A DNA stretch of 64,000 nucleotides, from NCBI GenBank assembly GCA_019752115.1, contig JAIEMN010000001.1:1-64000 (forward strand), given 5' to 3'. The position numbers were made by a program, and so were the translations under genes. Below are positions 1-64,000 of this stretch, in pieces. The notes under the pieces are model-generated. The model ran no database searches and was not told the origin of the DNA. It saw nothing but the letters and a program-made list of their open reading frames with translations. Numbering within the stretch: the stretch's first letter is position 1; the number at the start of each line of letters is the position of its first letter. Origin of the DNA: Gemmatimonadaceae bacterium (GTDB taxonomy: Bacteria; Gemmatimonadota; Gemmatimonadetes; Gemmatimonadales; Gemmatimonadaceae).

Positions 1-1
1 A

Positions 2-454
2 CAGATCGCTGAGGACATCGCCGATGAGGCGGAGATCGCCGCCGACGACGCGGCCGGTGGCTTCAACGATCCCTTCGTGTTGGCCAATGCGTTGGTCAAG
101 CTCGGCGCCTGGCGGATCCCATCTGCGTCGGCGACGTTCGCTTCTGCGGTGCCGGGGTTTCTCCGCAAGGACATGCTGGATCGACGCGTGCGACGCCTGA
201 TCGGTGCGGATGTCTCCCCCCGTCCACGCTCGTCAGGCCGCGCACTTGCCGGCGCCGTCGTCATGCTCGTGATCAGCACCGCGTCCGGGGTGGTGGACGT
301 CCATGCCCTTCCGTCGCATGGGGCATTGCATCAGGCGGGGGCGCACTGCGCTCATGAAGGGGTCCGATCACTTGCGCACCTGTTCTGTCGGTGGGGCGTG
401 CGGGGGGCTCTCCTGCCGGACGGCGGCCGTGATTGTCCACACCGCGGTCACTAG
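2..454 (+). CDS. M56 family (BlaR1-like) metallopeptidase, C-terminal part (5' end outside window)
   Basis: Reading frame 2 is open from the window edge and ends at a TAG at 452-454. The first visible residues (Q-I-A-E-D-I-A-D-E-A) match the E-x-x-A-D segment that follows the HExxH helix in M56/M48-type membrane zinc proteases. They are followed by the 'DPF-LA-AL-KLG' stretch typical of M56 proteins and one predicted membrane helix (about residues 83-100 of the visible part). M56 proteins usually partner a BlaI/MecI/CopY-type repressor, which would lie upstream and is not visible. The last ~40 residues look unlike a conserved domain. The gene is convergent with the flgF-like gene. Family call is fairly sure; substrate unknown. 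Confidence 0.6.
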   Translation, partial: QIAEDIADEAEIAADDAAGGFNDPFVLANALVKLGAWRIPSASATFASAVPGFLRKDMLDRRVRRLIGADVSPRPRSSGRALAGAVVMLVISTASGVVDVHALPSHGALHQAGAHCAHEGVRSLAHLFCRWGVRGALLPDGGRDCPHRGH

Positions 455-632
455 CCGTCGTTGCCGGAGACGTTGCTCATAGCGTTTGAGACGGCCCACT
501 TCGCCGAAGATCACATGCTGCGATTCTCGAGACCTCCACTACGTGAGCATTAGGCATCCAAGACGAGCGCGTCGCCGACGTCGAGGTCACGAGGGTGTGC
601 GAGTACCTCAGGCATCGTTGCCACGTGAACGA

Positions 633-1334
633 TCAGACGGGCTTCGCCAGCGCATTCGCGATGTCGTCCACCGACTCGAGCGTCGCCATCGCGGTCTGCG
701 CGGAGCGATAGCGTTGTAGCACGTCAAGCATCTCAGTCATGGCAGTCATTGCGTTCACATTTGATTCCTCGACGAAGCCTTGTCGAATGTCGCGCTGTTC
801 GATCGGGACGCTCGCTCGGGTCGCGTCCGGCACGAATCGCGTGCCGCCCTCATGCTGCAGTGCGCCTACCTGTGCGACTCGTTCGAGACGTAATCGCTTC
901 AGTGCGATACCGTCGACAGACACGAGACCAGTGACATCGACGTCGATGCGGCCAACGGGCAGCGTCAGCGCGCCGCCCTCGGCTAGCACAGGATTGCCCT
1001 GCAAGTCAACCAGGCGTCGATTCGCATCCAGCGCGAACGTGCCGTCGCGGACCATGCGCTCGCCAGAAGGCGTTTGCACCACAAAGAATCCATCGCCGCG
1101 GACGGCGAGGTCAAGCGGATTTCGCGTCGGCGACAGTGGTCCTTGTGACGGATCGAGCGACGCATCAGCGGCGGACAGTGCACCATCCAACATTCGCGCA
1201 AACGGAGTTTCGGCCTTGAACCCTCGCGTCGAGATGTTGGCGAGGTTGTTGGCTAACACCGCCTGGCGGCGCTCCAGCATGCGGAGCGCCGCCGCCGCAC
1301 TCGCCGCCCCATCGGCGACTACGGGATCGGGCAT
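633..1334 (-). CDS. flgF: Flagellar basal-body rod protein FlgF-like, orphan
   Basis: 233 residues, close to the usual FlgF length. The N-terminus has the rod/hook helix with 'ANNLANISTRGFK' at about residues 27-39. The middle carries the FlgE/F/G body ('VRGDGFFVV' near 83, 'RDGTFALDANRRLVD'). The C-terminus has the 'EESNVNAMTAMTEML' rod helix (about 192-206). It should form the proximal rod of the flagellum. It stands alone: no flgG, flgA or other flagellar gene flanks it, only the metal-resistance regulator upstream (112 bp away, same strand) and a convergent M56 gene. No clear Shine-Dalgarno precedes the ATG. Being full length, it may be functional with the rest of the flagellar genes elsewhere, or a relic. 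Confidence 0.8.
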   Translation of the reverse strand: MPDPVVADGAASAAAALRMLERRQAVLANNLANISTRGFKAETPFARMLDGALSAADASLDPSQGPLSPTRNPLDLAVRGDGFFVVQTPSGERMVRDGTFALDANRRLVDLQGNPVLAEGGALTLPVGRIDVDVTGLVSVDGIALKRLRLERVAQVGALQHEGGTRFVPDATRASVPIEQRDIRQGFVEESNVNAMTAMTEMLDVLQRYRSAQTAMATLESVDDIANALAKPV

Positions 1335-1446
1335 TGTCGGTCGGGCAGGACTGGCATGTACAAATGATGCGCATCGGGGTCATTGTGGTGCGAGTAGCGA
1401 TTCGGACAACCGGTGATGAAATCGGCCGCGCCGAACGGTTCTTTCC

Positions 1447-2274
1447 TCACAACTGCATCATGAGCGCCGGTCCCATGGACTTGATCCATCCTGCGTCAGC
1501 GATGTCCGACGAGTTGAGGCGAAGCCACTTTTTGGCCTTGGCGCGAAGCGCGGCCGGCGATTCAAACTCGAGAAAGTGCGAAACCCACTCGATCCGTGCT
1601 CGTTCGCAGTCCAGCAGAAAGCCGGCGAAGATCAGGCGACTGAGCGCGATCAAGCGGATCGGGCTACCGAGCCCCGCCTCGTAGGTCAATCGACGCAGAC
1701 TTCGCTCGGAACAGTTGCACGCATTCGCCAGTTCACCCACCGTATACGACGCGTACGCCAATCGCAAGCTCGTCTTGACGAGGGCGACGGCGTGCGGCTC
1801 TACGTACGGCGCGATGGCCGCCCACACCTGCGTATAGAGCGTGCGCGGTCGATTGGCCTGAATCCATCGCACCAGCGCGTCGAAAGAGTCCCCGTCGGTA
1901 ACAGTGAACACGTCCGCAAATCCGGCTTTGGCGAGCCGCACGATCGCGGACGTCGCGAGTGCCGCGTCGAAGGCGACCGCAGCGGCAATGACATGACTGG
2001 GCGCGAGGCGCACGGCTTCACACACGCGATTCAGTTGAACAGCGTCGGAAACCGGTTCGCTCAATGCCGCCACATACACCGCCATCGGGCGGTGCTGTAG
2101 GCACTCACTCAGCGGAAACACCCCGCTGTATCGGTCGATTCGTGTTTGCGTCGCCATTCGGTTGGCGATGCGTGCGTGCCAAATGTCTGGCACGTTCCAC
2201 AACACAATCGGATCGATCCGGACACTCGATGACTCGAGAATCTGCGGCAGCGACTCTGGCGACCGCGCGCTCAT
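1447..2274 (-). CDS. AraC-family-like transcriptional regulator of the metal-efflux operon
   Basis: 275 residues. The C-terminal ~110 residues carry two helix-turn-helix segments of AraC/XylS type: a first at about 170-195 ('YTVGELANACNCSERSLRRL') and a second ending with 'FESPAALRAKAKKWL'. The first ~130 residues form a soluble alpha/beta domain with no recognisable metal-binding Cys/His cluster. The ATG overlaps the stop of the P-type ATPase gene (ATGA), so it is co-transcribed with the efflux genes and probably regulates them or a linked function. AraC-type proteins are less usual than MerR, ArsR or two-component regulators for such operons, so the effector is unclear. Confidence 0.65.
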   Translation of the reverse strand: MSARSPESLPQILESSSVRIDPIVLWNVPDIWHARIANRMATQTRIDRYSGVFPLSECLQHRPMAVYVAALSEPVSDAVQLNRVCEAVRLAPSHVIAAAVAFDAALATSAIVRLAKAGFADVFTVTDGDSFDALVRWIQANRPRTLYTQVWAAIAPYVEPHAVALVKTSLRLAYASYTVGELANACNCSERSLRRLTYEAGLGSPIRLIALSRLIFAGFLLDCERARIEWVSHFLEFESPAALRAKAKKWLRLNSSDIADAGWIKSMGPALMMQL

Positions 2275-4751
2275 GTCGCCCCAGCCACTGCTCGCGCAGG
2301 CGGCGACCCACGATAGGCCAGCAATCGTAGTGCGTTCGCGATGACGACGAGGGTACTTCCCTCGTGCACGGATACGGCGAGCGCGATGCCGACAACTCCA
2401 GTGATTGAGGTGACGATCAGCACCGCGATCACACCGAGAGATAGCGCCAGATTCTGCCGGATCACACGCTTGGTTTGGCGACTCAAGCCAATGGCGAAGG
2501 GGAGACGACCCAAGTCGTCGCTCATGAGCGCGACATCGGCCGTTTCGAGCGCGGCGGCTGTGCCGGCACCGCCCATGGCGATGCCAACCGTCGCGTGGGC
2601 AAGCGCGGGGGCGTCGTTCACGCCGTCTCCCACCATCGCCACCGTGCCCTTGGCCGCCAGCTCTTTGATTGCCGTGACCTTGTCCTCGGGCAGTAGCCCC
2701 GCGCGCACGTCGTCAATGCCGACCCGCGCTGCAATGGCGCGGCCGACTCCGGCATTGTCGCCGGTTAACATGACCAACTGCTTCACGCCAACGCTGCGCA
2801 GCGCCTCGAGTGTTGCGCGTACACCGGAACGTGGTTGGTCCGCGACGCCGATCACGCCGAGAAACGTGACCTTACCAGTGGACGACGTTCGCCGAACAAC
2901 GATCACGGTGCGTCCATCGCTCTCCAGCCGCTCCGCGTCTTGTACGATCTGTCCGGGCACCGTACTGCCACCGCCGTCTGCAACTTGAAACATCTTGAGG
3001 CGCCCGACCTCCACGCGATCATCGCCCACTCGCGCACGAATGCCGAGTCCTGTCACCGACACTACGTCGCTGGCCTGAAGCACGGGAGCGTCCAGCGACT
3101 CAGCGGAATCGATGACCGCCTTCGCCAGTGGATGTTGCGACTGCCGCTCCACGGCCGCCGCTGACGACAGCAACTCCTGCGGCGTGATTCCGTCATTCGG
3201 TAGCACATCGGTTGCGCGCGGTGTTCCCAGCGTAATCGTCCCCGTCTTATCGAACGCGACTATGTCAACCGCGCCGAGTGCCTCGAGGTGCGCGCCGCCC
3301 TTGATCAACACGCCGTTGCGCGCCGCTTGTGCGATGCCGGAGAGAATCGCCGCCGGCGTGCCAAGCGCGAGCGCGCACGGAGATGCCGCGACCAGCAGCG
3401 TCATCGCGCGATAGATCGCGAGGCGCCAATCCCACACGCCGATGAGCGGCGGCACCACCATGACCAACACCGTCGCAAGAAGCACGAGCGGAACGAACAC
3501 TCTCTCGAAGCGTTCGGTGAACTGTTGCGTTGGGGCCTTTTGTGTCTGCGCTTCGGCGACCAACGTGATTACCCGGTCAAGCGTGCGGTCGCCGACCGCG
3601 TTGGTGACCTGAATCAGGAGTGCGCCCTCACCATTGACGGTGCCGGCGTACACTTGATCGCTCACCGCCTTCTCGACGGGCACGCTCTCTCCGGTGATCG
3701 GCGCTTGATTCACCGCGGATCGACCGCCCACGACTGTACCGTCGACAGACAAGCGTTCTGCCGGACGCACGAGCACACGGTCCCCTCGCCGAACCTCCTC
3801 GACTTTCACCACGGATTCTTGGCGGTCTTCTCCTTCACCACGGATCACCGTCGCAGTGGTCGGGGCCAGCTCGGCCAACGCCTTGATGGCGTTGCGGGCG
3901 CGCCCGAGCGCGTAGTGCTCGAGCGCGTGGCCGAGACTGAAGAGGAAAAGCAGCAACGCCGCTTCGAGCCACTGACCGAGACCCGCGGCGCCGGCGGCCG
4001 CGACGATCATCAGCAGGTCGATGTCGAACTTGAAGCGCCCCTTTCGTACGTCCCTGAGAAAGTGCCCGACGTTGTCACGTGCGCCGAAGAGGCATGACAC
4101 AGCGAACAACGCCACCGCGGTCCGCGCCGAGCGCGCCTGCATGACCCAGCCGAGCGACAGCAACACACCCGCGGTGAGGCTCCATGAGAGCTCACGATTG
4201 CGCGCGTACCACGACGTACCGGTCGGATCCTCAAGCGAGACATCTGGAGACCTCGATTGCGGCGTGCTGACCAACGCGGACTCGATGGCTTCGCGCGTCG
4301 TTGCCTCCCGATCGAATTCCACTCGCACGAGTTGAGCCGCTACACTGACGGAGACGGAGGTCACACCCGGCACGACGCGCACGCGTTCCTCGATCCGCCC
4401 TCCACCATCCTCGCTTGTCACTTTCCGAAGCTCAATGACCGCGTGACCATAGCGCTGCCACACGTCCGCGCCAGCGCTCTTCGCGATGGCCGTGAGTTGC
4501 GAGAGTGACAAGCGCTCGGGATCATAGTGCAGACAAAGCTGCGCGCTGGCCGGTGATGAGGAACCGTTCGCCGATGCGCTGTTCGGCGCGCCATCCGAGT
4601 CTCCGTGTGGATCCCCCACTCGCAGCACATGGACGCGTGTGACGTCCGGACGCGCCTCGAGCAATGAGATAAGGCGTGCCACACACGCGTCGCGCTCGTC
4701 CGGTAGGTCCGGGAGCAGGAGCGGCAAGTCCAGTCGAGTCGTCGCTTCCAT
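2271..4751 (-). CDS. P1B-4-like heavy-metal (Co/Zn/Cd) exporting P-type ATPase
   Basis: 826 residues, an inner-membrane metal exporter. Motifs: TGES (353-356), a metal-binding SPC in the transmembrane core (457-459), the phosphorylated Asp501 in DKTGT, a QHPLA nucleotide-domain motif, GDGVNDAP near the C-terminus, and HEGST (796-800) in the last helix. SPC plus HEG[ST]T in the final helix is the signature of subgroup P1B-4 (CtpD/CoaT). The ~190 residues before the first helix contain two degenerate ferredoxin-like halves without a CxxC, so no classical HMA site. It lies 3 bp after the RND pump and overlaps the regulator gene, so it is part of the efflux operon. The cargo is inferred; a Zn/Cd preference is equally possible. 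Confidence 0.88.
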   Translation of the reverse strand: MEATTRLDLPLLLPDLPDERDACVARLISLLEARPDVTRVHVLRVGDPHGDSDGAPNSASANGSSSPASAQLCLHYDPERLSLSQLTAIAKSAGADVWQRYGHAVIELRKVTSEDGGGRIEERVRVVPGVTSVSVSVAAQLVRVEFDREATTREAIESALVSTPQSRSPDVSLEDPTGTSWYARNRELSWSLTAGVLLSLGWVMQARSARTAVALFAVSCLFGARDNVGHFLRDVRKGRFKFDIDLLMIVAAAGAAGLGQWLEAALLLFLFSLGHALEHYALGRARNAIKALAELAPTTATVIRGEGEDRQESVVKVEEVRRGDRVLVRPAERLSVDGTVVGGRSAVNQAPITGESVPVEKAVSDQVYAGTVNGEGALLIQVTNAVGDRTLDRVITLVAEAQTQKAPTQQFTERFERVFVPLVLLATVLVMVVPPLIGVWDWRLAIYRAMTLLVAASPCALALGTPAAILSGIAQAARNGVLIKGGAHLEALGAVDIVAFDKTGTITLGTPRATDVLPNDGITPQELLSSAAAVERQSQHPLAKAVIDSAESLDAPVLQASDVVSVTGLGIRARVGDDRVEVGRLKMFQVADGGGSTVPGQIVQDAERLESDGRTVIVVRRTSSTGKVTFLGVIGVADQPRSGVRATLEALRSVGVKQLVMLTGDNAGVGRAIAARVGIDDVRAGLLPEDKVTAIKELAAKGTVAMVGDGVNDAPALAHATVGIAMGGAGTAAALETADVALMSDDLGRLPFAIGLSRQTKRVIRQNLALSLGVIAVLIVTSITGVVGIALAVSVHEGSTLVVIANALRLLAYRGSPPARAVAGAT

Positions 4752-4754
4752 GGG

Positions 4755-7700
4755 TTAGCTCGCGAGCGGTGAGGGTGTCGTCAGGTCAGAGCGTCGCTCG
4801 AACATCTGATACAGGAGCGGTAGCACGAGCAGCGTGAGAAGCGTGGCGGTTACCAACCCGCCAATGACCACGGTCGCGAGCGGCCGCTGCACTTCTGCGC
4901 CTGACCCGGATGACAACGCCATCGGGATGAATCCGAGCGACGCAACGAGCGCCGTCATGAGTACCGGACGAAGTCGTGTCATCCCGCCCTCTCGAACGGC
5001 GTCGTCCAGCGACCGGCCGGACTGACGGAGCTCATTGATGTAGCTCACCATCACCACGCCGTTCAGCACGGCGACACCGAAGAGCGCGATAAATCCGACA
5101 CCAGCGGAGATTGAGAACGGCATGCCGCGCAACAGCAGCGCGACCACGCCTCCCACCGTCGCCAGTGGAATGCCAGTGAAGACAAGGGCCGCTTGTCGCA
5201 ACGAGTTGAACGTCGCGAAGAGCAGCAGGAAGATCAGCAGCAACGAGACCGGCACTACGAGCATCAGTCGACGGGTGGCGCGTTCGAGATTCTCAAACTG
5301 TCCGCCGAACTCCGGGCGATAGCCGCTCGGAAGTTTCACCCTGCCCTGCTCGAACAGCGCACGCACATCGGTGACAAAACTGCCGATGTCGCGACCGCGC
5401 ACATTGCCCTCCACAATCAGAAGGCGCGAACCGTTCTCGTGGCTGATTTCAGCAGGGCCGGCAACTTCCTGGACGCTGGCGAGCTGGCCGAGCGGCACCC
5501 GTTCGCCGCCGGGAGTGCTGACCAGAATAGCGCTGACACTGGACGCACTCTGCCGAACGGCAGCCGGGAATCGCGCCGTGAGTGCGAAGCGACGTTGCCC
5601 TTCGAGCACTTGTGAGATGTTGGAGCCGCCAAGCGCCTCCACGACCTGCATGACATCCGCGGCGTTCACACCGTATCGCGCCAGTTGCTCAGGAATCACG
5701 CTGATCTGCAATTGCGGCAAGCCTTCGAGCTGTTGAGCCTTGAAGCCAGTCGCGCCAGGAAGCTTGCTGACCGCCGACACCACTTCGTCGCCGAGCCTGC
5801 TCAGCGTCGCGAGATCGTCCCCGTAGATCTTGATCGCCAGATCGCTACGCACTCCAGCGATCAGCTCGTTCACGCGGAGTTCGATAGGTTGGCTAAAGCT
5901 GAACACGAGGCCTGGAATCTTCGCCAAGGCCGTCGACATCCTGGCTTCCAGATCTGCCTTGTTCGACGCTTTGATCCACTTGTCTTCGGGCGTGAGCATC
6001 ACGAGGATGTCACTGACGTTCACGCCCATCGGATCGGTCGCGATCTCGGCACGCCCTGTCTTTGAGACGACGTCGACGATCTCGTCTGGAAATTCGTCGC
6101 GTAACACTTTCTCAAGTTGAGAGGTCTGACGCGTACTCTCCTCGAGTGAAACGCTCGGCAAGCGCAGCACTTGAAGCGCGAAGGAGCCTTCGTCGAGTCG
6201 CGGAATGAACTCAGAGCCGAGAAACGGCACCGCCCCGAGCGCGGCGACCACCATGACGGCCGACGCCAGCATCACGGGACGGCCGTGTGAGATCGTCCAC
6301 TCGAGTGCTGGCGCGTACACCCGCTTCGCACGCTTGACCAACCAGACATCCTTCTCTTCAACGTTGCCCTTGAGAAAGAAGGAAATCAGTACTGGCGTGA
6401 GCAGAAACGTGAGGATCAGCGATCCGACGAGCGCGAAGACCACCGTCAATGCCATCGGCTTGAACATCTTGCCTTCGACGCCCTGCAACGTCAGGATCGG
6501 CAGATAGACGACGATGATGATGCCGACGCCAAATAGGATGGGACGTGCGACTTCGGCGCACGCGTCAAGCACCGTGTGCAAGAAGCCCTCGTTCTCGTTC
6601 CGATGTCCCAGCCGTCGCATGGAATTCTCAACCATCACGACCGATCCATCGACGACGAGCCCAAAATCGACGGCGCCAAGCGACATCAAACTGCCAGCGA
6701 TGCCCGCTTTGACCATCGCGCTGACCGCGAAGAGCATCGAGAGCGGAATGGCGAGCGCCACGATGAACGCCGCTCGCAGGTTTCCGAGTAGCAGGAACAA
6801 TACGACGATTACCAGCACCGAGCCTTCGACCAGATTCTTCTCGACCGTGCCGATCGTGCGTTGCACGAGGTCCGTACGATCGTAGAACGTGGTCATCGAC
6901 ACACCGTTTGGGAGCGTGCGCGCGGCCGCCGCCACTTTCTCCTTCACGGCACCGACCACCGTTCGCGCGTTCGACCCGATACGCATCATGACGATGCCGG
7001 TCACGACTTCGCCCCGACCGTCCTTCGTAACCGCGCCCTGTCGAATCGTCGAGCCGATCACGACGTCGGCAACGTCACCGACTCGCACCGGTGTGCCATC
7101 GCGACTGGTGACGACGACTCCACGGATCTGATCCAGGCTCTGCACCTGTCCGACGCCTCGAATGATCAGCTGTTCGGCGCCACGCGTGAGATAGCCGCCA
7201 CCCGCGTTCTGATTGTTGCGCGAGACGGCATCGAGCACCTGCTGCAACGTGACGCCGTATTGTACCAGCGCCTCGGGCCGCACGAGGACTTGATACTGCT
7301 TCTCGAAGCCGCCGAGCGTGTTGACTTCCGCCACGCCAGGCACCGTGCGCAGCTGTGGCGCGATCACCCAGTCCTGCAACGTGCGCAGCGCGGTAGAGTC
7401 CTGGCGAAAGCTGTCGGCCGCGGCGATGTTCGCCACCACGGCGTACTGAAACACTTCGCCGAGGCCAGTGGACACCGGTCCCATCTCCGGTGATCCGTAT
7501 GCACTCGGAATCTGCTCGCGCGCCTGTAGCAGTCGTTCCTGAACCTGCTGGCGCGCAAAATAGAGGTCCGTGCCCTCGTTGAACACGACCGTCACTTGTG
7601 AGAGGCCGAACTTGGAGATCGAACGAATCTCCTCCAGCTCCGGCAAGCCGAACATCGCCAGCTCGACGGGTAGGGTGACCTGGCGCTCGACTTCGACCGG

Positions 7701-7868
7701 CGAAAGCGCTGCGGCGTTCGTATTGATCTGTACCTGCACGTTTGTGACATCGGGCACCGCGTCGATCGGCAGTCGAAGCGCGGACCATACTCCTGCGCCC
7801 GCCAACAACGCGGTAAGCGACATGATTAGTAGTCGCTGTTTGAGGACAAAGCCAATTAGTCCGCGCAT
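4755..7868 (-). CDS. czcA: Heavy-metal efflux RND transporter, CzcA/CusA family
   Basis: 1037 residues, full length for an HME-RND pump. The N-terminus has the first membrane helix and the 'LPIDAVPDVTNVQVQ' porter start typical of CzcA/CusA. Helix 4 carries D-F-G-x-x-x-D-G...E-N at 401-415 (proton relay and HME signature). The C-terminal block has the expected helices and the 'RLRPVLMTALVASLGF' segment. It works as a trimer in the inner membrane, coupled to the adaptor and outer-membrane factor encoded just upstream (3 bp gap). The DFG...DG...EN form fits Zn/Co/Cd or divalent pumps better than a confident Cu/Ag call. The symbol indicates family only. Confidence 0.9.
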   Translation of the reverse strand: MRGLIGFVLKQRLLIMSLTALLAGAGVWSALRLPIDAVPDVTNVQVQINTNAAALSPVEVERQVTLPVELAMFGLPELEEIRSISKFGLSQVTVVFNEGTDLYFARQQVQERLLQAREQIPSAYGSPEMGPVSTGLGEVFQYAVVANIAAADSFRQDSTALRTLQDWVIAPQLRTVPGVAEVNTLGGFEKQYQVLVRPEALVQYGVTLQQVLDAVSRNNQNAGGGYLTRGAEQLIIRGVGQVQSLDQIRGVVVTSRDGTPVRVGDVADVVIGSTIRQGAVTKDGRGEVVTGIVMMRIGSNARTVVGAVKEKVAAAARTLPNGVSMTTFYDRTDLVQRTIGTVEKNLVEGSVLVIVVLFLLLGNLRAAFIVALAIPLSMLFAVSAMVKAGIAGSLMSLGAVDFGLVVDGSVVMVENSMRRLGHRNENEGFLHTVLDACAEVARPILFGVGIIIVVYLPILTLQGVEGKMFKPMALTVVFALVGSLILTFLLTPVLISFFLKGNVEEKDVWLVKRAKRVYAPALEWTISHGRPVMLASAVMVVAALGAVPFLGSEFIPRLDEGSFALQVLRLPSVSLEESTRQTSQLEKVLRDEFPDEIVDVVSKTGRAEIATDPMGVNVSDILVMLTPEDKWIKASNKADLEARMSTALAKIPGLVFSFSQPIELRVNELIAGVRSDLAIKIYGDDLATLSRLGDEVVSAVSKLPGATGFKAQQLEGLPQLQISVIPEQLARYGVNAADVMQVVEALGGSNISQVLEGQRRFALTARFPAAVRQSASSVSAILVSTPGGERVPLGQLASVQEVAGPAEISHENGSRLLIVEGNVRGRDIGSFVTDVRALFEQGRVKLPSGYRPEFGGQFENLERATRRLMLVVPVSLLLIFLLLFATFNSLRQAALVFTGIPLATVGGVVALLLRGMPFSISAGVGFIALFGVAVLNGVVMVSYINELRQSGRSLDDAVREGGMTRLRPVLMTALVASLGFIPMALSSGSGAEVQRPLATVVIGGLVTATLLTLLVLPLLYQMFERRSDLTTPSPLAS

Positions 7869-7871
7869 GGC

Positions 7872-9107
7872 TCAGCCCTCCTCGCCGATTTCGTCTTTCA
7901 CGAGCTCTGAGCGAAGCGCGAAGGCTCCAGTTGTCACCACACGTGCGCCAGGTGCGAGCCCTTTGAGGATGACTACGCGTCCGCCGTCGATGGTGTCACC
8001 GACCTCCACGCGAACGGCGCGAAACTCGCCAGCCTTGGCTCCGGGTATGAACACCGCGGTGCCTTCCTTCAGCTTCTGAATCGCTGACTGCGGCACCACG
8101 GCGAGCGCCGTTCCGTTGCCACCCACTTGCAGCGTTCCGCTCGCGAACATTCCCGGCTTGAGCGCCCGATCGTCGTTCGGCAGTTCGATACGCGCGCGTG
8201 CAGTGCGGCGCTGCGGATCGACGATATCAGCGAGGTAGATGACGCGACCGTTGAAGACACGATTCGGATACGAGCCCACGGTCACGGTCGCGCGCTGTCC
8301 GGCGCGCACTCGCGAGAGATCGCGTTCGAACACGTCGAGCTCGATCCACACGCGGCTCAAGTCAGCAATGGTGAAGAGCGAATCGTTTGGCGTCGTGGTC
8401 TGGCCCAGGCTCGCACGGCGCGCTACGACGACGCCACCGAACGGCGCGACGACGTCGAAGTGGCCGCCGGTACCGTGTCCAGCGCCGAGGACTGCCAGCC
8501 GATCTTCCGCACTGCGGAGCGCCGCTTCGTTGCGCCGGACTTCGGCCTCCGCGTCAAGCAACTCCTTTCGGCTCGAAATGCCCTGCGTGGCGAGTCGCTG
8601 CTCGCGGTCGTAGTTCTCGCGCGCAATGCGAAGAAGCGCGGTAGCCTGCTTCTCATCGGCTCGAATCTGGCCGACCTCTGGACTCTCCAGCTCCGCGAGT
8701 ACTTGGCCTCGACTGACCCGCGCACCGAGGTCTACCGGCAACGCAATCACGCGACCCAGTGTACGGGCACCGATATGGGTTACGCGATTCTGGTCGTACG
8801 TGATCGCGCCGGTTAGCGGCAATCCATTGGTAAGCGTGCTATCCGCATTTTCGACACGGATACCCGCGATGGCGGCCGCTGCCGAATCGAGTTGCACGCG
8901 CTCCGCATGCGGCGCCGCCGCACTGTTGTCTGCGGTGCTTGCGGTGGCCGCAGACGGCTTCTCTTCAGAATCCGACGACTTACCGCAACCCGCGACGCTG
9001 ACGGTGGCAAGTGCGAGCACAAAGACGATGCGTCGACGCGTCGCTGACGCTCCGATCCGAGCGGACGCGTTCGTGTGGACGCGCGAGAGAAGGCGATGCG
9101 AGGTCAT
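7872..9107 (-). CDS. czcB: Periplasmic adaptor (membrane fusion) lipoprotein, CzcB/CusB family
   Basis: 411 residues. The N-terminus has a basic stretch, a hydrophobic segment and a lipobox ending V-A-G-C (Cys41), so it is probably inner-membrane anchored. It then shows the hairpin/lipoyl arrangement of HlyD/CzcB adaptors: 'ALPVDLGARVSRGQVLAELES' (first lipoyl half), a coiled-coil helical hairpin rich in Arg/Glu/Ala (about 155-215), 'VVAPFGGVVVARRASLGQTT' (second lipoyl half), and a beta-barrel ending with 'LAPGARVVTTGAFAL'. The ATG overlaps the stop of the outer-membrane gene by 4 bp. No His-rich extension is seen. Confidence 0.88.
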   Translation of the reverse strand: MTSHRLLSRVHTNASARIGASATRRRIVFVLALATVSVAGCGKSSDSEEKPSAATASTADNSAAAPHAERVQLDSAAAAIAGIRVENADSTLTNGLPLTGAITYDQNRVTHIGARTLGRVIALPVDLGARVSRGQVLAELESPEVGQIRADEKQATALLRIARENYDREQRLATQGISSRKELLDAEAEVRRNEAALRSAEDRLAVLGAGHGTGGHFDVVAPFGGVVVARRASLGQTTTPNDSLFTIADLSRVWIELDVFERDLSRVRAGQRATVTVGSYPNRVFNGRVIYLADIVDPQRRTARARIELPNDDRALKPGMFASGTLQVGGNGTALAVVPQSAIQKLKEGTAVFIPGAKAGEFRAVRVEVGDTIDGGRVVILKGLAPGARVVTTGAFALRSELVKDEIGEEG

Positions 9108-10519
9108 GGACGAGTCCTGGTCGTGTCAGAAGTGGTCGATGCGGGAAGGGTTCGGGGTTGTAGCGCGCCCGTCGCGGCGTCCAGCTGCACGCGGGCGGCG
9201 TGTTGCGCCAACCACGCGTCCCAGTAACCCAGTTCCGCATCCAGTAGCTGATTGCGTAGAAGCAGCAGTGTCGGGAGGGCGATCTTACCGGCTTGAAAGG
9301 CCGTGTCGAGCAAGCCACTATTGCGGCGCGCCGGACCTAGCACGGTCTCGGTGTAGATCGCGAGCTCGGCGGAGGCCGCCTGATACGATTGCAGCGCGGC
9401 GCTCACATCGGCGCGCAGTGCAAATCGCATCGCGTCGAGCTCGCGAAGCGACTGCGTTTCGAGCGCGCGACGCTGTGCAATCACGCCTTGGTTGCGATTG
9501 AACATCGGGAGCGACACACCTAGCGATGGACCGAACCGCGGATAAGCAGGTCCGCCGGTGACCGCTTCTAGCCGACGCTCGGCGAACACCCCAAGCTGCA
9601 GATTCGGGATCCACTCGCGGCGCGCGAGCGACGTCAGCGCCGCGGCCTCCTGCACCGCAGCCCGTTGTGCCTGGAGATCAGCGCGCGTCGATGCCGCCAC
9701 GACGAGCAACGAGTCGGCGGAGAGCTGTGGCGCGCTAACGCCTTCGGCCTCAGCGTCGATCAGACGAAAGGTCATCGTCGCTGGCAGTCCGAGCTGTGTC
9801 GCGAGCGCCACACTTGCGACAGCGGCTTCGCGCCGCGCCGCGAGTACGCGAGCGCGAGCGCGCCCGACTTCAATCTCCGCGAGATTCGCGTCGAGCTCAC
9901 TGATCTCGCCTTCCCGCAGCTGAGTGCGCACGGCGACTCCAAGCCGCTCGTTCAGCACGAGCAGATCGCGCGCCAGCGTCTCACGCCGCTGTGCGGAGAC
10001 GGCGCGAAGAAACGCCACGCTGGCATCGGCCACGGTCAATCGCGCAGCGTTGAGCACGGTCGCATCCACGCGCGTGACTCCGCGCTTGGCCGCTGCGACA
10101 CGTTGACCACGTTGACCAGCGATCTCGAGCTCCTGCGCGAGCGTGATCGTTCCAGGCTCGTCAGAATTGCCGCTGATCAATCCGTTGAGCTGCATCTGCA
10201 CGCTTGGATTGAACGGGAGCAACTTCGACTGCTGCAGTGCGCCCCGCGCGATCGCCGAGTTTTCCCGTAGTGCGAGGAAGCTCGGATTGCGTTGGAGCGC
10301 GAGACGCTGGACTTCGCTAAGTGTGAGGTCGACCGAATCGGCGCTGGCCCGCAAAGCCGACTGCGCAGCGGCTGCGCCGACCGGCCACGACAGGAGCGAG
10401 AAGAGCGCCGAGACGACGAGCGCGTGGTACAACGACCCGGCGGCGTGCGAGGGCGCGTTTGCTCGCGTGGATCGCAGGAAGCTCACCGGCACGCGAGTGC
10501 CGGGAACGGATGTCCCCAT
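9104..10519 (-). CDS. czcC: Outer-membrane factor of the efflux system, CzcC/TolC family
   Basis: 471 residues from the chosen ATG. An upstream in-frame ATG at 10642 gives 41 more residues, but the 10519 start is preceded by GGAG about 8 bases away and begins the only good signal peptide (hydrophobic core, then A-A-A-A-Q-S). Two outer-membrane-efflux repeats follow: 'LTLSEVQRLALQRNPSFLALREN' opens the first and 'LAEIEVGRARARVLAARREAAVA' is in the second, with the helical hairpin 'VSAALQSYQAASAELAIYTE'. It forms the trimeric channel through the outer membrane for the RND pump. It is separated from the leader gene by a 182-base spacer holding a strong hairpin. Confidence 0.85.
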   Translation of the reverse strand: MGTSVPGTRVPVSFLRSTRANAPSHAAGSLYHALVVSALFSLLSWPVGAAAAQSALRASADSVDLTLSEVQRLALQRNPSFLALRENSAIARGALQQSKLLPFNPSVQMQLNGLISGNSDEPGTITLAQELEIAGQRGQRVAAAKRGVTRVDATVLNAARLTVADASVAFLRAVSAQRRETLARDLLVLNERLGVAVRTQLREGEISELDANLAEIEVGRARARVLAARREAAVASVALATQLGLPATMTFRLIDAEAEGVSAPQLSADSLLVVAASTRADLQAQRAAVQEAAALTSLARREWIPNLQLGVFAERRLEAVTGGPAYPRFGPSLGVSLPMFNRNQGVIAQRRALETQSLRELDAMRFALRADVSAALQSYQAASAELAIYTETVLGPARRNSGLLDTAFQAGKIALPTLLLLRNQLLDAELGYWDAWLAQHAARVQLDAATGALQPRTLPASTTSDTTRTRP

Positions 10520-10650
10520 AAAAATCTCCAGAGAACGCACGCACGCGCCCGACCGAGAAGCGGCCGGCACGAAGAACGTGCGATGAACGGCTATCGGGTG
10601 ATGGCTCTTGCGCGGTCGACCGCATGTACGCGGGACCAACACGACGCTGT

Positions 10651-10693
10651 CGAAAGCGGCGTCGACCGAGGGCGTTCCTCGGTCGCGCTTTCG
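10651..10693 (-). terminator. Strong bulged hairpin between leader gene and czcC
   Basis: Outer arms CGAAAGCG (10651-10658) and CGCTTTCG (10686-10693) enclose inner arms CGACCGAGG (10663-10671) and CCTCGGTCG (10677-10685), with a 4-base bulge and a 5-base loop: 17 base pairs in total. It begins 9 bases after the leader-gene stop. No T-run follows on the minus strand, so it may be an attenuator, an mRNA-processing or stabilising element, or a Rho-assisted terminator. Confidence 0.5.
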
Positions 10694-10701
10694 TCAGTGG
10701 A

Positions 10702-11151
10702 TCAGGCGATCAGCGCCCTGGCCGGCGGCCGCAGCCCCGGCGCTCGCTCGACACTCGTCGGGAGATCATCCACAGTCGTGGGCACGGTGGCCCAGTCGTT
10801 CGAGGAGTCATTGAGCCCGCCGACACGCACGGGCACACCGCCATGCACATGCATGCAGTGACACACGTGCGCGCTGTGCGGATCTTCGCCGAAATCGTCG
10901 GCGTGCAGCGGTACGTCGGAACGGGCGTCTATGTGCACCAGCGCCGTAAGGACACCATCGCTGCAAGCGGTCACTGCAATTGCCGGCGAAGCGGAGGTGC
11001 GCACCGCGACGGAACTCCGCGATGCCTCGCGTTCATGCGCCTCGCCGAAAACTGGCTCCGTGACCCCGAGCATCACCGCCAACGCCAAAAGCGCCGCGAT
11101 AGCGCGACGCAGTGAGACGCGGTGAATAGTACGGCGTAGCGAAGAGAGCAT
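10702..11151 (-). CDS. Small secreted protein with CHC/His metal-binding motif, first gene of efflux operon (CzcI-like position)
   Basis: 149 residues. The N-terminus is a signal peptide (basic start, 'AIAALLALAVMLGV' core, cleavage near A/G-E-A). The mature part has one striking cluster near residue 92: H-S-A-H-V-C-H-C-M-H-V-H, i.e. two Cys and five His within 12 residues, which looks like a soft-metal site. The rest is low complexity with no domain I recognise. It occupies the position of CzcI/DUF2946-type periplasmic proteins at the head of czc operons, and metal sensing or buffering is inferred from that. A long hairpin follows its stop. Confidence 0.6.
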   Translation of the reverse strand: MLSSLRRTIHRVSLRRAIAALLALAVMLGVTEPVFGEAHEREASRSSVAVRTSASPAIAVTACSDGVLTALVHIDARSDVPLHADDFGEDPHSAHVCHCMHVHGGVPVRVGGLNDSSNDWATVPTTVDDLPTSVERAPGLRPPARALIA

Positions 11152-11273
11152 GATATACGGAGGACGCCCTGCAGATCGGTTTGGTCACCATCTTCAGTGA
11201 TTCGCCGCCGCACTTGGAACGATAGTGACGCGCGAGCCGAATGGCAATCCGAGGTCTTTTCGCTTTTGATAGC

Positions 11274-11305
11274 GACCTAACCGAAGGTCAACGAAATATT
11301 TTCGT
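11274..11305. promoter_or_regulatory. Two candidate operator dyads upstream of the efflux operon
   Basis: GACCT-N6-AGGTC lies at 11274-11289, and a 15-bp AT-rich palindrome ACGAAA-TAT-TTTCGT at 11291-11305. Both lie about 120-155 bp before the leader-gene start and 15-50 bp from the left end of the IS element. They are the only clear dyads in this intergenic region. Regulator unknown. Confidence 0.35.
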
Positions 11306-11324
11306 GTAGGGACTATAGAGACTA

Positions 11325-12446
11325 GTGGGTCGTAGGTGAAATGTGGATGGCACGAGAGTTGCAGTATCGGGCGGTATGTTTACCCCTACGATGGATCTCG
11401 TGCTCGCCCCTGAGGATCGCCGCACTCTCGAGCAGATGCTGCGGCAGACGACGCTGAGCCAAGCGATCGCCAAGCGGGTGCGCGTCGTGCTCGCGCTGGC
11501 CGATGGCGACAGCTACGCCACGATTGGCGCCCGGTTCGCGTGCACGGATCGCTTCATCGCGATCTGGAAGCGCCGCTTCGTGGACGGCGGCGTCTTGGCC
11601 CTCGCGGATGCCCCGCGAGCGGGATGGGGCCATGGCATCACGGCCGCGCTGGAGGCGAAGATCGTCCGCCTCACGCTGCAGACCCAGCCGCCCACCCCGC
11701 TGACGCACTGGTCGAGCCGGCGCTTGGCGGCGAAGCTCGGTGTGGCGCACACGACGGTCACGACCGTGTGGAAGCGGCATGGCCTGAAGCCGCATCGCCT
11801 CGAGCGGTACAAGGGCAGTCCAGATCCCGACTTCGAGACAAAGGCCGCCGACATCATCGGGCTCTACATCGACCCGCCGGTCAATGCGGTGGTGTTCTGC
11901 GTCGATGAGAAGACGGCGATTCAGGCGCTGGATCGCACCGATCCCGTGTTGCCGCTGCGGCCCGGCCGGGCTGAAGCCCACGGCTTCGAGTACGTGCGCC
12001 ATGGGACGCGCTCGTTGTACGCCGCGCTCGACGTCGGCACCGGCCACGTGCAGGGCAAGGTCGCCGCGCGCCACACGAGCGCCGAGTTTGTGGACTTCCT
12101 CGAGACGGTGACCCGCTCGGCGCCCCGCGGCAAGGCGGTCCACTTCGTCGTCGATAACCTGTCGGCGCATAAGACCCAAGCGGTGAAAGACTGGCTCGCC
12201 GCGCACCCGCGCGTGACGATGCACTACACCCCGACCTATAGCAGTTGGCTCAATCAGGTGGAAAGTTGGTTCGCGCGCATCGAACGCGACTGCATCGCGC
12301 GCGGCATTTTCACCTCGACCACCGATCTGACGCGCAAGCTGCTCCGCTACATCAAGCTCCACAACGAAACGTGTCAGCCGTTTGTGTGGCGGTATCGCGA
12401 CCCCACCCGTCGCATGCCCGCTACACGTAAATCAACTACGACCCAC
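11325..12446 (+). mobile_element. Complete IS630-family insertion sequence
   Basis: The 1122-bp element starts GTGGGTCGTAG and ends with the exact complement CTACGACCCAC. The outer identity continues through ACTAGT on both sides (11321-11335 versus 12436-12450), consistent with TA target duplication (11323-11324 and 12447-12448) inside a CTAG site, as expected for IS630/Tc1-mariner transposition. Beyond the perfect 11-bp tip the ends stay partly matched for a few bases. It carries one intact transposase gene on the plus strand and lies 170 bp upstream of the divergent metal-efflux operon. Confidence 0.9.
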
Positions 12447-12449
12447 TAG
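11376..12449 (+). CDS. IS630 family transposase
   Basis: 357 residues from the ATG at 11376; an in-frame ATG at 11343 would add 11 residues, and 11391 is also possible. The N-terminus has a helix-turn-helix ('DSYATIGARFACTDRFIAIWKRR') and a second winged-helix segment ('AKLGVAHTTVTTVWKRHGLK'). The DDE catalytic residues are in 'VDEKTAI' (Asp), 'VVDNLSAHK' (Asp) and 'SSWLNQVESWF' (Glu), in the IS630 spacing. The last codon before the stop is ACT and the stop is TAG at 12447-12449, whose TA is the target duplication. The gene appears intact, so the element may still be active. Confidence 0.9.
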   Translation: MFTPTMDLVLAPEDRRTLEQMLRQTTLSQAIAKRVRVVLALADGDSYATIGARFACTDRFIAIWKRRFVDGGVLALADAPRAGWGHGITAALEAKIVRLTLQTQPPTPLTHWSSRRLAAKLGVAHTTVTTVWKRHGLKPHRLERYKGSPDPDFETKAADIIGLYIDPPVNAVVFCVDEKTAIQALDRTDPVLPLRPGRAEAHGFEYVRHGTRSLYAALDVGTGHVQGKVAARHTSAEFVDFLETVTRSAPRGKAVHFVVDNLSAHKTQAVKDWLAAHPRVTMHYTPTYSSWLNQVESWFARIERDCIARGIFTSTTDLTRKLLRYIKLHNETCQPFVWRYRDPTRRMPATRKSTTTH

Positions 12450-12450
12450 T

Positions 12451-13018
12451 CAGGTCGGTGTCGCTACGCTGAAAGAGCGGCCGCGATGCCCATCTGACGA
12501 ATGAATTCTTCAGTTCTCGCGATGGCAATCGCGAAACTCATGTCGGCCGGAATCGATTCTGGTTTTCCGGAGACTCAGTGAGTTGAGTCGCTCCGCGACC
12601 AACGCTCCGCTGGTGACAAAAAGTCGCGGGTCGCCATGATCCTCATGAGATGTCACCGCGCCGGGCCGCATCGGTCGCCGGGCCCGACGAGGCGGGCGCT
12701 CGGGCAGCGCGTGCTGTTGACGCCAGCAGCGGTTGTGCGGTCCGAAGATCGCGGATCGCGGAGGCTGACCCTGTCAACGGTGGGACATCTCCTGCGTCGC
12801 CTCGGTTGCGTGACGCTGCGGCCCTACGAAACCGCAGCGCTGGCAGCACACCGGGCTGAGGCACCTGCGACCGAGAAGGCTCACCGCTCCACAGCGCATC
12901 GCGCTGGACCGCTCCCCTGCTTCATCGCGGTCTGCAACACATTTCGTGCACACTCGGCAAAGGGTTGTCAGCCGGGATTGAGCCGTCTTGGAGCTTGAAC
13001 AACCCGTCCGGCAGCTCC
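12451..13018. other. 568-base region without a convincing gene; two hairpins
   Basis: Short open frames here have compositions I cannot distinguish from chance. One minus-strand frame (from about 12671 to 12515) reads plausibly for ~50 codons but matches nothing I know. Two hairpins are clear: TCGCGAT-GGCA-ATCGCGA (12517-12534), and CGGA/GACTCA pairing with TGAGTC/TCCG (12568-12595, with a 2-base bulge). The 3' half is GC-rich with no visible signal until the dyad at 13019. Confidence 0.4.
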
Positions 13019-13035
13019 CTTTACGGCAGGTAAAG
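13019..13035. promoter_or_regulatory. Candidate copper operator upstream of copC
   Basis: Perfect dyad CTTTAC-GGCAG-GTAAAG, 63 bp before the copC ATG. A dyad with the same outer pattern (TTTA, then G, ending GTAAA) lies at 16336-16352 between the second NTF2-like gene and copB. The shared layout suggests one regulator for both copper transcription units. Confidence 0.45.
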
Positions 13036-13097
13036 CGTCGGGTATCTTTCTCGTCATCATCGCAAGACTCTGTTCAAACACTTTCCGGGCCCGATAC

Positions 13098-13493
13098 ATG
13101 CTTGCCTTCGCTTCTCTTGGACTCGCGTTTTCGCTCCTGCTTTCACCGGTGCCACTGCCGACGGTCCCGTATACGCCGATGTCGGTGACGCTGCGTATCC
13201 TGCCGCACGCGAAGCTCAAGAGTTCGTTGCCCGCAGCGGGGGCGAGTGTCGCGGCCCCCAAAGAGCTGCGCCTGACGTTCAGTGAAGCGATCGAGCTCAA
13301 GATGTCGCGCGTGTCGTTGTGGCAGGGCACTACCGACACCCATGCCCTCGGCGAGCTGACCGCGGACGGCGGTGAGACACTCGTGGCGCGCGTCGTCAAG
13401 CCGTTGGCCAAGGGGGCGTATACGGTCAAGTTCACAGTGGCCGGCGAGGACGGCCACCCGATGAGCGGGTCGTTCACCTTCATGATCCAGTGA
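13098..13493 (+). CDS. copC: CopC-domain periplasmic copper-binding protein
   Basis: 131 residues: a signal peptide, then the CopC/YobA immunoglobulin-like fold. Diagnostic features are 'PHAKLKSSLPAAGA' after the leader (the His is the expected Cu(II) ligand at the start of the mature domain), 'LRLTFSEAIE', 'SRVSLWQ', and the closing 'VAGEDGHPMSGSFTFMI' with the conserved D-G-H-P-x-x-G motif. It should bind or deliver copper in the periplasm. Its stop overlaps the next start (TGATG), so copC, the NTF2-like gene and the PepSY gene form one operon. No CopD gene is adjacent, so delivery to a CopD importer is not supported here. Confidence 0.88.
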   Translation: MLAFASLGLAFSLLLSPVPLPTVPYTPMSVTLRILPHAKLKSSLPAAGASVAAPKELRLTFSEAIELKMSRVSLWQGTTDTHALGELTADGGETLVARVVKPLAKGAYTVKFTVAGEDGHPMSGSFTFMIQ

Positions 13494-14011
13494 TGCCGGC
13501 CATGCGAATTTCGGGGCGGGTGTTGCCGGTCTTGCTCGCCAGTTTCGTCTTGAGCGGTGGCTCCCTCGCCGCACAGCGCCCAACCGCCGATGCCGACCGC
13601 GCGGTCCGCGCGGTGATCACGGCCGTGTTCTCCGCGCAGGAGCGAGGCGACATGGCGGCGTTGGACACGCTGTACGCGGGTGAGGCGCTCACCATTTTCG
13701 AGGGCGCCGGCGTGAACCGCGGGTGGGCGGACTATCGGGATCATCATCTCGGACCCGAGCTCAAAGAGATGAAGGAGTTTCGGTATCGTCCCATCGAGAT
13801 CGATGTGCACGTGGACGGTGCCACCGCGTGGGCCACCGTCAGCTATGCGTTGCAGGCCAAGATGGGTGATCGCGCCGTCGATAATTTCGGTCGCGGGACG
13901 GTGATCCTGGAGCGCAAGGGGAGCGGGACAACGGGCCGATGGGTCGTCCGCCACTCGCACACCGCGTCCCGTGCTCGTCGCGCGTCGGATCCGCCAATGC
14001 CCGGTGCGTAG
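13493..14011 (+). CDS. Secreted NTF2-like (DUF4440/SnoaL-type) protein in copper operon
   Basis: 172 residues from the ATG overlapping the copC stop; a GTG one codon earlier and an ATG three codons later are alternatives. The signal peptide ends near 'SLAAQ'. The body follows the NTF2-like cone fold: a helix with 'ITAVFSAQERGDMAALDTLYA', 'WADYRDHHLGPELKEM', then beta strands with 'ATAWATVSYALQAKM' and 'TVILERKGSG...WVVRHSHT'. No catalytic residues can be assigned, and such domains often bind small ligands or act in unknown periplasmic roles. A second, diverged NTF2-like protein is encoded at 15832-16299, so the pair flanks the PepSY protein. Confidence 0.7.
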   Translation: MPAMRISGRVLPVLLASFVLSGGSLAAQRPTADADRAVRAVITAVFSAQERGDMAALDTLYAGEALTIFEGAGVNRGWADYRDHHLGPELKEMKEFRYRPIEIDVHVDGATAWATVSYALQAKMGDRAVDNFGRGTVILERKGSGTTGRWVVRHSHTASRARRASDPPMPGA

Positions 14012-14042
14012 GTCGCGCGCATCGGAGGCGGAGATATCATCG

Positions 14043-15758
14043 ATGGGACGTGCCCTGCGCACGTCCCATCTCGCGCGTTGGCATCGGTGGGGCGGCATGC
14101 TCTTCACCATTCCACTGCTCGCCTGGATGGTCTCGGCCACCGCGATGACGCTTGCTACCGCCGGGGCGTCGAATGGTCTTGCCGGTGTGTTCACGCTCCG
14201 GCCCACCAATTCGATTCCGCTACCGCTCGAGCGCGCGCCGTGGACGCCGGCGGCCATTCTCAAGCTCGCCGCTCCTGACGAGGCGAAGGTTTTCTCCCTT
14301 CGACTCGAGTCACGCGGCCCCTACATGTGGTACGTCGTGAAGACGGGGCCGAATGCGCTCGCGCGCACATTCGACGCGCGCACGGGGAAGCGTCTGGACC
14401 CGTTACCGGATTCGCTGCTGACCGCCGTGGCCAACGAGGCGTTGGTTGGCAGCCGTGTCGTGGAACTGACGTCGGCGCCCGAGGCCAATCGCTTCTATCT
14501 CGGCGGGCCAGTTTCGGCCGTGCGGGCCCGGCTCGAGGGACAGCAGCGCGCGACGCTCGTGCTGTCGCGCGACGAGGGGCGTACGCTTCGTCGCTTCGAC
14601 GAACGCGCCGCGACCTTCGAGTGGTGGTATCGGCGCTTTCATGTGGTGCAGTACACCGAGCGGCTCGCGCTGTGGACGTCGCTGCTGTACGGCCTTGGGA
14701 TGGCGTTGGTGGGGACGACCGTACTCGGGTTGTGGTTGCTGTGGCGGCGACGATCGCGGTACGCGCTTCGCGCGACCAGCGTCACTCCCGTCGAGGCCGG
14801 AAGTTGGACGGATGCGCGTTGGTGGCATCGGCTGGCGGGTGGCACGATCGGTGGAGTGCTCGTGATTCAGCTGGCCGTTGGCATGTACCTCTGGCTGTGC
14901 CTCGGGCCGCTCGAGCACGCATTCCGCGGCACCGCCAGCATCGCGGCTGACTGGCACGGCGGAGTCCCAACGGACGCCCCATTGGCGGACCCGGCCACTG
15001 TGCTCACGCGCATCGCCAACACTTCGGCCACTGGCGACGTACGGGCGCAGGCCATCGAATGGCGCCGCCTCGGGGATCGAGACGTGTGGATGGTCACCTG
15101 GCGCCGGGACCGTCCCCCGATCGTCTACGACGCGCGTACCGCGACGCCGCTGCCTACACTGCGGCCCGATCAGGCCGGCGCGATTGCGCAAGGGCAAGTG
15201 GTGGGACGCCCATCCTTCTTCTTGGTGGGATCCGGGCCACAGCTCGTGACGGATCTGAATCGCCCGGTGGAGGCGTACCGTTTTCGATTCGCGGACCCGT
15301 GGACGTCGGATATCTACGTCTCGCAGGCCACGGGTGACGTCGTTCAACGGCGCCCGCGGTTCTGGCGATTCTTCGACCCCTTGCTGGCAGCGCACACGCT
15401 CGCCCTGTCTGGCAACAGCCTCGTCGATCATCTGGTCTTCGCCGTCACGCAAGGCGTGCTGTGGGCGGTCCTTGTCACCGGCTGGGTCATGCAGCGGCGG
15501 CGATGGCAGCGCTCAGGGGAAACCGCTGTGCGAGAATCGCGCGAGGACGGCAGTTCGACGCGGCCGTCCCTCGGAGAGGCGGGCGCCGTGCGCGCACTCG
15601 CGCGTCAACGCATCGCGGACCGTGTCGCCCAGCGTCTGGCGCTAGTCCTTCCGGTACTGCTCGCCTCCTGGCTGCTGTGGAAGCTCGCGGCGACAGCGGT
15701 ACGCGATGCCGCCGTTCGGCCAGGGGCTGCCGCTCCCGTCGAAGCGGGCCACCACTGA
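14043..15758 (+). CDS. PepSY-associated TM helix protein (PepSY_TM family)
   Basis: 571 residues. The ATG at 14043 has GGAG about 10 bases upstream and begins at the usual 'LARWHRWGGMLFTIPLLAWM' first helix; a longer frame from 13971 adds unlike sequence. Membrane segments are near residues 17-37, 216-240, 273-295, 471-490 and 530-548. Periplasmic PepSY-like loops lie between them ('FSLRLESRGPYMWYVVK', 'YRFRFADPWTSDIYVSQATGDVVQRRPRFWRFFD'). The family is often linked to iron or copper uptake and reduction, as in FegB/PiuB-type proteins, but its activity is not settled. Here the linkage to copC and copB suggests copper handling at the inner membrane. It ends in a hairpin shared with the convergent gene. 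Confidence 0.8.
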   Translation: MGRALRTSHLARWHRWGGMLFTIPLLAWMVSATAMTLATAGASNGLAGVFTLRPTNSIPLPLERAPWTPAAILKLAAPDEAKVFSLRLESRGPYMWYVVKTGPNALARTFDARTGKRLDPLPDSLLTAVANEALVGSRVVELTSAPEANRFYLGGPVSAVRARLEGQQRATLVLSRDEGRTLRRFDERAATFEWWYRRFHVVQYTERLALWTSLLYGLGMALVGTTVLGLWLLWRRRSRYALRATSVTPVEAGSWTDARWWHRLAGGTIGGVLVIQLAVGMYLWLCLGPLEHAFRGTASIAADWHGGVPTDAPLADPATVLTRIANTSATGDVRAQAIEWRRLGDRDVWMVTWRRDRPPIVYDARTATPLPTLRPDQAGAIAQGQVVGRPSFFLVGSGPQLVTDLNRPVEAYRFRFADPWTSDIYVSQATGDVVQRRPRFWRFFDPLLAAHTLALSGNSLVDHLVFAVTQGVLWAVLVTGWVMQRRRWQRSGETAVRESREDGSSTRPSLGEAGAVRALARQRIADRVAQRLALVLPVLLASWLLWKLAATAVRDAAVRPGAAAPVEAGHH

Positions 15759-15781
15759 CCACGCGCGACGCCGCGCGTGGT
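15758..15781. terminator. Bidirectional hairpin between convergent genes
   Basis: ACCACGCGCG-ACGC-CGCGCGTGGT, a perfect 10-bp stem with a 4-base loop, starting at the last base of the PepSY gene stop codon and lying 50 bases past the convergent NTF2-like gene. No T-run on either side, so termination is likely but not certain. Confidence 0.55.
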
Positions 15782-15831
15782 GCATGAGATCGAAGACGCC
15801 TGGCGGCCGCTTCGCGGGGCTGCGCCTCTCT

Positions 15832-16299
15832 CTACGCCCGCCGACGGCGCGACGACCAGTGCACCGCGCGGATGCTCCACCCCGAGGCGTCCTTGGAGAG
15901 CACCATCAACTCGGCCATCTCCGAGCCATTCGATCCTTCGGCGCCACTTGGCGGCGTGACCGACTTGGATACCACGTAGGCGGTGCCGCCAATGAGGCGA
16001 ACCTGCACCAGGCTGCGCACGGCCTTGGAATCCTTGCTGGCCGCCATGTCGGCACCGAGGTGATGTCCGAGATACTCGGCGCGAGTCTGAATGGCGCCGC
16101 TCTCGAGCACCATGACATCAGTGGCGAGCAGGGCGGTTGCGCGAACTGAGTCGCCGGCGGCCAAGGCGGCGTGAAACTGCTCAACGGCGGCGACGGCCGC
16201 GGTGGAATCACTGCGGTTGGATTGCGCCGAGAGCGGAGCGGCAACACCGCACAACGTCAGCGCGGCAGTGAGGGTGGCGAGGCGAACGAGTCGGGTCAT
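15832..16299 (-). CDS. Second secreted NTF2-like (DUF4440/SnoaL-type) protein
   Basis: 155 residues. The signal peptide ends at 'APLSAQS'. The NTF2-like fold follows: 'VAAVEQFHAALAAGDSVRATALLATDVMVLESG', 'TRAEYLGHHLGADMAA', 'VRLIGGTAYVVSKSV' and 'MVLSKDASGWSIRAVHWSSRRR'. It keeps the same helix-strand order and the 'Y-x-x-H-H-L-G' element as the protein at 13493-14011, so the two are probable paralogues. It is transcribed divergently from copB, with a dyad between them, and convergently to the PepSY gene. Copper linkage is inferred from context only. Confidence 0.72.
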   Translation of the reverse strand: MTRLVRLATLTAALTLCGVAAPLSAQSNRSDSTAAVAAVEQFHAALAAGDSVRATALLATDVMVLESGAIQTRAEYLGHHLGADMAASKDSKAVRSLVQVRLIGGTAYVVSKSVTPPSGAEGSNGSEMAELMVLSKDASGWSIRAVHWSSRRRRA

Positions 16300-16334
16300 G
16301 GCGGCGCGGAGGTTGGGGGAGGATTCGGCATCGG

Positions 16335-16353
16335 AGTTTATGCAGCGTAAACT
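16335..16353. promoter_or_regulatory. Candidate copper operator between NTF2-like gene and copB
   Basis: Dyad AGTTTA-TGCAGCG-TAAACT, 36 bp before the minus-strand NTF2-like start and 114 bp before the copB start, so it could control both directions. It shares the TTTA-Y-G...GTAAA layout with the dyad upstream of copC at 13019-13035. Confidence 0.45.
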
Positions 16354-16467
16354 ACGGAGTCCCGGAGAGCGCCACCAGCGGGAATGGGACGGCTTGAAGG
16401 CGGGGGCTCCGCCGAGCCCGCAGTATCATCGATTGCGACAGCCGCGCCGACAGCGCCGGAGGAATGC

Positions 16468-18615
16468 ATGAACGCGTCTCATAGCCATGGTGCCCACGAC
16501 CCAACGCGGACACAGACCGATGATCCGTCTGCGCATCACGTGGATGCCGCGGGGCACACAAGCGAAGCCACTCTCCGCGCGGGAGAGCCGGCTCACCGCG
16601 ATCACGGTACGCACGACAAGCACGCGGGCCACTCGGTGGCGATGTTCCGCGACAAGTTCTGGCTTTCGCTGCTCCTCAGCGTGCCGACGCTCGTCTGGGG
16701 GCACATGCTGCAGGACGCGCTCGGCTATCATGCGCCGTCGTTCGCCGGCTCGCGCTGGATTCCGGCGGTGTTCGGCACCGCCGTGTTTGCGTACGGTGGC
16801 CCTCCGTTCTTGCGGGGGGCTGTCGGCGAGCTGAGGGATCGAATGCCCGGCATGATGTCGTTGATCTCACTCGCCATCGTCGTGGCGTTTGTGTTCAGCA
16901 CGGCGGTCACGCTCGGCTACCCGGGCATGCCGCTGTGGGAGGAACTCGCCACGCTCGTGACCATCATGCTGCTCGGTCACTGGATGGAAATGCGATCCAT
17001 CGACCAGGCTCAGGGGGCGCTCGGAGCCTTGGCGAAACTGCTGCCGGATCAGGCCAGCCGCGTGCATGTGATGGGGGACCAGGAGCACGTGGAAGTCGTG
17101 CCGATAAGCGCGCTGGCCGTCGGCGATATCGTGCTCGTACGCCCCGGGGCGCACGTCCCCGCTGACGGCGTCGTGCGAAGCGGCACGAGCACGCTCGATG
17201 AGTCGATGATCACCGGCGAATCGGTTCCCGTAAGCAAGGCGGTCGGAGACCGTGTGATTGCCGGAACCGTCAACGGCGCGGGCGCGCTACGCGTGGACGT
17301 GACGGCCGTCGGTGAGCGCACCGCTCTTTCGGGCATCATGCGGCTCGTCGCGGACGCTCAGCAATCGAAATCACGCGCCCAGATGCTGGCCGACCGCGCG
17401 GCGCAGTATTTGACATGGGTGGCGCTCGGAGCGGGAGCGCTCACGTTCATCGCGTGGATCGCGGCGGGTGCGAGTGGCGCGAAGGCCGTGGAGCGGTTGG
17501 TCACGGTGCTGGTGATCGCGTGCCCGCACGCGCTCGGGCTCGCGGTTCCGCTCGTCCTCGCGATCTCCACCACGCTCGGAGCTCAGAGCGGGCTCCTTGT
17601 ACGTGATCGTCGCGGACTGGAGAACGCACGGTTGCTCGACACCGTGGTGTTCGACAAGACCGGAACGCTCACGCTCGGCGACCATCGTGTCGTGGATCAA
17701 TTCACCGCGGACGGAACCACGGTCGATGCAGCGCTGCAGCTGGCTGCGGCGGTCGAGCATGACGCCGAGCACCCGGTGGCCAAGGCCATCGTTAAGAGCG
17801 CGAATGACCGTCAGCTGGGTCCGCTCCGAGTGCATGATTTCGAGGCGATGCCGGGAATTGGCGTGAAAGCGATGGTGGACGGGCGCGTATTGTACGTCGG
17901 AGGTCCGACCCTTCTGGAACGGCTGTCGGTCTCACCGTCGGCTGACGCAGCGGCATTCATCGAGGCCGGGGCGCGCACAGGGCAGGGGACCATACATCTC
18001 GTCGAGGAGGTCCCTGAGAGTTCCCACGCGACTCATCGCTTGCTGGCGTCGTTCACGGTCGCGGACGCTGTGCGTCCAGAGTCTGCCGAGGCCGTACGGG
18101 CATTGCGCGCGGCTGGCATACAGGTGGTGATGATGACCGGCGACACGCGTGCGGTTGCCGAGGTGGTCGCGAAGTCTCTCGGCATCGACCGGGTGTTGAC
18201 CGGGGTGATGCCCGACGGCAAGGCGGCCGAGATCCAGCGGTTGCAGCAGGGAGGGCATCGCGTCGCGATGGTGGGCGATGGCGTGAACGATGCACCGGCG
18301 CTCGCCATGGCCGACGTCGGAATCGCGGTCGGCGCCGGTACCGACGTGGCGGTTGAAGCCGGTGACGTCGTGCTGGTGCGGAGTGATCCGCGAGACGTCT
18401 CTCGCATTCTGACGCTCTCTCGGGTGACCTATCGCAAGATGGTGCAAAACCTGTGGTGGGCGGCCGGATACAACGTGGTCGCCATCCCGCTGGCCGCCGG
18501 GGTGCTGGCCCCATGGGGCATCACGCTGTCCCCGGCATTCGGCGCGGTCCTGATGTCGGTGAGCACGATCATTGTGGCGCTGAACGCCCAGTCGTTGCGT
18601 CGGACAGTGCTGTGA
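16468..18615 (+). CDS. copB: Copper-exporting P-type ATPase, CPH type (CopB, P1B-3)
   Basis: 715 residues. The ATG at 16468 has GGAGG five bases upstream; an earlier in-frame ATG at 16384 lacks one. The first ~60 residues are His-rich (about twelve His before the first helix), as in CopB proteins, instead of a CxxC HMA domain. Core motifs: TGES (249-252), C-P-H in the sixth helix (352-354), Asp396 in DKTGT, an EHPVA nucleotide-site motif, and [14 protein letters not shown] before the last two helices. CPH defines subgroup P1B-3, associated with Cu(I)/Cu(II) and sometimes Ag export across the inner membrane. It is the second metal ATPase in the window and clearly distinct from the SPC type at 2271-4751. 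Confidence 0.93.
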
Positions 18616-18658
18616 CCACCCGGATGCCTCCGACGAGTTGACCTCAAGGAAAGGTCGT

Positions 18659-18691
18659 GGATCCCTCACCGCGTGAATCGGCGAGGGATCC
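18659..18691 (+). terminator. Hairpin downstream of copB
   Basis: GGATCCCTC (18659-18667) pairs perfectly with GAGGGATCC (18683-18691) across a 15-base loop, 43 bases after the copB stop. No T-run follows, so termination is a tentative assignment. Confidence 0.5.
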
Positions 18692-19158
18692 GGGGCGGGA
18701 ATGACCATCGCCGATCGCCTCGTTCGTTACAGAATGTGCATTTCGCGCGCTCCTATCACTCGCTCTTTTCAACCTCAGCGCCGCAAATCCCGACAAGCGA
18801 CATCGCCGATCGTAGACAAATCGATGTATGGTCGCCCTCGCGTTCGCGGTCATACATCAAAATCGGTGGATTTGCGGTCGATCGTACCGAAACCCGCGTT
18901 CCTTAGCTCAGCGAACGACGTGCCGAACGCATTGAACGACATGGGCTTGTGCAGTACGCGAGAGCGATCGTTGCTGTTGCGGAGAGAAACCCGATAAAAG
19001 CCGCCAGTGATATAGCTCAGGGGTTCGCAACATCGGCCCAAGCGCGCTCCTGCCGCTGCGCTGGACTCCGGCGCCCCTCTCGGCGCACCGTCTACCATGA
19101 GCCATACATTCGAGCTGGTCGAAACAGCCCCCCGCCCGTCCCCAGCCCTCACGTCTCA
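18692..19158. other. 467-base region without a clear gene
   Basis: The sequence is visibly poorer in G+C than the flanks between about 18700 and 19000. An 8-bp inverted repeat GATGTATG (18823-18830) / CATACATC (18851-18858) is the clearest structure. A minus-strand frame, 19152-18850 (100 codons), has a natural-looking C-terminal half but no homologue I recognise. The plus frame that extends the coupling-protein gene upstream through here does not read like protein. It may be the junction left by the deletion that removed the coupling protein's N-terminus. Confidence 0.35.
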
Positions 19159-20202
19159 ATGGACTCGCAGCGGGACAGCTTCTGGCGTGTCGGAGCGCGC
19201 AACCTGCTGCACGACTGCGTGTCGATTGATCTACACCTCGCACGACTCGCTGGCGCACCGAACGATGCGCACATACGCCGCAGTCTCTTTTGGCGCGGGC
19301 TGGCCGGAGCGCTGCGCGCGGCTGAGCGCATCGCGAAGGCAGAAACGCGTGTGCTTCTCTCTCCACGGCGGCCGATCAGCCGGTATCTACTGCTGCTCCG
19401 CATGCTGGCGCGGGAAGGAGGATCGACGGTGCAGGTGCCGTCGAGCGCGACACTGGTGCAGCGAGTGATCACACAGCACGCGCCCGATTTGGCGCTGCCC
19501 GCACTTTCGCAGCTTCCAACCCTCGCGTCCGAAACCAGCTCGTCGCTCGTCGCAACGTGCAGCGCCTTGGTGGGGGCTCTATCGAGCGAGCGTGTGCAGC
19601 GCGCACTGCGTCTCGATGTGCTTCCGCCGCTGCGAACGACACAGGTGCTGTCGATGGTGGACCGTATTCGCAATGGCAGCGTGATGCTCTATCAGCCGTC
19701 CACCACGAGCGCCGAGGGCATGACTATCGCCCGCGCGGTGAAGGCCGCCACGTACGACGCCATCCTTGCAGGCGCCGCGTGCACGCCTGAGGGGGCAGTG
19801 CAGCGACTCGTCGCGATCGTGATCGACGAAGCGCATGAGGTCTTGACGAGCACCGGAGTCAGCGACGCGAGGTTTCTTGCCGTTGGACGCGCGTTTGGAT
19901 CCGCGCCGATTTTGGCGACACAGTCGATCTCCGCGATACGCGATCGCCTGCCGATGGGGTCGCATGACGCCGTACGCGCCATCATCACGAACGTGGCGAC
20001 GAGGGTGCAGTTGGCAACGTCGGATCCCGATACCCTGCATGAGCTACGGGCGCTGATCCCTCCTCCGCCTATACCAGGGCCGCATGTTCTCGATATTCGC
20101 TCACTGGCGCAGGGCCTCCCGGGCGAGGCATGCTGGATTTCTTCTTCCGGCGGATGGGGTATCGGTCGCGTGAAACTTCGGCCCTCGACGCCCTCGCCGT
20201 GA
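19159..20202 (+). pseudogene. Conjugative coupling protein (TraG/TraD/VirD4-like), N-terminally truncated remnant
   Basis: 347 residues from the first ATG at which the protein becomes family-like ('DSFWRVGARNLLHDCVSIDLH', resembling the post-Walker-A part of type IV coupling proteins). The C-terminal half has the Walker B-like 'IVIDEAHEVL' (near residue 230), then 'FLAVGRAFGSAPILATQSISAIRDRL' and 'IITNVATRVQLATSDPDTLHELRALI', the RecA-fold sensor region of TraD/TraG ATPases. Membrane helices and the Walker A P-loop are missing and nothing upstream encodes them, so it cannot pump DNA. It is best read as the 3' part of a decayed conjugative or integrative element. The reading frame is otherwise intact. 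Confidence 0.55.
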
Positions 20203-20264
20203 GGATATTCGAAAAGGGAGTGCTGGGCTTTTGCTCGGCCTCCCTCCTCGTGCAGGGTCTCAAC

Positions 20265-20897
20265 ATGAGACCTATCCCATTCTCGATGATCCCGACCTGG
20301 CTTCAGGTCCTGCGGGTTCTTCATCAGCTCACCGACGACGAGCGCGTGACGCTGGCGGCCTTCCGGAAGCACGACGAGCCCGCCTGGCACTGGGCTGTCG
20401 CGCAGCGCTCGCCTACAACACAGAGGAGTGGGCACGTCGGTCATTCACCGTGGATTCACTTGGTGAACGGGCGCCCCGCACGGTCGATCCGCCAGATCGC
20501 GCCACTCTGGATCGCGCAGCCAGACCGGTGGCCAATCACCGCCGATGAACTCGAACAGCTCGCGTTGCATGATCCTCACATGCGACATCGCTTCGAGGCG
20601 GCGAAGCGCATGGCGGACCTGCTGCTGCATGAACACGCAGATTGGCCGTGGCTCAGGACGGCGCTCGATCTGCTGCACCCGTTAGCAGTTCGACCGACGG
20701 ATGACATGGACGATCTGCCATGGAACGACGGGCCGCGCATCAAGCGTCCCAGGGGGGCCTCGCCAGTGCGCCCGGTCGTGCCACCGCCGTCGCCGATGTC
20801 GGCACGTGCCGGCCAATCATCCACGGCAGTGAGCCCTCAAGGATCCACGCGTCCAACCTTGCGTGTGAAGCGCCCACCACCCACGGGCACTCCGTGA
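20265..20897 (+). CDS. Hypothetical protein of the conjugative-remnant region
   Basis: 210 residues from the ATG at 20265; the frame is open from 20130, overlapping the previous gene, so the start is uncertain. The first ~150 residues look globular ('IPTWLQVLRVLHQLTDDERVTLAAF', several Trp, His and Arg residues). From about residue 160 it becomes a Pro/Arg/Ser-rich, probably disordered basic tail. There is no signal peptide, membrane helix or known domain. Position right after the coupling-protein remnant suggests it belonged to the same mobile element. Function unknown. Confidence 0.45.
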   Translation: MRPIPFSMIPTWLQVLRVLHQLTDDERVTLAAFRKHDEPAWHWAVAQRSPTTQRSGHVGHSPWIHLVNGRPARSIRQIAPLWIAQPDRWPITADELEQLALHDPHMRHRFEAAKRMADLLLHEHADWPWLRTALDLLHPLAVRPTDDMDDLPWNDGPRIKRPRGASPVRPVVPPPSPMSARAGQSSTAVSPQGSTRPTLRVKRPPPTGTP

Positions 20898-21099
20898 TTC
20901 CGCGCCCCACTACCGAGAGTCGCACAGTTGTTCCGGTGCCGCCTCGGATACCCTGCGGTCTGAGCACTGGCGAATCGGCGCCTGGGGCGCATCTTCCCGC
21001 GAGGCGGTCATCGGTGGCCGCCTCAGTCGGGATGGGTAACCCCCGGATTGCCCCCCGGCGAGATCACGATGGCGTAGAGCTCGCAGGGAGAGACGGTCG

Positions 21100-21333
21100 A
21101 TGGACGAAAGGCGATAAAGCGGGGCCCCGCCTGAGCCGCAGCAGCGGGATGATGACGAGCTCTCCCTTGATGACCTCTTCGACAAGGCCACTGCCGATCA
21201 GGTCGAAATCAACCGGCGGCTCGACACCATGACGCCCGAGGAGCGTGAACGTCGGGAAGCCCAGCGTCTCGAGGACGAGTTCCGATTGGCAGATCATGCG
21301 CGCTTCGACGACTCGCTGGATCCGCCGTACTGA
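21100..21333 (+). pseudogene. Small charged protein gene interrupted by in-frame TAA at codon 6
   Basis: The frame M-D-E-R-R-stop is followed in the same frame by 71 more codons ending at TGA 21331-21333. The downstream part is strongly protein-like and acidic/helical (D-D-D-E-L-S-L-D-D-L-F-D-K..., then 'TMTPEERERREAQRLEDEF' and 'LDPPY'). AGGGAGAG lies ~10 bases before the ATG at 21100, and no alternative ATG/GTG/TTG exists between the TAA (21115-21117) and the internal Met near codon 37. A nonsense mutation or a sequencing error would explain this. It fits gene decay in the element remnant. Confidence 0.45.
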
Positions 21334-21420
21334 CGGCGCGACTGCCAGGCGGATATGCGGCGCCGTCCGAGTAGGTGCTTCGGCGGCGATCCGGCGTACC
21401 GAGAAGTGCGGGGCATACGC

Positions 21421-21449
21421 TTGAAGTGGCTACCTCTGCCGATTATCTA
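21421..21449 (+). promoter_or_regulatory. Candidate sigma70-type promoter upstream of tRNA-Ser
   Basis: TTGAAG, 17 bp, TATCTA, ending 105 bases before the first tRNA-Ser gene. A further dyad AGATCA-N6-TGATCT lies at 21526-21543, just before the tRNA. No other gene is close enough to explain the promoter. Confidence 0.4.
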
Positions 21450-21554
21450 TCGATGCTCTGGGAGGGCGCGTCCGGCTGCCTGAGTTCGGCGAACGACGCA
21501 GTTGCGCAACCAATGCACAACAACGAGATCATTTTTGTGATCTATCCTCTCTCA

Positions 21555-21641
21555 GGACAGGTGGCCGAGTGGTTGAAGGCACCGGTCTCGAAAACCGGCA
21601 TACCGGCAACGGTATCGTGAGTTCGAATCTCACCCTGTCCG
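21555..21641 (+). tRNA. tRNA-Ser (anticodon CGA)
   Basis: Acceptor stem GGACAGG pairs with CCTGTCC, with discriminator G. The anticodon loop CTCGAAA gives CGA, reading UCG. A long variable arm (class II tRNA) and a T-loop GTTCGAATC are present. The CCA end is not encoded. Confidence 0.95.
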
Positions 21642-21750
21642 CTGCAGTGGTTTCCCAGCGCGCCGTCGTGGACCCCCGCGGCGGCGCGTTGTGCTTGATC
21701 GGCGGCCTCGGTCGTCGTGTGTGGTACCTGCGGCCTGCCGCAGCGCTCCT

Positions 21751-21837
21751 GGATGGGTGGCCGAGTGGTTTAAGGCGCACGCCTGGAAAGCGTGTTGGCG
21801 CGAAAGTGTCTCGGGGGTTCGAATCCCCCCCCATCCG
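21751..21837 (+). tRNA. tRNA-Ser (anticodon GGA)
   Basis: Acceptor stem GGATGGG pairs with CCCATCC, with discriminator G. The anticodon loop CTGGAAA gives GGA, reading UCC/UCU. Long variable arm and T-loop GTTCGAATC present. It lies 109 bases after tRNA-Ser(CGA), with an unrelated spacer, and is possibly co-transcribed. Confidence 0.95.
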
Positions 21838-21912
21838 CTGATCAACAGAATCCCCGCCATGGCACAGCGCCACGGCGGGGATTCGCGTGTACGGGCGCGT
21901 CGCGCGACCCGC

Positions 21913-22641
21913 TCAGAACAGCAGCGCAGCCATCCGTCGCCGACCGTCGCGCACCAGCGCCTCGTCGTCGACGACATGCAGCACCTCAACGAGCGCCGCC
22001 CGCGCCGGGCTGCGCTCGTCGTGCTTTTCCACCCGCAGCAGCTCGAGCAGGGCATCGAGCCCGCCCGCGGCATCACCGGCCAGGACCAGCCGAATCGCCG
22101 CCGCATGCGGCGCGTGGCCATCGGCCTCGCTGCGCGCGGCCAGCCGGTGGAGCGACACCGCCGCACGGCCACGCACGGCCCGCGCGTCCGAGTACACCGC
22201 CGAGGGCAGGGCCTCCAGGGCCTGTGCCGCGCCCTCCACGTCTCCGGCATCCAGCTGCGCCAACGCCGCGTCCACCGCGCGCGAGCCGGCCGCATCCACC
22301 ACACCGTGCTGCGCGAGAAACGCCCGGATCTGCGCCTCCGGCAGCGCGCCCGGAAAGCCTCCCACCGACTTGCCCCCCTTGAACAGGGTCACCGTGGGAA
22401 TCGAGCGAATCTGGAACTGCGCGGCGAGCGCCTGCTCCTTGTCCGTATCCACCTTGGCCAGTTCGAACGCGCCGTCGTATTCGGCGGCAAGCCGCTCCAG
22501 GATGGGCCCCAGCGCCCGACAGGGGCCACACCACGTGGCCCAGAAATCGACCAGCACCGGAACCGTCTTGGAGCGCTCCACCACGTCGGCAAGGAACCCG
22601 GCCGTGGTGACATCGTGTACATGCGGGTGTGTCGTGCTCAT
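21913..22641 (-). CDS. Thioredoxin with C-terminal TPR-like domain (CnoX/YbbN type)
   Basis: 242 residues. The thioredoxin fold is at about 10-112, with active site W-C-G-P-C (37-41), 'KVDTDKEQALAAQFQIRSIPTVTLF' and the cis-Pro in 'SIPTV'. From about 120 a helical, Ala-rich region forms TPR-like repeats ('DAALAQLDAGDVEGAAQALEALP', 'GDAAGGLDALLELLRVEKHDERSPARAALVEVLHVV'), the architecture of the E. coli chaperedoxin CnoX (YbbN), which protects clients and hands them to GroEL. There is no signal peptide, so it is cytoplasmic. Unlike E. coli YbbN, the CxxC is intact here. It is transcribed divergently from the next gene with only 55 bases between them. Confidence 0.85.
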   Translation of the reverse strand: MSTTHPHVHDVTTAGFLADVVERSKTVPVLVDFWATWCGPCRALGPILERLAAEYDGAFELAKVDTDKEQALAAQFQIRSIPTVTLFKGGKSVGGFPGALPEAQIRAFLAQHGVVDAAGSRAVDAALAQLDAGDVEGAAQALEALPSAVYSDARAVRGRAAVSLHRLAARSEADGHAPHAAAIRLVLAGDAAGGLDALLELLRVEKHDERSPARAALVEVLHVVDDEALVRDGRRRMAALLF

Positions 22642-22696
22642 GCTCGAATTCTATATCGCCGGCAACGCCACCGACCCGCCCCCTGTCATCTCTCTC

Positions 22697-23671
22697 ATGA
22701 CCACCTCTCGCTTTCGCTGGTTGTCGGGGCTGCTGGGCGCCGCCGTGCTCAGCGCCGTCCCGCTGCGCGCGCAGTCGCCCGCCACGGCGCTCCCCGAGAC
22801 CGCGCCCGGCGTGCTCGCCGGCATCGTCGTCGACTCCGCCAACGTGCCCATCCGGAACATCGCCGTGTACCTGTACGAGCGCCGGGAGCAGGTGCGGACT
22901 GGACCCGACGGCCGGTTCCGCTTCACGGGCGTGGAGAAGGGGACCTATACCCTGAGCGCCCGCTCGGTCGGCTTCATCGGCGTCACCGAACGGCTCAAGG
23001 TCCCCGCCAAGGGCGCGGTCGTGCGGCTCAAGCTCACCCAGCTCGAACGTGGGCTGCCGGCGGTGATCACGACCGCCTCGCGCGGCGGCCTGGCCGGCAT
23101 CGTGGCCGACACCGCGCTGCGCGCCCTCGACGGCGCCAGCGTCAAGCTCATGGGCACCAGCTACGCCGCGAAGACCGACTCGGCCGGCCGCTTTTACTTT
23201 GCCGCCAAGCCCGGCAGCTATCTCCTGCGCATCGAGCGCAGTGGCTACGCGCGGCAGCTGGTCGGCGTCACGGTGCCGCCCAACGAAGGGCGCGAGGTCG
23301 CGGTGTGGCTCACCGAGGGGCCCACGCGCGAGAATCCGGTGGTCGGGGCCAATCTCTTTGATTTCGAGCAGCGCCACATCCGCGCGCGGCAGGTCACGTA
23401 TCAGTTCTTCAGTCGCGACGACCTCGCCGCCACCGGCGCGAACGATGTGATGCAGGCCGCGGCGCGTACGACGGTCACGCCCACGAACTTCGAAGCCTGT
23501 GCGTATCTCGACGGCGGCCCGGCGGTGGCACCGCTCTGGTCCATCGCCGTAGGCGAAGTGGAGTTCATGGAAGCGCTCGTCCCCGGCCCGCGTGGCGTGC
23601 CGGGCGACATCCTGAACAAGCCCACTGGCGCCCGGGCCACCTGCAGCTACAACGTCTGGCTGCGACGATAA
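22697..23671 (+). CDS. Secreted protein with two carboxypeptidase-regulatory-like domains
   Basis: 324 residues. The ATG at 22697 begins a signal peptide ending 'PLRAQS'; the open frame upstream overlaps the divergent thioredoxin gene and is not protein-like. Two carboxypeptidase-D regulatory-type beta-sandwich repeats start at 'LAGIVVDSANVPIRNIAVYLY' (about 39) and 'LAGIVADTALRALDGASVKLM' (about 135), each with a 'TDSAGRFYF/GPDGRFRF' turn. The C-terminus resembles the plug-side region that follows these domains in TonB-dependent receptors ('FFSRDDLAATGANDVMQA', 'VYLDGG'-like 'AYLDGGPA'), but no beta-barrel follows. Probably periplasmic or outer-membrane associated; role unknown. Confidence 0.65.
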   Translation: MTTSRFRWLSGLLGAAVLSAVPLRAQSPATALPETAPGVLAGIVVDSANVPIRNIAVYLYERREQVRTGPDGRFRFTGVEKGTYTLSARSVGFIGVTERLKVPAKGAVVRLKLTQLERGLPAVITTASRGGLAGIVADTALRALDGASVKLMGTSYAAKTDSAGRFYFAAKPGSYLLRIERSGYARQLVGVTVPPNEGREVAVWLTEGPTRENPVVGANLFDFEQRHIRARQVTYQFFSRDDLAATGANDVMQAAARTTVTPTNFEACAYLDGGPAVAPLWSIAVGEVEFMEALVPGPRGVPGDILNKPTGARATCSYNVWLRR

Positions 23672-23729
23672 GGGCGCGCGAGGGCACTCCGCGCGCGCCG
23701 CGATGCTTCCCTCGAGCAGGAGTGGGTTG

Positions 23730-25292
23730 ATGGCTTCCGGGTTACTGCGGCAGGCGCGCGTGCGCGCATCGCTGGTGGGTCTCACGATGCTCGCCGGACC
23801 GACCGGGGTGTCCGCGCAGGCGAAGAGTGCCGCGAAGGCCTCCGAAGTCCCGGCCGCGATGAGCGCCATCAAGGAGGCCGATCTCAAGCGTGATCTCTAC
23901 GCGATGGCTTCCGACGGCATGCGCGGCCGTGAGTCGGGGACGCCCGATGAAATGCGCGCGTCCATCTGGGTCGCCGAGCAGCTGCGCGCCATCGGCGTCA
24001 AGCCCGTCGGCGACGACGGCAGCTACTTCCAGTGGTGGAACATGATCCGCACCCGCGTCTCGACCGTGTCGTCGAACGCGACGCTCGGCGGCCAGGCGCT
24101 CGAGCTGTGGAAGGACATCATTCCGCTCGGCAACACCAGCGCGGATGTGAGCGGCCCGGTGGTCTGGCTCGCCAATCCGGCCGACTCCACGATCGACGTG
24201 CGCGGCAAGGTCGTCGCGCTCCGCATCGTGGCGCCCAACCCCACGGCCATTCGCACCACGACCAATTCGTACGAGGTCCGCTATACGCAGGCGGCCACCG
24301 CGGCCACCAACCAGCGCCTCGCCCGCCGCGGGGCCGCCGCGATCATCATGGTGGCCGACTCCGTGACGGACATCGCCTTCGATCCGATGGCGACGCTCCG
24401 CATCCGCGGGACGTACGATGTCGATCGCGCCGCCCAGCGTTTCGCCAATCAGCCGGCGCGTGTGGAGCCGCTCCCCGCACCGCGCAACGCCCCCACGCCC
24501 ACGTTCCTCGTGCGCGCCACGCGCGCGACGGCGCTGCAGCAGGCGCCGGTCGCCGAGATCCACATCCGCATGGAGCGCTTCGAGACGCCCAGCGTGAACA
24601 TCGTGGGTGTGATTCGCGGCACCGATCCCAAGCTGCGCGATGAGTACGTGCTCTACTCGAGCCACCAGGACCACGACGGCGTCCGCTATCTGATCGACAA
24701 GGATTCGGTGTGGGCCGGCGCCGACGACAACGGCTCCGTCAGCGTCGCCCTCCTCGCCGCCGCCCGCGCCTTCGCAAAGCAGCCCGCCAAGCGTTCCATT
24801 CTGTTCGTGTACCACGGCGCCGAAGAGCGCGGCTTGCTCGGCTCGCGCTACCACGCCGCGCACCCCGTCGTGCCGCTCGGGCAGATCGTGGCCGTCCTGA
24901 ACGGCGACATGATCGGCCGCAACCACCCCGACACCGCGTCGCTTCTCGGCATCCAGCCACCGCACCGCAACTCGAACGACCTCGTGAGCATGGCCATCAA
25001 GGCCAACAGCCTCACCGGCAAGTTCGTACTCGACTCCCTCTGGGACCGCCCGACGCACCCCGAAGGCTGGTACTTCCGCAGCGACCACGTGCCGTACGCA
25101 CGCCTCAACATTCCGGCCGTGATGTACTCCACGAACCTGCACCCCGACTACCACACGCCCCGCGACAAGCCGGAGAACATCAACTATCCCAAGCTCACCC
25201 GCATGGCGCAGTGGATGTACCTGACCGGGTGGTTCGTTGCGAACGCCCCCAAGCGCCCAGCCATCGACCCCGGCTTCAAGCTGGAACGCTAG
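23730..25292 (+). CDS. Secreted M28-family zinc peptidase
   Basis: 520 residues from the ATG at 23730, which has AGGAG 8 bases upstream; an ATG at 23703 is in frame but lacks a site. A signal peptide ends near 'GVSAQA'. A PA-like insert (about 130-240) precedes the peptidase core. Metal and catalytic residues match M28: His312 and Asp314 in 'SSHQDHD', Asp332 in 'GADDNGS', the Glu pair in 'GAEERGLLGS', Asp in 'LNGDMIGR', and a late His in 'FRSDHVPYA'. The predicted role is extracytoplasmic aminopeptidase or carboxypeptidase action on peptides. It is convergent with the FG-GAP lipoprotein, with a 13-bp tandem repeat in between. Confidence 0.88.
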   Translation: MASGLLRQARVRASLVGLTMLAGPTGVSAQAKSAAKASEVPAAMSAIKEADLKRDLYAMASDGMRGRESGTPDEMRASIWVAEQLRAIGVKPVGDDGSYFQWWNMIRTRVSTVSSNATLGGQALELWKDIIPLGNTSADVSGPVVWLANPADSTIDVRGKVVALRIVAPNPTAIRTTTNSYEVRYTQAATAATNQRLARRGAAAIIMVADSVTDIAFDPMATLRIRGTYDVDRAAQRFANQPARVEPLPAPRNAPTPTFLVRATRATALQQAPVAEIHIRMERFETPSVNIVGVIRGTDPKLRDEYVLYSSHQDHDGVRYLIDKDSVWAGADDNGSVSVALLAAARAFAKQPAKRSILFVYHGAEERGLLGSRYHAAHPVVPLGQIVAVLNGDMIGRNHPDTASLLGIQPPHRNSNDLVSMAIKANSLTGKFVLDSLWDRPTHPEGWYFRSDHVPYARLNIPAVMYSTNLHPDYHTPRDKPENINYPKLTRMAQWMYLTGWFVANAPKRPAIDPGFKLER

Positions 25293-25325
25293 CCGCCCAA
25301 CCAGCGCGCCCCTCGTCTACGCAGT

Positions 25326-25376
25326 ACGTATGCGCCCCACGTATGCGCCTTACGTATGCGCCCCACGTATACGCAG
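25326..25376. repeat. Four 13-bp tandem repeats between convergent genes
   Basis: Unit ACGTATGCGCCCC: copies at 25326-25338 (exact), 25339-25351 (ends CTT), 25352-25364 (exact) and a partial diverged copy at 25365-25376 (ACGTATACGCAG). The core ACGTATGCG recurs each 13 bp. It fills the 85-base gap between the M28 gene and the stop of the convergent lipoprotein gene, where no hairpin terminator is apparent. Confidence 0.75.
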
Positions 25377-25377
25377 T

Positions 25378-27330
25378 TCACTTCTCAACAACCGTAACCC
25401 CACCCGAAACCGGCCCAGCCACCTGCTGAACCGCCCCCGACGGCCATCGCACCGCGATGGCCGTCGCCGCATCCGCCCCATCCAATCCGAAGTACAAGGG
25501 CAGATCGGAGTGCGACAGATACCCCGACTGCCCGTCGGCCCGGCGCACGATGTTTCGGCCGTCAGGGAGCGTCACCGTCACCACCGCCCCGAGCCCCTGG
25601 CGGTTCGAGCGTGTTCCCTGCAGGCGCACCGACAACCAGTGCAGCGGCCGCTTCGTGGATAGGTCCGAGATCAGCACCTGCGGCACGTTGTTGAACTCGT
25701 TGGTCACGATATCGAGGTCACCGTCGCCATCCACGTCGAGCAGCACGCTCGACCGGCTCGCCTTCGTGCCCGTCATCGTTGCCTTGCCGGCCGCGTCAAG
25801 TGTGCACCCCGCCTTGGCCGCGTCGGGCTTCCGGCAGCGCTGACACGCATCGCTCGCCACATCGGCCCCGTTCGGTGAGCAGTCGGCGGTGTACCACACC
25901 TGCTCGGTCGCGCCATGACGGCGCGGCTCCACGCCCACGGTGAACGCGGCCCGCAGCCATCGCTTGCCGCGCGTATTGAGCAGCACGTCGTTCGGCTGAT
26001 ACGGGTACGGGAAGTTCATTCCCGCCGTGATGAAGAGATCGTCCCATCCGTCGCCATTGAGATCGCCCACGCTCGGCCCCCACGGCCAGTAGGTCTCGGC
26101 GTTGTAGCGATCGCTGATCTCCTCGAAACGACCACCGCCACGATTCACGTACAGGGCGTTGCCGAAGAGCACCGTGTTCGTGTCCTTCCCGAGCAGGTGG
26201 TCCTGGACATGCGTCGGGTCGGTCTTGAGCGCCTTGCTCGTCCAGTCGTTGGGATCGTAGGTGTCGATCATGTCGGAGTGCATGTCGGTCACGAACAGAT
26301 CGAGCCGCCCGTCGCCATCAAAATCGAGCTGCGCAACACCCATCGCGCCAAACGGCGTCCGCGCGAAGTACTTCGCGGTGGCATCCTCGAAGCGCGTCCC
26401 ACCCACATTGCGCCAGAGATGGTTCCGCCCCTGCATGTTCGGCACATACAGGTCGGGGCGGCCGTCATCGTCGATATCCACCATAAGCGCGTCGCCACTC
26501 CAGCTGCCGTCCACGAGTCCGGAGGCCTTGCTCACCTCGGCGAAGCGGTTGTCGCCCAGATTGTGGTAGAGCAGGCTGGTCTCGGTGCGCTCGGGGTGCA
26601 GGTGCCCCTGAAAGGCATCGCTCAGCCCGACAAACGCGCCGCCGGCGCCCTGCTCGTTGCCCGTGTACACGCCCACGTTCGCAACGAACAGATCGAGCTT
26701 GCCGTCGCCATCGTAGTCGAGAAACGTCGCGCCCGAGGAGTGCCCTACATAACCGACGCCCGCGCGCTCGGTGATGTCGGTGAAGCGCGTGCCGTCATTG
26801 TGGTACAGACGGTTCCCCTTCCGCACCGTCGTGAGGAACAGGTCCGGGCGCCCGTCGTTGTCGATATCGCCGAAGGCGCAGCCCACGCCAATCCGATCCA
26901 CAGCGCGTAGCCCCCACGCCTCGGTGATCTCCGTGAACCGGCCGCCCCCAGCGTTCCGATACAAGGCGTTCGATCCGCGCTGATTCACGAAGAGCACATC
27001 ACTTCGCCCATCGCCATCCACGTCCGCGGCACAGACGCCCTGGCCGTGGTCGTAGTGCACGGCCTTGTACGTCTTGCCGGCATCGTCCACGATCTCGTGG
27101 CGGAAGGTGATGCCACTCTCCGCCTGACGATCGGTGAAGGTGAAGCCGTTGAAGGCCGCCGAGTTGGTGGCGAAGAGCCGCTCCTCGACCGCGTGGGAAC
27201 GCAACCAATCCGGGGTGCTGTCGGCGGCAGGACTGTCGGCGGAGACGGTGGTGGTGGAACGGGTCGCGCGGCGATCGGAGCAGGCGGCGAGCGCCAGAAA
27301 AAGCAGCGAAATGATGCGGCGGCGTGGCAT
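25378..27330 (-). CDS. CRTAC1/UnbV-type FG-GAP repeat lipoprotein
   Basis: 650 residues. A short signal peptide ends in the lipobox L-A-A-C (Cys17). Seven FG-GAP/VCBS calcium-binding repeats are visible by their D-x-D-x-D-G-x-x-D cores ('DVDGDGRSDVLFV', 'DIDNDGRPDLFLT', 'DYDGDGKLDLFVA', 'DIDDDGRPDLYVP', 'DFDGDGRLDLFVT', 'DLNGDGWDDLFIT', 'DVDGDGDLDIVTN'), forming a predicted beta-propeller. The C-terminus has an ASPIC/UnbV domain ('QGLGAVVTVTLPDGRN', 'SGYLSHSDLPLYFGL'). A Cys-containing insert (DACQRCRK) lies between the sixth and seventh repeats. Such proteins are surface or periplasmic; binding partners are unknown. Confidence 0.85.
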   Translation of the reverse strand: MPRRRIISLLFLALAACSDRRATRSTTTVSADSPAADSTPDWLRSHAVEERLFATNSAAFNGFTFTDRQAESGITFRHEIVDDAGKTYKAVHYDHGQGVCAADVDGDGRSDVLFVNQRGSNALYRNAGGGRFTEITEAWGLRAVDRIGVGCAFGDIDNDGRPDLFLTTVRKGNRLYHNDGTRFTDITERAGVGYVGHSSGATFLDYDGDGKLDLFVANVGVYTGNEQGAGGAFVGLSDAFQGHLHPERTETSLLYHNLGDNRFAEVSKASGLVDGSWSGDALMVDIDDDGRPDLYVPNMQGRNHLWRNVGGTRFEDATAKYFARTPFGAMGVAQLDFDGDGRLDLFVTDMHSDMIDTYDPNDWTSKALKTDPTHVQDHLLGKDTNTVLFGNALYVNRGGGRFEEISDRYNAETYWPWGPSVGDLNGDGWDDLFITAGMNFPYPYQPNDVLLNTRGKRWLRAAFTVGVEPRRHGATEQVWYTADCSPNGADVASDACQRCRKPDAAKAGCTLDAAGKATMTGTKASRSSVLLDVDGDGDLDIVTNEFNNVPQVLISDLSTKRPLHWLSVRLQGTRSNRQGLGAVVTVTLPDGRNIVRRADGQSGYLSHSDLPLYFGLDGADAATAIAVRWPSGAVQQVAGPVSGGVTVVEK

Positions 27331-27480
27331 GCAGTGCGAAGTAGATGATCACCGGTGCGAAGGGTGGGGCGGCGCCGGTGCTTCGTGAACGGCGCACATT
27401 CACATTGCGTTGGCTCGGAGGGAACCCCACTTTCCGCAGGCGTTCTTGCGCCACGGGTCGTCACGCTTTTCGTACTGCTC

Positions 27481-28698
27481 ATGTTTGTCGTCTTTGCGGC
27501 ACCGCAATTCTCACCGGCAGCGTCTCAAATGATCGAGGCCGCGCTGGCGCTTCCGGGGATCCGCCTGGGGGTCATCTCCAATCAGCCCCTGGAGCAGCTG
27601 GCGCCTGCGCTGGCCCGACGGGTGGCGGCGCACTGGCGCGTGGACGATGTCACCGACGCGACCCAGCTCGAGGGGGCCGCCCGGGCACTGGCGGCCCGTG
27701 GTGGCCGCATCGATCGCCTCTTCGGGGCGTTCGAACAGGCGCAGCTCCCTCTCGCGTTGGTTCGGGAGCGCCTGGGGATCCCCGGACTCCCCAGCGAAGC
27801 GGCGCAGAACTTTCGCGACAAGGCCCGCATGAAGGATGTGCTGCGCGCGGCCGGGGTACCGGTCGCGCGCCACGCCCTCGTGGGCTCGCTCGCCGATGCG
27901 CTCGCCTTCGTGGAGCGCGTCGGCTACCCCATCGTCATCAAGCCGCCTGCGGGCGCGGGCGCGCGCGCGACCGAGCGCCTCACCGATGACGCGGCACTCC
28001 GCCGCGCCATCGCGCGCTATGCGCCCGCGCCGAACGATCCAATGCTTGCCGAGGAGTTTCTGCGCGGCACCGAGCATTCGCTCGAAACGGTCTCCATCGA
28101 CGGCACGCCGGTCTGGCACTCCATCACGCGCTACGCGCCGACGCCGCTCGAGGTCCTCGAGCAGCCCTGGGTGCAGTGGACGGTCCTCCTCCCGCGCGAG
28201 ATCGACGCGCCCGAGTTCGACGACATCAAAGCGATCGGCGCCACGGCGCTCGCGGCTCTCGGCATGACCACCGGTGTCTCGCATTGCGAATGGTTCCGCC
28301 GCACCGACGGCTCGGTGGCCATCAGCGAGATTGCCGCCCGGCCGCCCGGGGCCAACATGACGACCATGATCTCGCGCGCCAATGACATGGATTTCGTCGC
28401 CGCGTGGGTCCGTCTCATGGTCTTCGGCGAGTTCTCCGCACCAGCACGGAAGTACGCCGTCGGTGCAGCCTACCTGCGCGGGCAGGGCAGTGGCGTCGTG
28501 CGCCACATCGAGGGGCTCGAGACCATCGAGCGGGAACTCGGCCATCTCATCTGCGATCACCGCCTCCCGCAGCTCGGGCACGGCCCCACCGGCAGCTACG
28601 AAGGCGAAGGCTTCATCATCGTGCGTCACTCGGACACGACGGTGGTTCGTGACGCCCTCATCCGCATCATCAGTACCGTCAAAGTCACCTTAGGCTAG
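27481..28698 (+). CDS. ATP-grasp family carboxylate-amine ligase-like protein (1 of 2)
   Basis: 405 residues from the ATG at 27481; the earlier open frame to 27355 is not family-like, and no clear Shine-Dalgarno is visible. The N-terminal ~110 residues form a Rossmann-like pre-ATP-grasp domain. The ATP-grasp core follows: 'NFRDKARMKDVLRAAGVPVARH', 'VGYPIVIKPPAGAGARAT' (nucleotide-binding lysine), 'EEFLRGTEHSLETV' and 'ISEIAARPPGANM' (Mg-binding Glu/Asn side). It likely joins a carboxylate to an amine using ATP; the substrate cannot be told. A homologous gene follows 49 bases downstream, so the pair may act sequentially on one product or as a heteromer. Confidence 0.75.
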   Translation: MFVVFAAPQFSPAASQMIEAALALPGIRLGVISNQPLEQLAPALARRVAAHWRVDDVTDATQLEGAARALAARGGRIDRLFGAFEQAQLPLALVRERLGIPGLPSEAAQNFRDKARMKDVLRAAGVPVARHALVGSLADALAFVERVGYPIVIKPPAGAGARATERLTDDAALRRAIARYAPAPNDPMLAEEFLRGTEHSLETVSIDGTPVWHSITRYAPTPLEVLEQPWVQWTVLLPREIDAPEFDDIKAIGATALAALGMTTGVSHCEWFRRTDGSVAISEIAARPPGANMTTMISRANDMDFVAAWVRLMVFGEFSAPARKYAVGAAYLRGQGSGVVRHIEGLETIERELGHLICDHRLPQLGHGPTGSYEGEGFIIVRHSDTTVVRDALIRIISTVKVTLG

Positions 28699-28747
28699 GG
28701 CCGGGTCTCCCCCTGACCCCTCCCCTCTGACCCCTACCGAGCGATCC

Positions 28748-29971
28748 ATGCCCACCGTCCTCATGCTGGCCCCTGGCTATCCAGGCGAAATGCCGCTCTT
28801 CACGCGCGGCCTCTCTCTGCAGGGCGCCACGGTGCTCGGTGCGTCCAACGGACCGGCGCATGAGCTTCCCGAACTCGCCCGTCGCCATCTGAGCGACTAC
28901 GTCGCGATCCCCGATCTGTTCACCAACGCCCCGAGTGCGATTGCGCAGCTGCGGGCGTGGCTCGGCACGCGGACGCTCGATCGCGTCTGCTGCCTCTGGG
29001 AACCGGGCATCGAGATCGCCGCGCAGATCCGCGAGGCGTTCGGTGTCCCAGGGCAGGGGTACGAGCAGGCGCTCAAGTTCCGCAACAAGGATCTCATGAA
29101 GCAGGCGCTCGCCGCCGGCGGCGTGCGCGTGCCGCACCACGCCGTCGCCACGACTGCCGATGAAGTGTGGGCGGCCGCCGAACAGGTCGGCTATCCGCTC
29201 ATCATCAAGCCCATCTCGGGCGCCGGCTCCATGGACACCTTCCGCTGCGATGAGCCCAAGGAGGTCTCCAATGCCATCGCGCAGCTCGGGCACGTGGCCG
29301 TGGTGGACGTCGAGGAGTTCATCGACGGCGAGGAGTTCACCTACGACACGATCTGCGCGGACGGGGTGATCAAGTACGAGCACGTGGGGCACTATCGCCC
29401 GCGTCCGCTCATCGCCCGAACGAACGAGTGGATCTCACCGCAGACCTTGAGCTACCGCCACCTCGACAACCCGTGGGTCACCGGCGGCATTGCCCTCGGC
29501 CATCAGGTGATCAAGGTGCTCGGGTACCAGACCGGCTTCACGCACATGGAGTGGTACCGCAAGAGCAACGGTGAAGTGGTCTTCGGCGAGATCGGCGCCC
29601 GTCCGCCCGGTGCCCGCACGGTCGATCTCATGAACTTCGCCAGCGATGTCGACCTGTTCGTCGGGTGGGCGGAGGCGGAGCTCAAGGGGACCTTCTCGCC
29701 GGTGATCGAGCGGAAGTACAACGCCGCTTGTATCACCAAGCGGGCACACGGGCAGGGGCACATCCAGCGCATCGAGGGGCTCGATCGCATCAAGGCCCGC
29801 TGCGGTGATGCGATTTGTGCCATCGACCTGCTCCCGATTGGCGCCCATCGGCGCGACTGGAAGAGCACGCTCCTTTCGGACGGATACATCACCCTGCGCC
29901 ACGCCGACTGGGAGACCACCAAGGCGATGGCGGACTTCGTGGGAACCGACCTGCATCTGTACGCCGGCTGA
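28748..29971 (+). CDS. ATP-grasp family carboxylate-amine ligase-like protein (2 of 2)
   Basis: 407 residues. It shares its full layout with the preceding protein: an N-terminal domain starting 'VLMLAPGYPGEMPLFTRGL', then 'KFRNKDLMKQALAAGGVRVPHH', 'VGYPLIIKPISGAGSMDT', 'VEEFIDGEEFTYDTI', 'FGEIGARPPGARTVDLM' and a C-terminal lid with 'RAHGQGHIQRIEGLDRI'. The upstream copy has the matching 'RGQGSGVVRHIEGLETI'. This argues for duplication followed by divergence. It resembles ligases that act on amino acids or peptides, but no substrate residues can be assigned. A long GC-rich hairpin follows the stop. Confidence 0.78.
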   Translation: MPTVLMLAPGYPGEMPLFTRGLSLQGATVLGASNGPAHELPELARRHLSDYVAIPDLFTNAPSAIAQLRAWLGTRTLDRVCCLWEPGIEIAAQIREAFGVPGQGYEQALKFRNKDLMKQALAAGGVRVPHHAVATTADEVWAAAEQVGYPLIIKPISGAGSMDTFRCDEPKEVSNAIAQLGHVAVVDVEEFIDGEEFTYDTICADGVIKYEHVGHYRPRPLIARTNEWISPQTLSYRHLDNPWVTGGIALGHQVIKVLGYQTGFTHMEWYRKSNGEVVFGEIGARPPGARTVDLMNFASDVDLFVGWAEAELKGTFSPVIERKYNAACITKRAHGQGHIQRIEGLDRIKARCGDAICAIDLLPIGAHRRDWKSTLLSDGYITLRHADWETTKAMADFVGTDLHLYAG

Positions 29972-29980
29972 TCGGGCGCT

Positions 29981-30018
29981 GTGGCACCGCCGCCGCACCC
30001 GTGCGGGGGCGGTGCCAC
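29981..30018 (+). terminator. Hairpin after the ATP-grasp pair
   Basis: GTGGCACCGCC (29981-29991) pairs with GGCGGTGCCAC (30008-30018), and inside it CCGCAC pairs with GTGCGG around a 2-base loop: 17 pairs with one internal mismatch. It begins 10 bases after the stop. No T-run. Confidence 0.65.
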
Positions 30019-30186
30019 GAACTGGGCGCACGCCACACTGCACCAATTCGGCTCTCCGCGTCCGTTTGGGAGGGGATTCGGGCGAATGGCTGAGTTTGCC
30101 AGGCGAGCTCGACCGCGGCACACCCCTTGCCCGGAAGCACGGCGAGCGCCGCCGTCCGGCGGCCACCAACCCGAGCCGCAGCCGCC

Positions 30187-30660
30187 ATGTCCAGGATTCT
30201 TGAGGAACCGCCGGTCGATCCCCTCCGCAGCTACTTCTCCCAGCAGTGCGTGCTGCTGACGGGGATCGCGACGGGCATGGTGCAGGCCCCGGAAACGGAG
30301 GTCGGCCAGTCACCCACCTACCAGATGGGGCGTCGCGACGGCTATCACGTTGTGGTAGCGCATCTCTCGGCGAGCCGCTCGCTCCGGGAAGCGGCCGACA
30401 AGTGCATCGCCTTCGGACGCGGTGTGGAGGAGCGCGCCGACTCGCACCCCTACGGACCGGAATGGTCGCGGGGCTTTGCCGAAGCCGCGCTCGAAGCCGC
30501 GCAGGATATCGCGATGTACGCCGCGACCTCCACAGTGCCGGCCGTCGATAAGGCGCGCCTCCGGGCTGCCCGCACCGCCGCGCGCCATCTCTCCCCGCTC
30601 CACGGCATGTTTGCGCCGAAGCCGCCCTCGGAAGCGCCGCGCAGCCACCACGAGTGGTGA
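30187..30660 (+). CDS. Hypothetical protein, 157 aa
   Basis: The ATG at 30187 is preferred: the protein becomes ordered there ('MSRILEEPPVDPLRSYFSQQCVLLTG'), while the 20 codons upstream are Ala/Arg/Pro low complexity. Alpha-helical with no signal peptide or membrane helix; one Cys near 21 and another near 73, Arg/Glu/Ala rich ('LSASRSLREAADKCIAFGRGVEERA', 'RGFAEAALEAAQDIAMYA'), and a C-terminal disordered tail ending H-H-E-W. No domain recognised. It stands between the ATP-grasp pair and pyrR on the same strand, with hairpins on both sides, so probably its own transcript. Confidence 0.55.
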   Translation: MSRILEEPPVDPLRSYFSQQCVLLTGIATGMVQAPETEVGQSPTYQMGRRDGYHVVVAHLSASRSLREAADKCIAFGRGVEERADSHPYGPEWSRGFAEAALEAAQDIAMYAATSTVPAVDKARLRAARTAARHLSPLHGMFAPKPPSEAPRSHHEW

Positions 30661-30736
30661 ACGCGCGATAGCCTCGCGGTTCCGCCGCGGCCCGGCCGGC
30701 GCAGAATCCGCCGGCCATCAGTCCCCTCCGCACGCG

Positions 30737-30762
30737 CGCCCCGATGCCCTCACATCGGGGCG
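30737..30762 (+). terminator. Perfect hairpin upstream of pyrR
   Basis: CGCCCCGATG-CCCTCA-CATCGGGGCG, a 10-bp stem and 6-base loop, 76 bases after the hypothetical gene and 41 before the pyrR ATG. It may end the upstream transcript. A PyrR-type attenuator is less likely because no competing antiterminator stem or T-run is visible. Confidence 0.55.
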
Positions 30763-30791
30763 TGTCGCATATCGGGCCGTATCCGGGCGGC

Positions 30792-30797
30792 TATATT
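30792..30797 (+). promoter_or_regulatory. TATATT -10-like box next to pyrR start
   Basis: TATATT ends 6 bases before the pyrR ATG at 30804, with no Shine-Dalgarno in between. If this is the real -10 element, transcription would begin at or next to the ATG, giving a leaderless message. A -35 element is weak. Confidence 0.35.
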
Positions 30798-30803
30798 GCC
30801 CGC

Positions 30804-31352
30804 ATGACCAAGAAGCCTTCAACCGTCCTCGACCCGCGCGGCATTGATCGCACGCTGCGGCGCATGGCGGACCAGATCGTGGAGTTGAACAACGGCACCG
30901 ACAACCTGGTGATCGTTGGCATTCAGCGGCGTGGCGTGCAACTCGCCGACCGCATCGTGCGGATCATCAAGGCCAACGAAGGCGTCGATGTCGTGAGCGG
31001 CGCCCTCGACATTACGCTCTATCGCGACGATCTGCAGACCGTGGGGCCGCGCCCCGTCGTGGGGGCCACCACGCTCCCCTGGACGCTCGACGATCAGAAG
31101 GTCGTCATCATCGACGATGTGCTGTATACCGGACGGACCGTTCGCGCCGCGCTCGACGAACTGGCCGACTTTGGCCGGCCGGCGCGCATCGCCCTCGCCG
31201 TACTCATCGATCGTGGTGGGCGGGAACTCCCGATCCACGCCGACATCATCGGGCGCACGGTGGAGGTGGCGCCGGGCCATCGCGTCGATGTGCTTGTCGA
31301 GGAACTCGATGGTCGCGACGAAGTGGTGATCACCGCCAAGGACGAGGACTGA
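30804..31352 (+). CDS. pyrR: PyrR: pyrimidine operon regulator / uracil phosphoribosyltransferase
   Basis: 182 residues from the ATG at 30804; an upstream in-frame ATG at 30744 lies inside the hairpin region. The type I phosphoribosyltransferase fold is present: '[17 protein letters not shown]', '[12 protein letters not shown]' and the PRPP-binding loop '[19 protein letters not shown]' (around residue 100). In Gram-positive bacteria PyrR binds pyr mRNA and promotes attenuation. Here it is the first gene before pyrB and pyrC (2-bp gap to pyrB) with no obvious attenuator in front, so it may act on another site or mainly as a UPRTase. Confidence 0.93.
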
Positions 31353-31354
31353 GC

Positions 31355-32314
31355 ATGGCTGGTCCCCTCGGCAAGGACCTCCTCGGCCTCGCCCCGCTCT
31401 CCGCGGAGCAGATCCGGCTGGTGCTCGATACCGCCATCCCGTTCCGCGAGATCTCCGAGCGCGCCATCAAGAAGGTGCCCACGCTCCGCGGCGCGACGAT
31501 CGTCAACCTGTTCTTCGAAGCCTCCACGCGCACCCGCATCTCGTTCGAGTTCGCCGAGAAGCGGCTGAGTGCGGACACGGTGAACGTGGCCGCGGCCCAG
31601 TCGAGTGTCTCAAAGGGTGAAACGCTGGTCGATACGGCGCGCAACCTCGAGGCGATGAAGATCGATATGGTCGTCATCCGCCACCCGGCGTCGGGCGCCG
31701 CCCAGTTCCTCGCCGAGCGCATCGAGTCGAACGTCATCAATGCCGGTGACGGCACCAACGAGCACCCCACGCAGGGGCTGCTCGATCTGATGACCCTGCG
31801 CGACAAGTTCGGCGAGCTGGCCGGCCGGAAGATCTGCATCGTGGGCGACGTGCTGCACTCACGCGTGGCGCGCTCGAACATCTGGGGGCTCACCAAGCTC
31901 GGCGCCGATGTCGCCGTCTGCGGCCCCCGATCGCTGCTCCCCAATGCCATTGAAGAGATGGGCGTCACCGTCTTCAATCGCATCGAGGAAGCCATTGAAT
32001 GGGCCGACGCGCTCAACGTGCTGCGCCTGCAGCTCGAACGCATGCAGGCCGGCTACATCCCGTCGCTGCGTGAGTACAATCGCGTCTTCGGCGTTACCAG
32101 CGCGCGGCTCGACAAGGCGCCGCGCGATATCGTCATCCTTCACCCGGGCCCGATGAATCGCGGCGTGGAAATCGACAGTGACGTGGCCGACGGCCCGCAC
32201 TCGGTCATTCTGGATCAGGTCACGAACGGCGTTGCCGTGCGCATGGCCGCGCTGTATCTCCTCGCGGGCGGCAAGCCCGAACTCGCTGAAGCCGCCAAGA
32301 AGGGAGCCCCGTGA
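31355..32314 (+). CDS. pyrB: Aspartate carbamoyltransferase catalytic subunit
   Basis: 319 residues, the normal length. Carbamoyl-phosphate site '[19 protein letters not shown]' (S-T-R-T-R) near residues 50-68, '[12 protein letters not shown]' at about 137 and '[11 protein letters not shown]' near 266 are all intact. It catalyses the committed step of pyrimidine synthesis: carbamoyl phosphate plus aspartate gives N-carbamoyl-aspartate. No pyrI regulatory gene is adjacent; with pyrC immediately downstream (ATGA overlap) this fits the ATC-dihydroorotase arrangement. Confidence 0.96.
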
Positions 32315-33600
32315 TGTCGCGTGATCTGTTGCTCAAGGGTGGTCGCATTGTCGACCCGTCGCAGGGCCTCGATACCATCGGGGATGTGCTGCTGCGCGAT
32401 GGCAAGGTCGAGGCGTGTGGGGGCGCGATCGGGACGCCCGACGGCGCCGAAGTCGTGGATGTCAGTGGGCTCGTCGTCGCGCCGGGTCTGATCGACGTGC
32501 ACGTGCATCTGCGCGAGCCCGGCCGCGAAGATGTCGAGACCGTCGCCACCGGTGCGCACAGCGCCGTCGCCGGCGGGTTCACCGGCGTCTGCGCGATGCC
32601 CAACACCAAGCCCGTCACCGACAATCAGGCCACCGTCGGCTTCGTGAAGCGCCAGGGCGAAACGGCCGGCTTCGCGCGCGTCTATCCGTACGGCGCGATC
32701 TCGCTTGGCCAGAAGGGCGAAACGCTCGCCGAATTCGGCGAAATGGTCGCGGCCGGTGCGGTGGCCTTTTCCGACGACGGCAAGCCGGTCGAAAGCGCGC
32801 ACCTCATGCGCACCGCGCTGGAGTACGCGCGCGCCTTCAATGTGCCGGTGGCCGAGCACTGCGAAGACATGACGCTGGCGCGCGGCGGGTCGATGAACGA
32901 AGGGCTCATGAGCGCCAAGCTGGGCCTCAAGGGCATTCCCGCCGAAGCCGAAGAGATCTACGTCATTCGCGACATTCTCCTCGCCAAGCGCACCGGTGGC
33001 CACATCCATCTGTGCCATCTGAGCACCAAGGGCTCGGTCGAACTGGTCCGCTGGGGCAAGGAGCGCGGCATCAACGTCACCGCCGAAGTCTGCTCGCACC
33101 ACATCTCGCTCACGGAAGCGGCGGTGGAGGGCTACAACACCAACGCGAAGATGAATCCGCCGCTGCGCACGCAGGAGGATGTCGAGGCGCTGCAGCAGGG
33201 GGTGGCTGACGGGACGATCGATCTGCTCGTGACGGACCACGCGCCGCATCACTACGACGAGAAGGAGCGCGAGTTCGCCGATGCCCCCAATGGCATCGTG
33301 GGCCTCGAGACCGCCCTCGGGGTGAACTGCACCTACCTGCTCAAGCCCGGCATCATCTCGCTCGCGCAGATGATCGACGCCATGAGCTGCAAGCCGGCCA
33401 AGGTCTTCCATCTCCCCGGCGGAACGCTGGCCCGCGGTAGCGTGGGTGACGTCACGGTGTTCGATCCGGCGCGTACCTGGACCTGCGATCCCAAGCAGTT
33501 CAAGTCGAAGGGGCGCAACACGCCCTACGGCGGCCATACGTTCAACGGTCAGGCGCTGCTCACTGTCGTGGGCGGCCGCGTGGTGTACCGCGCGAACTGA
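32314..33600 (+). CDS. pyrC: Dihydroorotase
   Basis: 428 residues. The ATG overlaps the pyrB stop; a GTG one codon earlier is possible. Type I amidohydrolase metal ligands are present: 'DVHVHLREPG' (~60), 'AEHCEDM', 'CSHHISLTE' and 'TDHAPHHYDEKE' (Asp catalytic base). It converts N-carbamoyl-aspartate to dihydroorotate in the cytoplasm. Since all metal-site residues are kept, it is an active dihydroorotase and not one of the inactive PyrC-like partners found beside some pyrB genes. Confidence 0.95.
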   Translation: MSRDLLLKGGRIVDPSQGLDTIGDVLLRDGKVEACGGAIGTPDGAEVVDVSGLVVAPGLIDVHVHLREPGREDVETVATGAHSAVAGGFTGVCAMPNTKPVTDNQATVGFVKRQGETAGFARVYPYGAISLGQKGETLAEFGEMVAAGAVAFSDDGKPVESAHLMRTALEYARAFNVPVAEHCEDMTLARGGSMNEGLMSAKLGLKGIPAEAEEIYVIRDILLAKRTGGHIHLCHLSTKGSVELVRWGKERGINVTAEVCSHHISLTEAAVEGYNTNAKMNPPLRTQEDVEALQQGVADGTIDLLVTDHAPHHYDEKEREFADAPNGIVGLETALGVNCTYLLKPGIISLAQMIDAMSCKPAKVFHLPGGTLARGSVGDVTVFDPARTWTCDPKQFKSKGRNTPYGGHTFNGQALLTVVGGRVVYRAN

Positions 33601-33624
33601 CGCACTGCGCATCATGGGCCGCGC

Positions 33625-34347
33625 ATGAGCGCCGAACCGACGGCCGGTCAGGTGTGGGAGCAGGCGGAGGCGCTGGCCGCCGCCTGCCGCCGTCTGCATG
33701 CGCGCGGCCTGCTGGCCGGCGCCGAGGGGAATCTCTCGGTGCGACTCGCCGACGGGTCCGTCCTCGTTACCGCGTCGGGCATCGATAAGGCCCGCGCCAC
33801 GGCCGCGCAGGTGGTACGGCTACACGCTGGCGGCACGCCTCATCACACCCCTGTGACGGGGGACACAACCGGTGACGTCGCGCAGCGTGACCGGGGGCTG
33901 CGCGCATCGTCGGAAGTGGGTATGCATCTCGCCTGCTATGCGGCCCGCGCCGACGTGCAGGCGATCGTGCATGCCCACCCCCCAGTGGCCACGGGGTTCG
34001 CAACGGCGGGGCAGGGGTTGCCCGCCGATGTGCTCCCCGAGCTGCCGGTGGTGGTCGGGCCAGTGGCGTTGGTGCCGTACGGGCGGCCGGGAACACCGGC
34101 GCTGGCGGCCGCCATGCAACCGTTCCTGGCCGGTCATGAGGTCTTTCTGCTCGCCAATCACGGCGTGACTACCGTGGGGCGATCACTGACCGATGCATTG
34201 TTGCGGATGGAAAGCGTGGAGCAGGCCGCGCGCATTCTGGCGGTCGCGCGGGTGCTGGGTGGGGCAGTGCGGTTACCGGACGGTGAAGCGGCGGCGCTTG
34301 CTTCGCTGCATCGGGCTGGAGAGCTTGCGGGATCGTCGTTGGTTTGA
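33625..34347 (+). CDS. Class II aldolase/adducin family protein
   Basis: 240 residues. Zinc-site and catalytic motifs of L-fuculose-phosphate-aldolase-like enzymes are visible: 'GNLSVRLADGSVLVTASG', the catalytic Glu in 'SSEVGMHLACYAA' (about 93), His-x-His in 'VHAHPPVAT' (about 113-115), and the third His in 'LANHGVTTVG'. It should cleave or form a C-C bond of a sugar phosphate, or dehydrate a related compound (MtnB-type). It sits 24 bases after pyrC on the same strand. No linked sugar-utilisation gene identifies the substrate. Confidence 0.82.
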   Translation: MSAEPTAGQVWEQAEALAAACRRLHARGLLAGAEGNLSVRLADGSVLVTASGIDKARATAAQVVRLHAGGTPHHTPVTGDTTGDVAQRDRGLRASSEVGMHLACYAARADVQAIVHAHPPVATGFATAGQGLPADVLPELPVVVGPVALVPYGRPGTPALAAAMQPFLAGHEVFLLANHGVTTVGRSLTDALLRMESVEQAARILAVARVLGGAVRLPDGEAAALASLHRAGELAGSSLV

Positions 34348-34403
34348 CCATCGCGCTTACGAAGGTGGGCCAACCGGGCCCGCCCTGACTCACGAGGTTA
34401 CGC

Positions 34404-35564
34404 GTGTCGATTGAAGAAGTGCGCTCCCTCGTTGCCGAACGGCAGCGCTATGACGACTGGTTGGCGGCGCTCGATGCGCGCCGGGCCGAAACCCCGGAGC
34501 GCGTCTACGAGCGCGTGCGTGGCGATTACGATGCCCGGCGTGGTGAGGTGCTCACCAAGCTCGCGGAGCACGTCGCCGAGCTCGAGATGCTGAGCAGCTC
34601 GTTGCTGCAGCAGCGCGGCGAACTCTCCACGCAGCTGGATGCCCTCGAGGAACAGCGCGTCGAGGCGATGATCCGCAATGCCGTTGGCGAATACGACAAC
34701 GACAAGTGGGAAGCGCTGCGCCGCGACGTCGAAGGGCAGATCACCAAGCTCACCGACGATCGTTCGCTCGTGCAGATGGAGCTCGACGAGATCCACGCGC
34801 TGCTCGAGCAGGCGCGGCCGCAGGTCGTCGCGGTGCCGGAGCCGGAGCCCGCGCCGGTGGCGGCACCGGAGCCCGTCGCGGAGGCCCAGCCCGAGAACGC
34901 GCTCGTGGCCGAGCCCAGCGCGTCGGAGGTCGCCGTGGTCTCCGCGACTGACGTCACCGAAGAATTCGCCACGATCGACCTGCCGGCCGATGCGCCCAGC
35001 GCGTCGGACGACGCCGGTCTCCCGGCGTTCAGCGCCGATATCACGGACGACATCAGCGCCGACACCGTCGAGATGGCGGTGTTCACCATCCCCGAAGCCG
35101 ACGCGCCGGCGCCGGTCGCCGACGATGCGCTCCCCGACCTGGTGACGATGGCTGAGGGCGTGGACATCATCGAGGAAGCCCCGTTCGTGGTCCCCGAGGC
35201 GCCTGCGCCGGCCCCGTACGCCAACCGCGAAGTGGACGACGCGCTGGCCATGTTCGCCGAGACGCCCGTCCAGCCGATGAAGGCCGTCCCGGAGCCCTCG
35301 GCGAGCGCGCCGCAGTCGCCGGCCGCGCAGCCGAACGTGCCGCCCATCGACCCGTTCGATGACCTGGCGTTCCTGCACTCCGTGATCGCGCCGTCGGGCT
35401 CCCAGCCCGCTATCCCCGCGGCCACGGTGACGCCGCCATCGGTGCCGGTCTCGGGGACCCCCACCGAACCCGCCAAGACGCTGCGCTGCACCGAATGCGG
35501 CACGATGAACCTGCCCACGGAGTGGTACTGCGAGCGCTGCGGCGGGGAACTCGCGGCGTTCTGA
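34404..35564 (+). CDS. Coiled-coil protein with acidic linker and C-terminal zinc ribbon
   Basis: 386 residues; GTG start at 34404. Three parts: residues 1-135 are a helical coiled coil ('RGEVLTKLAEHVAELEMLSSSLLQQRGELSTQLDALEEQ' region, heptad-like). Residues 136-350 are an Ala/Pro/Glu/Asp-rich, strongly acidic, probably disordered linker. The last ~30 residues form a zinc ribbon C-T-E-C-G...W-Y-C-E-R-C-G-G. No membrane helix. The zinc ribbon resembles those at the ends of scaffold or nucleic-acid-interacting proteins, but no partner is indicated. It may be a soluble tether; function unknown. A bidirectional terminator follows. Confidence 0.65.
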   Translation: MSIEEVRSLVAERQRYDDWLAALDARRAETPERVYERVRGDYDARRGEVLTKLAEHVAELEMLSSSLLQQRGELSTQLDALEEQRVEAMIRNAVGEYDNDKWEALRRDVEGQITKLTDDRSLVQMELDEIHALLEQARPQVVAVPEPEPAPVAAPEPVAEAQPENALVAEPSASEVAVVSATDVTEEFATIDLPADAPSASDDAGLPAFSADITDDISADTVEMAVFTIPEADAPAPVADDALPDLVTMAEGVDIIEEAPFVVPEAPAPAPYANREVDDALAMFAETPVQPMKAVPEPSASAPQSPAAQPNVPPIDPFDDLAFLHSVIAPSGSQPAIPAATVTPPSVPVSGTPTEPAKTLRCTECGTMNLPTEWYCERCGGELAAF

Positions 35565-35590
35565 TCGAGCACCGACGGTCGGGAACGACA

Positions 35591-35619
35591 AAGGGCCGGA
35601 CTCAGTGAGTCCGGCCCTT
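35591..35619. terminator. Bidirectional terminator between the zinc-ribbon gene and rpsT
   Basis: AAGGGCCGGACTC-AGT-GAGTCCGGCCCTT: a perfect 13-bp stem with a 3-base loop, 27 bases after the plus-strand gene and 29 after the rpsT stop. AA/TT ends give short U-rich edges in both directions. Confidence 0.85.
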
Positions 35620-35647
35620 CGTGCATCCAGCGAACCGACCCGCGGCG

Positions 35648-35890
35648 TTACGCTGCCTTGGCCGACTTCGCGATGCGGCTCTTCTGACGAGCCGCGGCGT
35701 TCTTGTGGATGAGCCCCTTCCGGGCCGCGCGATCAAGCAGCGAGGCGGCGGTGAGGCGGTCGTCGGCCGCCGCGTTCGCTGCCTTCGCCTTCTTCACGGC
35801 GGTACGCAGCGCCGAGCGCTGTGCGCGGTTACGCACCGCAGCCGCACGCGACTTCCGCAGATCCTTCTTTGCGGACTTGATATTCGGCAC
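35648..35890 (-). CDS. rpsT: 30S ribosomal protein S20
   Basis: 80 residues, typical for bS20. The start 'MPNIKSAKKDLRKS' and the Ala/Lys/Arg-rich three-helix composition ('RNRAQRSALRTAVKKAK', 'DRAARKGLIHKNAAARQKSRIAK') are diagnostic. It binds 16S rRNA early in 30S assembly. Transcribed alone toward a terminator. Confidence 0.97.
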   Translation of the reverse strand: MPNIKSAKKDLRKSRAAAVRNRAQRSALRTAVKKAKAANAAADDRLTAASLLDRAARKGLIHKNAAARQKSRIAKSAKAA

Positions 35891-36125
35891 GAAAAAGCTC
35901 CCCTAGGTCCTGAAATCCGAGTTGGTGAACGACAGACTGGGGAACTTATCCGTCTCCGGGGTATGGGTCAAGCGGTGGTCCGCGAACGACTTGGGCAAAG
36001 CGCACGGGACAGCCTCCGCCGCGCTTTGACACCCCCCGCCCGGACCACTACCTTCCCGATCCGATTTGCTTGCATTCGCGTTCCGGTTCCCGTGCCGGAC
36101 GCGACCCTTCCGCCCCTGCCGCCGC

Positions 36126-36806
36126 GTGGACTTTCAAGCGCTTGCTCTCGTTGCTCCCGGGCTGCTCTTCGCCATGGTGGCCCACGAGTACGCGCACGGC
36201 TATGCAGCCATGAAGCAGGGGGACCTGACCGCCTACTCCCTCGGGCGGCTCACGTTCAATCCCCTCAAGCACATCGACCCCTTCATGACCGTCATTCTTC
36301 CCCTCGTCCTCTGGGCGATGGGAGCCCCGATCTTCGGGGGCGCCAAGCCGGTGCCGGTCAACCCGCGCAATTACCGCCACTACCGCCAGGGCGACATCAT
36401 CGTCTCCCTCGCCGGGGTCGCCACCAACCTGATGATCGCCCTCGTCTCGGTGCCGATCATCGTCGGCCTCGGCGTCCTCGGCCAGCAGGTCCCGGGCATT
36501 GAACGCCCCCTCGCGGTCCTCCAGCGGATCGTCGAGGTCAGCATCCTGATCAACCTGTTCCTCGCGGCGTTCAATCTGCTCCCCATCCCGCCGCTCGACG
36601 GGTCTCACGTCTTCAAGTACCTCCTGCCCCCAAAATGGGCGCTCCAGTACCAGCGCCTTGGCGGGCTCGGCTTTTTCCTGCTCTTCGCCGTGCTCTCCTT
36701 TGCCCGGCCGGTGATTTCGATGTGGCTTGCCCCCGCTTACTATCTGCAGAGGGTGGCCGAGCTGTATTACTTCCGGTACATGCTGCCCAACCCATTCGCC
36801 GCGTGA
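36126..36806 (+). CDS. Site-2 (M50) membrane metalloprotease
   Basis: 226 residues from the GTG at 36126, chosen because the upstream in-frame ATG at 36066 adds Arg/Pro/Cys-rich sequence unlike the family. Active-site H-E-x-x-H is in 'VAHEYAHGYAAMKQGD' (residues 17-21), and the second motif N-L-L-P-I-P-P-L-D-G (about 151-160) supplies the Asp ligand. Four to five membrane helices. It belongs to the short M50 group (SpoIVFB/YwhC-like) without a PDZ domain. It precedes scpA by 7 bp, a neighbourhood seen in several bacteria. Substrate unknown. Confidence 0.85.
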   Translation: MDFQALALVAPGLLFAMVAHEYAHGYAAMKQGDLTAYSLGRLTFNPLKHIDPFMTVILPLVLWAMGAPIFGGAKPVPVNPRNYRHYRQGDIIVSLAGVATNLMIALVSVPIIVGLGVLGQQVPGIERPLAVLQRIVEVSILINLFLAAFNLLPIPPLDGSHVFKYLLPPKWALQYQRLGGLGFFLLFAVLSFARPVISMWLAPAYYLQRVAELYYFRYMLPNPFAA

Positions 36807-36813
36807 TGGCCGC

Positions 36814-37566
36814 GTGATCGCACCCAACTTCCGCCCGCTGGACTCCGAGGCTTCGGCCTCCTTTGTCGTCGAGCTGAGCCAGTTCACCGGCCCGCTCGAT
36901 CTGCTGCTGTCGCTCATCCGCGACGAGCAGGTCGACATCTACGACATCCCGATCGCCCGCATCGCCGAACAGTTCCTCGCGCGCATCTCCACGCTGGGGC
37001 TCGACGAAGCGGCCGATTATCTCGAGATGGCGGCCCGTCTGCTCCGCATCAAGGCGCAGATGCTGCTCCCGCGCGCCGACGGCGAAGAGACCTGGGAAGA
37101 CCCGCGTGCCGAACTGGTGCGTCGCCTGCTCGAATACCAGCAGATGCGCGAAGTCGTCGATCTCCTCGAGCGACGTGGCGAGGAGCGTCGGCATCAGTTC
37201 CCGCGTCGCTTCATCGCGACGGCGGCCGACATCACGCCGATCAATGCGCCGCTGTCGCTGTCGCTCGGCGAGCTGCTCGCGGCCGTCGATCGCGTGCTGC
37301 GCACGACCAAGGAACCGAAGATCCACGAAGTCGTCCCGCGTGCCCTCGACGTGGCGGGCGCGATGACCACCGTGCGGACCGTGCTGGCGATGCGCCGCGG
37401 CTGCCGCTGGTCCGACCTCGTGGCCCGTGACGCGGAGCCGTGGCAGATCCTGTCCGTGCTCCTCGCCCTGCTGGAGATGGCGAAGCTCGGCGAGCTGCGC
37501 ATCGCGCAGCACCGCCCCTTTGCCTCTGTGGAGATTCAGCGTGACGCCGTTAGCGAAGCTGCTTGA
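36814..37566 (+). CDS. scpA: Segregation and condensation protein A (kleisin)
   Basis: 250 residues from the GTG at 36814, 7 bp after the protease stop; an earlier ATG lies inside the protease gene. N-terminal SMC-contact region 'FTGPLDLLLSLIRDEQVDIYDIPIARIAEQFL' (about 21-52), then 'ADYLEMAARLLRIKAQMLLP'. C-terminal winged helix 'LLALLEMAKLGELRIAQHRPFASVEIQR'. It bridges SMC heads with ScpB to form condensin for chromosome segregation. Its 3' end overlaps scpB by 26 bases. Confidence 0.93.
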   Translation: MIAPNFRPLDSEASASFVVELSQFTGPLDLLLSLIRDEQVDIYDIPIARIAEQFLARISTLGLDEAADYLEMAARLLRIKAQMLLPRADGEETWEDPRAELVRRLLEYQQMREVVDLLERRGEERRHQFPRRFIATAADITPINAPLSLSLGELLAAVDRVLRTTKEPKIHEVVPRALDVAGAMTTVRTVLAMRRGCRWSDLVARDAEPWQILSVLLALLEMAKLGELRIAQHRPFASVEIQRDAVSEAA

Positions 37567-38095
37567 AGCCGCCCTCTTTGCGGCCCCTCGCCCCATCGCG
37601 CTCGAGGCCCTCGCGGCGCTCGACCCCGAGGCGAGTCCGGCCGCAGTGAGTGCGGCGCTCGACGAGCTCCGCGAGCACTACGATATCGATGGGCATGGCG
37701 TCGAACTGGTCGAACAGGGTGGTGGCTGGCAGATCCTCACGCGCGCCGAGTTCGCCGAGGCGATCGAGCGGGCGCAGGTCGCGGTGCGTCCGCAAAAGCT
37801 GTCGGCGGCCGCGCTCGAAACGCTTGCCATCGTGGCCTACCGTCAGCCCATCGGCCGCGCCGAGATCGAAGAGATTCGTGGCGTGGCCGTTGGCTCGGTG
37901 CTCAAGTCGCTGCATGAGCGCGGCCTGATCGACATCGTCGGCCGCAGTGAAGGCATTGGCCGTCCGTTGCTCTACGGCACCACCCCGCAGTTCCTCGAAC
38001 AGTTCGCGCTCCGTCACCTCGAGGAGCTGCCGCGCGCCGACGAACTCGCGATCGCCCTCCGGGGCGCGGGGAACGCCGCGGTCGCGCCCGAGTGA
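37541..38095 (+). CDS. scpB: Segregation and condensation protein B
   Basis: 184 residues from the GTG at 37541, where the ScpB sequence begins ('TPLAKLLEAALFAAPRPI'). Two winged-helix domains: 'ILTRAEFAEAIERAQ' and the hallmark 'LSAAALETLAIVAYRQPIGRAEIEEIRGVAVGSVLKSLHERGLI'. It binds the ScpA kleisin as a dimer in the SMC-ScpAB complex. Overlap with both neighbours (26 bases with scpA, GTGA with the pseudouridine synthase gene) implies tight co-translation. Confidence 0.93.
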   Translation: MTPLAKLLEAALFAAPRPIALEALAALDPEASPAAVSAALDELREHYDIDGHGVELVEQGGGWQILTRAEFAEAIERAQVAVRPQKLSAAALETLAIVAYRQPIGRAEIEEIRGVAVGSVLKSLHERGLIDIVGRSEGIGRPLLYGTTPQFLEQFALRHLEELPRADELAIALRGAGNAAVAPE

Positions 38096-38988
38096 CGCCG
38101 CCGCGGAAGAAGTCAGGCAGCAAGGGCGGCGTCGGCGGTTTTGGCGCCAAGAAGAGCGCGCCCCGCAGTGAAGGCGCGCCCACGCCCGAGTGGCGCAAGA
38201 AGAAGCCCAAGCCCAAGACGCCCCCCAACACGAACAACCGCAAGGGCGGTACCGTCGAGGCACGCGATGAGGGCCCCATGCGCGTGCAGCGGGCCCTCGC
38301 GCGCGCCGGGGCCGTCTCACGCCGCGAAGCCGATCGCGCCGTCGCCGAAGGGCGCGTGCAGATCAACGGCGTGCGCGCCGAAATCGGACAGCTTGTCGAT
38401 CCGGCGCGCGACGTGGTCACCCTCGATGGCAAGCGCATCGCCACGAAGGTCACCGAGCATCGCTGGATCGTCCTGCACAAACCCGCCGCCGTCATGACGA
38501 CGCGCCGCGACCCGGCCGGCCGCACCACGGTGTTCGATCTCATCGACGACGTCCCCGGGCTCGTCTACGTCGGCCGCCTCGACTTCATGACCGAGGGTGT
38601 GCTCCTCCTCACCACCGATGGCACAGCCGCCCACGCGCTCACGCATCCGAGCCGCGAGGTCGAGCGCACCTACGTGGCCACGGTGCAGGGCGATGCCGTC
38701 ACCGCGGCGCGCGAAGCCCGCAAGGGCATCGAGCTCGAGGACGGCCTCGTCACGCCGGTCGAAGTCCTCGCCCACTCTCTCGGCGGGCGACGCTGGGCCT
38801 TTGAGATCACGATTACCGAAGGCCGGAACCACGAGGTGCGCCGCATTTGCGAAACCCTCGGCCTCCAGGTCGAGCGCCTCGTCCGCACCCGCTTCGGCCC
38901 GGTACGCCTTGGGGCCATGGAGAGCGGCACCGCGAGAGCGCTGACCAGCACCGAACGGGAAGTCCTCGACGCCCTGATCGGCGCGTAA
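38092..38988 (+). CDS. rluB: 23S rRNA pseudouridine synthase, RluB/RsuA family
   Basis: 298 residues; GTG start overlapping the scpB stop. The first ~60 residues are a basic, Lys/Pro/Gly-rich disordered extension. An S4 RNA-binding domain follows ('RVQRALARAGAVSRREADRAVAEGRVQING'), then the RsuA/RluB catalytic domain with the active Asp in 'VYVGRLDFMTEGVLLL' (about 162-177), 'REVERTYVATV' and 'ITEGRNHEVRRI'. The usual target is U2605 of 23S rRNA (E. coli numbering). scpA-scpB-rluB is a common order. Confidence 0.92.
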   Translation: MTPPRKKSGSKGGVGGFGAKKSAPRSEGAPTPEWRKKKPKPKTPPNTNNRKGGTVEARDEGPMRVQRALARAGAVSRREADRAVAEGRVQINGVRAEIGQLVDPARDVVTLDGKRIATKVTEHRWIVLHKPAAVMTTRRDPAGRTTVFDLIDDVPGLVYVGRLDFMTEGVLLLTTDGTAAHALTHPSREVERTYVATVQGDAVTAAREARKGIELEDGLVTPVEVLAHSLGGRRWAFEITITEGRNHEVRRICETLGLQVERLVRTRFGPVRLGAMESGTARALTSTEREVLDALIGA

Positions 38989-39013
38989 CGGGAGACGGGA
39001 ACGCGGACAATCG

Positions 39014-39039
39014 GCGGGATTCGGACGTCCGAGTCCCGC
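39014..39039 (+). terminator. Hairpin after rluB
   Basis: GCGGGA (39014-39019) pairs with TCCCGC (39034-39039), and inside is the perfect 12-bp palindrome TCGGACGTCCGA (39021-39032), with one T-G wobble between. It starts 25 bases after the rluB stop. No T-run. Confidence 0.45.
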
Positions 39040-39152
39040 GGATCCCACGCCCGCGCCTCCTCGGTGGAGCACTCAGCGGTAACTTGGGTATCTGAACTGT
39101 CAGGTGTTCTCCTCGTGTCCCGTCGTTCGCACTCAGCTCGCCCGGAGTCTCA

Positions 39153-40127
39153 TTGACCGCCTCCGCACCCGTTTCGCAGGATGCCGCCCTCGTACAGGGC
39201 GTGCTGCATGAAGTCGCCAAGCGCATTGTCGGCCAGGAGTACATGGTCGAGCGCCTGCTCATCAGCCTGCTGACGGGCGGCCACGTGCTGTTGGAGGGGG
39301 TCCCGGGGCTCGCCAAGACGCTCACCGTGCGCACCCTCGCGGAAACGGTCCGCACGACCTTCCAGCGCATTCAGTTCACCCCCGATCTGCTCCCCGCCGA
39401 CGTCGTCGGCACGCAGATCTTCGATCAGCAGAGCGGCGAGTTCCGCGTCAAGCACGGGCCGATCTTCGCCAACATCATCCTCGCCGACGAAATCAATCGC
39501 GCGCCCGCCAAGGTGCAGGCCGCGCTCCTGGAGGCGATGCAGGAAAAGCAGGTCACGATCGGCGGCACCACGTATCGGCTGGCAGAGCCGTTTCTCGTGC
39601 TCGCCACCCAGAACCCGATCGAGCAGGAAGGCACGTATCCGCTTCCTGAGGCGCAGGTCGACCGCTTCATGATGAAGCTGCGGGTCGGCTATCCCACGCG
39701 CGCCGAAGAGAAGGAGATTCTGCGCCGTATGGCCGGCGGCGACAATATCGTCGTCAATCCGGTCGCCTCGCCGGAATCGCTGCTCGAGGCGCGCCGTCGC
39801 ATCGCCGACATGTACATGGATGAGCGCATCGTCGACTACATCGTCGAACTCGTGCACGCCACGCGCTATCCGGGCGAAGTAGGCGCCCCCGATCTCCGGG
39901 CGCTCATCGAATTCGGGGCATCGCCGCGCGCGACCATCGCCCTCGGGCAGGCGGCGCGTGCGCATGCGTTCCTGCGCGGACGCGCCTTCGTCACGCCCGA
40001 CGATGTGAAGGCGATCGCACCGGACGTGCTGCGGCATCGCGTGCTCACGTCGTTCGAGGCCGACGCCGAAGGCGTCACCAGCGACACGATCGTCAGCCGA
40101 CTGCTCGCCGTCGTCGACGCGCCCTGA
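39153..40127 (+). CDS. MoxR-family AAA+ ATPase
   Basis: 324 residues from a TTG start at 39153 with GGAG 5 bases before it. Walker A 'LLEGVPGLAKT' (about 48-58), Walker B 'ILADEINRAPAK', sensor 1 'LATQNPIEQEGTYPLPEAQVDRF' and a C-terminal lid with 'GASPRATIALGQAARAHAFLRG' are all canonical. MoxR ATPases act with VWA and DUF58 proteins as chaperones of metal-binding or envelope complexes. Here it opens an operon with DUF58 and Bat-type proteins. Confidence 0.92.
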   Translation: MTASAPVSQDAALVQGVLHEVAKRIVGQEYMVERLLISLLTGGHVLLEGVPGLAKTLTVRTLAETVRTTFQRIQFTPDLLPADVVGTQIFDQQSGEFRVKHGPIFANIILADEINRAPAKVQAALLEAMQEKQVTIGGTTYRLAEPFLVLATQNPIEQEGTYPLPEAQVDRFMMKLRVGYPTRAEEKEILRRMAGGDNIVVNPVASPESLLEARRRIADMYMDERIVDYIVELVHATRYPGEVGAPDLRALIEFGASPRATIALGQAARAHAFLRGRAFVTPDDVKAIAPDVLRHRVLTSFEADAEGVTSDTIVSRLLAVVDAP

Positions 40128-40149
40128 TCTGCCACGCGGACCCTCGGCC

Positions 40150-41159
<1,010 letters not shown>

Positions 41160-41163
<4 letters not shown>

Positions 41164-42251
41164 GCCGCCTCCACCTCCGCGTCCCGCGGTTGCTCCGCGT
41201 CCCCTCCGCGATCGCGATCATCGCGCTCGCGACCATCGTCTCCGCGTCCTCTGCGTCCGCGCAGATCACGAACCCCGGCTCAAGAGTGCAAGCCGGCTCG
41301 CTGGTCCGCCCCGACACGGTCGAAGTGGGCGACCGTTTTACGTACGTCGTCACGGTGGCTGTCCCCGAGGGATCCCGTATCGAATGGGGTGCGATTACTG
41401 ATACGTCGGCGTGGGTCGCGCAGATGGGCGCGGTGCGCATCATTGATGAGGGCACCAAGCTCGGCGTGCACCGCGAGCGCGCGGAATACACGCTCACCGC
41501 CTGGAACGTCGGCGAACAGAAGCTCGGCGTCCCCGATGCAACCGTGCGCAACGGCAGCACCGTCACCAAGGTGTCCTTGGGCGACGCGCGCGTCTTCGTA
41601 CGCAGTGTGCTCCCGGCCGATACGGCGCAGCGCGTTCCCAAGCCCGCGCGCGACCTCTTTCTGCGCGAGGTGCCGTGGTGGCAGCGCTGGTGGCCGGCGT
41701 TGCTGGTCCTGCTGGCGCTCGCGCTGCTCTGGTGGCTCCTGCGGCGACGCAAGAAGGCCAAGGCGGGGGTGGCCGGTCCGCCGCCTCTCAATCCGTTCCA
41801 GCGCGCCATGCACGAGTTTGAGCGGCTCGAACGGTTGCATCTGGCCGATGCTGGCGAGTGCGGGCGGTACGTCGCCCTCGCCACCGATGTGATGCGGATG
41901 TATCTCGCGGCGCGCGTGCCCAATGCGGTGCTCTCGCTTACCAGCGCGGAGTTGCTGCTGGTGGCGCTCGAGGATGACCGGGTGCCACGCGATCGCCTCA
42001 TCTCGCTGCTCGCCGATGCCGATGGCGTGAAGTTCGCCGCGCGCGCCGTGACGCCCGATCGTGCGCGCGAGCTGGCCGGAGAAGCACGCGGCATCGTCAC
42101 CGAGATCGAGCGCGTCGAAACCCTGCGACGAAAGGCAGAGGAGGCCGCGCGCCAGGCGGCCGAACAGCAGGCCGAGCGCGAGCGTGCGGCGGAAGAAGAC
42201 GCCGCGCGCAAGGCGAGCCGGTCGGGTAAGCCCAAGGCGGGCGCACGATGA
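41160..42251 (+). CDS. BatD-like/DUF4381-type membrane protein
   Basis: 363 residues. Signal peptide ending 'SSASAQ'; a periplasmic beta-domain (about 35-165) with BatD-like features ('VEVGDRFTYVVTVAVPEGSRIEWG', 'LTAWNVGEQKLGV'); one membrane helix at about 183-200 ('WPALLVLLALALLWWLL'). The cytoplasmic helical tail has 'HEFERLERLHLADAGECGRYVALATDVMRMYL', matching DUF4381, and ends in an Arg/Ala/Glu coiled coil. Overlaps its neighbours by 4 bp on both sides. Part of the MoxR-DUF58-Bat complex by context. Confidence 0.75.
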
Positions 42252-43327
42252 GCACCTCGCTGGTGGCCTGGTGGCACGGGCTCGTGGACGCGCTCAAGGG
42301 CGGCGAGTGGTGGGCCGGTCGTGCGGGGCTCGTCACCGTCTTCGGTATCAACTTCGCCCACCCCGAGGCGCTGCTGTTGCTGATCCCCGTGGCGCTCTGG
42401 CTCTGGTGGAGCCGGCGTCAATCGGCGCGGCAGCGGACCATCACGTTCTCACGCACCGATGTCCTCGCGGCGGGCCCCAAGCCGTCGCTTGCGTGGGTGC
42501 GCTGGCTGCCGTGGCTTCGCGCGCTGGCGCTCACCGGCCTCGTACTCGCCGTGGCCCAGCCGCGCTCCGGTGCGCGTGCCGAACGCGTGAACAGCGAAGG
42601 TATCGACATCGCGCTCGTGGTGGACATCTCGAGCTCGATGCTCGCCGAAGACTTCCAGCCGCAGAACCGTATGGAGGTCGCGAAGGACAAGGTCAAGCGC
42701 TTCGTGATGGGGCGGAAGAGCGATCGGGTCGGGCTCGTGGCCTTCTCCGGTGAAGCGCTGACGCAGGTCCCGCTCACGACCGACTATCCGGTCGTGCTGG
42801 CCGCCATCGACAATCTGGCGGTGGGGCAGCTCGAAGACGGGACCGCCATCGGTACCGCGATCGCGACGGCGGCCAATCGCCTGCGCAATTCGCCGGGCCG
42901 GTCGCGCGTCATGGTGCTGCTTACCGACGGCGAGAACAATCGCGGCGCCATTGACCCGCGCACTGCGGCACAGGCGGCGGGCACGTTCGGGATTCGCATC
43001 TACGCCATCGGCGTCGGGACCGAAGGGATGGCGGCGGTCCCCGTCGGGCGAGGTCTCTTCGGCCTGCGCTACGAGAACCGGCCGGTGAAGATCGACGAGC
43101 CGCTGCTGACCGAGATTGCGACCACGACGGGCGGGCGCTACTTCCGCGCCCGCGACGCCGCGGCGCTGCAGGCGATCTACGAACAGATCGACCAGCTCGA
43201 GCGCTCGGCGGTCGAGGCCAAGGCGTTCATTCGCTATACGGAGCGCTTCCGGTGGCCATTGCTCTTCGGCCTCTTTGCGCTGTTCAGTGAACTCTGGCTC
43301 CGCGCCCGGCGCGGACTGCTGCCATGA
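42248..43327 (+). CDS. batA: VWA-domain membrane protein, BatA-like
   Basis: 359 residues. Two N-terminal membrane helices (about 35-60 and 90-108) and one at the C-terminus (~335-352) enclose a von Willebrand A domain. The MIDAS D-x-S-x-S is 'VVDISSSMLAEDF' (about 122-134), with Thr in 'PLTTDYPV' and Asp in 'VLLTDGENNRG'. This is the BatA/BatB topology. Adjacent VWA proteins (this one and the next) are the Aerotolerance-operon pattern from Bacteroides, where the operon affects oxygen tolerance. The role here is inferred. Confidence 0.87.
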   Translation: MSTSLVAWWHGLVDALKGGEWWAGRAGLVTVFGINFAHPEALLLLIPVALWLWWSRRQSARQRTITFSRTDVLAAGPKPSLAWVRWLPWLRALALTGLVLAVAQPRSGARAERVNSEGIDIALVVDISSSMLAEDFQPQNRMEVAKDKVKRFVMGRKSDRVGLVAFSGEALTQVPLTTDYPVVLAAIDNLAVGQLEDGTAIGTAIATAANRLRNSPGRSRVMVLLTDGENNRGAIDPRTAAQAAGTFGIRIYAIGVGTEGMAAVPVGRGLFGLRYENRPVKIDEPLLTEIATTTGGRYFRARDAAALQAIYEQIDQLERSAVEAKAFIRYTERFRWPLLFGLFALFSELWLRARRGLLP

Positions 43328-43340
43328 GCGGGAGCGCCAC

Positions 43341-45035
43341 ATGAATCTCACGCTCCCGAACCTTCCGCCGCTTGTCTTCGACGCGCCCTGGCTGCTGATC
43401 GCGGCCGTGCTGCTGCCCCTGGCGGTGTGGGCCCTCCGGCGCACGCAGGCCAAACAGCGCGCGCTCCGACTGGCGCGGTTTGCCGAGGCGCCGGCGCTCT
43501 CGCGCCTCGTCGTGCAGGAGACCGGCCCTGAGCGCGCGCGCACCCGGCGGCTGGTCTTCGCCGCGCTCCTCTGTGGTGTCGCGCTGGCAGGACCGCGGTG
43601 GGGGCTCGCGCGCGGCCCGATGAGCTCACGCGGCATCGATATGGCCATTGCCATCGATGCTTCGCTCTCCATGATGGCGCCCGATGAGCGTCCGTCGCGC
43701 CTGGAGCGTGTCAAGCAGGAGGTGCGCCGGCTGCGCGCCATGTCGCAGGCCGATCGCGTCGCCCTGATCGCGTTCGCCGGTCGCAGCTACATCCTCACGC
43801 CGTTGACCAGCGACGATGGCGCACTCGAACTGTTCCTTGATAATCTCGATCCGAGCGTGGTTGGGCAGGCCGGAAGTGCCATCTCGCGCGCCATCCGGCA
43901 GGGCACGGAGCTGCTCCTCGCGAGCGATGGCAGCGCCGATCGCGCGCTGGTCGTGCTGAGCGACGGCGAGTCGTTCGAGTCGCCCGAAGATGTCGTGGCC
44001 GCCTCCACCGAAGCCGGCGAGAAGGGGATCAGTCTCGTCACGGTGGGCTTCGGCACCACGCAGGGGAGCACGATCCCCATCCGCGATGGCTCGGTGGTAC
44101 GCCAGAAGGAAGACGAAGAAGGCCACATCGTCATCACCAAATACACGCCGGAACTGCTCGAAAAGGCGGCGACGGCCGCCAAGGGCACCTTCATTCCGGC
44201 CGAGGCGTCCGATAAGGCGTCGCGCATTCGCGGCGCCCTCCGGTCCCTGCGTACCGCGCGCCGGCAGGTCGATACGCGCGAAGATCATGTCCCGCGGTTC
44301 CTCTGGCTGCTCGTGCCGGCGCTGCTGCTCGTGGCCTTCGACAGCTGGCAGCTCATCGCGCGCGCGTCCACCGGGCGCCGCGACCGAACCCGTCGCCGGG
44401 GCCGCACGCTCGCCACCGCGGCCGTGGTCGCGCCCATCGTGGCGGCGTCGTGCACGCAGGCGCCCGATCCGGCCGTCCTCTTTGCCGAAGGCAAGGTGAA
44501 GGAAGCCATCGCCGCGTATCGCGACATGGTGGAAAAGGGCGATACTACGGCCCGCACGCTGTACAATCTCGGCAGCGCCCTCATCGGCGCCGACTCGCTC
44601 AACGAAGCAGCCGATCGTCTCGAAGCCGTGCGCCGCAACAGTGAGGGCGAGGTGCAGTATCGCGCCCGCTTCAATGCCGGTCTCGCGCAGCTGCAGATGG
44701 GGCGCACGCCCAACAACGATCAGTCGGAGGCGCAGCTCGCGGCGGCGCGCGCCGCGTATCGCGCGCTTCTCACCGATCGCCCCGACTCCCCCGACGCGAA
44801 GTGGAACTACGAACTCGCCCTGCGCAAAACGCCGCCACCGAGCGGCGGAGGGGGCGGGGGCGGCGGTGGCGGAAGCGACAACAAGCAGGATGATCAGCCC
44901 AAACCGCAGGGGCAGGGCGGGCTCGATCAGCGACAGGCCGAAGCGCTGCTCAACAGCGCCGCGCGGGAAGAGCGCGACGTGCAGGGCAAGAAGCAGCGAC
45001 AGGGGCGCACACCGCCCCGCGGGAAGGACTGGTGA
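43341..45035 (+). CDS. VWA-TPR fusion protein (BatB fused to BatC)
   Basis: 564 residues. Residues 1-330 are BatB-like: membrane helices near 14-31, 75-90 and 313-333 and a VWA domain with MIDAS 'AIAIDASLSMMAPDE'. After the last helix a Cys/Ala-rich segment leads to TPR repeats ('FAEGKVKEAIAAYRDMVEKGDTTARTLYNLGSAL', 'VQYRARFNAGLAQLQ', 'DSPDAKWNYELAL') as in BatC. Ten consecutive Gly codons (G10) and a Lys/Arg/Gln-rich tail follow. In Bacteroides batB and batC are separate genes; here they are one protein. GTGA overlap with the next gene. Confidence 0.85.
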   Translation: MNLTLPNLPPLVFDAPWLLIAAVLLPLAVWALRRTQAKQRALRLARFAEAPALSRLVVQETGPERARTRRLVFAALLCGVALAGPRWGLARGPMSSRGIDMAIAIDASLSMMAPDERPSRLERVKQEVRRLRAMSQADRVALIAFAGRSYILTPLTSDDGALELFLDNLDPSVVGQAGSAISRAIRQGTELLLASDGSADRALVVLSDGESFESPEDVVAASTEAGEKGISLVTVGFGTTQGSTIPIRDGSVVRQKEDEEGHIVITKYTPELLEKAATAAKGTFIPAEASDKASRIRGALRSLRTARRQVDTREDHVPRFLWLLVPALLLVAFDSWQLIARASTGRRDRTRRRGRTLATAAVVAPIVAASCTQAPDPAVLFAEGKVKEAIAAYRDMVEKGDTTARTLYNLGSALIGADSLNEAADRLEAVRRNSEGEVQYRARFNAGLAQLQMGRTPNNDQSEAQLAAARAAYRALLTDRPDSPDAKWNYELALRKTPPPSGGGGGGGGGGSDNKQDDQPKPQGQGGLDQRQAEALLNSAAREERDVQGKKQRQGRTPPRGKDW

Positions 45036-47299
45036 GCCGCACGCTCGCCCGCCACGTCGTGCGCGCACTGCTGGTCGCCCTCGCGATGGTGCCCATGGCG
45101 CGCGCGATCGCGCAGCCATCGCCCACGGCGATTACCGACCGTCTGCGCACGAAGTACCTGCGTCCCATCGACTTTCACGCCGCCATCTTCCCCGATACGG
45201 TGTGGGTCGGACAACAGGCCACGTATCAGGTTGCGGTCCTCCTCAACGCCGACGCGCGCAGTCGCCTGCGGCGCAATCCGGAGTTTCTCCCTCCCGAACT
45301 GCGTGGGCTGCTCGCCTATGAGCTCGGCGCGCCGCAACGCGTCCCGCCGCGCTCCTACGGAACGGACACCTACGAGGCGCACGTCTTTCAGCGCGCGCTC
45401 TTTGCCGTCGCGCCCGGCACGGTCATCGTGCCGGCGCCGCAGCTCACGTATAGCCTGCCGCAGTCCTCGAGCTATTTCAGCCGCGAGGAGCGCTACACCG
45501 TCGCGGCCGAAAGTCTCAAGATCGTCGTCAAGCCGCTCCCCGCGGCGGGAAAGCCAGCGGACTTTTCCGGCGCGATCGGGGCATTCCGGCTCACCACGAA
45601 GCTCGATGCCACCGCGGCGCGCATGGGCGATCCGCTGATCCTCACCGTGCGCGTGGAGGGCATCGGCAACGTGAAGCTGCTGCCGCGCCCCACGGTCGAG
45701 GTGAGCTGGGCCTCGACCGTGGCCGGCACCGAACGGGTGCAGGTGGATAGCAGCGCCGCCTACATTCGCGGCGCCAAGGAATTCGATTACATCCTGACGC
45801 CCACCCAGGCCGGCGCCGCGGTGCTGCCGGTCGTGCGCTATCCCTACTTCGATCCCTTCAAGGGGCAGTACGCCGTCGCCACATCGGCGCCGGTGGATCT
45901 CACCATCGCCGACGGATCCGTCGCTGGCACCGGTGCGCCCGCCGATGGCGAGGAGTCGGACCTGTTGCCGCTGCGCACGTGGCGGCAGCAGCAGGCCACC
46001 CGCCTCACGACCCTCCCCGACTGGCTCACGCTCGGCGCGTTGGGGCTCGCCGTGCTGCTGCCGCTCGCGGCACTGGCGGATGGCTTGCAGCGCCGCATCG
46101 GCAGTCGCGACGCCATCACGTCGGCCTCCGGGAGCACCGGCGTCCGAGAACCCGTGGCGCCCGAACCGATCACTCCCGAGTCCACCGCGCGGCTCGTCCG
46201 TCGCACCCTGTTCGCGGCGCTCGCCCCGCGACTGCAGGTTGCGCCGGCCGATCTGGTCGCCCGCAGCGATTTGCAGCGCGTGCTGCGCCGGCGCGGTGTA
46301 ACGCGCGAGACCACGCGCGACATGCTGGCCTTTGTCGATCAGCTGGCGGAATTGGGCTTTGGCCCGGTAGATGCCGGGGCCGCCGCGCGTGCGTCGGCCG
46401 CGAGTGATCTCGAGGGGCGCGCAAATGCGCTACTCCAGCGCGTCAGCGCCGAAGCCGTCCCGCACGGGCGCACGCGCCTGTGGTCACGTCGACTTCGACG
46501 CGCGAGCGCCGGTATCATTCTGCTGCTCGCCGCCGTTGGGACGGCCGCGCGCGAGGCGCACTCGCAGGACACGACCGTGCGCGTGTCCGAGCGCAGCTCG
46601 GCCAGCACGACCGATCTCGTCGACCATGGGGAAGCCACCGCCGCCTACACGGCGCGCCGCTTCCCGCGGGCCGCCCAGCGCTATGCGGAGCTGGTCGCGC
46701 GTCGACCCGATGATGTGGACCTCCTCGTGAACTGGGGGACGGCCGCCTGGGCCGCGAACGATACCGTGGCCGCCGTCGTCGCCTGGCAGCGCGCCGCTCG
46801 CCTCGATCCGCTCGCACCGGATATTCAGGAGCGAATCGCCATGCTGCCGGCCGGCGCACGCAGCGGCATCGCCGACGTCCCCATGATTCCCGTGCTCCCG
46901 TTGGCTGCACTCGCGCTCCTGGCGTGGCTGCTTGGCTGGAGTCTGTGGTTGTGGGGAGGCAGCCGGGCGGCACGAGCCGACGGCGACACGCCGTGGCGCG
47001 TGGCGGCGATCGTGCTGCTCCTCGGTGGCCTGACTGCCGCAGGTGCCGCCGCCTGGGGCGTCCGGGCGCTCGATGATCGCGCGCTCGCCGTGGTGAGACG
47101 TCCCGAAACGCTGCGCGTCGGCCCCTCACCGGATGCTAATCCGATGGGCGGCGCCGCCACCGGCGACGTGGTGAAGGTGATCGATGTGCGACAGGGATGG
47201 GAACAGATCGAGCACGCCGATGGACGGCGCGGGTGGATCCCCGCCGCACGTCTGGTCACGCTCGCCAACCCACTCCTCGATATCGATCGCTCGCGGTAA
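45032..47299 (+). CDS. BatD-BatE-like fusion with SH3 domain
   Basis: 755 residues; GTG start at 45032. A signal peptide, then BatD-type tandem beta-sandwich domains (about 40-300: 'DFHAAIFPDTVWVGQQATYQVAVLL', 'GAIGAFRLTTKLDATAARMGDPLILTV') and a first membrane helix (about 328-350). A cytoplasmic helical part and a second hydrophobic helix (~491-507) lead to TPR units ('GEATAAYTARRFPRAAQRYAELVARRP', 'LLVNWGTAAWAANDTVAAVVAWQ'), then two more helices and an SH3b-type domain at the end ('VRRPETLRVGPSPDANPMGGAATGDVVKVIDVRQGWEQIEH'). TPR plus helices plus SH3 is the BatE layout, so this joins BatD to BatE. Confidence 0.8.
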   Translation: MSRTLARHVVRALLVALAMVPMARAIAQPSPTAITDRLRTKYLRPIDFHAAIFPDTVWVGQQATYQVAVLLNADARSRLRRNPEFLPPELRGLLAYELGAPQRVPPRSYGTDTYEAHVFQRALFAVAPGTVIVPAPQLTYSLPQSSSYFSREERYTVAAESLKIVVKPLPAAGKPADFSGAIGAFRLTTKLDATAARMGDPLILTVRVEGIGNVKLLPRPTVEVSWASTVAGTERVQVDSSAAYIRGAKEFDYILTPTQAGAAVLPVVRYPYFDPFKGQYAVATSAPVDLTIADGSVAGTGAPADGEESDLLPLRTWRQQQATRLTTLPDWLTLGALGLAVLLPLAALADGLQRRIGSRDAITSASGSTGVREPVAPEPITPESTARLVRRTLFAALAPRLQVAPADLVARSDLQRVLRRRGVTRETTRDMLAFVDQLAELGFGPVDAGAAARASAASDLEGRANALLQRVSAEAVPHGRTRLWSRRLRRASAGIILLLAAVGTAAREAHSQDTTVRVSERSSASTTDLVDHGEATAAYTARRFPRAAQRYAELVARRPDDVDLLVNWGTAAWAANDTVAAVVAWQRAARLDPLAPDIQERIAMLPAGARSGIADVPMIPVLPLAALALLAWLLGWSLWLWGGSRAARADGDTPWRVAAIVLLLGGLTAAGAAAWGVRALDDRALAVVRRPETLRVGPSPDANPMGGAATGDVVKVIDVRQGWEQIEHADGRRGWIPAARLVTLANPLLDIDRSR

Positions 47300-47307
47300 G
47301 CTTCGGG

Positions 47308-49146
47308 ATGCCCCGCATTCAGGTGCTGCCGAGCGCCGTTGCCGACCAGATCGCCGCGGGCGAGGTCGTCGAACGCCCCGCGTCGGTGGTGAAGGAACTC
47401 GTTGAGAACGCGCTCGACGCTGGCGCTTCGACGGTGGAGATCACCGTCGAAGAAGGGGGACGTGCGCTCATTCGCATCGCCGATGATGGCAGCGGCATGG
47501 ACCGCGAGGATGCCGTGCTGGCGCTCTCGCGCCACGCCACCTCCAAGATCACGAGTGCCGAGCAGCTTGTCGGAGTGCGCAGCTTCGGCTTTCGCGGTGA
47601 GGCGCTGCCGGCCATTGCCTCGGTGTCGGAGCTCGTGATCGAAACGGCGCCCGATGATGGCGCCGGATCACGGGTGCGCGTCAGCGGGGGCACCCTTGTG
47701 GAACACACCGACGCCGCCCGGCGACGGGGCACCACGGTGTCGGTGCATCGGCTCTTCTACAATACACCCGCGCGGCAGAAATTCCTGCGCAGTGCGCGCA
47801 GCGAATGGCGCAGCATTCTGGAGGCGGTGCAGGCCATTGCCGTGCTACGGCGCGATGCGCACTTCATCGTGCGACACGATGGCAAGCTCGCCCTCGACCT
47901 CCCGATGGTGCGCACGCTGCGCGAGCGTCTCGCCGCACTGTGGAGCCCGCGCGAGGTCGAACGCTTCGTGGACGTGGACGATGTGCAGGGCCCCGTGCAC
48001 GTGAGCGGGCTCGCCGAGCGTCCGGCCGATGTCGGCACCGCTACGCGCCGGGTGTTGCTCATCGTGAACGGGCGCCTCGTGCGCGATCACGGGCTCATTC
48101 GCGCCGCCGAGGCGGCGTATCGCTCCACGATTCCGTCGGGGGTGCGCCCCTCACTGGTGCTGCAGGTCCAGCTCCCCGGCAGCGATGTGGATGTCAATGT
48201 GCATCCGGCCAAGGCCGAAGTGCGCTTCCGTGATCGATGGCCCGTCGAGCGGGCCGTGGAAGCTGCCGTGCGGCGGGCGCTGGGCGTGTTCGATGCCGCC
48301 GCGGGGATCGGCTGGCGCACCTGGACACCCAACGTCGTCGGCCCCGGCGACGGGACCGCATCCACAACGGCGCCCGCCTTCGGTGGCGAGCCGCTCGACA
48401 CCAGTGCCCTGCGCGCTGCGCGACCTAGTGAGGGGCTCTTCGCGCCGCCGGTGGAGCGCGTCGCGCCGGCCTTCGACGAGGTCCCCTGGGACGCCGTCGG
48501 CGCCGGGGCGTCGAGTGACGGGATACCGGCGCCGGCGCCTCCACCGGTACCGGTAGAACCCGAACCGGAGCCACTCATCGTGCCGCCGCTCCTGCAGTTG
48601 CGGCGCATGTACCTCATGTTCGAGCACGAAGACGGCGTCATTCTCATCGATCAGCACTCGGCGCACGAGCGCGTGCTGTACGAGCAGTTCATGGGCACGC
48701 TCGAACGCGGCGAAGCGCCATCGCAGCGGCTGCTCTTTCCGTTGACGTTGCATCTGAGCCCGGCCGAGGCCGACGCCTTCGACGCCAATCGCGAGGCGCT
48801 GCTGGCGCTCGGGTTTGAGGTCGAGGCATTCGGCGGCCACTCGCTGCTGGTGCACGCCGTCCCCATGCCGCATCCCCGTTTTGACGCCGAACGGTGCCTG
48901 CGCGACTCGCTCGCGGCGCTCACCGGCGATCGGCGGGCGAGTCAGGCCGGCCGTCATGAACGCCTGGCCGCGACGGTGGCATGCAAGGCCGCGATCAAGG
49001 CGGGCGACGCACTGTCGCCCGGCGAGATGCGCGCGCTCTACATCGCGCTCGCGAATACGCGGCTTGCGGCGCACGACGTGCACGGGCGCTCTACAATCGT
49101 GCGGCTGTCGTGGGACGAGCTCGATCGCCGCTTCGGACGCACGTGA
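47308..49146 (+). CDS. mutL: DNA mismatch repair protein MutL
   Basis: 612 residues. GHKL ATPase: 'ELVENALDAGA', 'ADDGSGM', 'LSRHATSKI' and 'SFGFRGEAL' in the first 100 residues. A variable Pro/Ala-rich linker spans about 340-430. The C-terminal dimerisation domain carries an endonuclease-type motif D-Q-H-S-A-H-E-R-V-L-Y-E (448-459; Asp448, His450, Glu454, Glu459 kept). The second metal motif, usually C-P-H-G-R-P, reads D-V-H-G-R-S here (590-595), so one zinc ligand Cys is lost, though 'ACKAAIKA' keeps its Cys. No mutS is nearby. It starts 8 bp after the Bat block and overlaps miaA. Confidence 0.94.
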   Translation: MPRIQVLPSAVADQIAAGEVVERPASVVKELVENALDAGASTVEITVEEGGRALIRIADDGSGMDREDAVLALSRHATSKITSAEQLVGVRSFGFRGEALPAIASVSELVIETAPDDGAGSRVRVSGGTLVEHTDAARRRGTTVSVHRLFYNTPARQKFLRSARSEWRSILEAVQAIAVLRRDAHFIVRHDGKLALDLPMVRTLRERLAALWSPREVERFVDVDDVQGPVHVSGLAERPADVGTATRRVLLIVNGRLVRDHGLIRAAEAAYRSTIPSGVRPSLVLQVQLPGSDVDVNVHPAKAEVRFRDRWPVERAVEAAVRRALGVFDAAAGIGWRTWTPNVVGPGDGTASTTAPAFGGEPLDTSALRAARPSEGLFAPPVERVAPAFDEVPWDAVGAGASSDGIPAPAPPPVPVEPEPEPLIVPPLLQLRRMYLMFEHEDGVILIDQHSAHERVLYEQFMGTLERGEAPSQRLLFPLTLHLSPAEADAFDANREALLALGFEVEAFGGHSLLVHAVPMPHPRFDAERCLRDSLAALTGDRRASQAGRHERLAATVACKAAIKAGDALSPGEMRALYIALANTRLAAHDVHGRSTIVRLSWDELDRRFGRT

Positions 49147-50057
49147 CGCGCGCGCCGTTGCGGTGCATCGTCGGGCCGACGGCCGCCGGCAAGTCCGCGC
49201 TCGCCCTGCAGCTCGCCGCCGCTCGTGGGCTCGCCATCATCAGTGCCGATTCCCGTCAGGTCTATCGCGGCTTTGATGTTGGCACCGCGAAGCCAACCGT
49301 CGCTGAACAGCAGGCGGTGCCGCACTATCTGCTCGACCTGGTGGACCCCACGGAGCGCTATTCGGCGGCACGCTGGGTCGAGGACGCCGAACAGGCGATG
49401 CACGACGCCGCCGCACGTGGCACGCCGCCCGTTATCGTCGGTGGCACGGGGCTCTACATCCGGGCGCTCGTGGAACCGCTCGACCCGGTTCCCGAGCTCC
49501 CCGCGGAACCGCGGGGGCGGTTGAGCGCGTGGCTCGACACGCTTCCGGGGGCAGAACTGGCGCGCTGGTGTGAACGGCTCGATCCCGCACGCGCGCATCT
49601 CGGACGGACGCAGCGGCTGCGCGCCGTGGAGACGGCGCTGCTGACCGGCCGCCGGTTGAGCGACACGCTCGGCACGCGCACGACACCCTCGCGTCCCGTA
49701 CGCTATCTTGTAGTGGATCCGGGCCCCATCCTCGCCGAGCGTATCGAACGGCGCGTGCACGCCATGCTCGCCGCCGGCTTTCGCGAAGAAGTGGACCGGC
49801 TGCGGGCGTCCCTTCCGGCCGACGCGCCCGCATGGAAGGCCAGCGGGTATCTCGTGCTCCGGAACAGTCGCGAAGGCGTCTGCACCGAGGCGGAGGCAAT
49901 AGCGCGCGTGATCATCGAAACCCGGCAGTACGCCAAACGGCAGCGCACCTGGTTCCGGCATCAGTTGCCGGCGTCGCAGGTGACGCGCCTCGACCCGACC
50001 GCGCCGGATGCGCTGGCGCGCGCGCTGGCCTGGTACGACGCCCCGGAGATCGCATGA
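49143..50057 (+). CDS. miaA: tRNA dimethylallyltransferase
   Basis: 304 residues; the GTG at 49143 overlaps the mutL stop. P-loop 'GPTAAGKSALALQLA' (about 11-25), 'ISADSRQVYRGFDVGTAKPT' (substrate site), 'VGGTGLYIRALVEPL' and the tRNA-binding 'RNSREGVCTEAEAIARVIIETRQYAKRQRTWFR' near the C-terminus. It prenylates A37 of tRNAs that read UNN codons. mutL-miaA adjacency is widespread. Confidence 0.95.
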   Translation: MTRAPLRCIVGPTAAGKSALALQLAAARGLAIISADSRQVYRGFDVGTAKPTVAEQQAVPHYLLDLVDPTERYSAARWVEDAEQAMHDAAARGTPPVIVGGTGLYIRALVEPLDPVPELPAEPRGRLSAWLDTLPGAELARWCERLDPARAHLGRTQRLRAVETALLTGRRLSDTLGTRTTPSRPVRYLVVDPGPILAERIERRVHAMLAAGFREEVDRLRASLPADAPAWKASGYLVLRNSREGVCTEAEAIARVIIETRQYAKRQRTWFRHQLPASQVTRLDPTAPDALARALAWYDAPEIA

Positions 50058-51295
50058 CGGATACGCCCATGCGCATTGGGATCACCTGCTATCCCACCTA
50101 CGGTGGGTCGGGCGCGGTGGCCACGGAACTCGGCATTGCGCTCGCGGCGCGCGGGCACGAGGTCCACTTCATCACGTATGCGCAGCCGTTCCGGCTGCCC
50201 AGCTTCCTGCCGCGCGTCTACTTCCACGAAGTGGACGTCGGGCGCTACCCACTCTTCGAGTATCCGCCCTACGACCTCGCGCTCGCCGTGCGCATGCATG
50301 AGGTGGTGCGCGATCACCAGCTCGATATCCTGCATTGTCATTATGCCATCCCGCACGCCACCAGCGCGTGGATCGCGCGCTCGATGCTGCGCGAGGAGGG
50401 CAGTGATGTGCGGGTCGTGACGACGCTGCACGGCACTGATATCACCATCGTCGGGCAGGAGCGCTCGTTCTACTCGATCACCAAGTTCTCGATCGAGAAG
50501 TCGCACGCGGTGAGCGCGGTCTCCGATTATCTGCGCGAAGAGACGTATCGCGCCTTCGGCTGTGTCGGCTGCAACGTCGAGGTCATTCCCAATTTCATCG
50601 ATCCGGCGCTCTATAATCGCGCCAATCACGTCTTTCCCGTGCCGGTCGAGGTGACGCAAGGGCGCAAGGTGCTCATGCATATCTCGAACTTCCGCAAGGT
50701 GAAGCGCGTGCGCGATATCGTCGGCACGTTCGCCCGCGTGAACCAACACGTCCCCTCGGTGCTGATCATGGTCGGCGACGGCCCCGAGCGCGTGGAAGCC
50801 GAGGCCGAAGCCCGCGAGTTGGGGGTGCAGGAGCATGTGCACTTCCTCGGCAAGATCGATGCGGTGGCTCCGCTGCTCGCGGGGGCTGATCTCTTCCTGC
50901 TCACCACGGACAAGGAATCGTTCGGGTTGAGTGCCCTCGAGGCACTGGCGAGCGGTGTGCCGGTGATTGGTGCGCGAGCGGGCGGGCTCCCCGAAGTCGT
51001 GACCGATGGCGTGACCGGATACCTTTGCCCGGTCGGCGATGTGGAGGGGATGGCCAACGCCAGCGTGCGGCTGCTGCAGGATCCCGACCGGTGGCAGCGC
51101 ATGAGCGCCGCCGCCGCGGCCGACGCGCGGGCGCGCTTCTCCGAATCGGCCATCGTGGCGCAGTACGAAGCGCTCTATCGCCGCACCCTCACGGCGCCGT
51201 CGCGCCCGACGCCCTCGCGTGCGTCCCTCGCGCTCGATCCCGCGATCGACCCGGCGTCGCCGTCGGCACCGCTTTCCTCGTTCCCCTCGCTGTGA
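50054..51295 (+). CDS. bshA: N-acetyl-alpha-D-glucosaminyl L-malate synthase (bacillithiol pathway)
   Basis: 413 residues; the ATG at 50054 overlaps miaA. GT-B glycosyltransferase family 4 with the BshA-type N-terminus 'MRIGITCYPTYGGSGAVATELG', 'RVYFHEVDVGRYPLFEYPPYDLALA', 'TTLHGTDITIVGQ' and the C-terminal UDP-sugar site 'LTTDKESFGLSALEALASGVPVIGARAGGLPEVV'. It joins GlcNAc from UDP-GlcNAc to L-malate, the first step to the low-molecular-weight thiol bacillithiol. bshB and bshC are not in this window. The last ~35 residues are a Pro/Ser/Ala tail. Confidence 0.9.
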   Translation: MTDTPMRIGITCYPTYGGSGAVATELGIALAARGHEVHFITYAQPFRLPSFLPRVYFHEVDVGRYPLFEYPPYDLALAVRMHEVVRDHQLDILHCHYAIPHATSAWIARSMLREEGSDVRVVTTLHGTDITIVGQERSFYSITKFSIEKSHAVSAVSDYLREETYRAFGCVGCNVEVIPNFIDPALYNRANHVFPVPVEVTQGRKVLMHISNFRKVKRVRDIVGTFARVNQHVPSVLIMVGDGPERVEAEAEARELGVQEHVHFLGKIDAVAPLLAGADLFLLTTDKESFGLSALEALASGVPVIGARAGGLPEVVTDGVTGYLCPVGDVEGMANASVRLLQDPDRWQRMSAAAAADARARFSESAIVAQYEALYRRTLTAPSRPTPSRASLALDPAIDPASPSAPLSSFPSL

Positions 51296-52098
51296 CCATC
51301 GTTCAGGCTCTCGTCCTCGGCATCGTCCAGGGCATCGCAGAACTGCTGCCCATCTCCAGCTCGGCCCATCTGGCGCTCACCCCGTACTTTCTCGGGTGGA
51401 AAGAGCAGGGGCTCGCCTTCGATGTCGCCTTGCATCTCGGGACACTACTGGCGCTCTGCTGGTACTTCCGCACCGAGTGGATCGAGATGACGGCGAGCGC
51501 CTTTCGCATTCTGCGCACGCGCCGCATCGCCGACGTGCACGAGCGCCGGCTGCTGTATCTGGTGGTGGCGACCATCCCCGGTGGGATCGGCGGGCTGCTG
51601 CTCAATGATCTGGCCGAAACAACCTTCCGCTCACCCAAGATCATCGGCGTCACGCTCGCCGTGATGGGCGTGGCCCTCTGGGCCTTCGATCGCTGGTGCG
51701 CGCGGGTGCGGCACATCGAGGAGATCACACTCAAGGATGCGGTGGTGATCGGGTGCGCCCAGGTGTTCGCACTGGTGCCGGGCGTCTCGCGCTCCGGCTC
51801 CACGATCACCGCGGGCCGCTTCATGCAGCTCGACCGCCCCACGGCCGCGCGGTTCAGCTTTCTCATGAGCATGCCCATCACGGCCGCCGCTGTCATCACC
51901 AAACTCCCCGAAGCGGTGCGCGAGCAGGGCAGTTCGCTCGCCCCGTTGATCGTCGGCGTGGTCGCCGCCATGGTGAGCGCGGTCCTGACCATCACCGTGC
52001 TGCTGCGCTACGTGAGCAAGCACAGCTTCGGCGCCTTCGCCCTCTATCGCGTGGCCTTGGCGATCGTCGTCTTCGCCACGATCGCCGCGCGCGCGTGA
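51292..52098 (+). CDS. uppP: Undecaprenyl-diphosphatase
   Basis: 268 residues; the GTG at 51292 overlaps bshA by 4 bp. An integral membrane protein with 7-8 helices and the two catalytic signatures of the BacA/UppP family: 'VQGIAELLPISSSAHLAL' (about 13-30, with the Glu of the E-x-x-P-I-S-S motif) and 'VPGVSRSGSTITAGRFM' (about 162-178). It recycles the undecaprenyl carrier for peptidoglycan and other envelope polymers, and gives bacitracin resistance in some hosts. Confidence 0.95.
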   Translation: MTIVQALVLGIVQGIAELLPISSSAHLALTPYFLGWKEQGLAFDVALHLGTLLALCWYFRTEWIEMTASAFRILRTRRIADVHERRLLYLVVATIPGGIGGLLLNDLAETTFRSPKIIGVTLAVMGVALWAFDRWCARVRHIEEITLKDAVVIGCAQVFALVPGVSRSGSTITAGRFMQLDRPTAARFSFLMSMPITAAAVITKLPEAVREQGSSLAPLIVGVVAAMVSAVLTITVLLRYVSKHSFGAFALYRVALAIVVFATIAARA

Positions 52099-52108
52099 GC
52101 GTCGCGCG

Positions 52109-52849
52109 GTGACTGCGCCGTCGGCAGGCGCCCCGACGGCGTCCGTCATCGAGGCGCTGGGGGTGACGCAGCTCATCTACCGCGAGCGCGTCGGCTCCAC
52201 GATGGACGAGGTGCATCGGCTCGCGGCCGAGGGCGCACCGGCCGGCACCGTGGTACTCGCCAGCATGCAGGAGGCCGGTCGCGGGCGGAGCGGGCGGCCG
52301 TGGCTCTCCGAGCCCGACGCCGGCCTGTGGTTCACCGTACTGGAGCGCCCCGACGATGCCCGGGCCCTTGAGGTGCTCGCGTTGCGGGTGGGGCTGTCTC
52401 TCGCCGAGGCCCTCACCCCGCTCGTGCACGATGCAATCGGGCTCAAGTGGCCAAACGATCTGCTCCTCGGACGGCGCAAGTTGGCCGGTATTCTGATTGA
52501 GGTCCGGTGGCGCGACGCCCGCCCCGAATGGGTGGCGATCGGCGTCGGTATCAATCGGCGGGTGCCCGAGGACTATCCCATGGCCGCGGCGGTGCGAAGC
52601 GATGTGTCGCGCGATGTGCTGCTCCAGGCGGCGGTCCCCGCGGTGCGCGCCGCCGCGCGGGGCCTCGGCGCGCTGACCGCGACCGAATGCGCCGCGTGGG
52701 CCGCCAGAGACGCGGCGGCCGGTCGGCCTGTCCGTGAGCCCGTCGCCGGCGTCGTGGAGGGCATTACGCCGCAGGGGGCGGTGGTTATCCGCACCGACGA
52801 TGGGCGCTCGCGCGCGATCCAGTCCGGCTCGCTCGTGTTCGCCGACTGA
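52109..52849 (+). CDS. birA: Biotin--[acetyl-CoA-carboxylase] ligase
   Basis: 246 residues; GTG start. It contains the ligase core 'RVGSTMDEVHRLA', the ATP/biotin loop 'EAGRGRSGRPWLS' (about 55-67) and 'LKWPNDLLLGRRKLAGILIE' (lysine for biotinyl-AMP). A C-terminal SH3-like domain follows ('EPVAGVVEGITPQGAVVIRT'). No N-terminal helix-turn-helix, so it is a monofunctional ligase and not a bio operon repressor. Last gene of the long moxR-to-birA run. Confidence 0.92.
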   Translation: MTAPSAGAPTASVIEALGVTQLIYRERVGSTMDEVHRLAAEGAPAGTVVLASMQEAGRGRSGRPWLSEPDAGLWFTVLERPDDARALEVLALRVGLSLAEALTPLVHDAIGLKWPNDLLLGRRKLAGILIEVRWRDARPEWVAIGVGINRRVPEDYPMAAAVRSDVSRDVLLQAAVPAVRAAARGLGALTATECAAWAARDAAAGRPVREPVAGVVEGITPQGAVVIRTDDGRSRAIQSGSLVFAD

Positions 52850-52903
52850 CCCGTCGGCATGGCACCGTGCCTGCAAAAGTGGGCACCCGAAGGCCCGCAG
52901 CGC

Positions 52904-52967
52904 GCCAAACTGGCATACCCGGACCGGTTCGGACGTGCAATCCGGCAGCGGGTCTGCCAAGCTGGCA
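52904..52967. promoter_or_regulatory. Two GCCA-N3-TGGC dyads upstream of groES
   Basis: GCCA-AAC-TGGC (52904-52914) and TGCCA-AGC-TGGCA (52955-52967) share the same arms and lie with centres 52 bp apart, about five helical turns, 49-112 bp before the proposed groE -35. A sigma54-like GG-N10-GC element (TGGCAC...CTGCA) is at 52860-52875. Their roles are speculative. Confidence 0.35.
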
Positions 52968-53015
52968 ATCACGTAAAACCTTTGAATACATGAGGTTACG
53001 TGAATTCTGCCGCTC

Positions 53016-53044
53016 TTGACGGACCTCCCGGGTGCCCCTAGCTT
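53016..53044 (+). promoter_or_regulatory. groESL housekeeping promoter
   Basis: TTGACG (53016-53021), 17-bp spacer, TAGCTT (53039-53044). Predicted initiation falls near 53051, immediately before the CIRCE operator, the usual geometry for HrcA control. Confidence 0.7.
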
Positions 53045-53051
53045 CAAGGCA

Positions 53052-53078
53052 TTAGCACTCACTGCGTGTGAGTGCTAA
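53052..53078. promoter_or_regulatory. CIRCE operator (HrcA binding site)
   Basis: TTAGCACTC-N9-GAGTGCTAA, a perfect match to the CIRCE consensus, 47 bp before the groES start. It predicts repression by HrcA and heat induction of groESL, with GroEL titrating HrcA. hrcA itself is not in the window. Confidence 0.97.
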
Positions 53079-53124
53079 TTGCCAATCCCGTTCAATCCCT
53101 GACACCAGCAGGAGATCAGTACCT

Positions 53125-53427
53125 ATGGCCACCCAGAGTGCCGCGAAGGTCGCGCCGCTGGCCGACCGCGTCGTCGTGAAGCCGCTCGAAGAAGCGGAGC
53201 AGATGCGCGGTGGGCTCTACATCCCGGACACCGCGAAGGAAAAGCCCCAGCAGGGCACCATCGTCGCCGTGGGCCCGGGGCGCTACGAAAAGGACACGCG
53301 CATCCCGATGGATGTGAAGGTCGGCGACAAGATCCTGTACGGGAAGTACAGCGGCACCGAAGTCACGATTGAGGGCGAGCAGCTGCTCATCCTGCGCGAG
53401 TCGGATGTGCTCGCGGTGATCAACTGA
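53125..53427 (+). CDS. groES: Co-chaperonin GroES
   Basis: 100 residues from the ATG at 53125, with GGAG upstream. Typical Cpn10 features are '[42 protein letters not shown]', which includes the mobile loop, and '[17 protein letters not shown]...[11 protein letters not shown]'. It caps the GroEL ring. Under the CIRCE operator and 28 bp before groEL. Confidence 0.98.
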
Positions 53428-53449
53428 GTTAGACCCCTTAACGCACTGA

Positions 53450-55087
<1,638 letters not shown>

Positions 55088-55109
55088 GCCACTCGGCTTG
55101 GCACACACG

Positions 55110-55143
55110 GCGGGCGCTCCTCACGGGGCGCCCGCTTTGTTTT
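55110..55143 (+). terminator. Intrinsic terminator of groESL
   Basis: GCGGGCGC (55110-55117) pairs with GCGCCCGC (55128-55135) and is followed by TTTGTTTT. It lies 22 bases after the groEL stop. Confidence 0.9.
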
Positions 55144-55152
55144 GCGCGTCGG

Positions 55153-55977
55153 CTAGAGGCCGAGCGCGTACTGCGCCGGTGGCGCGAGCGACCCCGTGGC
55201 CGTGACCGGGGCGTGCGGTTCGCGCTGGGGCGCCGCCCAGAGCGCGTCGGCGTGCCAGCCGGCCTGCGCGAGCGCCTCGCGCGCACTCGCGAGTGCGACT
55301 GCCGGCGTGTTGTTCGTCTCGCTGAGATGCGCCAGCACCACGCCCCGCAGGCCGCGATGGACCACCTCGCGCAGCACTCGGGCGGAATGCGCATTCGACA
55401 GGTGCCCCTGCCCACCCCGAATGCGTTGCTTGAGCATCCACGGGTACGGCCCGTTGGTGAGCATGGTGGGGCAGTGATTCGATTCCAGCACCAGCAGGTC
55501 GCAGTGCGACAGAAACGCAGGAAGCGCCTCCGGCACATCGCCGCAGTCGAGCACCACCCCCACGCGCGCGCCACTCGCGTCGTCGGTGAGCACATACGCG
55601 CGGCAGTCGGCCGCATCATGCGGGACTGCGCAATGCGTGACCGAAAACCCGGCCAGGCAATGCACCGCGTCGGTGATCGGCACCTGATGCAATGGGCGCC
55701 GCCCGGTCGTCGGTTCAATCGCCGCCAGCGTGGCCGCACTCGCATGCACCGGCCACCCCCAGCGCGCGCTCGCCACCGCTACGCCACACGCGTGATCCAC
55801 ATGCTCGTGGGTGAGGAGCACACCGGCAATCTCCTCGGGTACGCGCGCCGCGGCCGTCAGGCGCTGGTGCAGCGTGCGCGCCGCAAAGCCGCAGTCCACC
55901 AGCACCGTGCCCTGCGAACCATCCACGACGATCGCATTGCCGCGACTGCCGCTGCCGAGGACCGTGACCCGCACCAT
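55153..55977 (-). CDS. MBL-fold metallo-hydrolase, YycJ/WalJ-like
   Basis: 274 residues. 'VTVLGSGSRGNAIVV' at the N-terminus is the YycJ-type opening. The metal motif T-H-E-H-V-D-H (about 56-62), His in 'THCAVPHDA', Asp in 'VVLDCGDVP', and the family block 'LVLESNHCPTMLTNGPYPWMLKQRI', 'HLSNAHSARVLRE' and 'LAHLSETNNTPAVA' are complete. Such proteins are predicted 5' exonucleases or hydrolases; in Firmicutes yycJ is linked to the WalRK two-component system. Here it is the last gene of the Roadblock-REC-ManC operon. Confidence 0.85.
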   Translation of the reverse strand: MVRVTVLGSGSRGNAIVVDGSQGTVLVDCGFAARTLHQRLTAAARVPEEIAGVLLTHEHVDHACGVAVASARWGWPVHASAATLAAIEPTTGRRPLHQVPITDAVHCLAGFSVTHCAVPHDAADCRAYVLTDDASGARVGVVLDCGDVPEALPAFLSHCDLLVLESNHCPTMLTNGPYPWMLKQRIRGGQGHLSNAHSARVLREVVHRGLRGVVLAHLSETNNTPAVALASAREALAQAGWHADALWAAPQREPHAPVTATGSLAPPAQYALGL

Positions 55978-56004
55978 GCGCGGCGCCGGCTCAGGCGAAT
56001 CTGA

Positions 56005-57225
56005 TCAGCGCGGCCACCGCGTGTCGGCGCACGCGACCGCGTGCACCGTTTCCCACCACTGCTTCGATTCGTCGCTCAGCGCCACCCCGCGCCGCGCCAT
56101 CATGCGCGCCGCCGTATCGACAAACTTGCGCGCGTCGAACGTGTCATACGGCGTGCCGCCGCCCCACGAGAAGGGCGCGACGGCCTTGGGCGGCATGCGA
56201 TCGTACACGTTCGCACCGGCCCCCAGCACACACCCCGTGGTGAGACGTGAGCCGATGCCCGTCTTCACATGATCGCCGAAGAGTGTCCCCAGGAACTGCT
56301 GCCGCGTATCGCGCACGCCGTCGGGGGTCCAGAGCGACACACTGCCGTACGTGTTCTTGAGATTGCTCGTGATGGTGCCCGCGCCAAGGTTGACCCAGCG
56401 CCCGAGCACCGAGTGCCCGACAAACCCATCGTGCCCCTTGTTCGCATGGCCGATGAGAATCGTGGCACTGAGCTCACCGTGCACGCGGCACGTGTCACCG
56501 ATGCTCGAACCCGCAATGCGATCGGTCGTGATCGTGGAATCCACGCCCACGTACACGGGGCCGATCACGCGGGTGAACGCCTGCACCTGCGCGCGCCGCC
56601 GGAGCAGCACCGGCCCACTGGTGGTGTCGAAGAAGCTCATGGGCTCGATGATCGCGCCCTCCTCGGCCCACACGCCGTGCTCGCCGGTGATCACGATCCC
56701 CGATGTCGCCTCCACGCGCGTCGCGCCGATCGCGCGCGCGAGCACCGGAATGTCGCGCAGCAGCAAGGGCGTCAGATGGGCGACGAGATCCCACACGGCG
56801 TCGAGCCACACGCCCTCGACGCTCATCATCATCCCGGACGCGGGCACGACTTCTTCCAGCGCAAAGGCCTCACTCGCCAGCTGACTCGCCGGCACCGGCT
56901 CAGCCAGTCGCGCCGCCGCGACCCGACCGCCGATCAGAATCGCCGAGGCGGTAGACGGTCGCGCATCGAGCATGGGCAGCGCGCGCGCATTCACCAGCCA
57001 CGTTCCCGCGGCGAGTTCGCCATCACTCGGCGGTGGACTGTCGAACTCGCTGAAGCCGCGCAGATGCGGCGCACTCAGGAAGCCCGTTGCCGGCATCCCG
57101 AGCACATGCGCCCACCGCTCGCGAACGAGCAGGGCGCCGGCCCGCAGTTCACCGCCCGGTCGCGTGGTGGCGAACGGCTCGAATCGCCGCGCGACGGCGT
57201 CGTCGTACAGAATCACGGGATGCAT
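56005..57225 (-). CDS. GlmU-like putative sugar-nucleotide transferase with left-handed beta-helix
   Basis: 406 residues. The N-terminal ~180 residues resemble a degenerate nucleotidyltransferase of the 'GlmU family' type ('ILYDDAVARRFEPFATTRPGGELRAG'), with no canonical GGxGTRM loop. The C-terminal ~200 residues form a left-handed beta-helix of hexapeptide repeats ('GPVYVGVDSTI', 'SSIGDTCRVHGELSATILIGHANKGHDGFVGHSVLGRWVNLGAGTITSNLKNTYGSV') close to the GlmU acetyltransferase end. It likely makes or modifies a sugar-1-phosphate or nucleotide sugar. Position next to manC supports nucleotide-sugar metabolism for glycans. Exact activity unknown. Confidence 0.75.
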   Translation of the reverse strand: MHPVILYDDAVARRFEPFATTRPGGELRAGALLVRERWAHVLGMPATGFLSAPHLRGFSEFDSPPPSDGELAAGTWLVNARALPMLDARPSTASAILIGGRVAAARLAEPVPASQLASEAFALEEVVPASGMMMSVEGVWLDAVWDLVAHLTPLLLRDIPVLARAIGATRVEATSGIVITGEHGVWAEEGAIIEPMSFFDTTSGPVLLRRRAQVQAFTRVIGPVYVGVDSTITTDRIAGSSIGDTCRVHGELSATILIGHANKGHDGFVGHSVLGRWVNLGAGTITSNLKNTYGSVSLWTPDGVRDTRQQFLGTLFGDHVKTGIGSRLTTGCVLGAGANVYDRMPPKAVAPFSWGGGTPYDTFDARKFVDTAARMMARRGVALSDESKQWWETVHAVACADTRWPR

Positions 57226-57271
57226 CGACCAGGGACCGGAAGGATTTGAGGCAGAAACTCCGCCTCCAATA

Positions 57272-58303
57272 TCACCGCTCGCGGACCTCGGCGGGGAGCG
57301 CGTCGAGCAGCGTCTTGAGATCGGCGGCCTTCTCGCGGGTCGTCACCAGCGTCAGCCCGTCCCGCGCCACGACCACCAGGTCATCCACGCCGTAGAGGAC
57401 CACCTGCGTGCCGTCGGCATGCACCACGTTGCCGTGCGCCTGGAGGGCGAACGACGGCCCCAGCATCGCGTTGCCCGTCGCATCGTGCTGGCGCACCCGG
57501 TGCAGGGCGGCCCAGGTCCCCACGTCGTCCCAGCCAAAGGAGCCGGCGAGCACCAGCACCCGCTGGCTGCGCTCCAGCACGCCCACGTCGATGGCGATCG
57601 ACTGCACGCTGGCAAAGAACGCCGCGAGGTCGTCGCCGGCCGCGGCCAGTGCCGGCTGCACTTCCGGGGTGAGCGCCGCGATCTCGTCGAGCAGGTCGCC
57701 CACCCGCCAGGCAAAGATCCCCGAGTTCCAGAGGAACCCGTCGGCCACCATCTGGGTGGCCTTCTCCACGCTGGGCTTCTCCACGAAGCGGGCCACCCGG
57801 CGAATGCCGTCGCCCACCACGTCGCCGGGGTGGATGTACCCAAATCCGGGATCCGGACGGCTGGGGACGATCCCCACCGTCACCAGCGCCTGACGCGCAA
57901 AGGCCACGTCCGCGGCGTGATCCAGGGTCGCGCGGAAGGCCGGGACGTCGCCAATGGACCAGTCCGCGTGGGTGCACACCATCACCGCGTCCCGGCCATC
58001 GCGTGCCGCAATGGTCCGCGCGGCCCACGCCAGCGCGGCACAGGTGCCCGCCGGACGGGGCTCGGCCACGACGTTCTCGGCCGGCAGCGTCGGCTCCATG
58101 GCCACGATGCGGTCGCGCAGCGAGGCATTCGTCAGGATCAGCGTGCGCTCGGGCGGCGCCGACGGGCGCAGGCGATCCAGGGTGTCGCGCAGCATCGGCT
58201 GCTCACTCACGAGCGGCAGCAGCTGCTTGGGCTGTTCGGGGGTCGACAGGGGCCAGAAGCGCGAGCCGACACCGCCGGCCAGCACCACATTCCAACGGAT
58301 CAT
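57272..58303 (-). CDS. manC: Mannose-1-phosphate guanylyltransferase
   Basis: 343 residues, the monofunctional form without a C-terminal isomerase domain. Pyrophosphorylase loop 'VVLAGGVGSRFWPLSTPEQPKQLLPL' (6-31), 'PAGTCAALAWAA', the sugar site 'FVEKPSVEKATQMVADGFLWNSGIFAW' and 'FGWDDVGTWAALHRV'. It makes GDP-mannose from GTP and mannose-1-phosphate for surface polysaccharides or glycosylation. 5 bp after the response-regulator gene. Confidence 0.93.
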   Translation of the reverse strand: MIRWNVVLAGGVGSRFWPLSTPEQPKQLLPLVSEQPMLRDTLDRLRPSAPPERTLILTNASLRDRIVAMEPTLPAENVVAEPRPAGTCAALAWAARTIAARDGRDAVMVCTHADWSIGDVPAFRATLDHAADVAFARQALVTVGIVPSRPDPGFGYIHPGDVVGDGIRRVARFVEKPSVEKATQMVADGFLWNSGIFAWRVGDLLDEIAALTPEVQPALAAAGDDLAAFFASVQSIAIDVGVLERSQRVLVLAGSFGWDDVGTWAALHRVRQHDATGNAMLGPSFALQAHGNVVHADGTQVVLYGVDDLVVVARDGLTLVTTREKAADLKTLLDALPAEVRER

Positions 58304-58308
58304 GGCGG

Positions 58309-58779
58309 TCAGGAGAGGGGCGAGCTGCCGGGCGCGTCCAACGCGGCCGCGGCGGCAATGTGGTCATGGACCCGGGCCAGGAGCCGGCGCGGGCTGAACG
58401 GTTTGGTCATGACTTCAGACGCACCAAGCGCCTCCACGTCCCGCAATTGGGCCTCCTGCCCGGCCGCCGTCAGCACAATGCAGGGCAGCTGCGCCCAGCG
58501 GGCGTCCCCCCGGAGGCGGCGCAAGATGTCGGCCCCCGACATGCCCGGCAGCATCAGGTCCAGCACGACCAGGGCGATGGCGGGCTCCTCCTCGAGATGC
58601 CGGAAGGCTTCGGGGCCGTCCTCGGCCAGGCGCACGCGGAAGCCGTCCTGCTCGAGGCGGGTGCGAATGATCATCCCGATGTGCGGCTCGTCGTCCACGA
58701 CCAGGATCGGGATCCCCGCCGGCGACGCCCCGAGTCCCGGTCCGCGCGCGGCGCCCGGTGGCCCTACCGGATCACTCAC
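58309..58779 (-). CDS. Stand-alone receiver-domain response regulator
   Basis: 156 residues with a ~22-residue Gly/Pro N-terminal lead. Receiver signature: acidic pair in 'ILVVDDEPHIGMI' (about 29-30), phospho-acceptor Asp in 'LVVLDLMLPGMSGADILRRLR', the Thr/Ser switch in 'IVLTAAG', and Lys in 'VMTKPFSPRRLLARV'. No output domain, so it acts by protein contact. Its ATG overlaps the Roadblock gene stop, suggesting a functional pair such as those that position cell-pole or motility proteins. The cognate kinase is not evident nearby. Confidence 0.9.
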   Translation of the reverse strand: MSDPVGPPGAARGPGLGASPAGIPILVVDDEPHIGMIIRTRLEQDGFRVRLAEDGPEAFRHLEEEPAIALVVLDLMLPGMSGADILRRLRGDARWAQLPCIVLTAAGQEAQLRDVEALGASEVMTKPFSPRRLLARVHDHIAAAAALDAPGSSPLS

Positions 58780-59129
58780 ACCAGCGCCGCGATCTGGGCG
58801 CGATGACGGCGCAGCTCGTACAGCAGGGCGGCCAGATTGGCCTGCGGCTGGAGCAGGACGAGCAGATAGGCATCGGCGGACAGGGCGCTGACCACGATCG
58901 GGCCGCGCTCATGTTCCAGCACCAGCAGCCCGAAATTGCCGCGGTCCGACGCGCGCCCCAGGTCACCGGCCGCAAGCACGAGCGGTGGGACGAGCGCCGC
59001 CAGCCCTTCGGCATCGAACGCCGCGCTGGCCGCGCCGTCGATCAGCAGGCCGTCGCGTCCAAGCACGATGGCCGCATCTACGCCCTCCCGCCTGCGGAGG
59101 ACACTCACAAGATCGCGAATGGTGGGCAT
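58776..59129 (-). CDS. Roadblock/LC7-domain protein
   Basis: 117 residues from 'MPTIRDLVSVLRRREGV'; the open frame upstream to 59231 is Arg/Pro low complexity without a start signal. The Roadblock/LC7 fold is seen in 'GVDAAIVLGRDGLLIDGAAS', 'AEGLAALVPPLVLAAGDLGRA', 'FGLLVLEHERGPIVVSALSADAYLLVLLQPQANLAALLYELRRH'. In bacteria such proteins (MglB-like) are GAPs or scaffolds for small Ras-like GTPases; no mglA-type GTPase gene is adjacent. First gene of the operon that continues with REC, manC, GlmU-like and YycJ-like genes. Confidence 0.85.
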   Translation of the reverse strand: MPTIRDLVSVLRRREGVDAAIVLGRDGLLIDGAASAAFDAEGLAALVPPLVLAAGDLGRASDRGNFGLLVLEHERGPIVVSALSADAYLLVLLQPQANLAALLYELRRHRAQIAALV

Positions 59130-59254
59130 GGCGGAACGCTGCCCCCGCTCCGGGGTGAAGTCAAGCGAGGATCGAGGGCCGAACCGCTTGCCCGGACACG
59201 AGTTGAGCGGTAACCTCCGGTGTTGGATCACGTCGCATCATTTCCGGTTTGCCC

Positions 59255-59881
59255 ATGGGGATTCCCCTGCCAGTCCGCCTGTTCGGCGCGCCCCGCCTTG
59301 CGCGGCGCGCCCTGTCGTTTTCGGCCGTCGCGGTCCTGCTGGGATCCGCGGTCGCCTGCGACAACAACAATCCGTTCCGCACCGCGGCGCGCTCCGAGAA
59401 CATCGAGCGCCAGACGCCCATCTTCGCGCTGTCCGGCACGCCGACGGGCTATCCGACGGCGTACCAGTTCACCAGCGAATCCCTCGTCCGTCCGCAGGTC
59501 CTGGCGAGCGGGTCGGTGAACTTCGACATCGCCTTCGACCTCACGAGCGACAACAAGGTCATTCTGTACCCCGTCCGGAAGCTGGTGCCGCAGCCGCCGG
59601 GTGGGTCGCCCACCGTGGGGCTGCTCAAGATCTCGTCGGCCTTCGACGCGATTTCCCGCGCGCCCGACAAGGGGTACACCAACGACTCCACGCTCATCGT
59701 GAGCCCCAGGGAAGTCGTGCTCGTGAAGATCGCCGGCTCCGGGTGCATCTACGGCGACCCGTACTACGCCAAGATGCAGATCGACACGATCCTGCCGACC
59801 GAGCGCCGCATGATTCTGCGCACGCTGGTCAACCTCAATTGCGGATACCGCGACCTCACCGTCGGCGTCCCCAAGAACTGA
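59255..59881 (+). CDS. Hypothetical lipoprotein
   Basis: 208 residues. A basic N-terminus, a hydrophobic segment and a lipobox ending A-V-A-C (Cys35). After it the protein is beta-rich ('SGSVNFDIAFDLTSDNKVILYPVRKLV', 'LIVSPREVVLVKIAGSGCIYGDPYYAKMQIDTI') with two further Cys in the mature part that could form a disulfide. No domain recognised. Transcribed divergently from the Roadblock operon with 125 bases between. An ATG at 59255 was preferred to a TTG two codons upstream. Confidence 0.7.
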   Translation: MGIPLPVRLFGAPRLARRALSFSAVAVLLGSAVACDNNNPFRTAARSENIERQTPIFALSGTPTGYPTAYQFTSESLVRPQVLASGSVNFDIAFDLTSDNKVILYPVRKLVPQPPGGSPTVGLLKISSAFDAISRAPDKGYTNDSTLIVSPREVVLVKIAGSGCIYGDPYYAKMQIDTILPTERRMILRTLVNLNCGYRDLTVGVPKN

Positions 59882-59929
59882 TTCACGCGCAGTCTCGCGG
59901 TCCCGCGTCGCGCTCCCTCCATCGCGTCC

Positions 59930-61207
59930 ATGCACGACATACGCCTTCTTCGTGACCAGCTCGATCACCTGCGCGACGGCATGCGCCGCCGCGGCAAGCT
60001 CGCCGAACTGCAGCCGCTCCTCGATCGCGCCGAAGCGCTCGAGGCGGGCCGCCGTGCGGCGATCACCGAGCTCGAGGCACAGCAGGCGCGCCGCAACAAG
60101 CTGACGCAGGAAGTCGGGCAGAAGCGCAAGGCGGGGGAAGACGCCTCCGCCCTGCAGGCCGAAGCGCGCGCGGTGGGCGAAACGATCGCCGATCTCGAAG
60201 CCAAGCGCGCCGAGGCCGAAGCGGCCGTGCAGGCGATGCTCTACGAGCTGCCGAACATTCCGCTCGCCGAGGTGCCCGAGGGCGACGAGACGCACAACAC
60301 GATCGTGGCCAGCTGGGGCACGCCGCGGGAAGATGGGGCGTCGCTCATGCCGCACTGGGACAAGGGCGCCGAGCTCGGCATCCTCGATCTGGCGCGCGGG
60401 GCGAAGATCAGCGGCTCGGGGTTCATCGTCTATCGCAACGCCGGCGCCAAGCTGATTCGCGCGCTGATGAACATGATGCTCGATCTGCACACCGAGCAGC
60501 ATGGCTACGAGGAGTGCTGGGTGCCGCTCGTCGTGAACCGCCAGACGATGACGGGCACCGGGCAGCTGCCGAAGTTCGAAGAGGACATGTACGGCATTCC
60601 GTCGGACGAGCTCTTTCTCATCCCGACGGCCGAAGTGCCGGTCACGAACCTTTATCGCGACGAGATCCTCGAACCCTCGGATCTGCCGAAGGGCTTCTGT
60701 GCGTACAGTGCCTGTTTCCGTCGCGAAGCCGGGTCGGCGGGCAAGGACACGCGCGGGCTGCTGCGCGTGCACCAGTTCGACAAGGTCGAGCTGGTGCGCT
60801 ACGCCACGCCCGAAACGTCGCGGCAGGAACTCGAGCTGCTCACCAGTCACGCCGAGAAGGTGCTTCAGCTGCTCGAACTCCCGTACCGCCGCCTCCTGCT
60901 GGCCGCCGGCGACACGGGCTTCTCGAGCGCGATGACCTACGATCTCGAAGTCTTTGCCCCCGCCGTGGGCAAGTGGCTCGAAGTGTCGAGCTGCAGCGTC
61001 TTCACCGACTTCCAGGCGCGCCGCGCGAACATCCGCTATCGCCCCGCCCCCGGCGAGAAGCCGCGCTTTGTGCACACGCTCAACGGCTCGGCGCTGGCCT
61101 TCTCGCGCATCATCGCCAGCATTATCGAACACCATCAGCAGCCTGACGGCTCCGTGCGGCTCCCCGAGGCGCTGCAGCCGTATTTCGGCAAAGCGGTCCT
61201 CCGCTGA
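59930..61207 (+). CDS. serS: Seryl-tRNA synthetase
   Basis: 425 residues, normal length. The N-terminal coiled-coil arm that grips the long variable arm of tRNA-Ser spans about 5-105 ('LRDQLDHLRDGMRRRG...AEAEAAVQAMLYELPNIPL'). Class II motif 2 is at 'CFRREAGSAGKDTRGLLRVHQFDKVE' and motif 3 near 'LNGSALAFSRIIASIIEHHQ'. It charges the tRNA-Ser species, two of which are encoded at 21555 and 21751. Confidence 0.97.
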   Translation: MHDIRLLRDQLDHLRDGMRRRGKLAELQPLLDRAEALEAGRRAAITELEAQQARRNKLTQEVGQKRKAGEDASALQAEARAVGETIADLEAKRAEAEAAVQAMLYELPNIPLAEVPEGDETHNTIVASWGTPREDGASLMPHWDKGAELGILDLARGAKISGSGFIVYRNAGAKLIRALMNMMLDLHTEQHGYEECWVPLVVNRQTMTGTGQLPKFEEDMYGIPSDELFLIPTAEVPVTNLYRDEILEPSDLPKGFCAYSACFRREAGSAGKDTRGLLRVHQFDKVELVRYATPETSRQELELLTSHAEKVLQLLELPYRRLLLAAGDTGFSSAMTYDLEVFAPAVGKWLEVSSCSVFTDFQARRANIRYRPAPGEKPRFVHTLNGSALAFSRIIASIIEHHQQPDGSVRLPEALQPYFGKAVLR

Positions 61208-61234
61208 TCCACCCGATCGCCTGACCCCCGCACC

Positions 61235-62386
61235 ATGCGACGTCGCCGTTGGCCGGTGTTCGTGATGGTGCTGGGCGTCCTGGGTGTCCTCACCTGGTAC
61301 GTCGCGTACACCCAGCAGGTGGTGCGCGAACTCCGCCGCGCCGCCGCGGTGCAGGGGCGCCTGTATGTCCGCCTCTTCGAGGCGCTGCAGGACACCAGTA
61401 CCACCGCCGACCCGAGCGCGGTGCTCCTGGAACTGGCGGGGCAGGTTCGGAGCTCCGGCCTGCCGCTCGTCGTGACCGACTCATCGGGGCGAGTGACCAC
61501 CACCGCCAATTTGCCGCCCGACGTTGAAGCCGATTCGGCGCGGCTCCGCGAGTTTGTGGAGCGGATGGATCGCGCCAATCCCCCCATCGAGCAGCCACCG
61601 GTCGGGGCCATTCATCTGGGCGATAGCGCCATCGTCACCCAGTTGCGCTACATCCCGCTGCTCCAGGCCGCGGGGATCCTCCTGCTGGTCGGCTTCGGCG
61701 TGTACGCCCTCGTGGAACGCGGGCGTGCCGAACGGGAAAAGGTCTGGGCCGGCATGGCGCGCGAAGCCGCGCACCAACTCGGGACGCCGCTCTCGGCGAT
61801 GGCCGGCTGGCTCGAACTGCTTGGTGACACCGTGACCGGTGGCTCGTCGCAGCGGGCCGTCGAGGCCATGGGGCAGGACCTGGCGCGCCTCGAGCGCGTG
61901 TCGCACCGGTTCGAGCGCATCGGCCGCCCGCCGCGCGATGAACAGGTGGACACGGCCGCCCTCGTCGATCGCCTCGCCGCCTACTTCGCGGCGCGCGCGC
62001 CGACACTGGCGCGGACGGTGACCATTCGCGCCGTGCACCCCGAAGGCCCGCTGATGGTGCGGGGCGATCAGGTGCTGCTCGAATGGGTCCTCGAGGTCCT
62101 GATCAAGAACGCCATCGACGCGCTCGGCGGCCGTAGCGGCGAAGTCGTGGTCAGTGCGACCCCCATGCCGGAAGGCGGCGTCCGCGTCCGGGTGCAGGAC
62201 GATGGCCCCGGCGTCCCGCGTCAGCTGCGCAAGCGCATCTTCGACGCCGGCTTCACGACCAAGGACCGCGGCTGGGGCATCGGCCTCTCCCTCGCCCGCC
62301 GCATCGTGGAAGAGAATCACAACGGCAAGCTCGTGCTCGCCGACACCGACCGGGGGGCGGCCTTCGACGTTATCTTGCACGGATGA
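61235..62386 (+). CDS. Sensor histidine kinase
   Basis: 383 residues. Membrane helices at about 7-24 and 144-161 frame an extracytoplasmic sensor of ~115 residues ('QVRSSGLPLVVTDSSGRVTTT', PAS-like). H-box 'AREAAHQLGTPLSAMAGWLELL' (phospho-His near 183), N-box 'LEVLIKNAIDAL', G1 'VQDDGPGVP' and G2 'DRGWGIGLSLARRIVE' are complete. No HAMP domain is obvious. No response-regulator gene follows; the next gene is a helicase with an ATGA overlap, so its partner is elsewhere. Confidence 0.9.
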   Translation: MRRRRWPVFVMVLGVLGVLTWYVAYTQQVVRELRRAAAVQGRLYVRLFEALQDTSTTADPSAVLLELAGQVRSSGLPLVVTDSSGRVTTTANLPPDVEADSARLREFVERMDRANPPIEQPPVGAIHLGDSAIVTQLRYIPLLQAAGILLLVGFGVYALVERGRAEREKVWAGMAREAAHQLGTPLSAMAGWLELLGDTVTGGSSQRAVEAMGQDLARLERVSHRFERIGRPPRDEQVDTAALVDRLAAYFAARAPTLARTVTIRAVHPEGPLMVRGDQVLLEWVLEVLIKNAIDALGGRSGEVVVSATPMPEGGVRVRVQDDGPGVPRQLRKRIFDAGFTTKDRGWGIGLSLARRIVEENHNGKLVLADTDRGAAFDVILHG

Positions 62387-64000
62387 CTTCGATGGGATGG
62401 GCAGGTTCGTTGTTCGACGCCGTGCCAGCAAAGCCGGCGCTCGATGTGGATTCGCTGACGCGTGGCCTCAATCCGGGGCAGCGCGAAGCCGTCATGCACG
62501 ATGAGGGGCCGGCGCTCGTGCTCGCCGGCGCCGGCTCCGGCAAGACGCGGGTGCTCACGACGCGCATCGCGCGCCTGATTGGCGATCGCGGCGTCGCGCC
62601 GCATGAAGTGCTGGCGGTGACCTTCACCAACAAGGCCGCCGGCGAGATGAAGGAGCGCATCGCCAAGTTCCTCGGGCACGAGCCCAAGGGCATGTGGTGC
62701 GGCACCTTCCACGCCCTCGGCGCGCGTCTGCTGCGCGGCGCGGCGCCCATTGTCGGGCGCGAGCAGAACTTCACGATCTACGATGAAGACGACACGCTGG
62801 GCGCCGTGAAGCGCGTCATGGAGCGTCGGCGGCTCTCCACCACGCAGTTCGCGCCGAAGGCCGTGTGGAGTGCGATCTCGAGCGCGAAGAATGCCCTGGT
62901 GAGTCCGTCGGAGTACGCCCGGACCGCGCGCGATACCTTCGCGACGGCCGTGGCCGGCGTCTACACCGATCTCGAGCAGGCCCTGCAGCAAGCCAACGCC
63001 GTCACGTTCGACGATCTGCTCGTGCTGCCGGTGCGCGCGCTCGAGACCGACGAGCATCTGCGCGGACACTATCAGCGGCGCTTCCGCTACATCCTGGTGG
63101 ACGAGTATCAGGATACCAACGCGGCACAGTATCGCTTCGTGCAGCTGATGGGCGGGATGTACCGCAACGTCATGGTGGTCGGTGACGACGACCAGTCGAT
63201 CTACGGCTGGCGCGGTGCCGACATCCGCAACATCCTCGATTTCGAGCGCGATTTCCCCGGGGCCCGTATCGTGCGCCTCGAGGAGAACTATCGCTCCACG
63301 CCGAACGTGCTGGCGTTGGCCAATGCGGTCATCGCCGAAAACACCGAGCGGCGCGGCAAGACGCTCCGCGCCACGCGCCCCGCGGGAGAACCGGTCACTA
63401 TCGTCGAGGCGCTCGACGAGCGCGACGAAGCCGATTTCATCGCCGACACGATCCTCACGTGTCTCGCCAAGTCCGATCTCGCGCGGCGTGACTGTGCGGT
63501 GCTCTATCGCACCAATGCGCAGTCGCGCGCCATCGAAGATGCCTTCCGTCGCCGCAACATCCCGTATCGGCTCGTCGGCGCGGTGCGCTTCTACGATCGC
63601 CGGGAAATCCGCGATCTCATGGCCTACCTCAAGCTCGTCGCCAATCCGGCCGACGATGAGGCGTTCCGTCGGGCGGTAAACGTCCCGAAGCGCGGCCTTG
63701 GCGAGGCTACGATCGCGCTGCTGGCCGAGCGCGCGCAGGCTGAGGGGCAGTCGATGCTCACCATGGCCTCCCGCACCGACGTGCTGGCCGAGATGCGCCC
63801 CGCCGCCCGCACGGCGCTCGGCGATTTCGTGGGGCTCGTGCAGCGCCTGCGGACCGCCGCCGTCGACGCCGCGGTGGACGAGCTGTTGCGCGATCTCGTC
63901 GAAGCCACGCGCTACGCCGAGCATCTGCGCGCGGAAGGACCGGAAGGCATTGAACGCCTCGAGAACGTGCGCGAAATGATCGCCGGCGCCGCCGAAGTGG
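62383..64000 (+). CDS. pcrA: UvrD/PcrA-type superfamily 1 DNA helicase (3' end outside window)
   Basis: 539 codons visible from the ATG overlapping the kinase stop. SF1A motifs in order: Q motif 'LNPGQREAV', Walker A 'LAGAGSGKTRVL', Ia 'AVTFTNKAAGEMKERI', Ib 'GTFHALGARLL', Walker B 'ILVDEYQDTNAAQY', III 'VVGDDDQSIYGWRGAD', IV 'RLEENYRSTPNVL'. It continues past 'FYDRREIRDLMAYLKLVANPADDEAF' into domain 2B. A 3'-to-5' helicase for nucleotide excision or mismatch repair and fork clearance. UvrD, PcrA and Rep cannot be separated with certainty from this part. Confidence 0.93.
   Translation, partial: MTSMGWAGSLFDAVPAKPALDVDSLTRGLNPGQREAVMHDEGPALVLAGAGSGKTRVLTTRIARLIGDRGVAPHEVLAVTFTNKAAGEMKERIAKFLGHEPKGMWCGTFHALGARLLRGAAPIVGREQNFTIYDEDDTLGAVKRVMERRRLSTTQFAPKAVWSAISSAKNALVSPSEYARTARDTFATAVAGVYTDLEQALQQANAVTFDDLLVLPVRALETDEHLRGHYQRRFRYILVDEYQDTNAAQYRFVQLMGGMYRNVMVVGDDDQSIYGWRGADIRNILDFERDFPGARIVRLEENYRSTPNVLALANAVIAENTERRGKTLRATRPAGEPVTIVEALDERDEADFIADTILTCLAKSDLARRDCAVLYRTNAQSRAIEDAFRRRNIPYRLVGAVRFYDRREIRDLMAYLKLVANPADDEAFRRAVNVPKRGLGEATIALLAERAQAEGQSMLTMASRTDVLAEMRPAARTALGDFVGLVQRLRTAAVDAAVDELLRDLVEATRYAEHLRAEGPEGIERLENVREMIAGAAEV

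Follow-up and report, generated by a model that had tools for sequence, protein, structure and literature searches.

Paired palindromes in a Gemmatimonadaceae copper island as putative operators of a BlaI-family repressor with an M56 protease partner

Introduction

Two similar 17-bp dyads stand before copper genes in a 64,000-nucleotide stretch of DNA from a Gemmatimonadaceae bacterium (the window, analysed here at its full length), and the block of genes around them encodes no regulator. Which regulator, if any, would act at these dyads, where would its gene lie, and what would it respond to? A previous sequence-only reading of this DNA had proposed that both dyads are operators of one copper regulator, and had pointed to an M56 peptidase at the left edge of the window and to a BlaI/CopY-type gene that might be found just beyond it. 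Here we follow these proposals through the source genome, through orthologous loci and through related genomes of the phylum Gemmatimonadota.

Results

The copper block and its two dyads

The features of the block are collected in Table 1. No regulator gene was seen among its ORFs, in agreement with the sequence-only reading. The copC product scores slightly below the cut-off of the NCBIfam model copper_CopC (90.2 bits, cut-off 95), the ATPase lies well above that of TIGR01511 (564.4 bits, cut-off 397), and the 571-residue product may be a PepSY-like membrane protein. The M56 peptidase noted at the left window edge was likewise recovered, with 205 bits against our profile of the M56 partner (A2, described below), and Pfam alone gave no match in this fragment.

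Table 1. Coordinates in the 64 kb window of the copper block, its two dyads and the left window edge
Feature	Position	Strand	Evidence or remark
BlaR1-like M56 protease, C-terminal 150 residues with Cys/His tail	2..454	+	5' end cut by contig end
12.56 kb segment, M56 stop to dyad 1	456..13016	none	absent at that point in L045 and L040
Operator-like dyad 1, CTTTAC-N5-GTAAAG, before copC	13019..13035	none	sequence, shuffles, genome scan
copC (PF04234 CopC)	13098..13493	+	Pfam E 6e-21
NTF2-like/SnoaL protein (SnoaL_3, DUF4440)	13505..14011	+	
571-aa protein	14043..15758	+	no Pfam or NCBIfam match
Second NTF2-like protein (DUF4440), divergent from ATPase gene	15832..16299	-	Pfam E 3.3e-9
Operator-like dyad 2, GTTTA-N7-TAAAC, between divergent DUF4440 gene and copper ATPase gene	16336..16352	none	
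Copper-translocating P-type ATPase, copB-like	16468..18615	+	ORF opens at 16384

Both dyads, CTTTACGGCAGGTAAAG (dyad 1) and GTTTATGCAGCGTAAAC (dyad 2), were found where they had been described, upstream of copC and ahead of the copper ATPase gene, and they exceed chance: TTTAYG-N4-GTAAA with at most one mismatch has four matches in the window, which are these two sites on the two strands and no others, whereas 100 dinucleotide shuffles of the window averaged 0.04 matches and never exceeded 2. Dyad 1 ends 63 bp before the copC start, and its left arm overlaps a possible -35 element (TTTACG, 13020-13025) that is accompanied by a possible -10 element (TATCTT, 13043-13048), both read from the sequence. 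Dyad 2 is separated by 37 bp from the divergent DUF4440 gene and by 32 bp from the first ATG of the copper ATPase ORF.

The motif in the source genome

Exact matches to TTTAYG-N4-GTAAA in the 5.17 Mb draft genome occur on two contigs only, C1, which holds the window, and C40. The wider palindrome TTTAYNNNNNRTAAA (TTTAY-N5-RTAAA) has seven sites in the genome, two on C1 and five on C40, and its reversed form, used as a control, gave no match in the same 5.17 Mb; an extra site at C40 20563 fits TTTA-N7-TAAA and lies outside the wider pattern. A strictly copper-labelled gene was found within 250 bp of 5/7 exact TTTAYNNNNNRTAAA sites. Similar to the copper island of C1, C40 is a second copper region, in which the dyads stand ahead of genes for a Met/His-rich lipoprotein-like protein (763), a Rieske/cytochrome b operon (3981), a DUF326-type protein (16890), DUF305 proteins (20563 and 28953) and a CopD-like protein (30021); these names were given by reading, and Pfam results come from relatives. 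Hits no more frequent before copper genes than elsewhere were to count against the earlier proposal, and what the genome scan returned was a motif confined to the two copper contigs. These computations support the proposal that both dyads would be operators of one copper regulator.

Orthologous loci and the missing stretch of the assembly

Conservation of the dyads in orthologous regions, the other point on which that proposal was to stand or fall, is also observed: dyad 1 is kept at L045 12843 and L040 7960, and dyad 2 at L045 16162 and L040 4641. By inspection, L045 (from genome G025) carries in order the genes of an outer-membrane efflux protein, a multicopper oxidase, a BlaI-like repressor and an M56 protease, then a dyad, copC, SnoaL/DUF4440 and membrane protein genes, a DUF4440 gene in reverse orientation, a further dyad and the copper ATPase gene. 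Positions 1-455 of the window are collinear with L045 12381-12835 at 93.4% identity, and 13017-19150 match L045 12840-18975 at 98.1%; judged by this alignment, the left-edge ORF of the window is the 3' end of the M56 gene seen in L045. The 12.56 kb that separate these two parts of the window lie outside the circuit proposed below.

Contig C1 starts inside the M56 gene and the start of C40 matches L045 8296. The intervening L045 8297-12380 holds a dyad, the genes of the efflux protein, the oxidase and BlaI, and some two thirds of that of M56, and this DNA, when sought in the source assembly, was absent except for one 32-base match. A copper-type blaI was also sought in the source genome with the BlaI profile, for which the best match was a generic BlaI at 28 bits. 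On the simplest reading, taken from the relatives, blaI and the 5' part of the M56 gene would fall in an assembly gap between C1 and C40. A BlaI/CopY-type gene, as expected left of the window, precedes the M56 gene in the orthologues; in the source genome the stretch is missing from the draft assembly. Wherever a contig holds both, blaI adjoins a BlaR1-like M56 gene.

Co-occurrence of the motif with the BlaI-M56 pair

Profiles of the copper-type BlaI (A1) and of its M56 partner (A2) were built from the pairs beside motif sites, and a first set of 61 genomes, which includes the source genome, was scanned with TTTAYKNNNMRTAAA. This motif is present in 17/61 genomes, often clustered, and divides into 15/15 genomes with the pair and 2/46 without it (Fisher 1.9e-12), a count that is partly circular because A1 and A2 derive from this very set, from pairs with a motif site beside them; the hold-out below is free of this circularity. 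The 15 genomes hold the pair or a clear part of it (G000 was counted on its M56 end alone), and A1 separates cleanly, with the lowest copper-type match at 133 bits and the next match at 40 bits. Of the two sites without a pair, that of G010 is ahead of a gene from a family also found at other dyads, and that of G029, beside an apparent chemotaxis gene, looks like chance.

At E <= 1e-25, A2 matches 32 of 249 Gemmatimonadota genomes, 30 of which, the source genome among them, belong to the family of the window. As a hold-out, 23 new genomes with an A2 match and 14 genomes of the same family without one were scanned with TTTAYNNNNNRTAAA; the 14 controls are those that were new among 16 same-family genomes listed without the module, 197 further matchless genomes were left out, and one hold-out genome (G210) appears to be the source of L093, a locus used earlier. 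The motif was found in 22/23 genomes with the module against 2/14 without it (Fisher 5.9e-7, which like the p value of the first set overstates independence because the genomes are related), with 65 sites in total among the genomes with the module and 6 among the rest. The reversed control does not track the module, with 18 matches in 10/23 module genomes and 13 matches in 6/14 others, and some single hold-out sites are chance because this control is found there too. Two of the three exceptions have a reason. In G155, which has the module and no site, the blaI match covers profile positions 112-147 only, and G078, which has five sites and no M56 match at E <= 1e-25, carries two short blaI fragments whose frames differ, at a distance of about 90 bases from a dyad. 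The third, G073, is a case of a site without the module, where one site is present and the only BlaI is generic (35.5 bits).

Targets and shape of the dyad

The census of dyads holds 144 sites, or 132 after removal of repeats with the same 55-base context, and leaves out L057 (the G029 site, judged chance), L091 and L092 (repeats of L042 and L044), three G001 sites (two on C26, one on C32) and one G028 site (C1:4203734). A gene for CopC/CopD, an oxidase, a copper ATPase, an outer-membrane efflux protein, DUF326, DUF305, RND or BlaI lies within 250 bp downstream of 80/132 dyads, or of 56/132 without the less specific efflux and BlaI labels, and a labelled neighbour is missing at 52/132. For the hold-out loci L158-L194, which take in six sites from two module-less genomes, the corresponding counts are 33/66 and 22/66. 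Moreover, 10 blaI genes have dyads in the 250 bp before them, 13 in all. Other dyads front SnoaL/DUF4198, Rieske, cytochrome or TonB receptor genes, or nothing recognised, and an unnamed gene family with the words YYNTDAGRP follows 13 of them. Target labels come from single-linkage clustering, which merged CopC with CopD and DUF4198 with DUF4440, and the SnoaL label group includes one poor representative.

Bases beyond the search pattern are constrained as well (R at -2 in 80%, Y at -1 in 87%), and the consensus is RYTTTAYGC-N-GCRTAAARY. Of 160 oriented segments, 13 have TANNNT at +23, counted from the first T, while in shuffled tails no position behind the dyad has more than 7, and counts are higher inside the dyad because of the motif's own letters; the excess at +23 is as expected if the left arm is the -35 box in part of the promoters. 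Dyads lie inside called genes in 40/132 cases against a coding density of 0.855, a weak test because the caller takes the longest ORF and over-extends starts and because related loci are not independent.

The repressor

All three copper-type repressors scanned match PF03965 (Penicillinase_R) at 63.5-66.7 bits (cut-off 22.6, E 3.7e-18), and the top Foldseek matches of a repressor model (pLDDT 75) are Rv1846c, MecI and BlaI (probability 1.00, E 3.8e-5 to 1e-3). With this domain and a predicted winged-helix fold similar to that of MecI and BlaI, the repressor is a member of the BlaI/MecI family. Its (S/C)-(F/I/L/V) pair aligns with MecI N101-F102, the bond named for BlaI cleavage in the part of the source consulted (PMC9834060). 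The TACA/TGTA operator of BlaI/MecI type does not occur in the dyad consensus.

Membership of CopY was considered and rejected. The best NCBIfam match of the two repressors scanned is CopY_TcrY, at 26.4 and 23.6 bits far below the cut-off of 121.95, and the CxC motif is absent from all 21 repressor sequences, which have 0 or 1 Cys each. That the dyads are unlike the CopY consensus was also correctly seen at the outset; by reading, they do not fit RNYKACANNYGTMRNY, the form given in the excerpt used (PMC7253601). Two further candidates were discarded. The two generic BlaI genes of the source genome (on C11 and C33) have different palindromes of their own upstream, TACTATGTGCATAGTA and CTACGGAAGATTCCGTAG, with no TTTA-N7-TAAA in the surrounding 14 and 16 kb, and a MerR/CueR layout does not suit the sequence, as the dyad overlaps the -35 box wherever the -10 is readable and does not occupy a long spacer.

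The M56 protease

The M56 partners match PF05569 at 40.1-43.7 bits (cut-off 31) in 3/3 full proteins scanned, and in these proteins of 345-353 residues no penicillin-binding C-terminal sensor domain was found, M56/M48 being the only match. The six best Foldseek matches of the M56 model are all BlaR1 chains (E 7e-4 to 0.03, the first alone below 0.001; TM 0.24-0.45). The core of this model is fair, and we claim no metal site from it because the Cys/His tail stays below pLDDT 50. HExxH and ExxxD are spaced by 41 residues in 14 of 17 M56 proteins, the same spacing as that of H201 and E242 in BlaR1 according to the passages available (PMC9834060). As for the exceptions, the pattern fell on an earlier HExxH in L046 and L090, and the second pattern has no match in L056. 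An invariant M56 Phe aligns with Phe284, the residue of BlaR1 autocleavage (Ser283-Phe284), in the wild-type BlaR1 chain, a correspondence that is a hint at most because its confidence is low and it shifts by one residue in the F284A chain.

Conservation of Cys and His was surveyed in the 17 complete sequences among 26 distinct M56 proteins, shorter ones being dropped. We found 14 non-catalytic Cys/His columns conserved in at least 60% of the sequences, 11 of them invariant, which in L045 numbering form a first group of H42, H56 (16/17), C61, H66, H73 and H77, and a second group of H303, H317 (16/17), C318, H320 (15/17), H328, C331, C347 and H349. Hydropathy has strong peaks near 31 and 293 and a weak one near 66. 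Taken with the positive-inside rule for membrane protein orientation, the first group would belong partly to the outer face and partly to the second helix, and the second group to a tail on the outside. The weak generic M56 matches listed for A2 end by profile position 307 of 348, and therefore do not cover the tail of the copper-type M56. One of the M56 copies, in G001, is broken up over two frames.

Discussion

What we computed is the motif, its targets, its co-occurrence with the pair, its position before blaI, both family memberships and the catalytic motifs, and these observations lead us to suggest, with a probability of roughly three in four, that the dyads serve as operators for a BlaI-family repressor dedicated to copper, which would be relieved by a copper-activated M56 protease. 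Without copper, a BlaI dimer would occupy TTTAY-N5-RTAAA, overlapping core promoter elements at part of the promoters, and would repress the genes of copper export, oxidation and binding along with its own operon. Copper at the membrane or in the periplasm would then bind the Cys/His ligands of M56, the copper-loaded protein would have its cytosolic zinc protease switched on, and the protease would cut BlaI near the bond at which staphylococcal BlaI is cleaved, opening the whole regulon. DNA binding, repression, copper as the ligand and BlaI cleavage are the steps that we infer from sequence.

The alternative that survives best keeps the BlaI-M56 pair in control of the dyads and has M56 respond to a different signal from the envelope, for example thiol damage or a metal such as silver or zinc. 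Sequence cannot reveal the identity of a ligand, and some dyads do stand before Rieske, cytochrome and TonB-receptor genes. Cys and His are, however, typical Cu(I) ligands, and the best-labelled targets are copper genes. In addition PetP, a BlaR1-like protease, is described as copper-activated in the published excerpts (PMC7896320, PMC13421787, PMC12292863, PMC10141476), and we regard a signal other than copper as unlikely. It is similarly improbable that the dyads bind another copper regulator (CueR-, CsoR- or CopR-like) encoded elsewhere, with the BlaI-M56 pair merely one of its targets. Such a regulator would suit the many operons besides blaI that the dyads front and the five sites that G078 keeps beside its broken blaI pieces, but would leave aside that the motif can be predicted from the pair in both genome sets, that 13 dyads closely precede blaI genes, and that the 6-5-6 layout is also that of the motif reported from DAP-seq, in the text consulted, for the BlaI Clo1313_0696 of Clostridium thermocellum, namely GTCTAT inverted repeats five nucleotides apart (PMC8457756). 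Direct binding of copper by the repressor, similar to CopY and with M56 uninvolved, has in its favour that CopY_TcrY is the best NCBIfam match of the two repressors scanned; given scores so far under the cut-off of that model and a CxC motif in 0/21 sequences, we consider it very improbable. We find it hardly credible that no regulator is involved and that the dyads are chance palindromes or elements of the core promoter. The left arm could serve as a -35, the right arm resembles a -10, and in some relatives the reversed control reaches a few sites per genome, but the flanking R-Y bases outside the search pattern are conserved, and in the source genome the motif is limited to copper contigs, with no match to the control anywhere in that genome.

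Returning to the copper-activated BlaI-M56 circuit, a further claim can be made about its place among such systems, towards which we lean only slightly. The pairs described here may belong to a lineage of their own, a second one besides PetRP in which a repressor and a protease together sense copper. In it M56 would be a one-step transmembrane copper receptor with a Cys/His site of its own, cutting the repressor of a copper-detoxification regulon that acts through an operator unlike the CopY and BlaI boxes compared. The candidate receptor site consists of one helix and the C-terminal HCxH...H.FC...CPH tail. Among the matches listed from open-licence PMC literature, we found no BlaI-M56 pair controlling copper detoxification. 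Should our reading prove true, Gemmatimonadota would also use for copper detoxification the BlaR1/BlaI route, which is known for beta-lactams and from a plastocyanin switch. This would help to explain copper sensing in this soil phylum, and the gating of an M56 protease by copper could be put to a direct test. For that purpose the analysis supplies an operator that can be tested, the prediction of a regulon spanning several operons and, on the membrane protease, a candidate metal site.

Several known systems resemble the proposed circuit in part. The BlaI of C. thermocellum shares the operator layout, whereas its base sequence differs and its regulon, as far as the excerpt describes it, concerns sensing and antibiotic response and not copper (PMC8457756). 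CopY/CopR of Gram-positive bacteria have a repressor of the same superfamily and copper export targets in common with our system, which differs in the lack of CxC, in a score far below the CopY model and in its operator. Similar to BlaR1/BlaI and MecR1/MecI of Staphylococcus aureus, we observe a PF03965 repressor, an M56 protease with the HExxH...ExxxD spacing of 41, and a structural match; unlike them, there is no beta-lactam sensor domain but a short Cys/His tail, no TACA/TGTA operator, and the targets are copper genes. The nearest known system is PetR/PetP (slr0240/slr0241) of the cyanobacterium Synechocystis sp. PCC 6803, in which, according to the parts of the secondary accounts consulted, a copper-activated BlaR1-like protease degrades a BlaI-like factor (PMC7896320, PMC13421787, PMC12292863, PMC10141476). 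By one of these accounts it switches petE/petJ and has a regulon of four proteins, and another, in the portion seen, describes it as without copper-homeostasis output and mentions BlaR homologues of unknown role in other phyla (PMC10141476). Adjacent BlaI-like and BlaR1-like genes are common to PetR/PetP and to the loci found here, as are the copper signal and the removal of the repressor by proteolysis that we propose, whereas by the published descriptions, so far as we have them, the targets set the two apart, being in the Gemmatimonadota copper detoxification genes at several operons.

Genomic surroundings of the dyads

Comparison of the window with the orthologous loci L045 and L040 shows that a 12.56 kb segment, with P-type ATPase, czc-like and other ORFs named by reading, separates the stop codon of the M56 (BlaR1-like protease) gene from the dyad before copC, and in alignments to both loci this segment was absent at the same point. 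At its right border the putative operator is still intact. In genome G078, two short blaI pieces lie in different frames, flanked by two dyads, and the dyad in front of a copC-like gene is retained despite blaI being in pieces; an M56 profile search of this genome returned no matches at E <= 1e-25. With L045 as reference, the M56 copy at L040 is broken across two frames, and additional copies in the same genome, G001, lie on contigs C26, C1 and C7, the last carrying one stop.

Coordinates of features (L, locus)
Feature	Locus	Position
Segment	window	456-13016
P-type ATPase ORF	window	within 456-13016
RND/MFP/OMF-like (czc-like) ORFs	window	within 456-13016
Flagellar-rod-like ORF, in segment	window	633-1334
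Transposase-like ORF, in segment	window	11343-12449
blaI pieces	G078:C96 (L188)	~6984-7914
Broken M56 copy	L040 (G001:C40)	8080-9126
TDYYNTDAGRP family (examples among others)	L055	9612
	L056	14815
	L090	7494
	L180	1540
Dyads before Rieske and cytochrome b genes	C40 (window's genome)	3981
	L175	3673
	L160	11181
	L182	3410
Generic BlaI genes (window's genome)	C11 (L017)	119344
	C33 (L018)	29231

Downstream of dyads at 13 sites we find a family of ~290 aa proteins with the words TDYYNTDAGRP, a candidate copper-stress protein for which a Pfam scan of one member gave no match. Because dyads also precede Rieske and cytochrome b genes, our data suggest that the proposed copper-gated BlaI/M56 circuit reaches respiratory genes as well.

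The window's genome also holds two BlaI genes outside the copper-type group, and the palindromes immediately upstream of these, TACTATGTGCATAGTA and CTACGGAAGATTCCGTAG, differ from the copper dyads.
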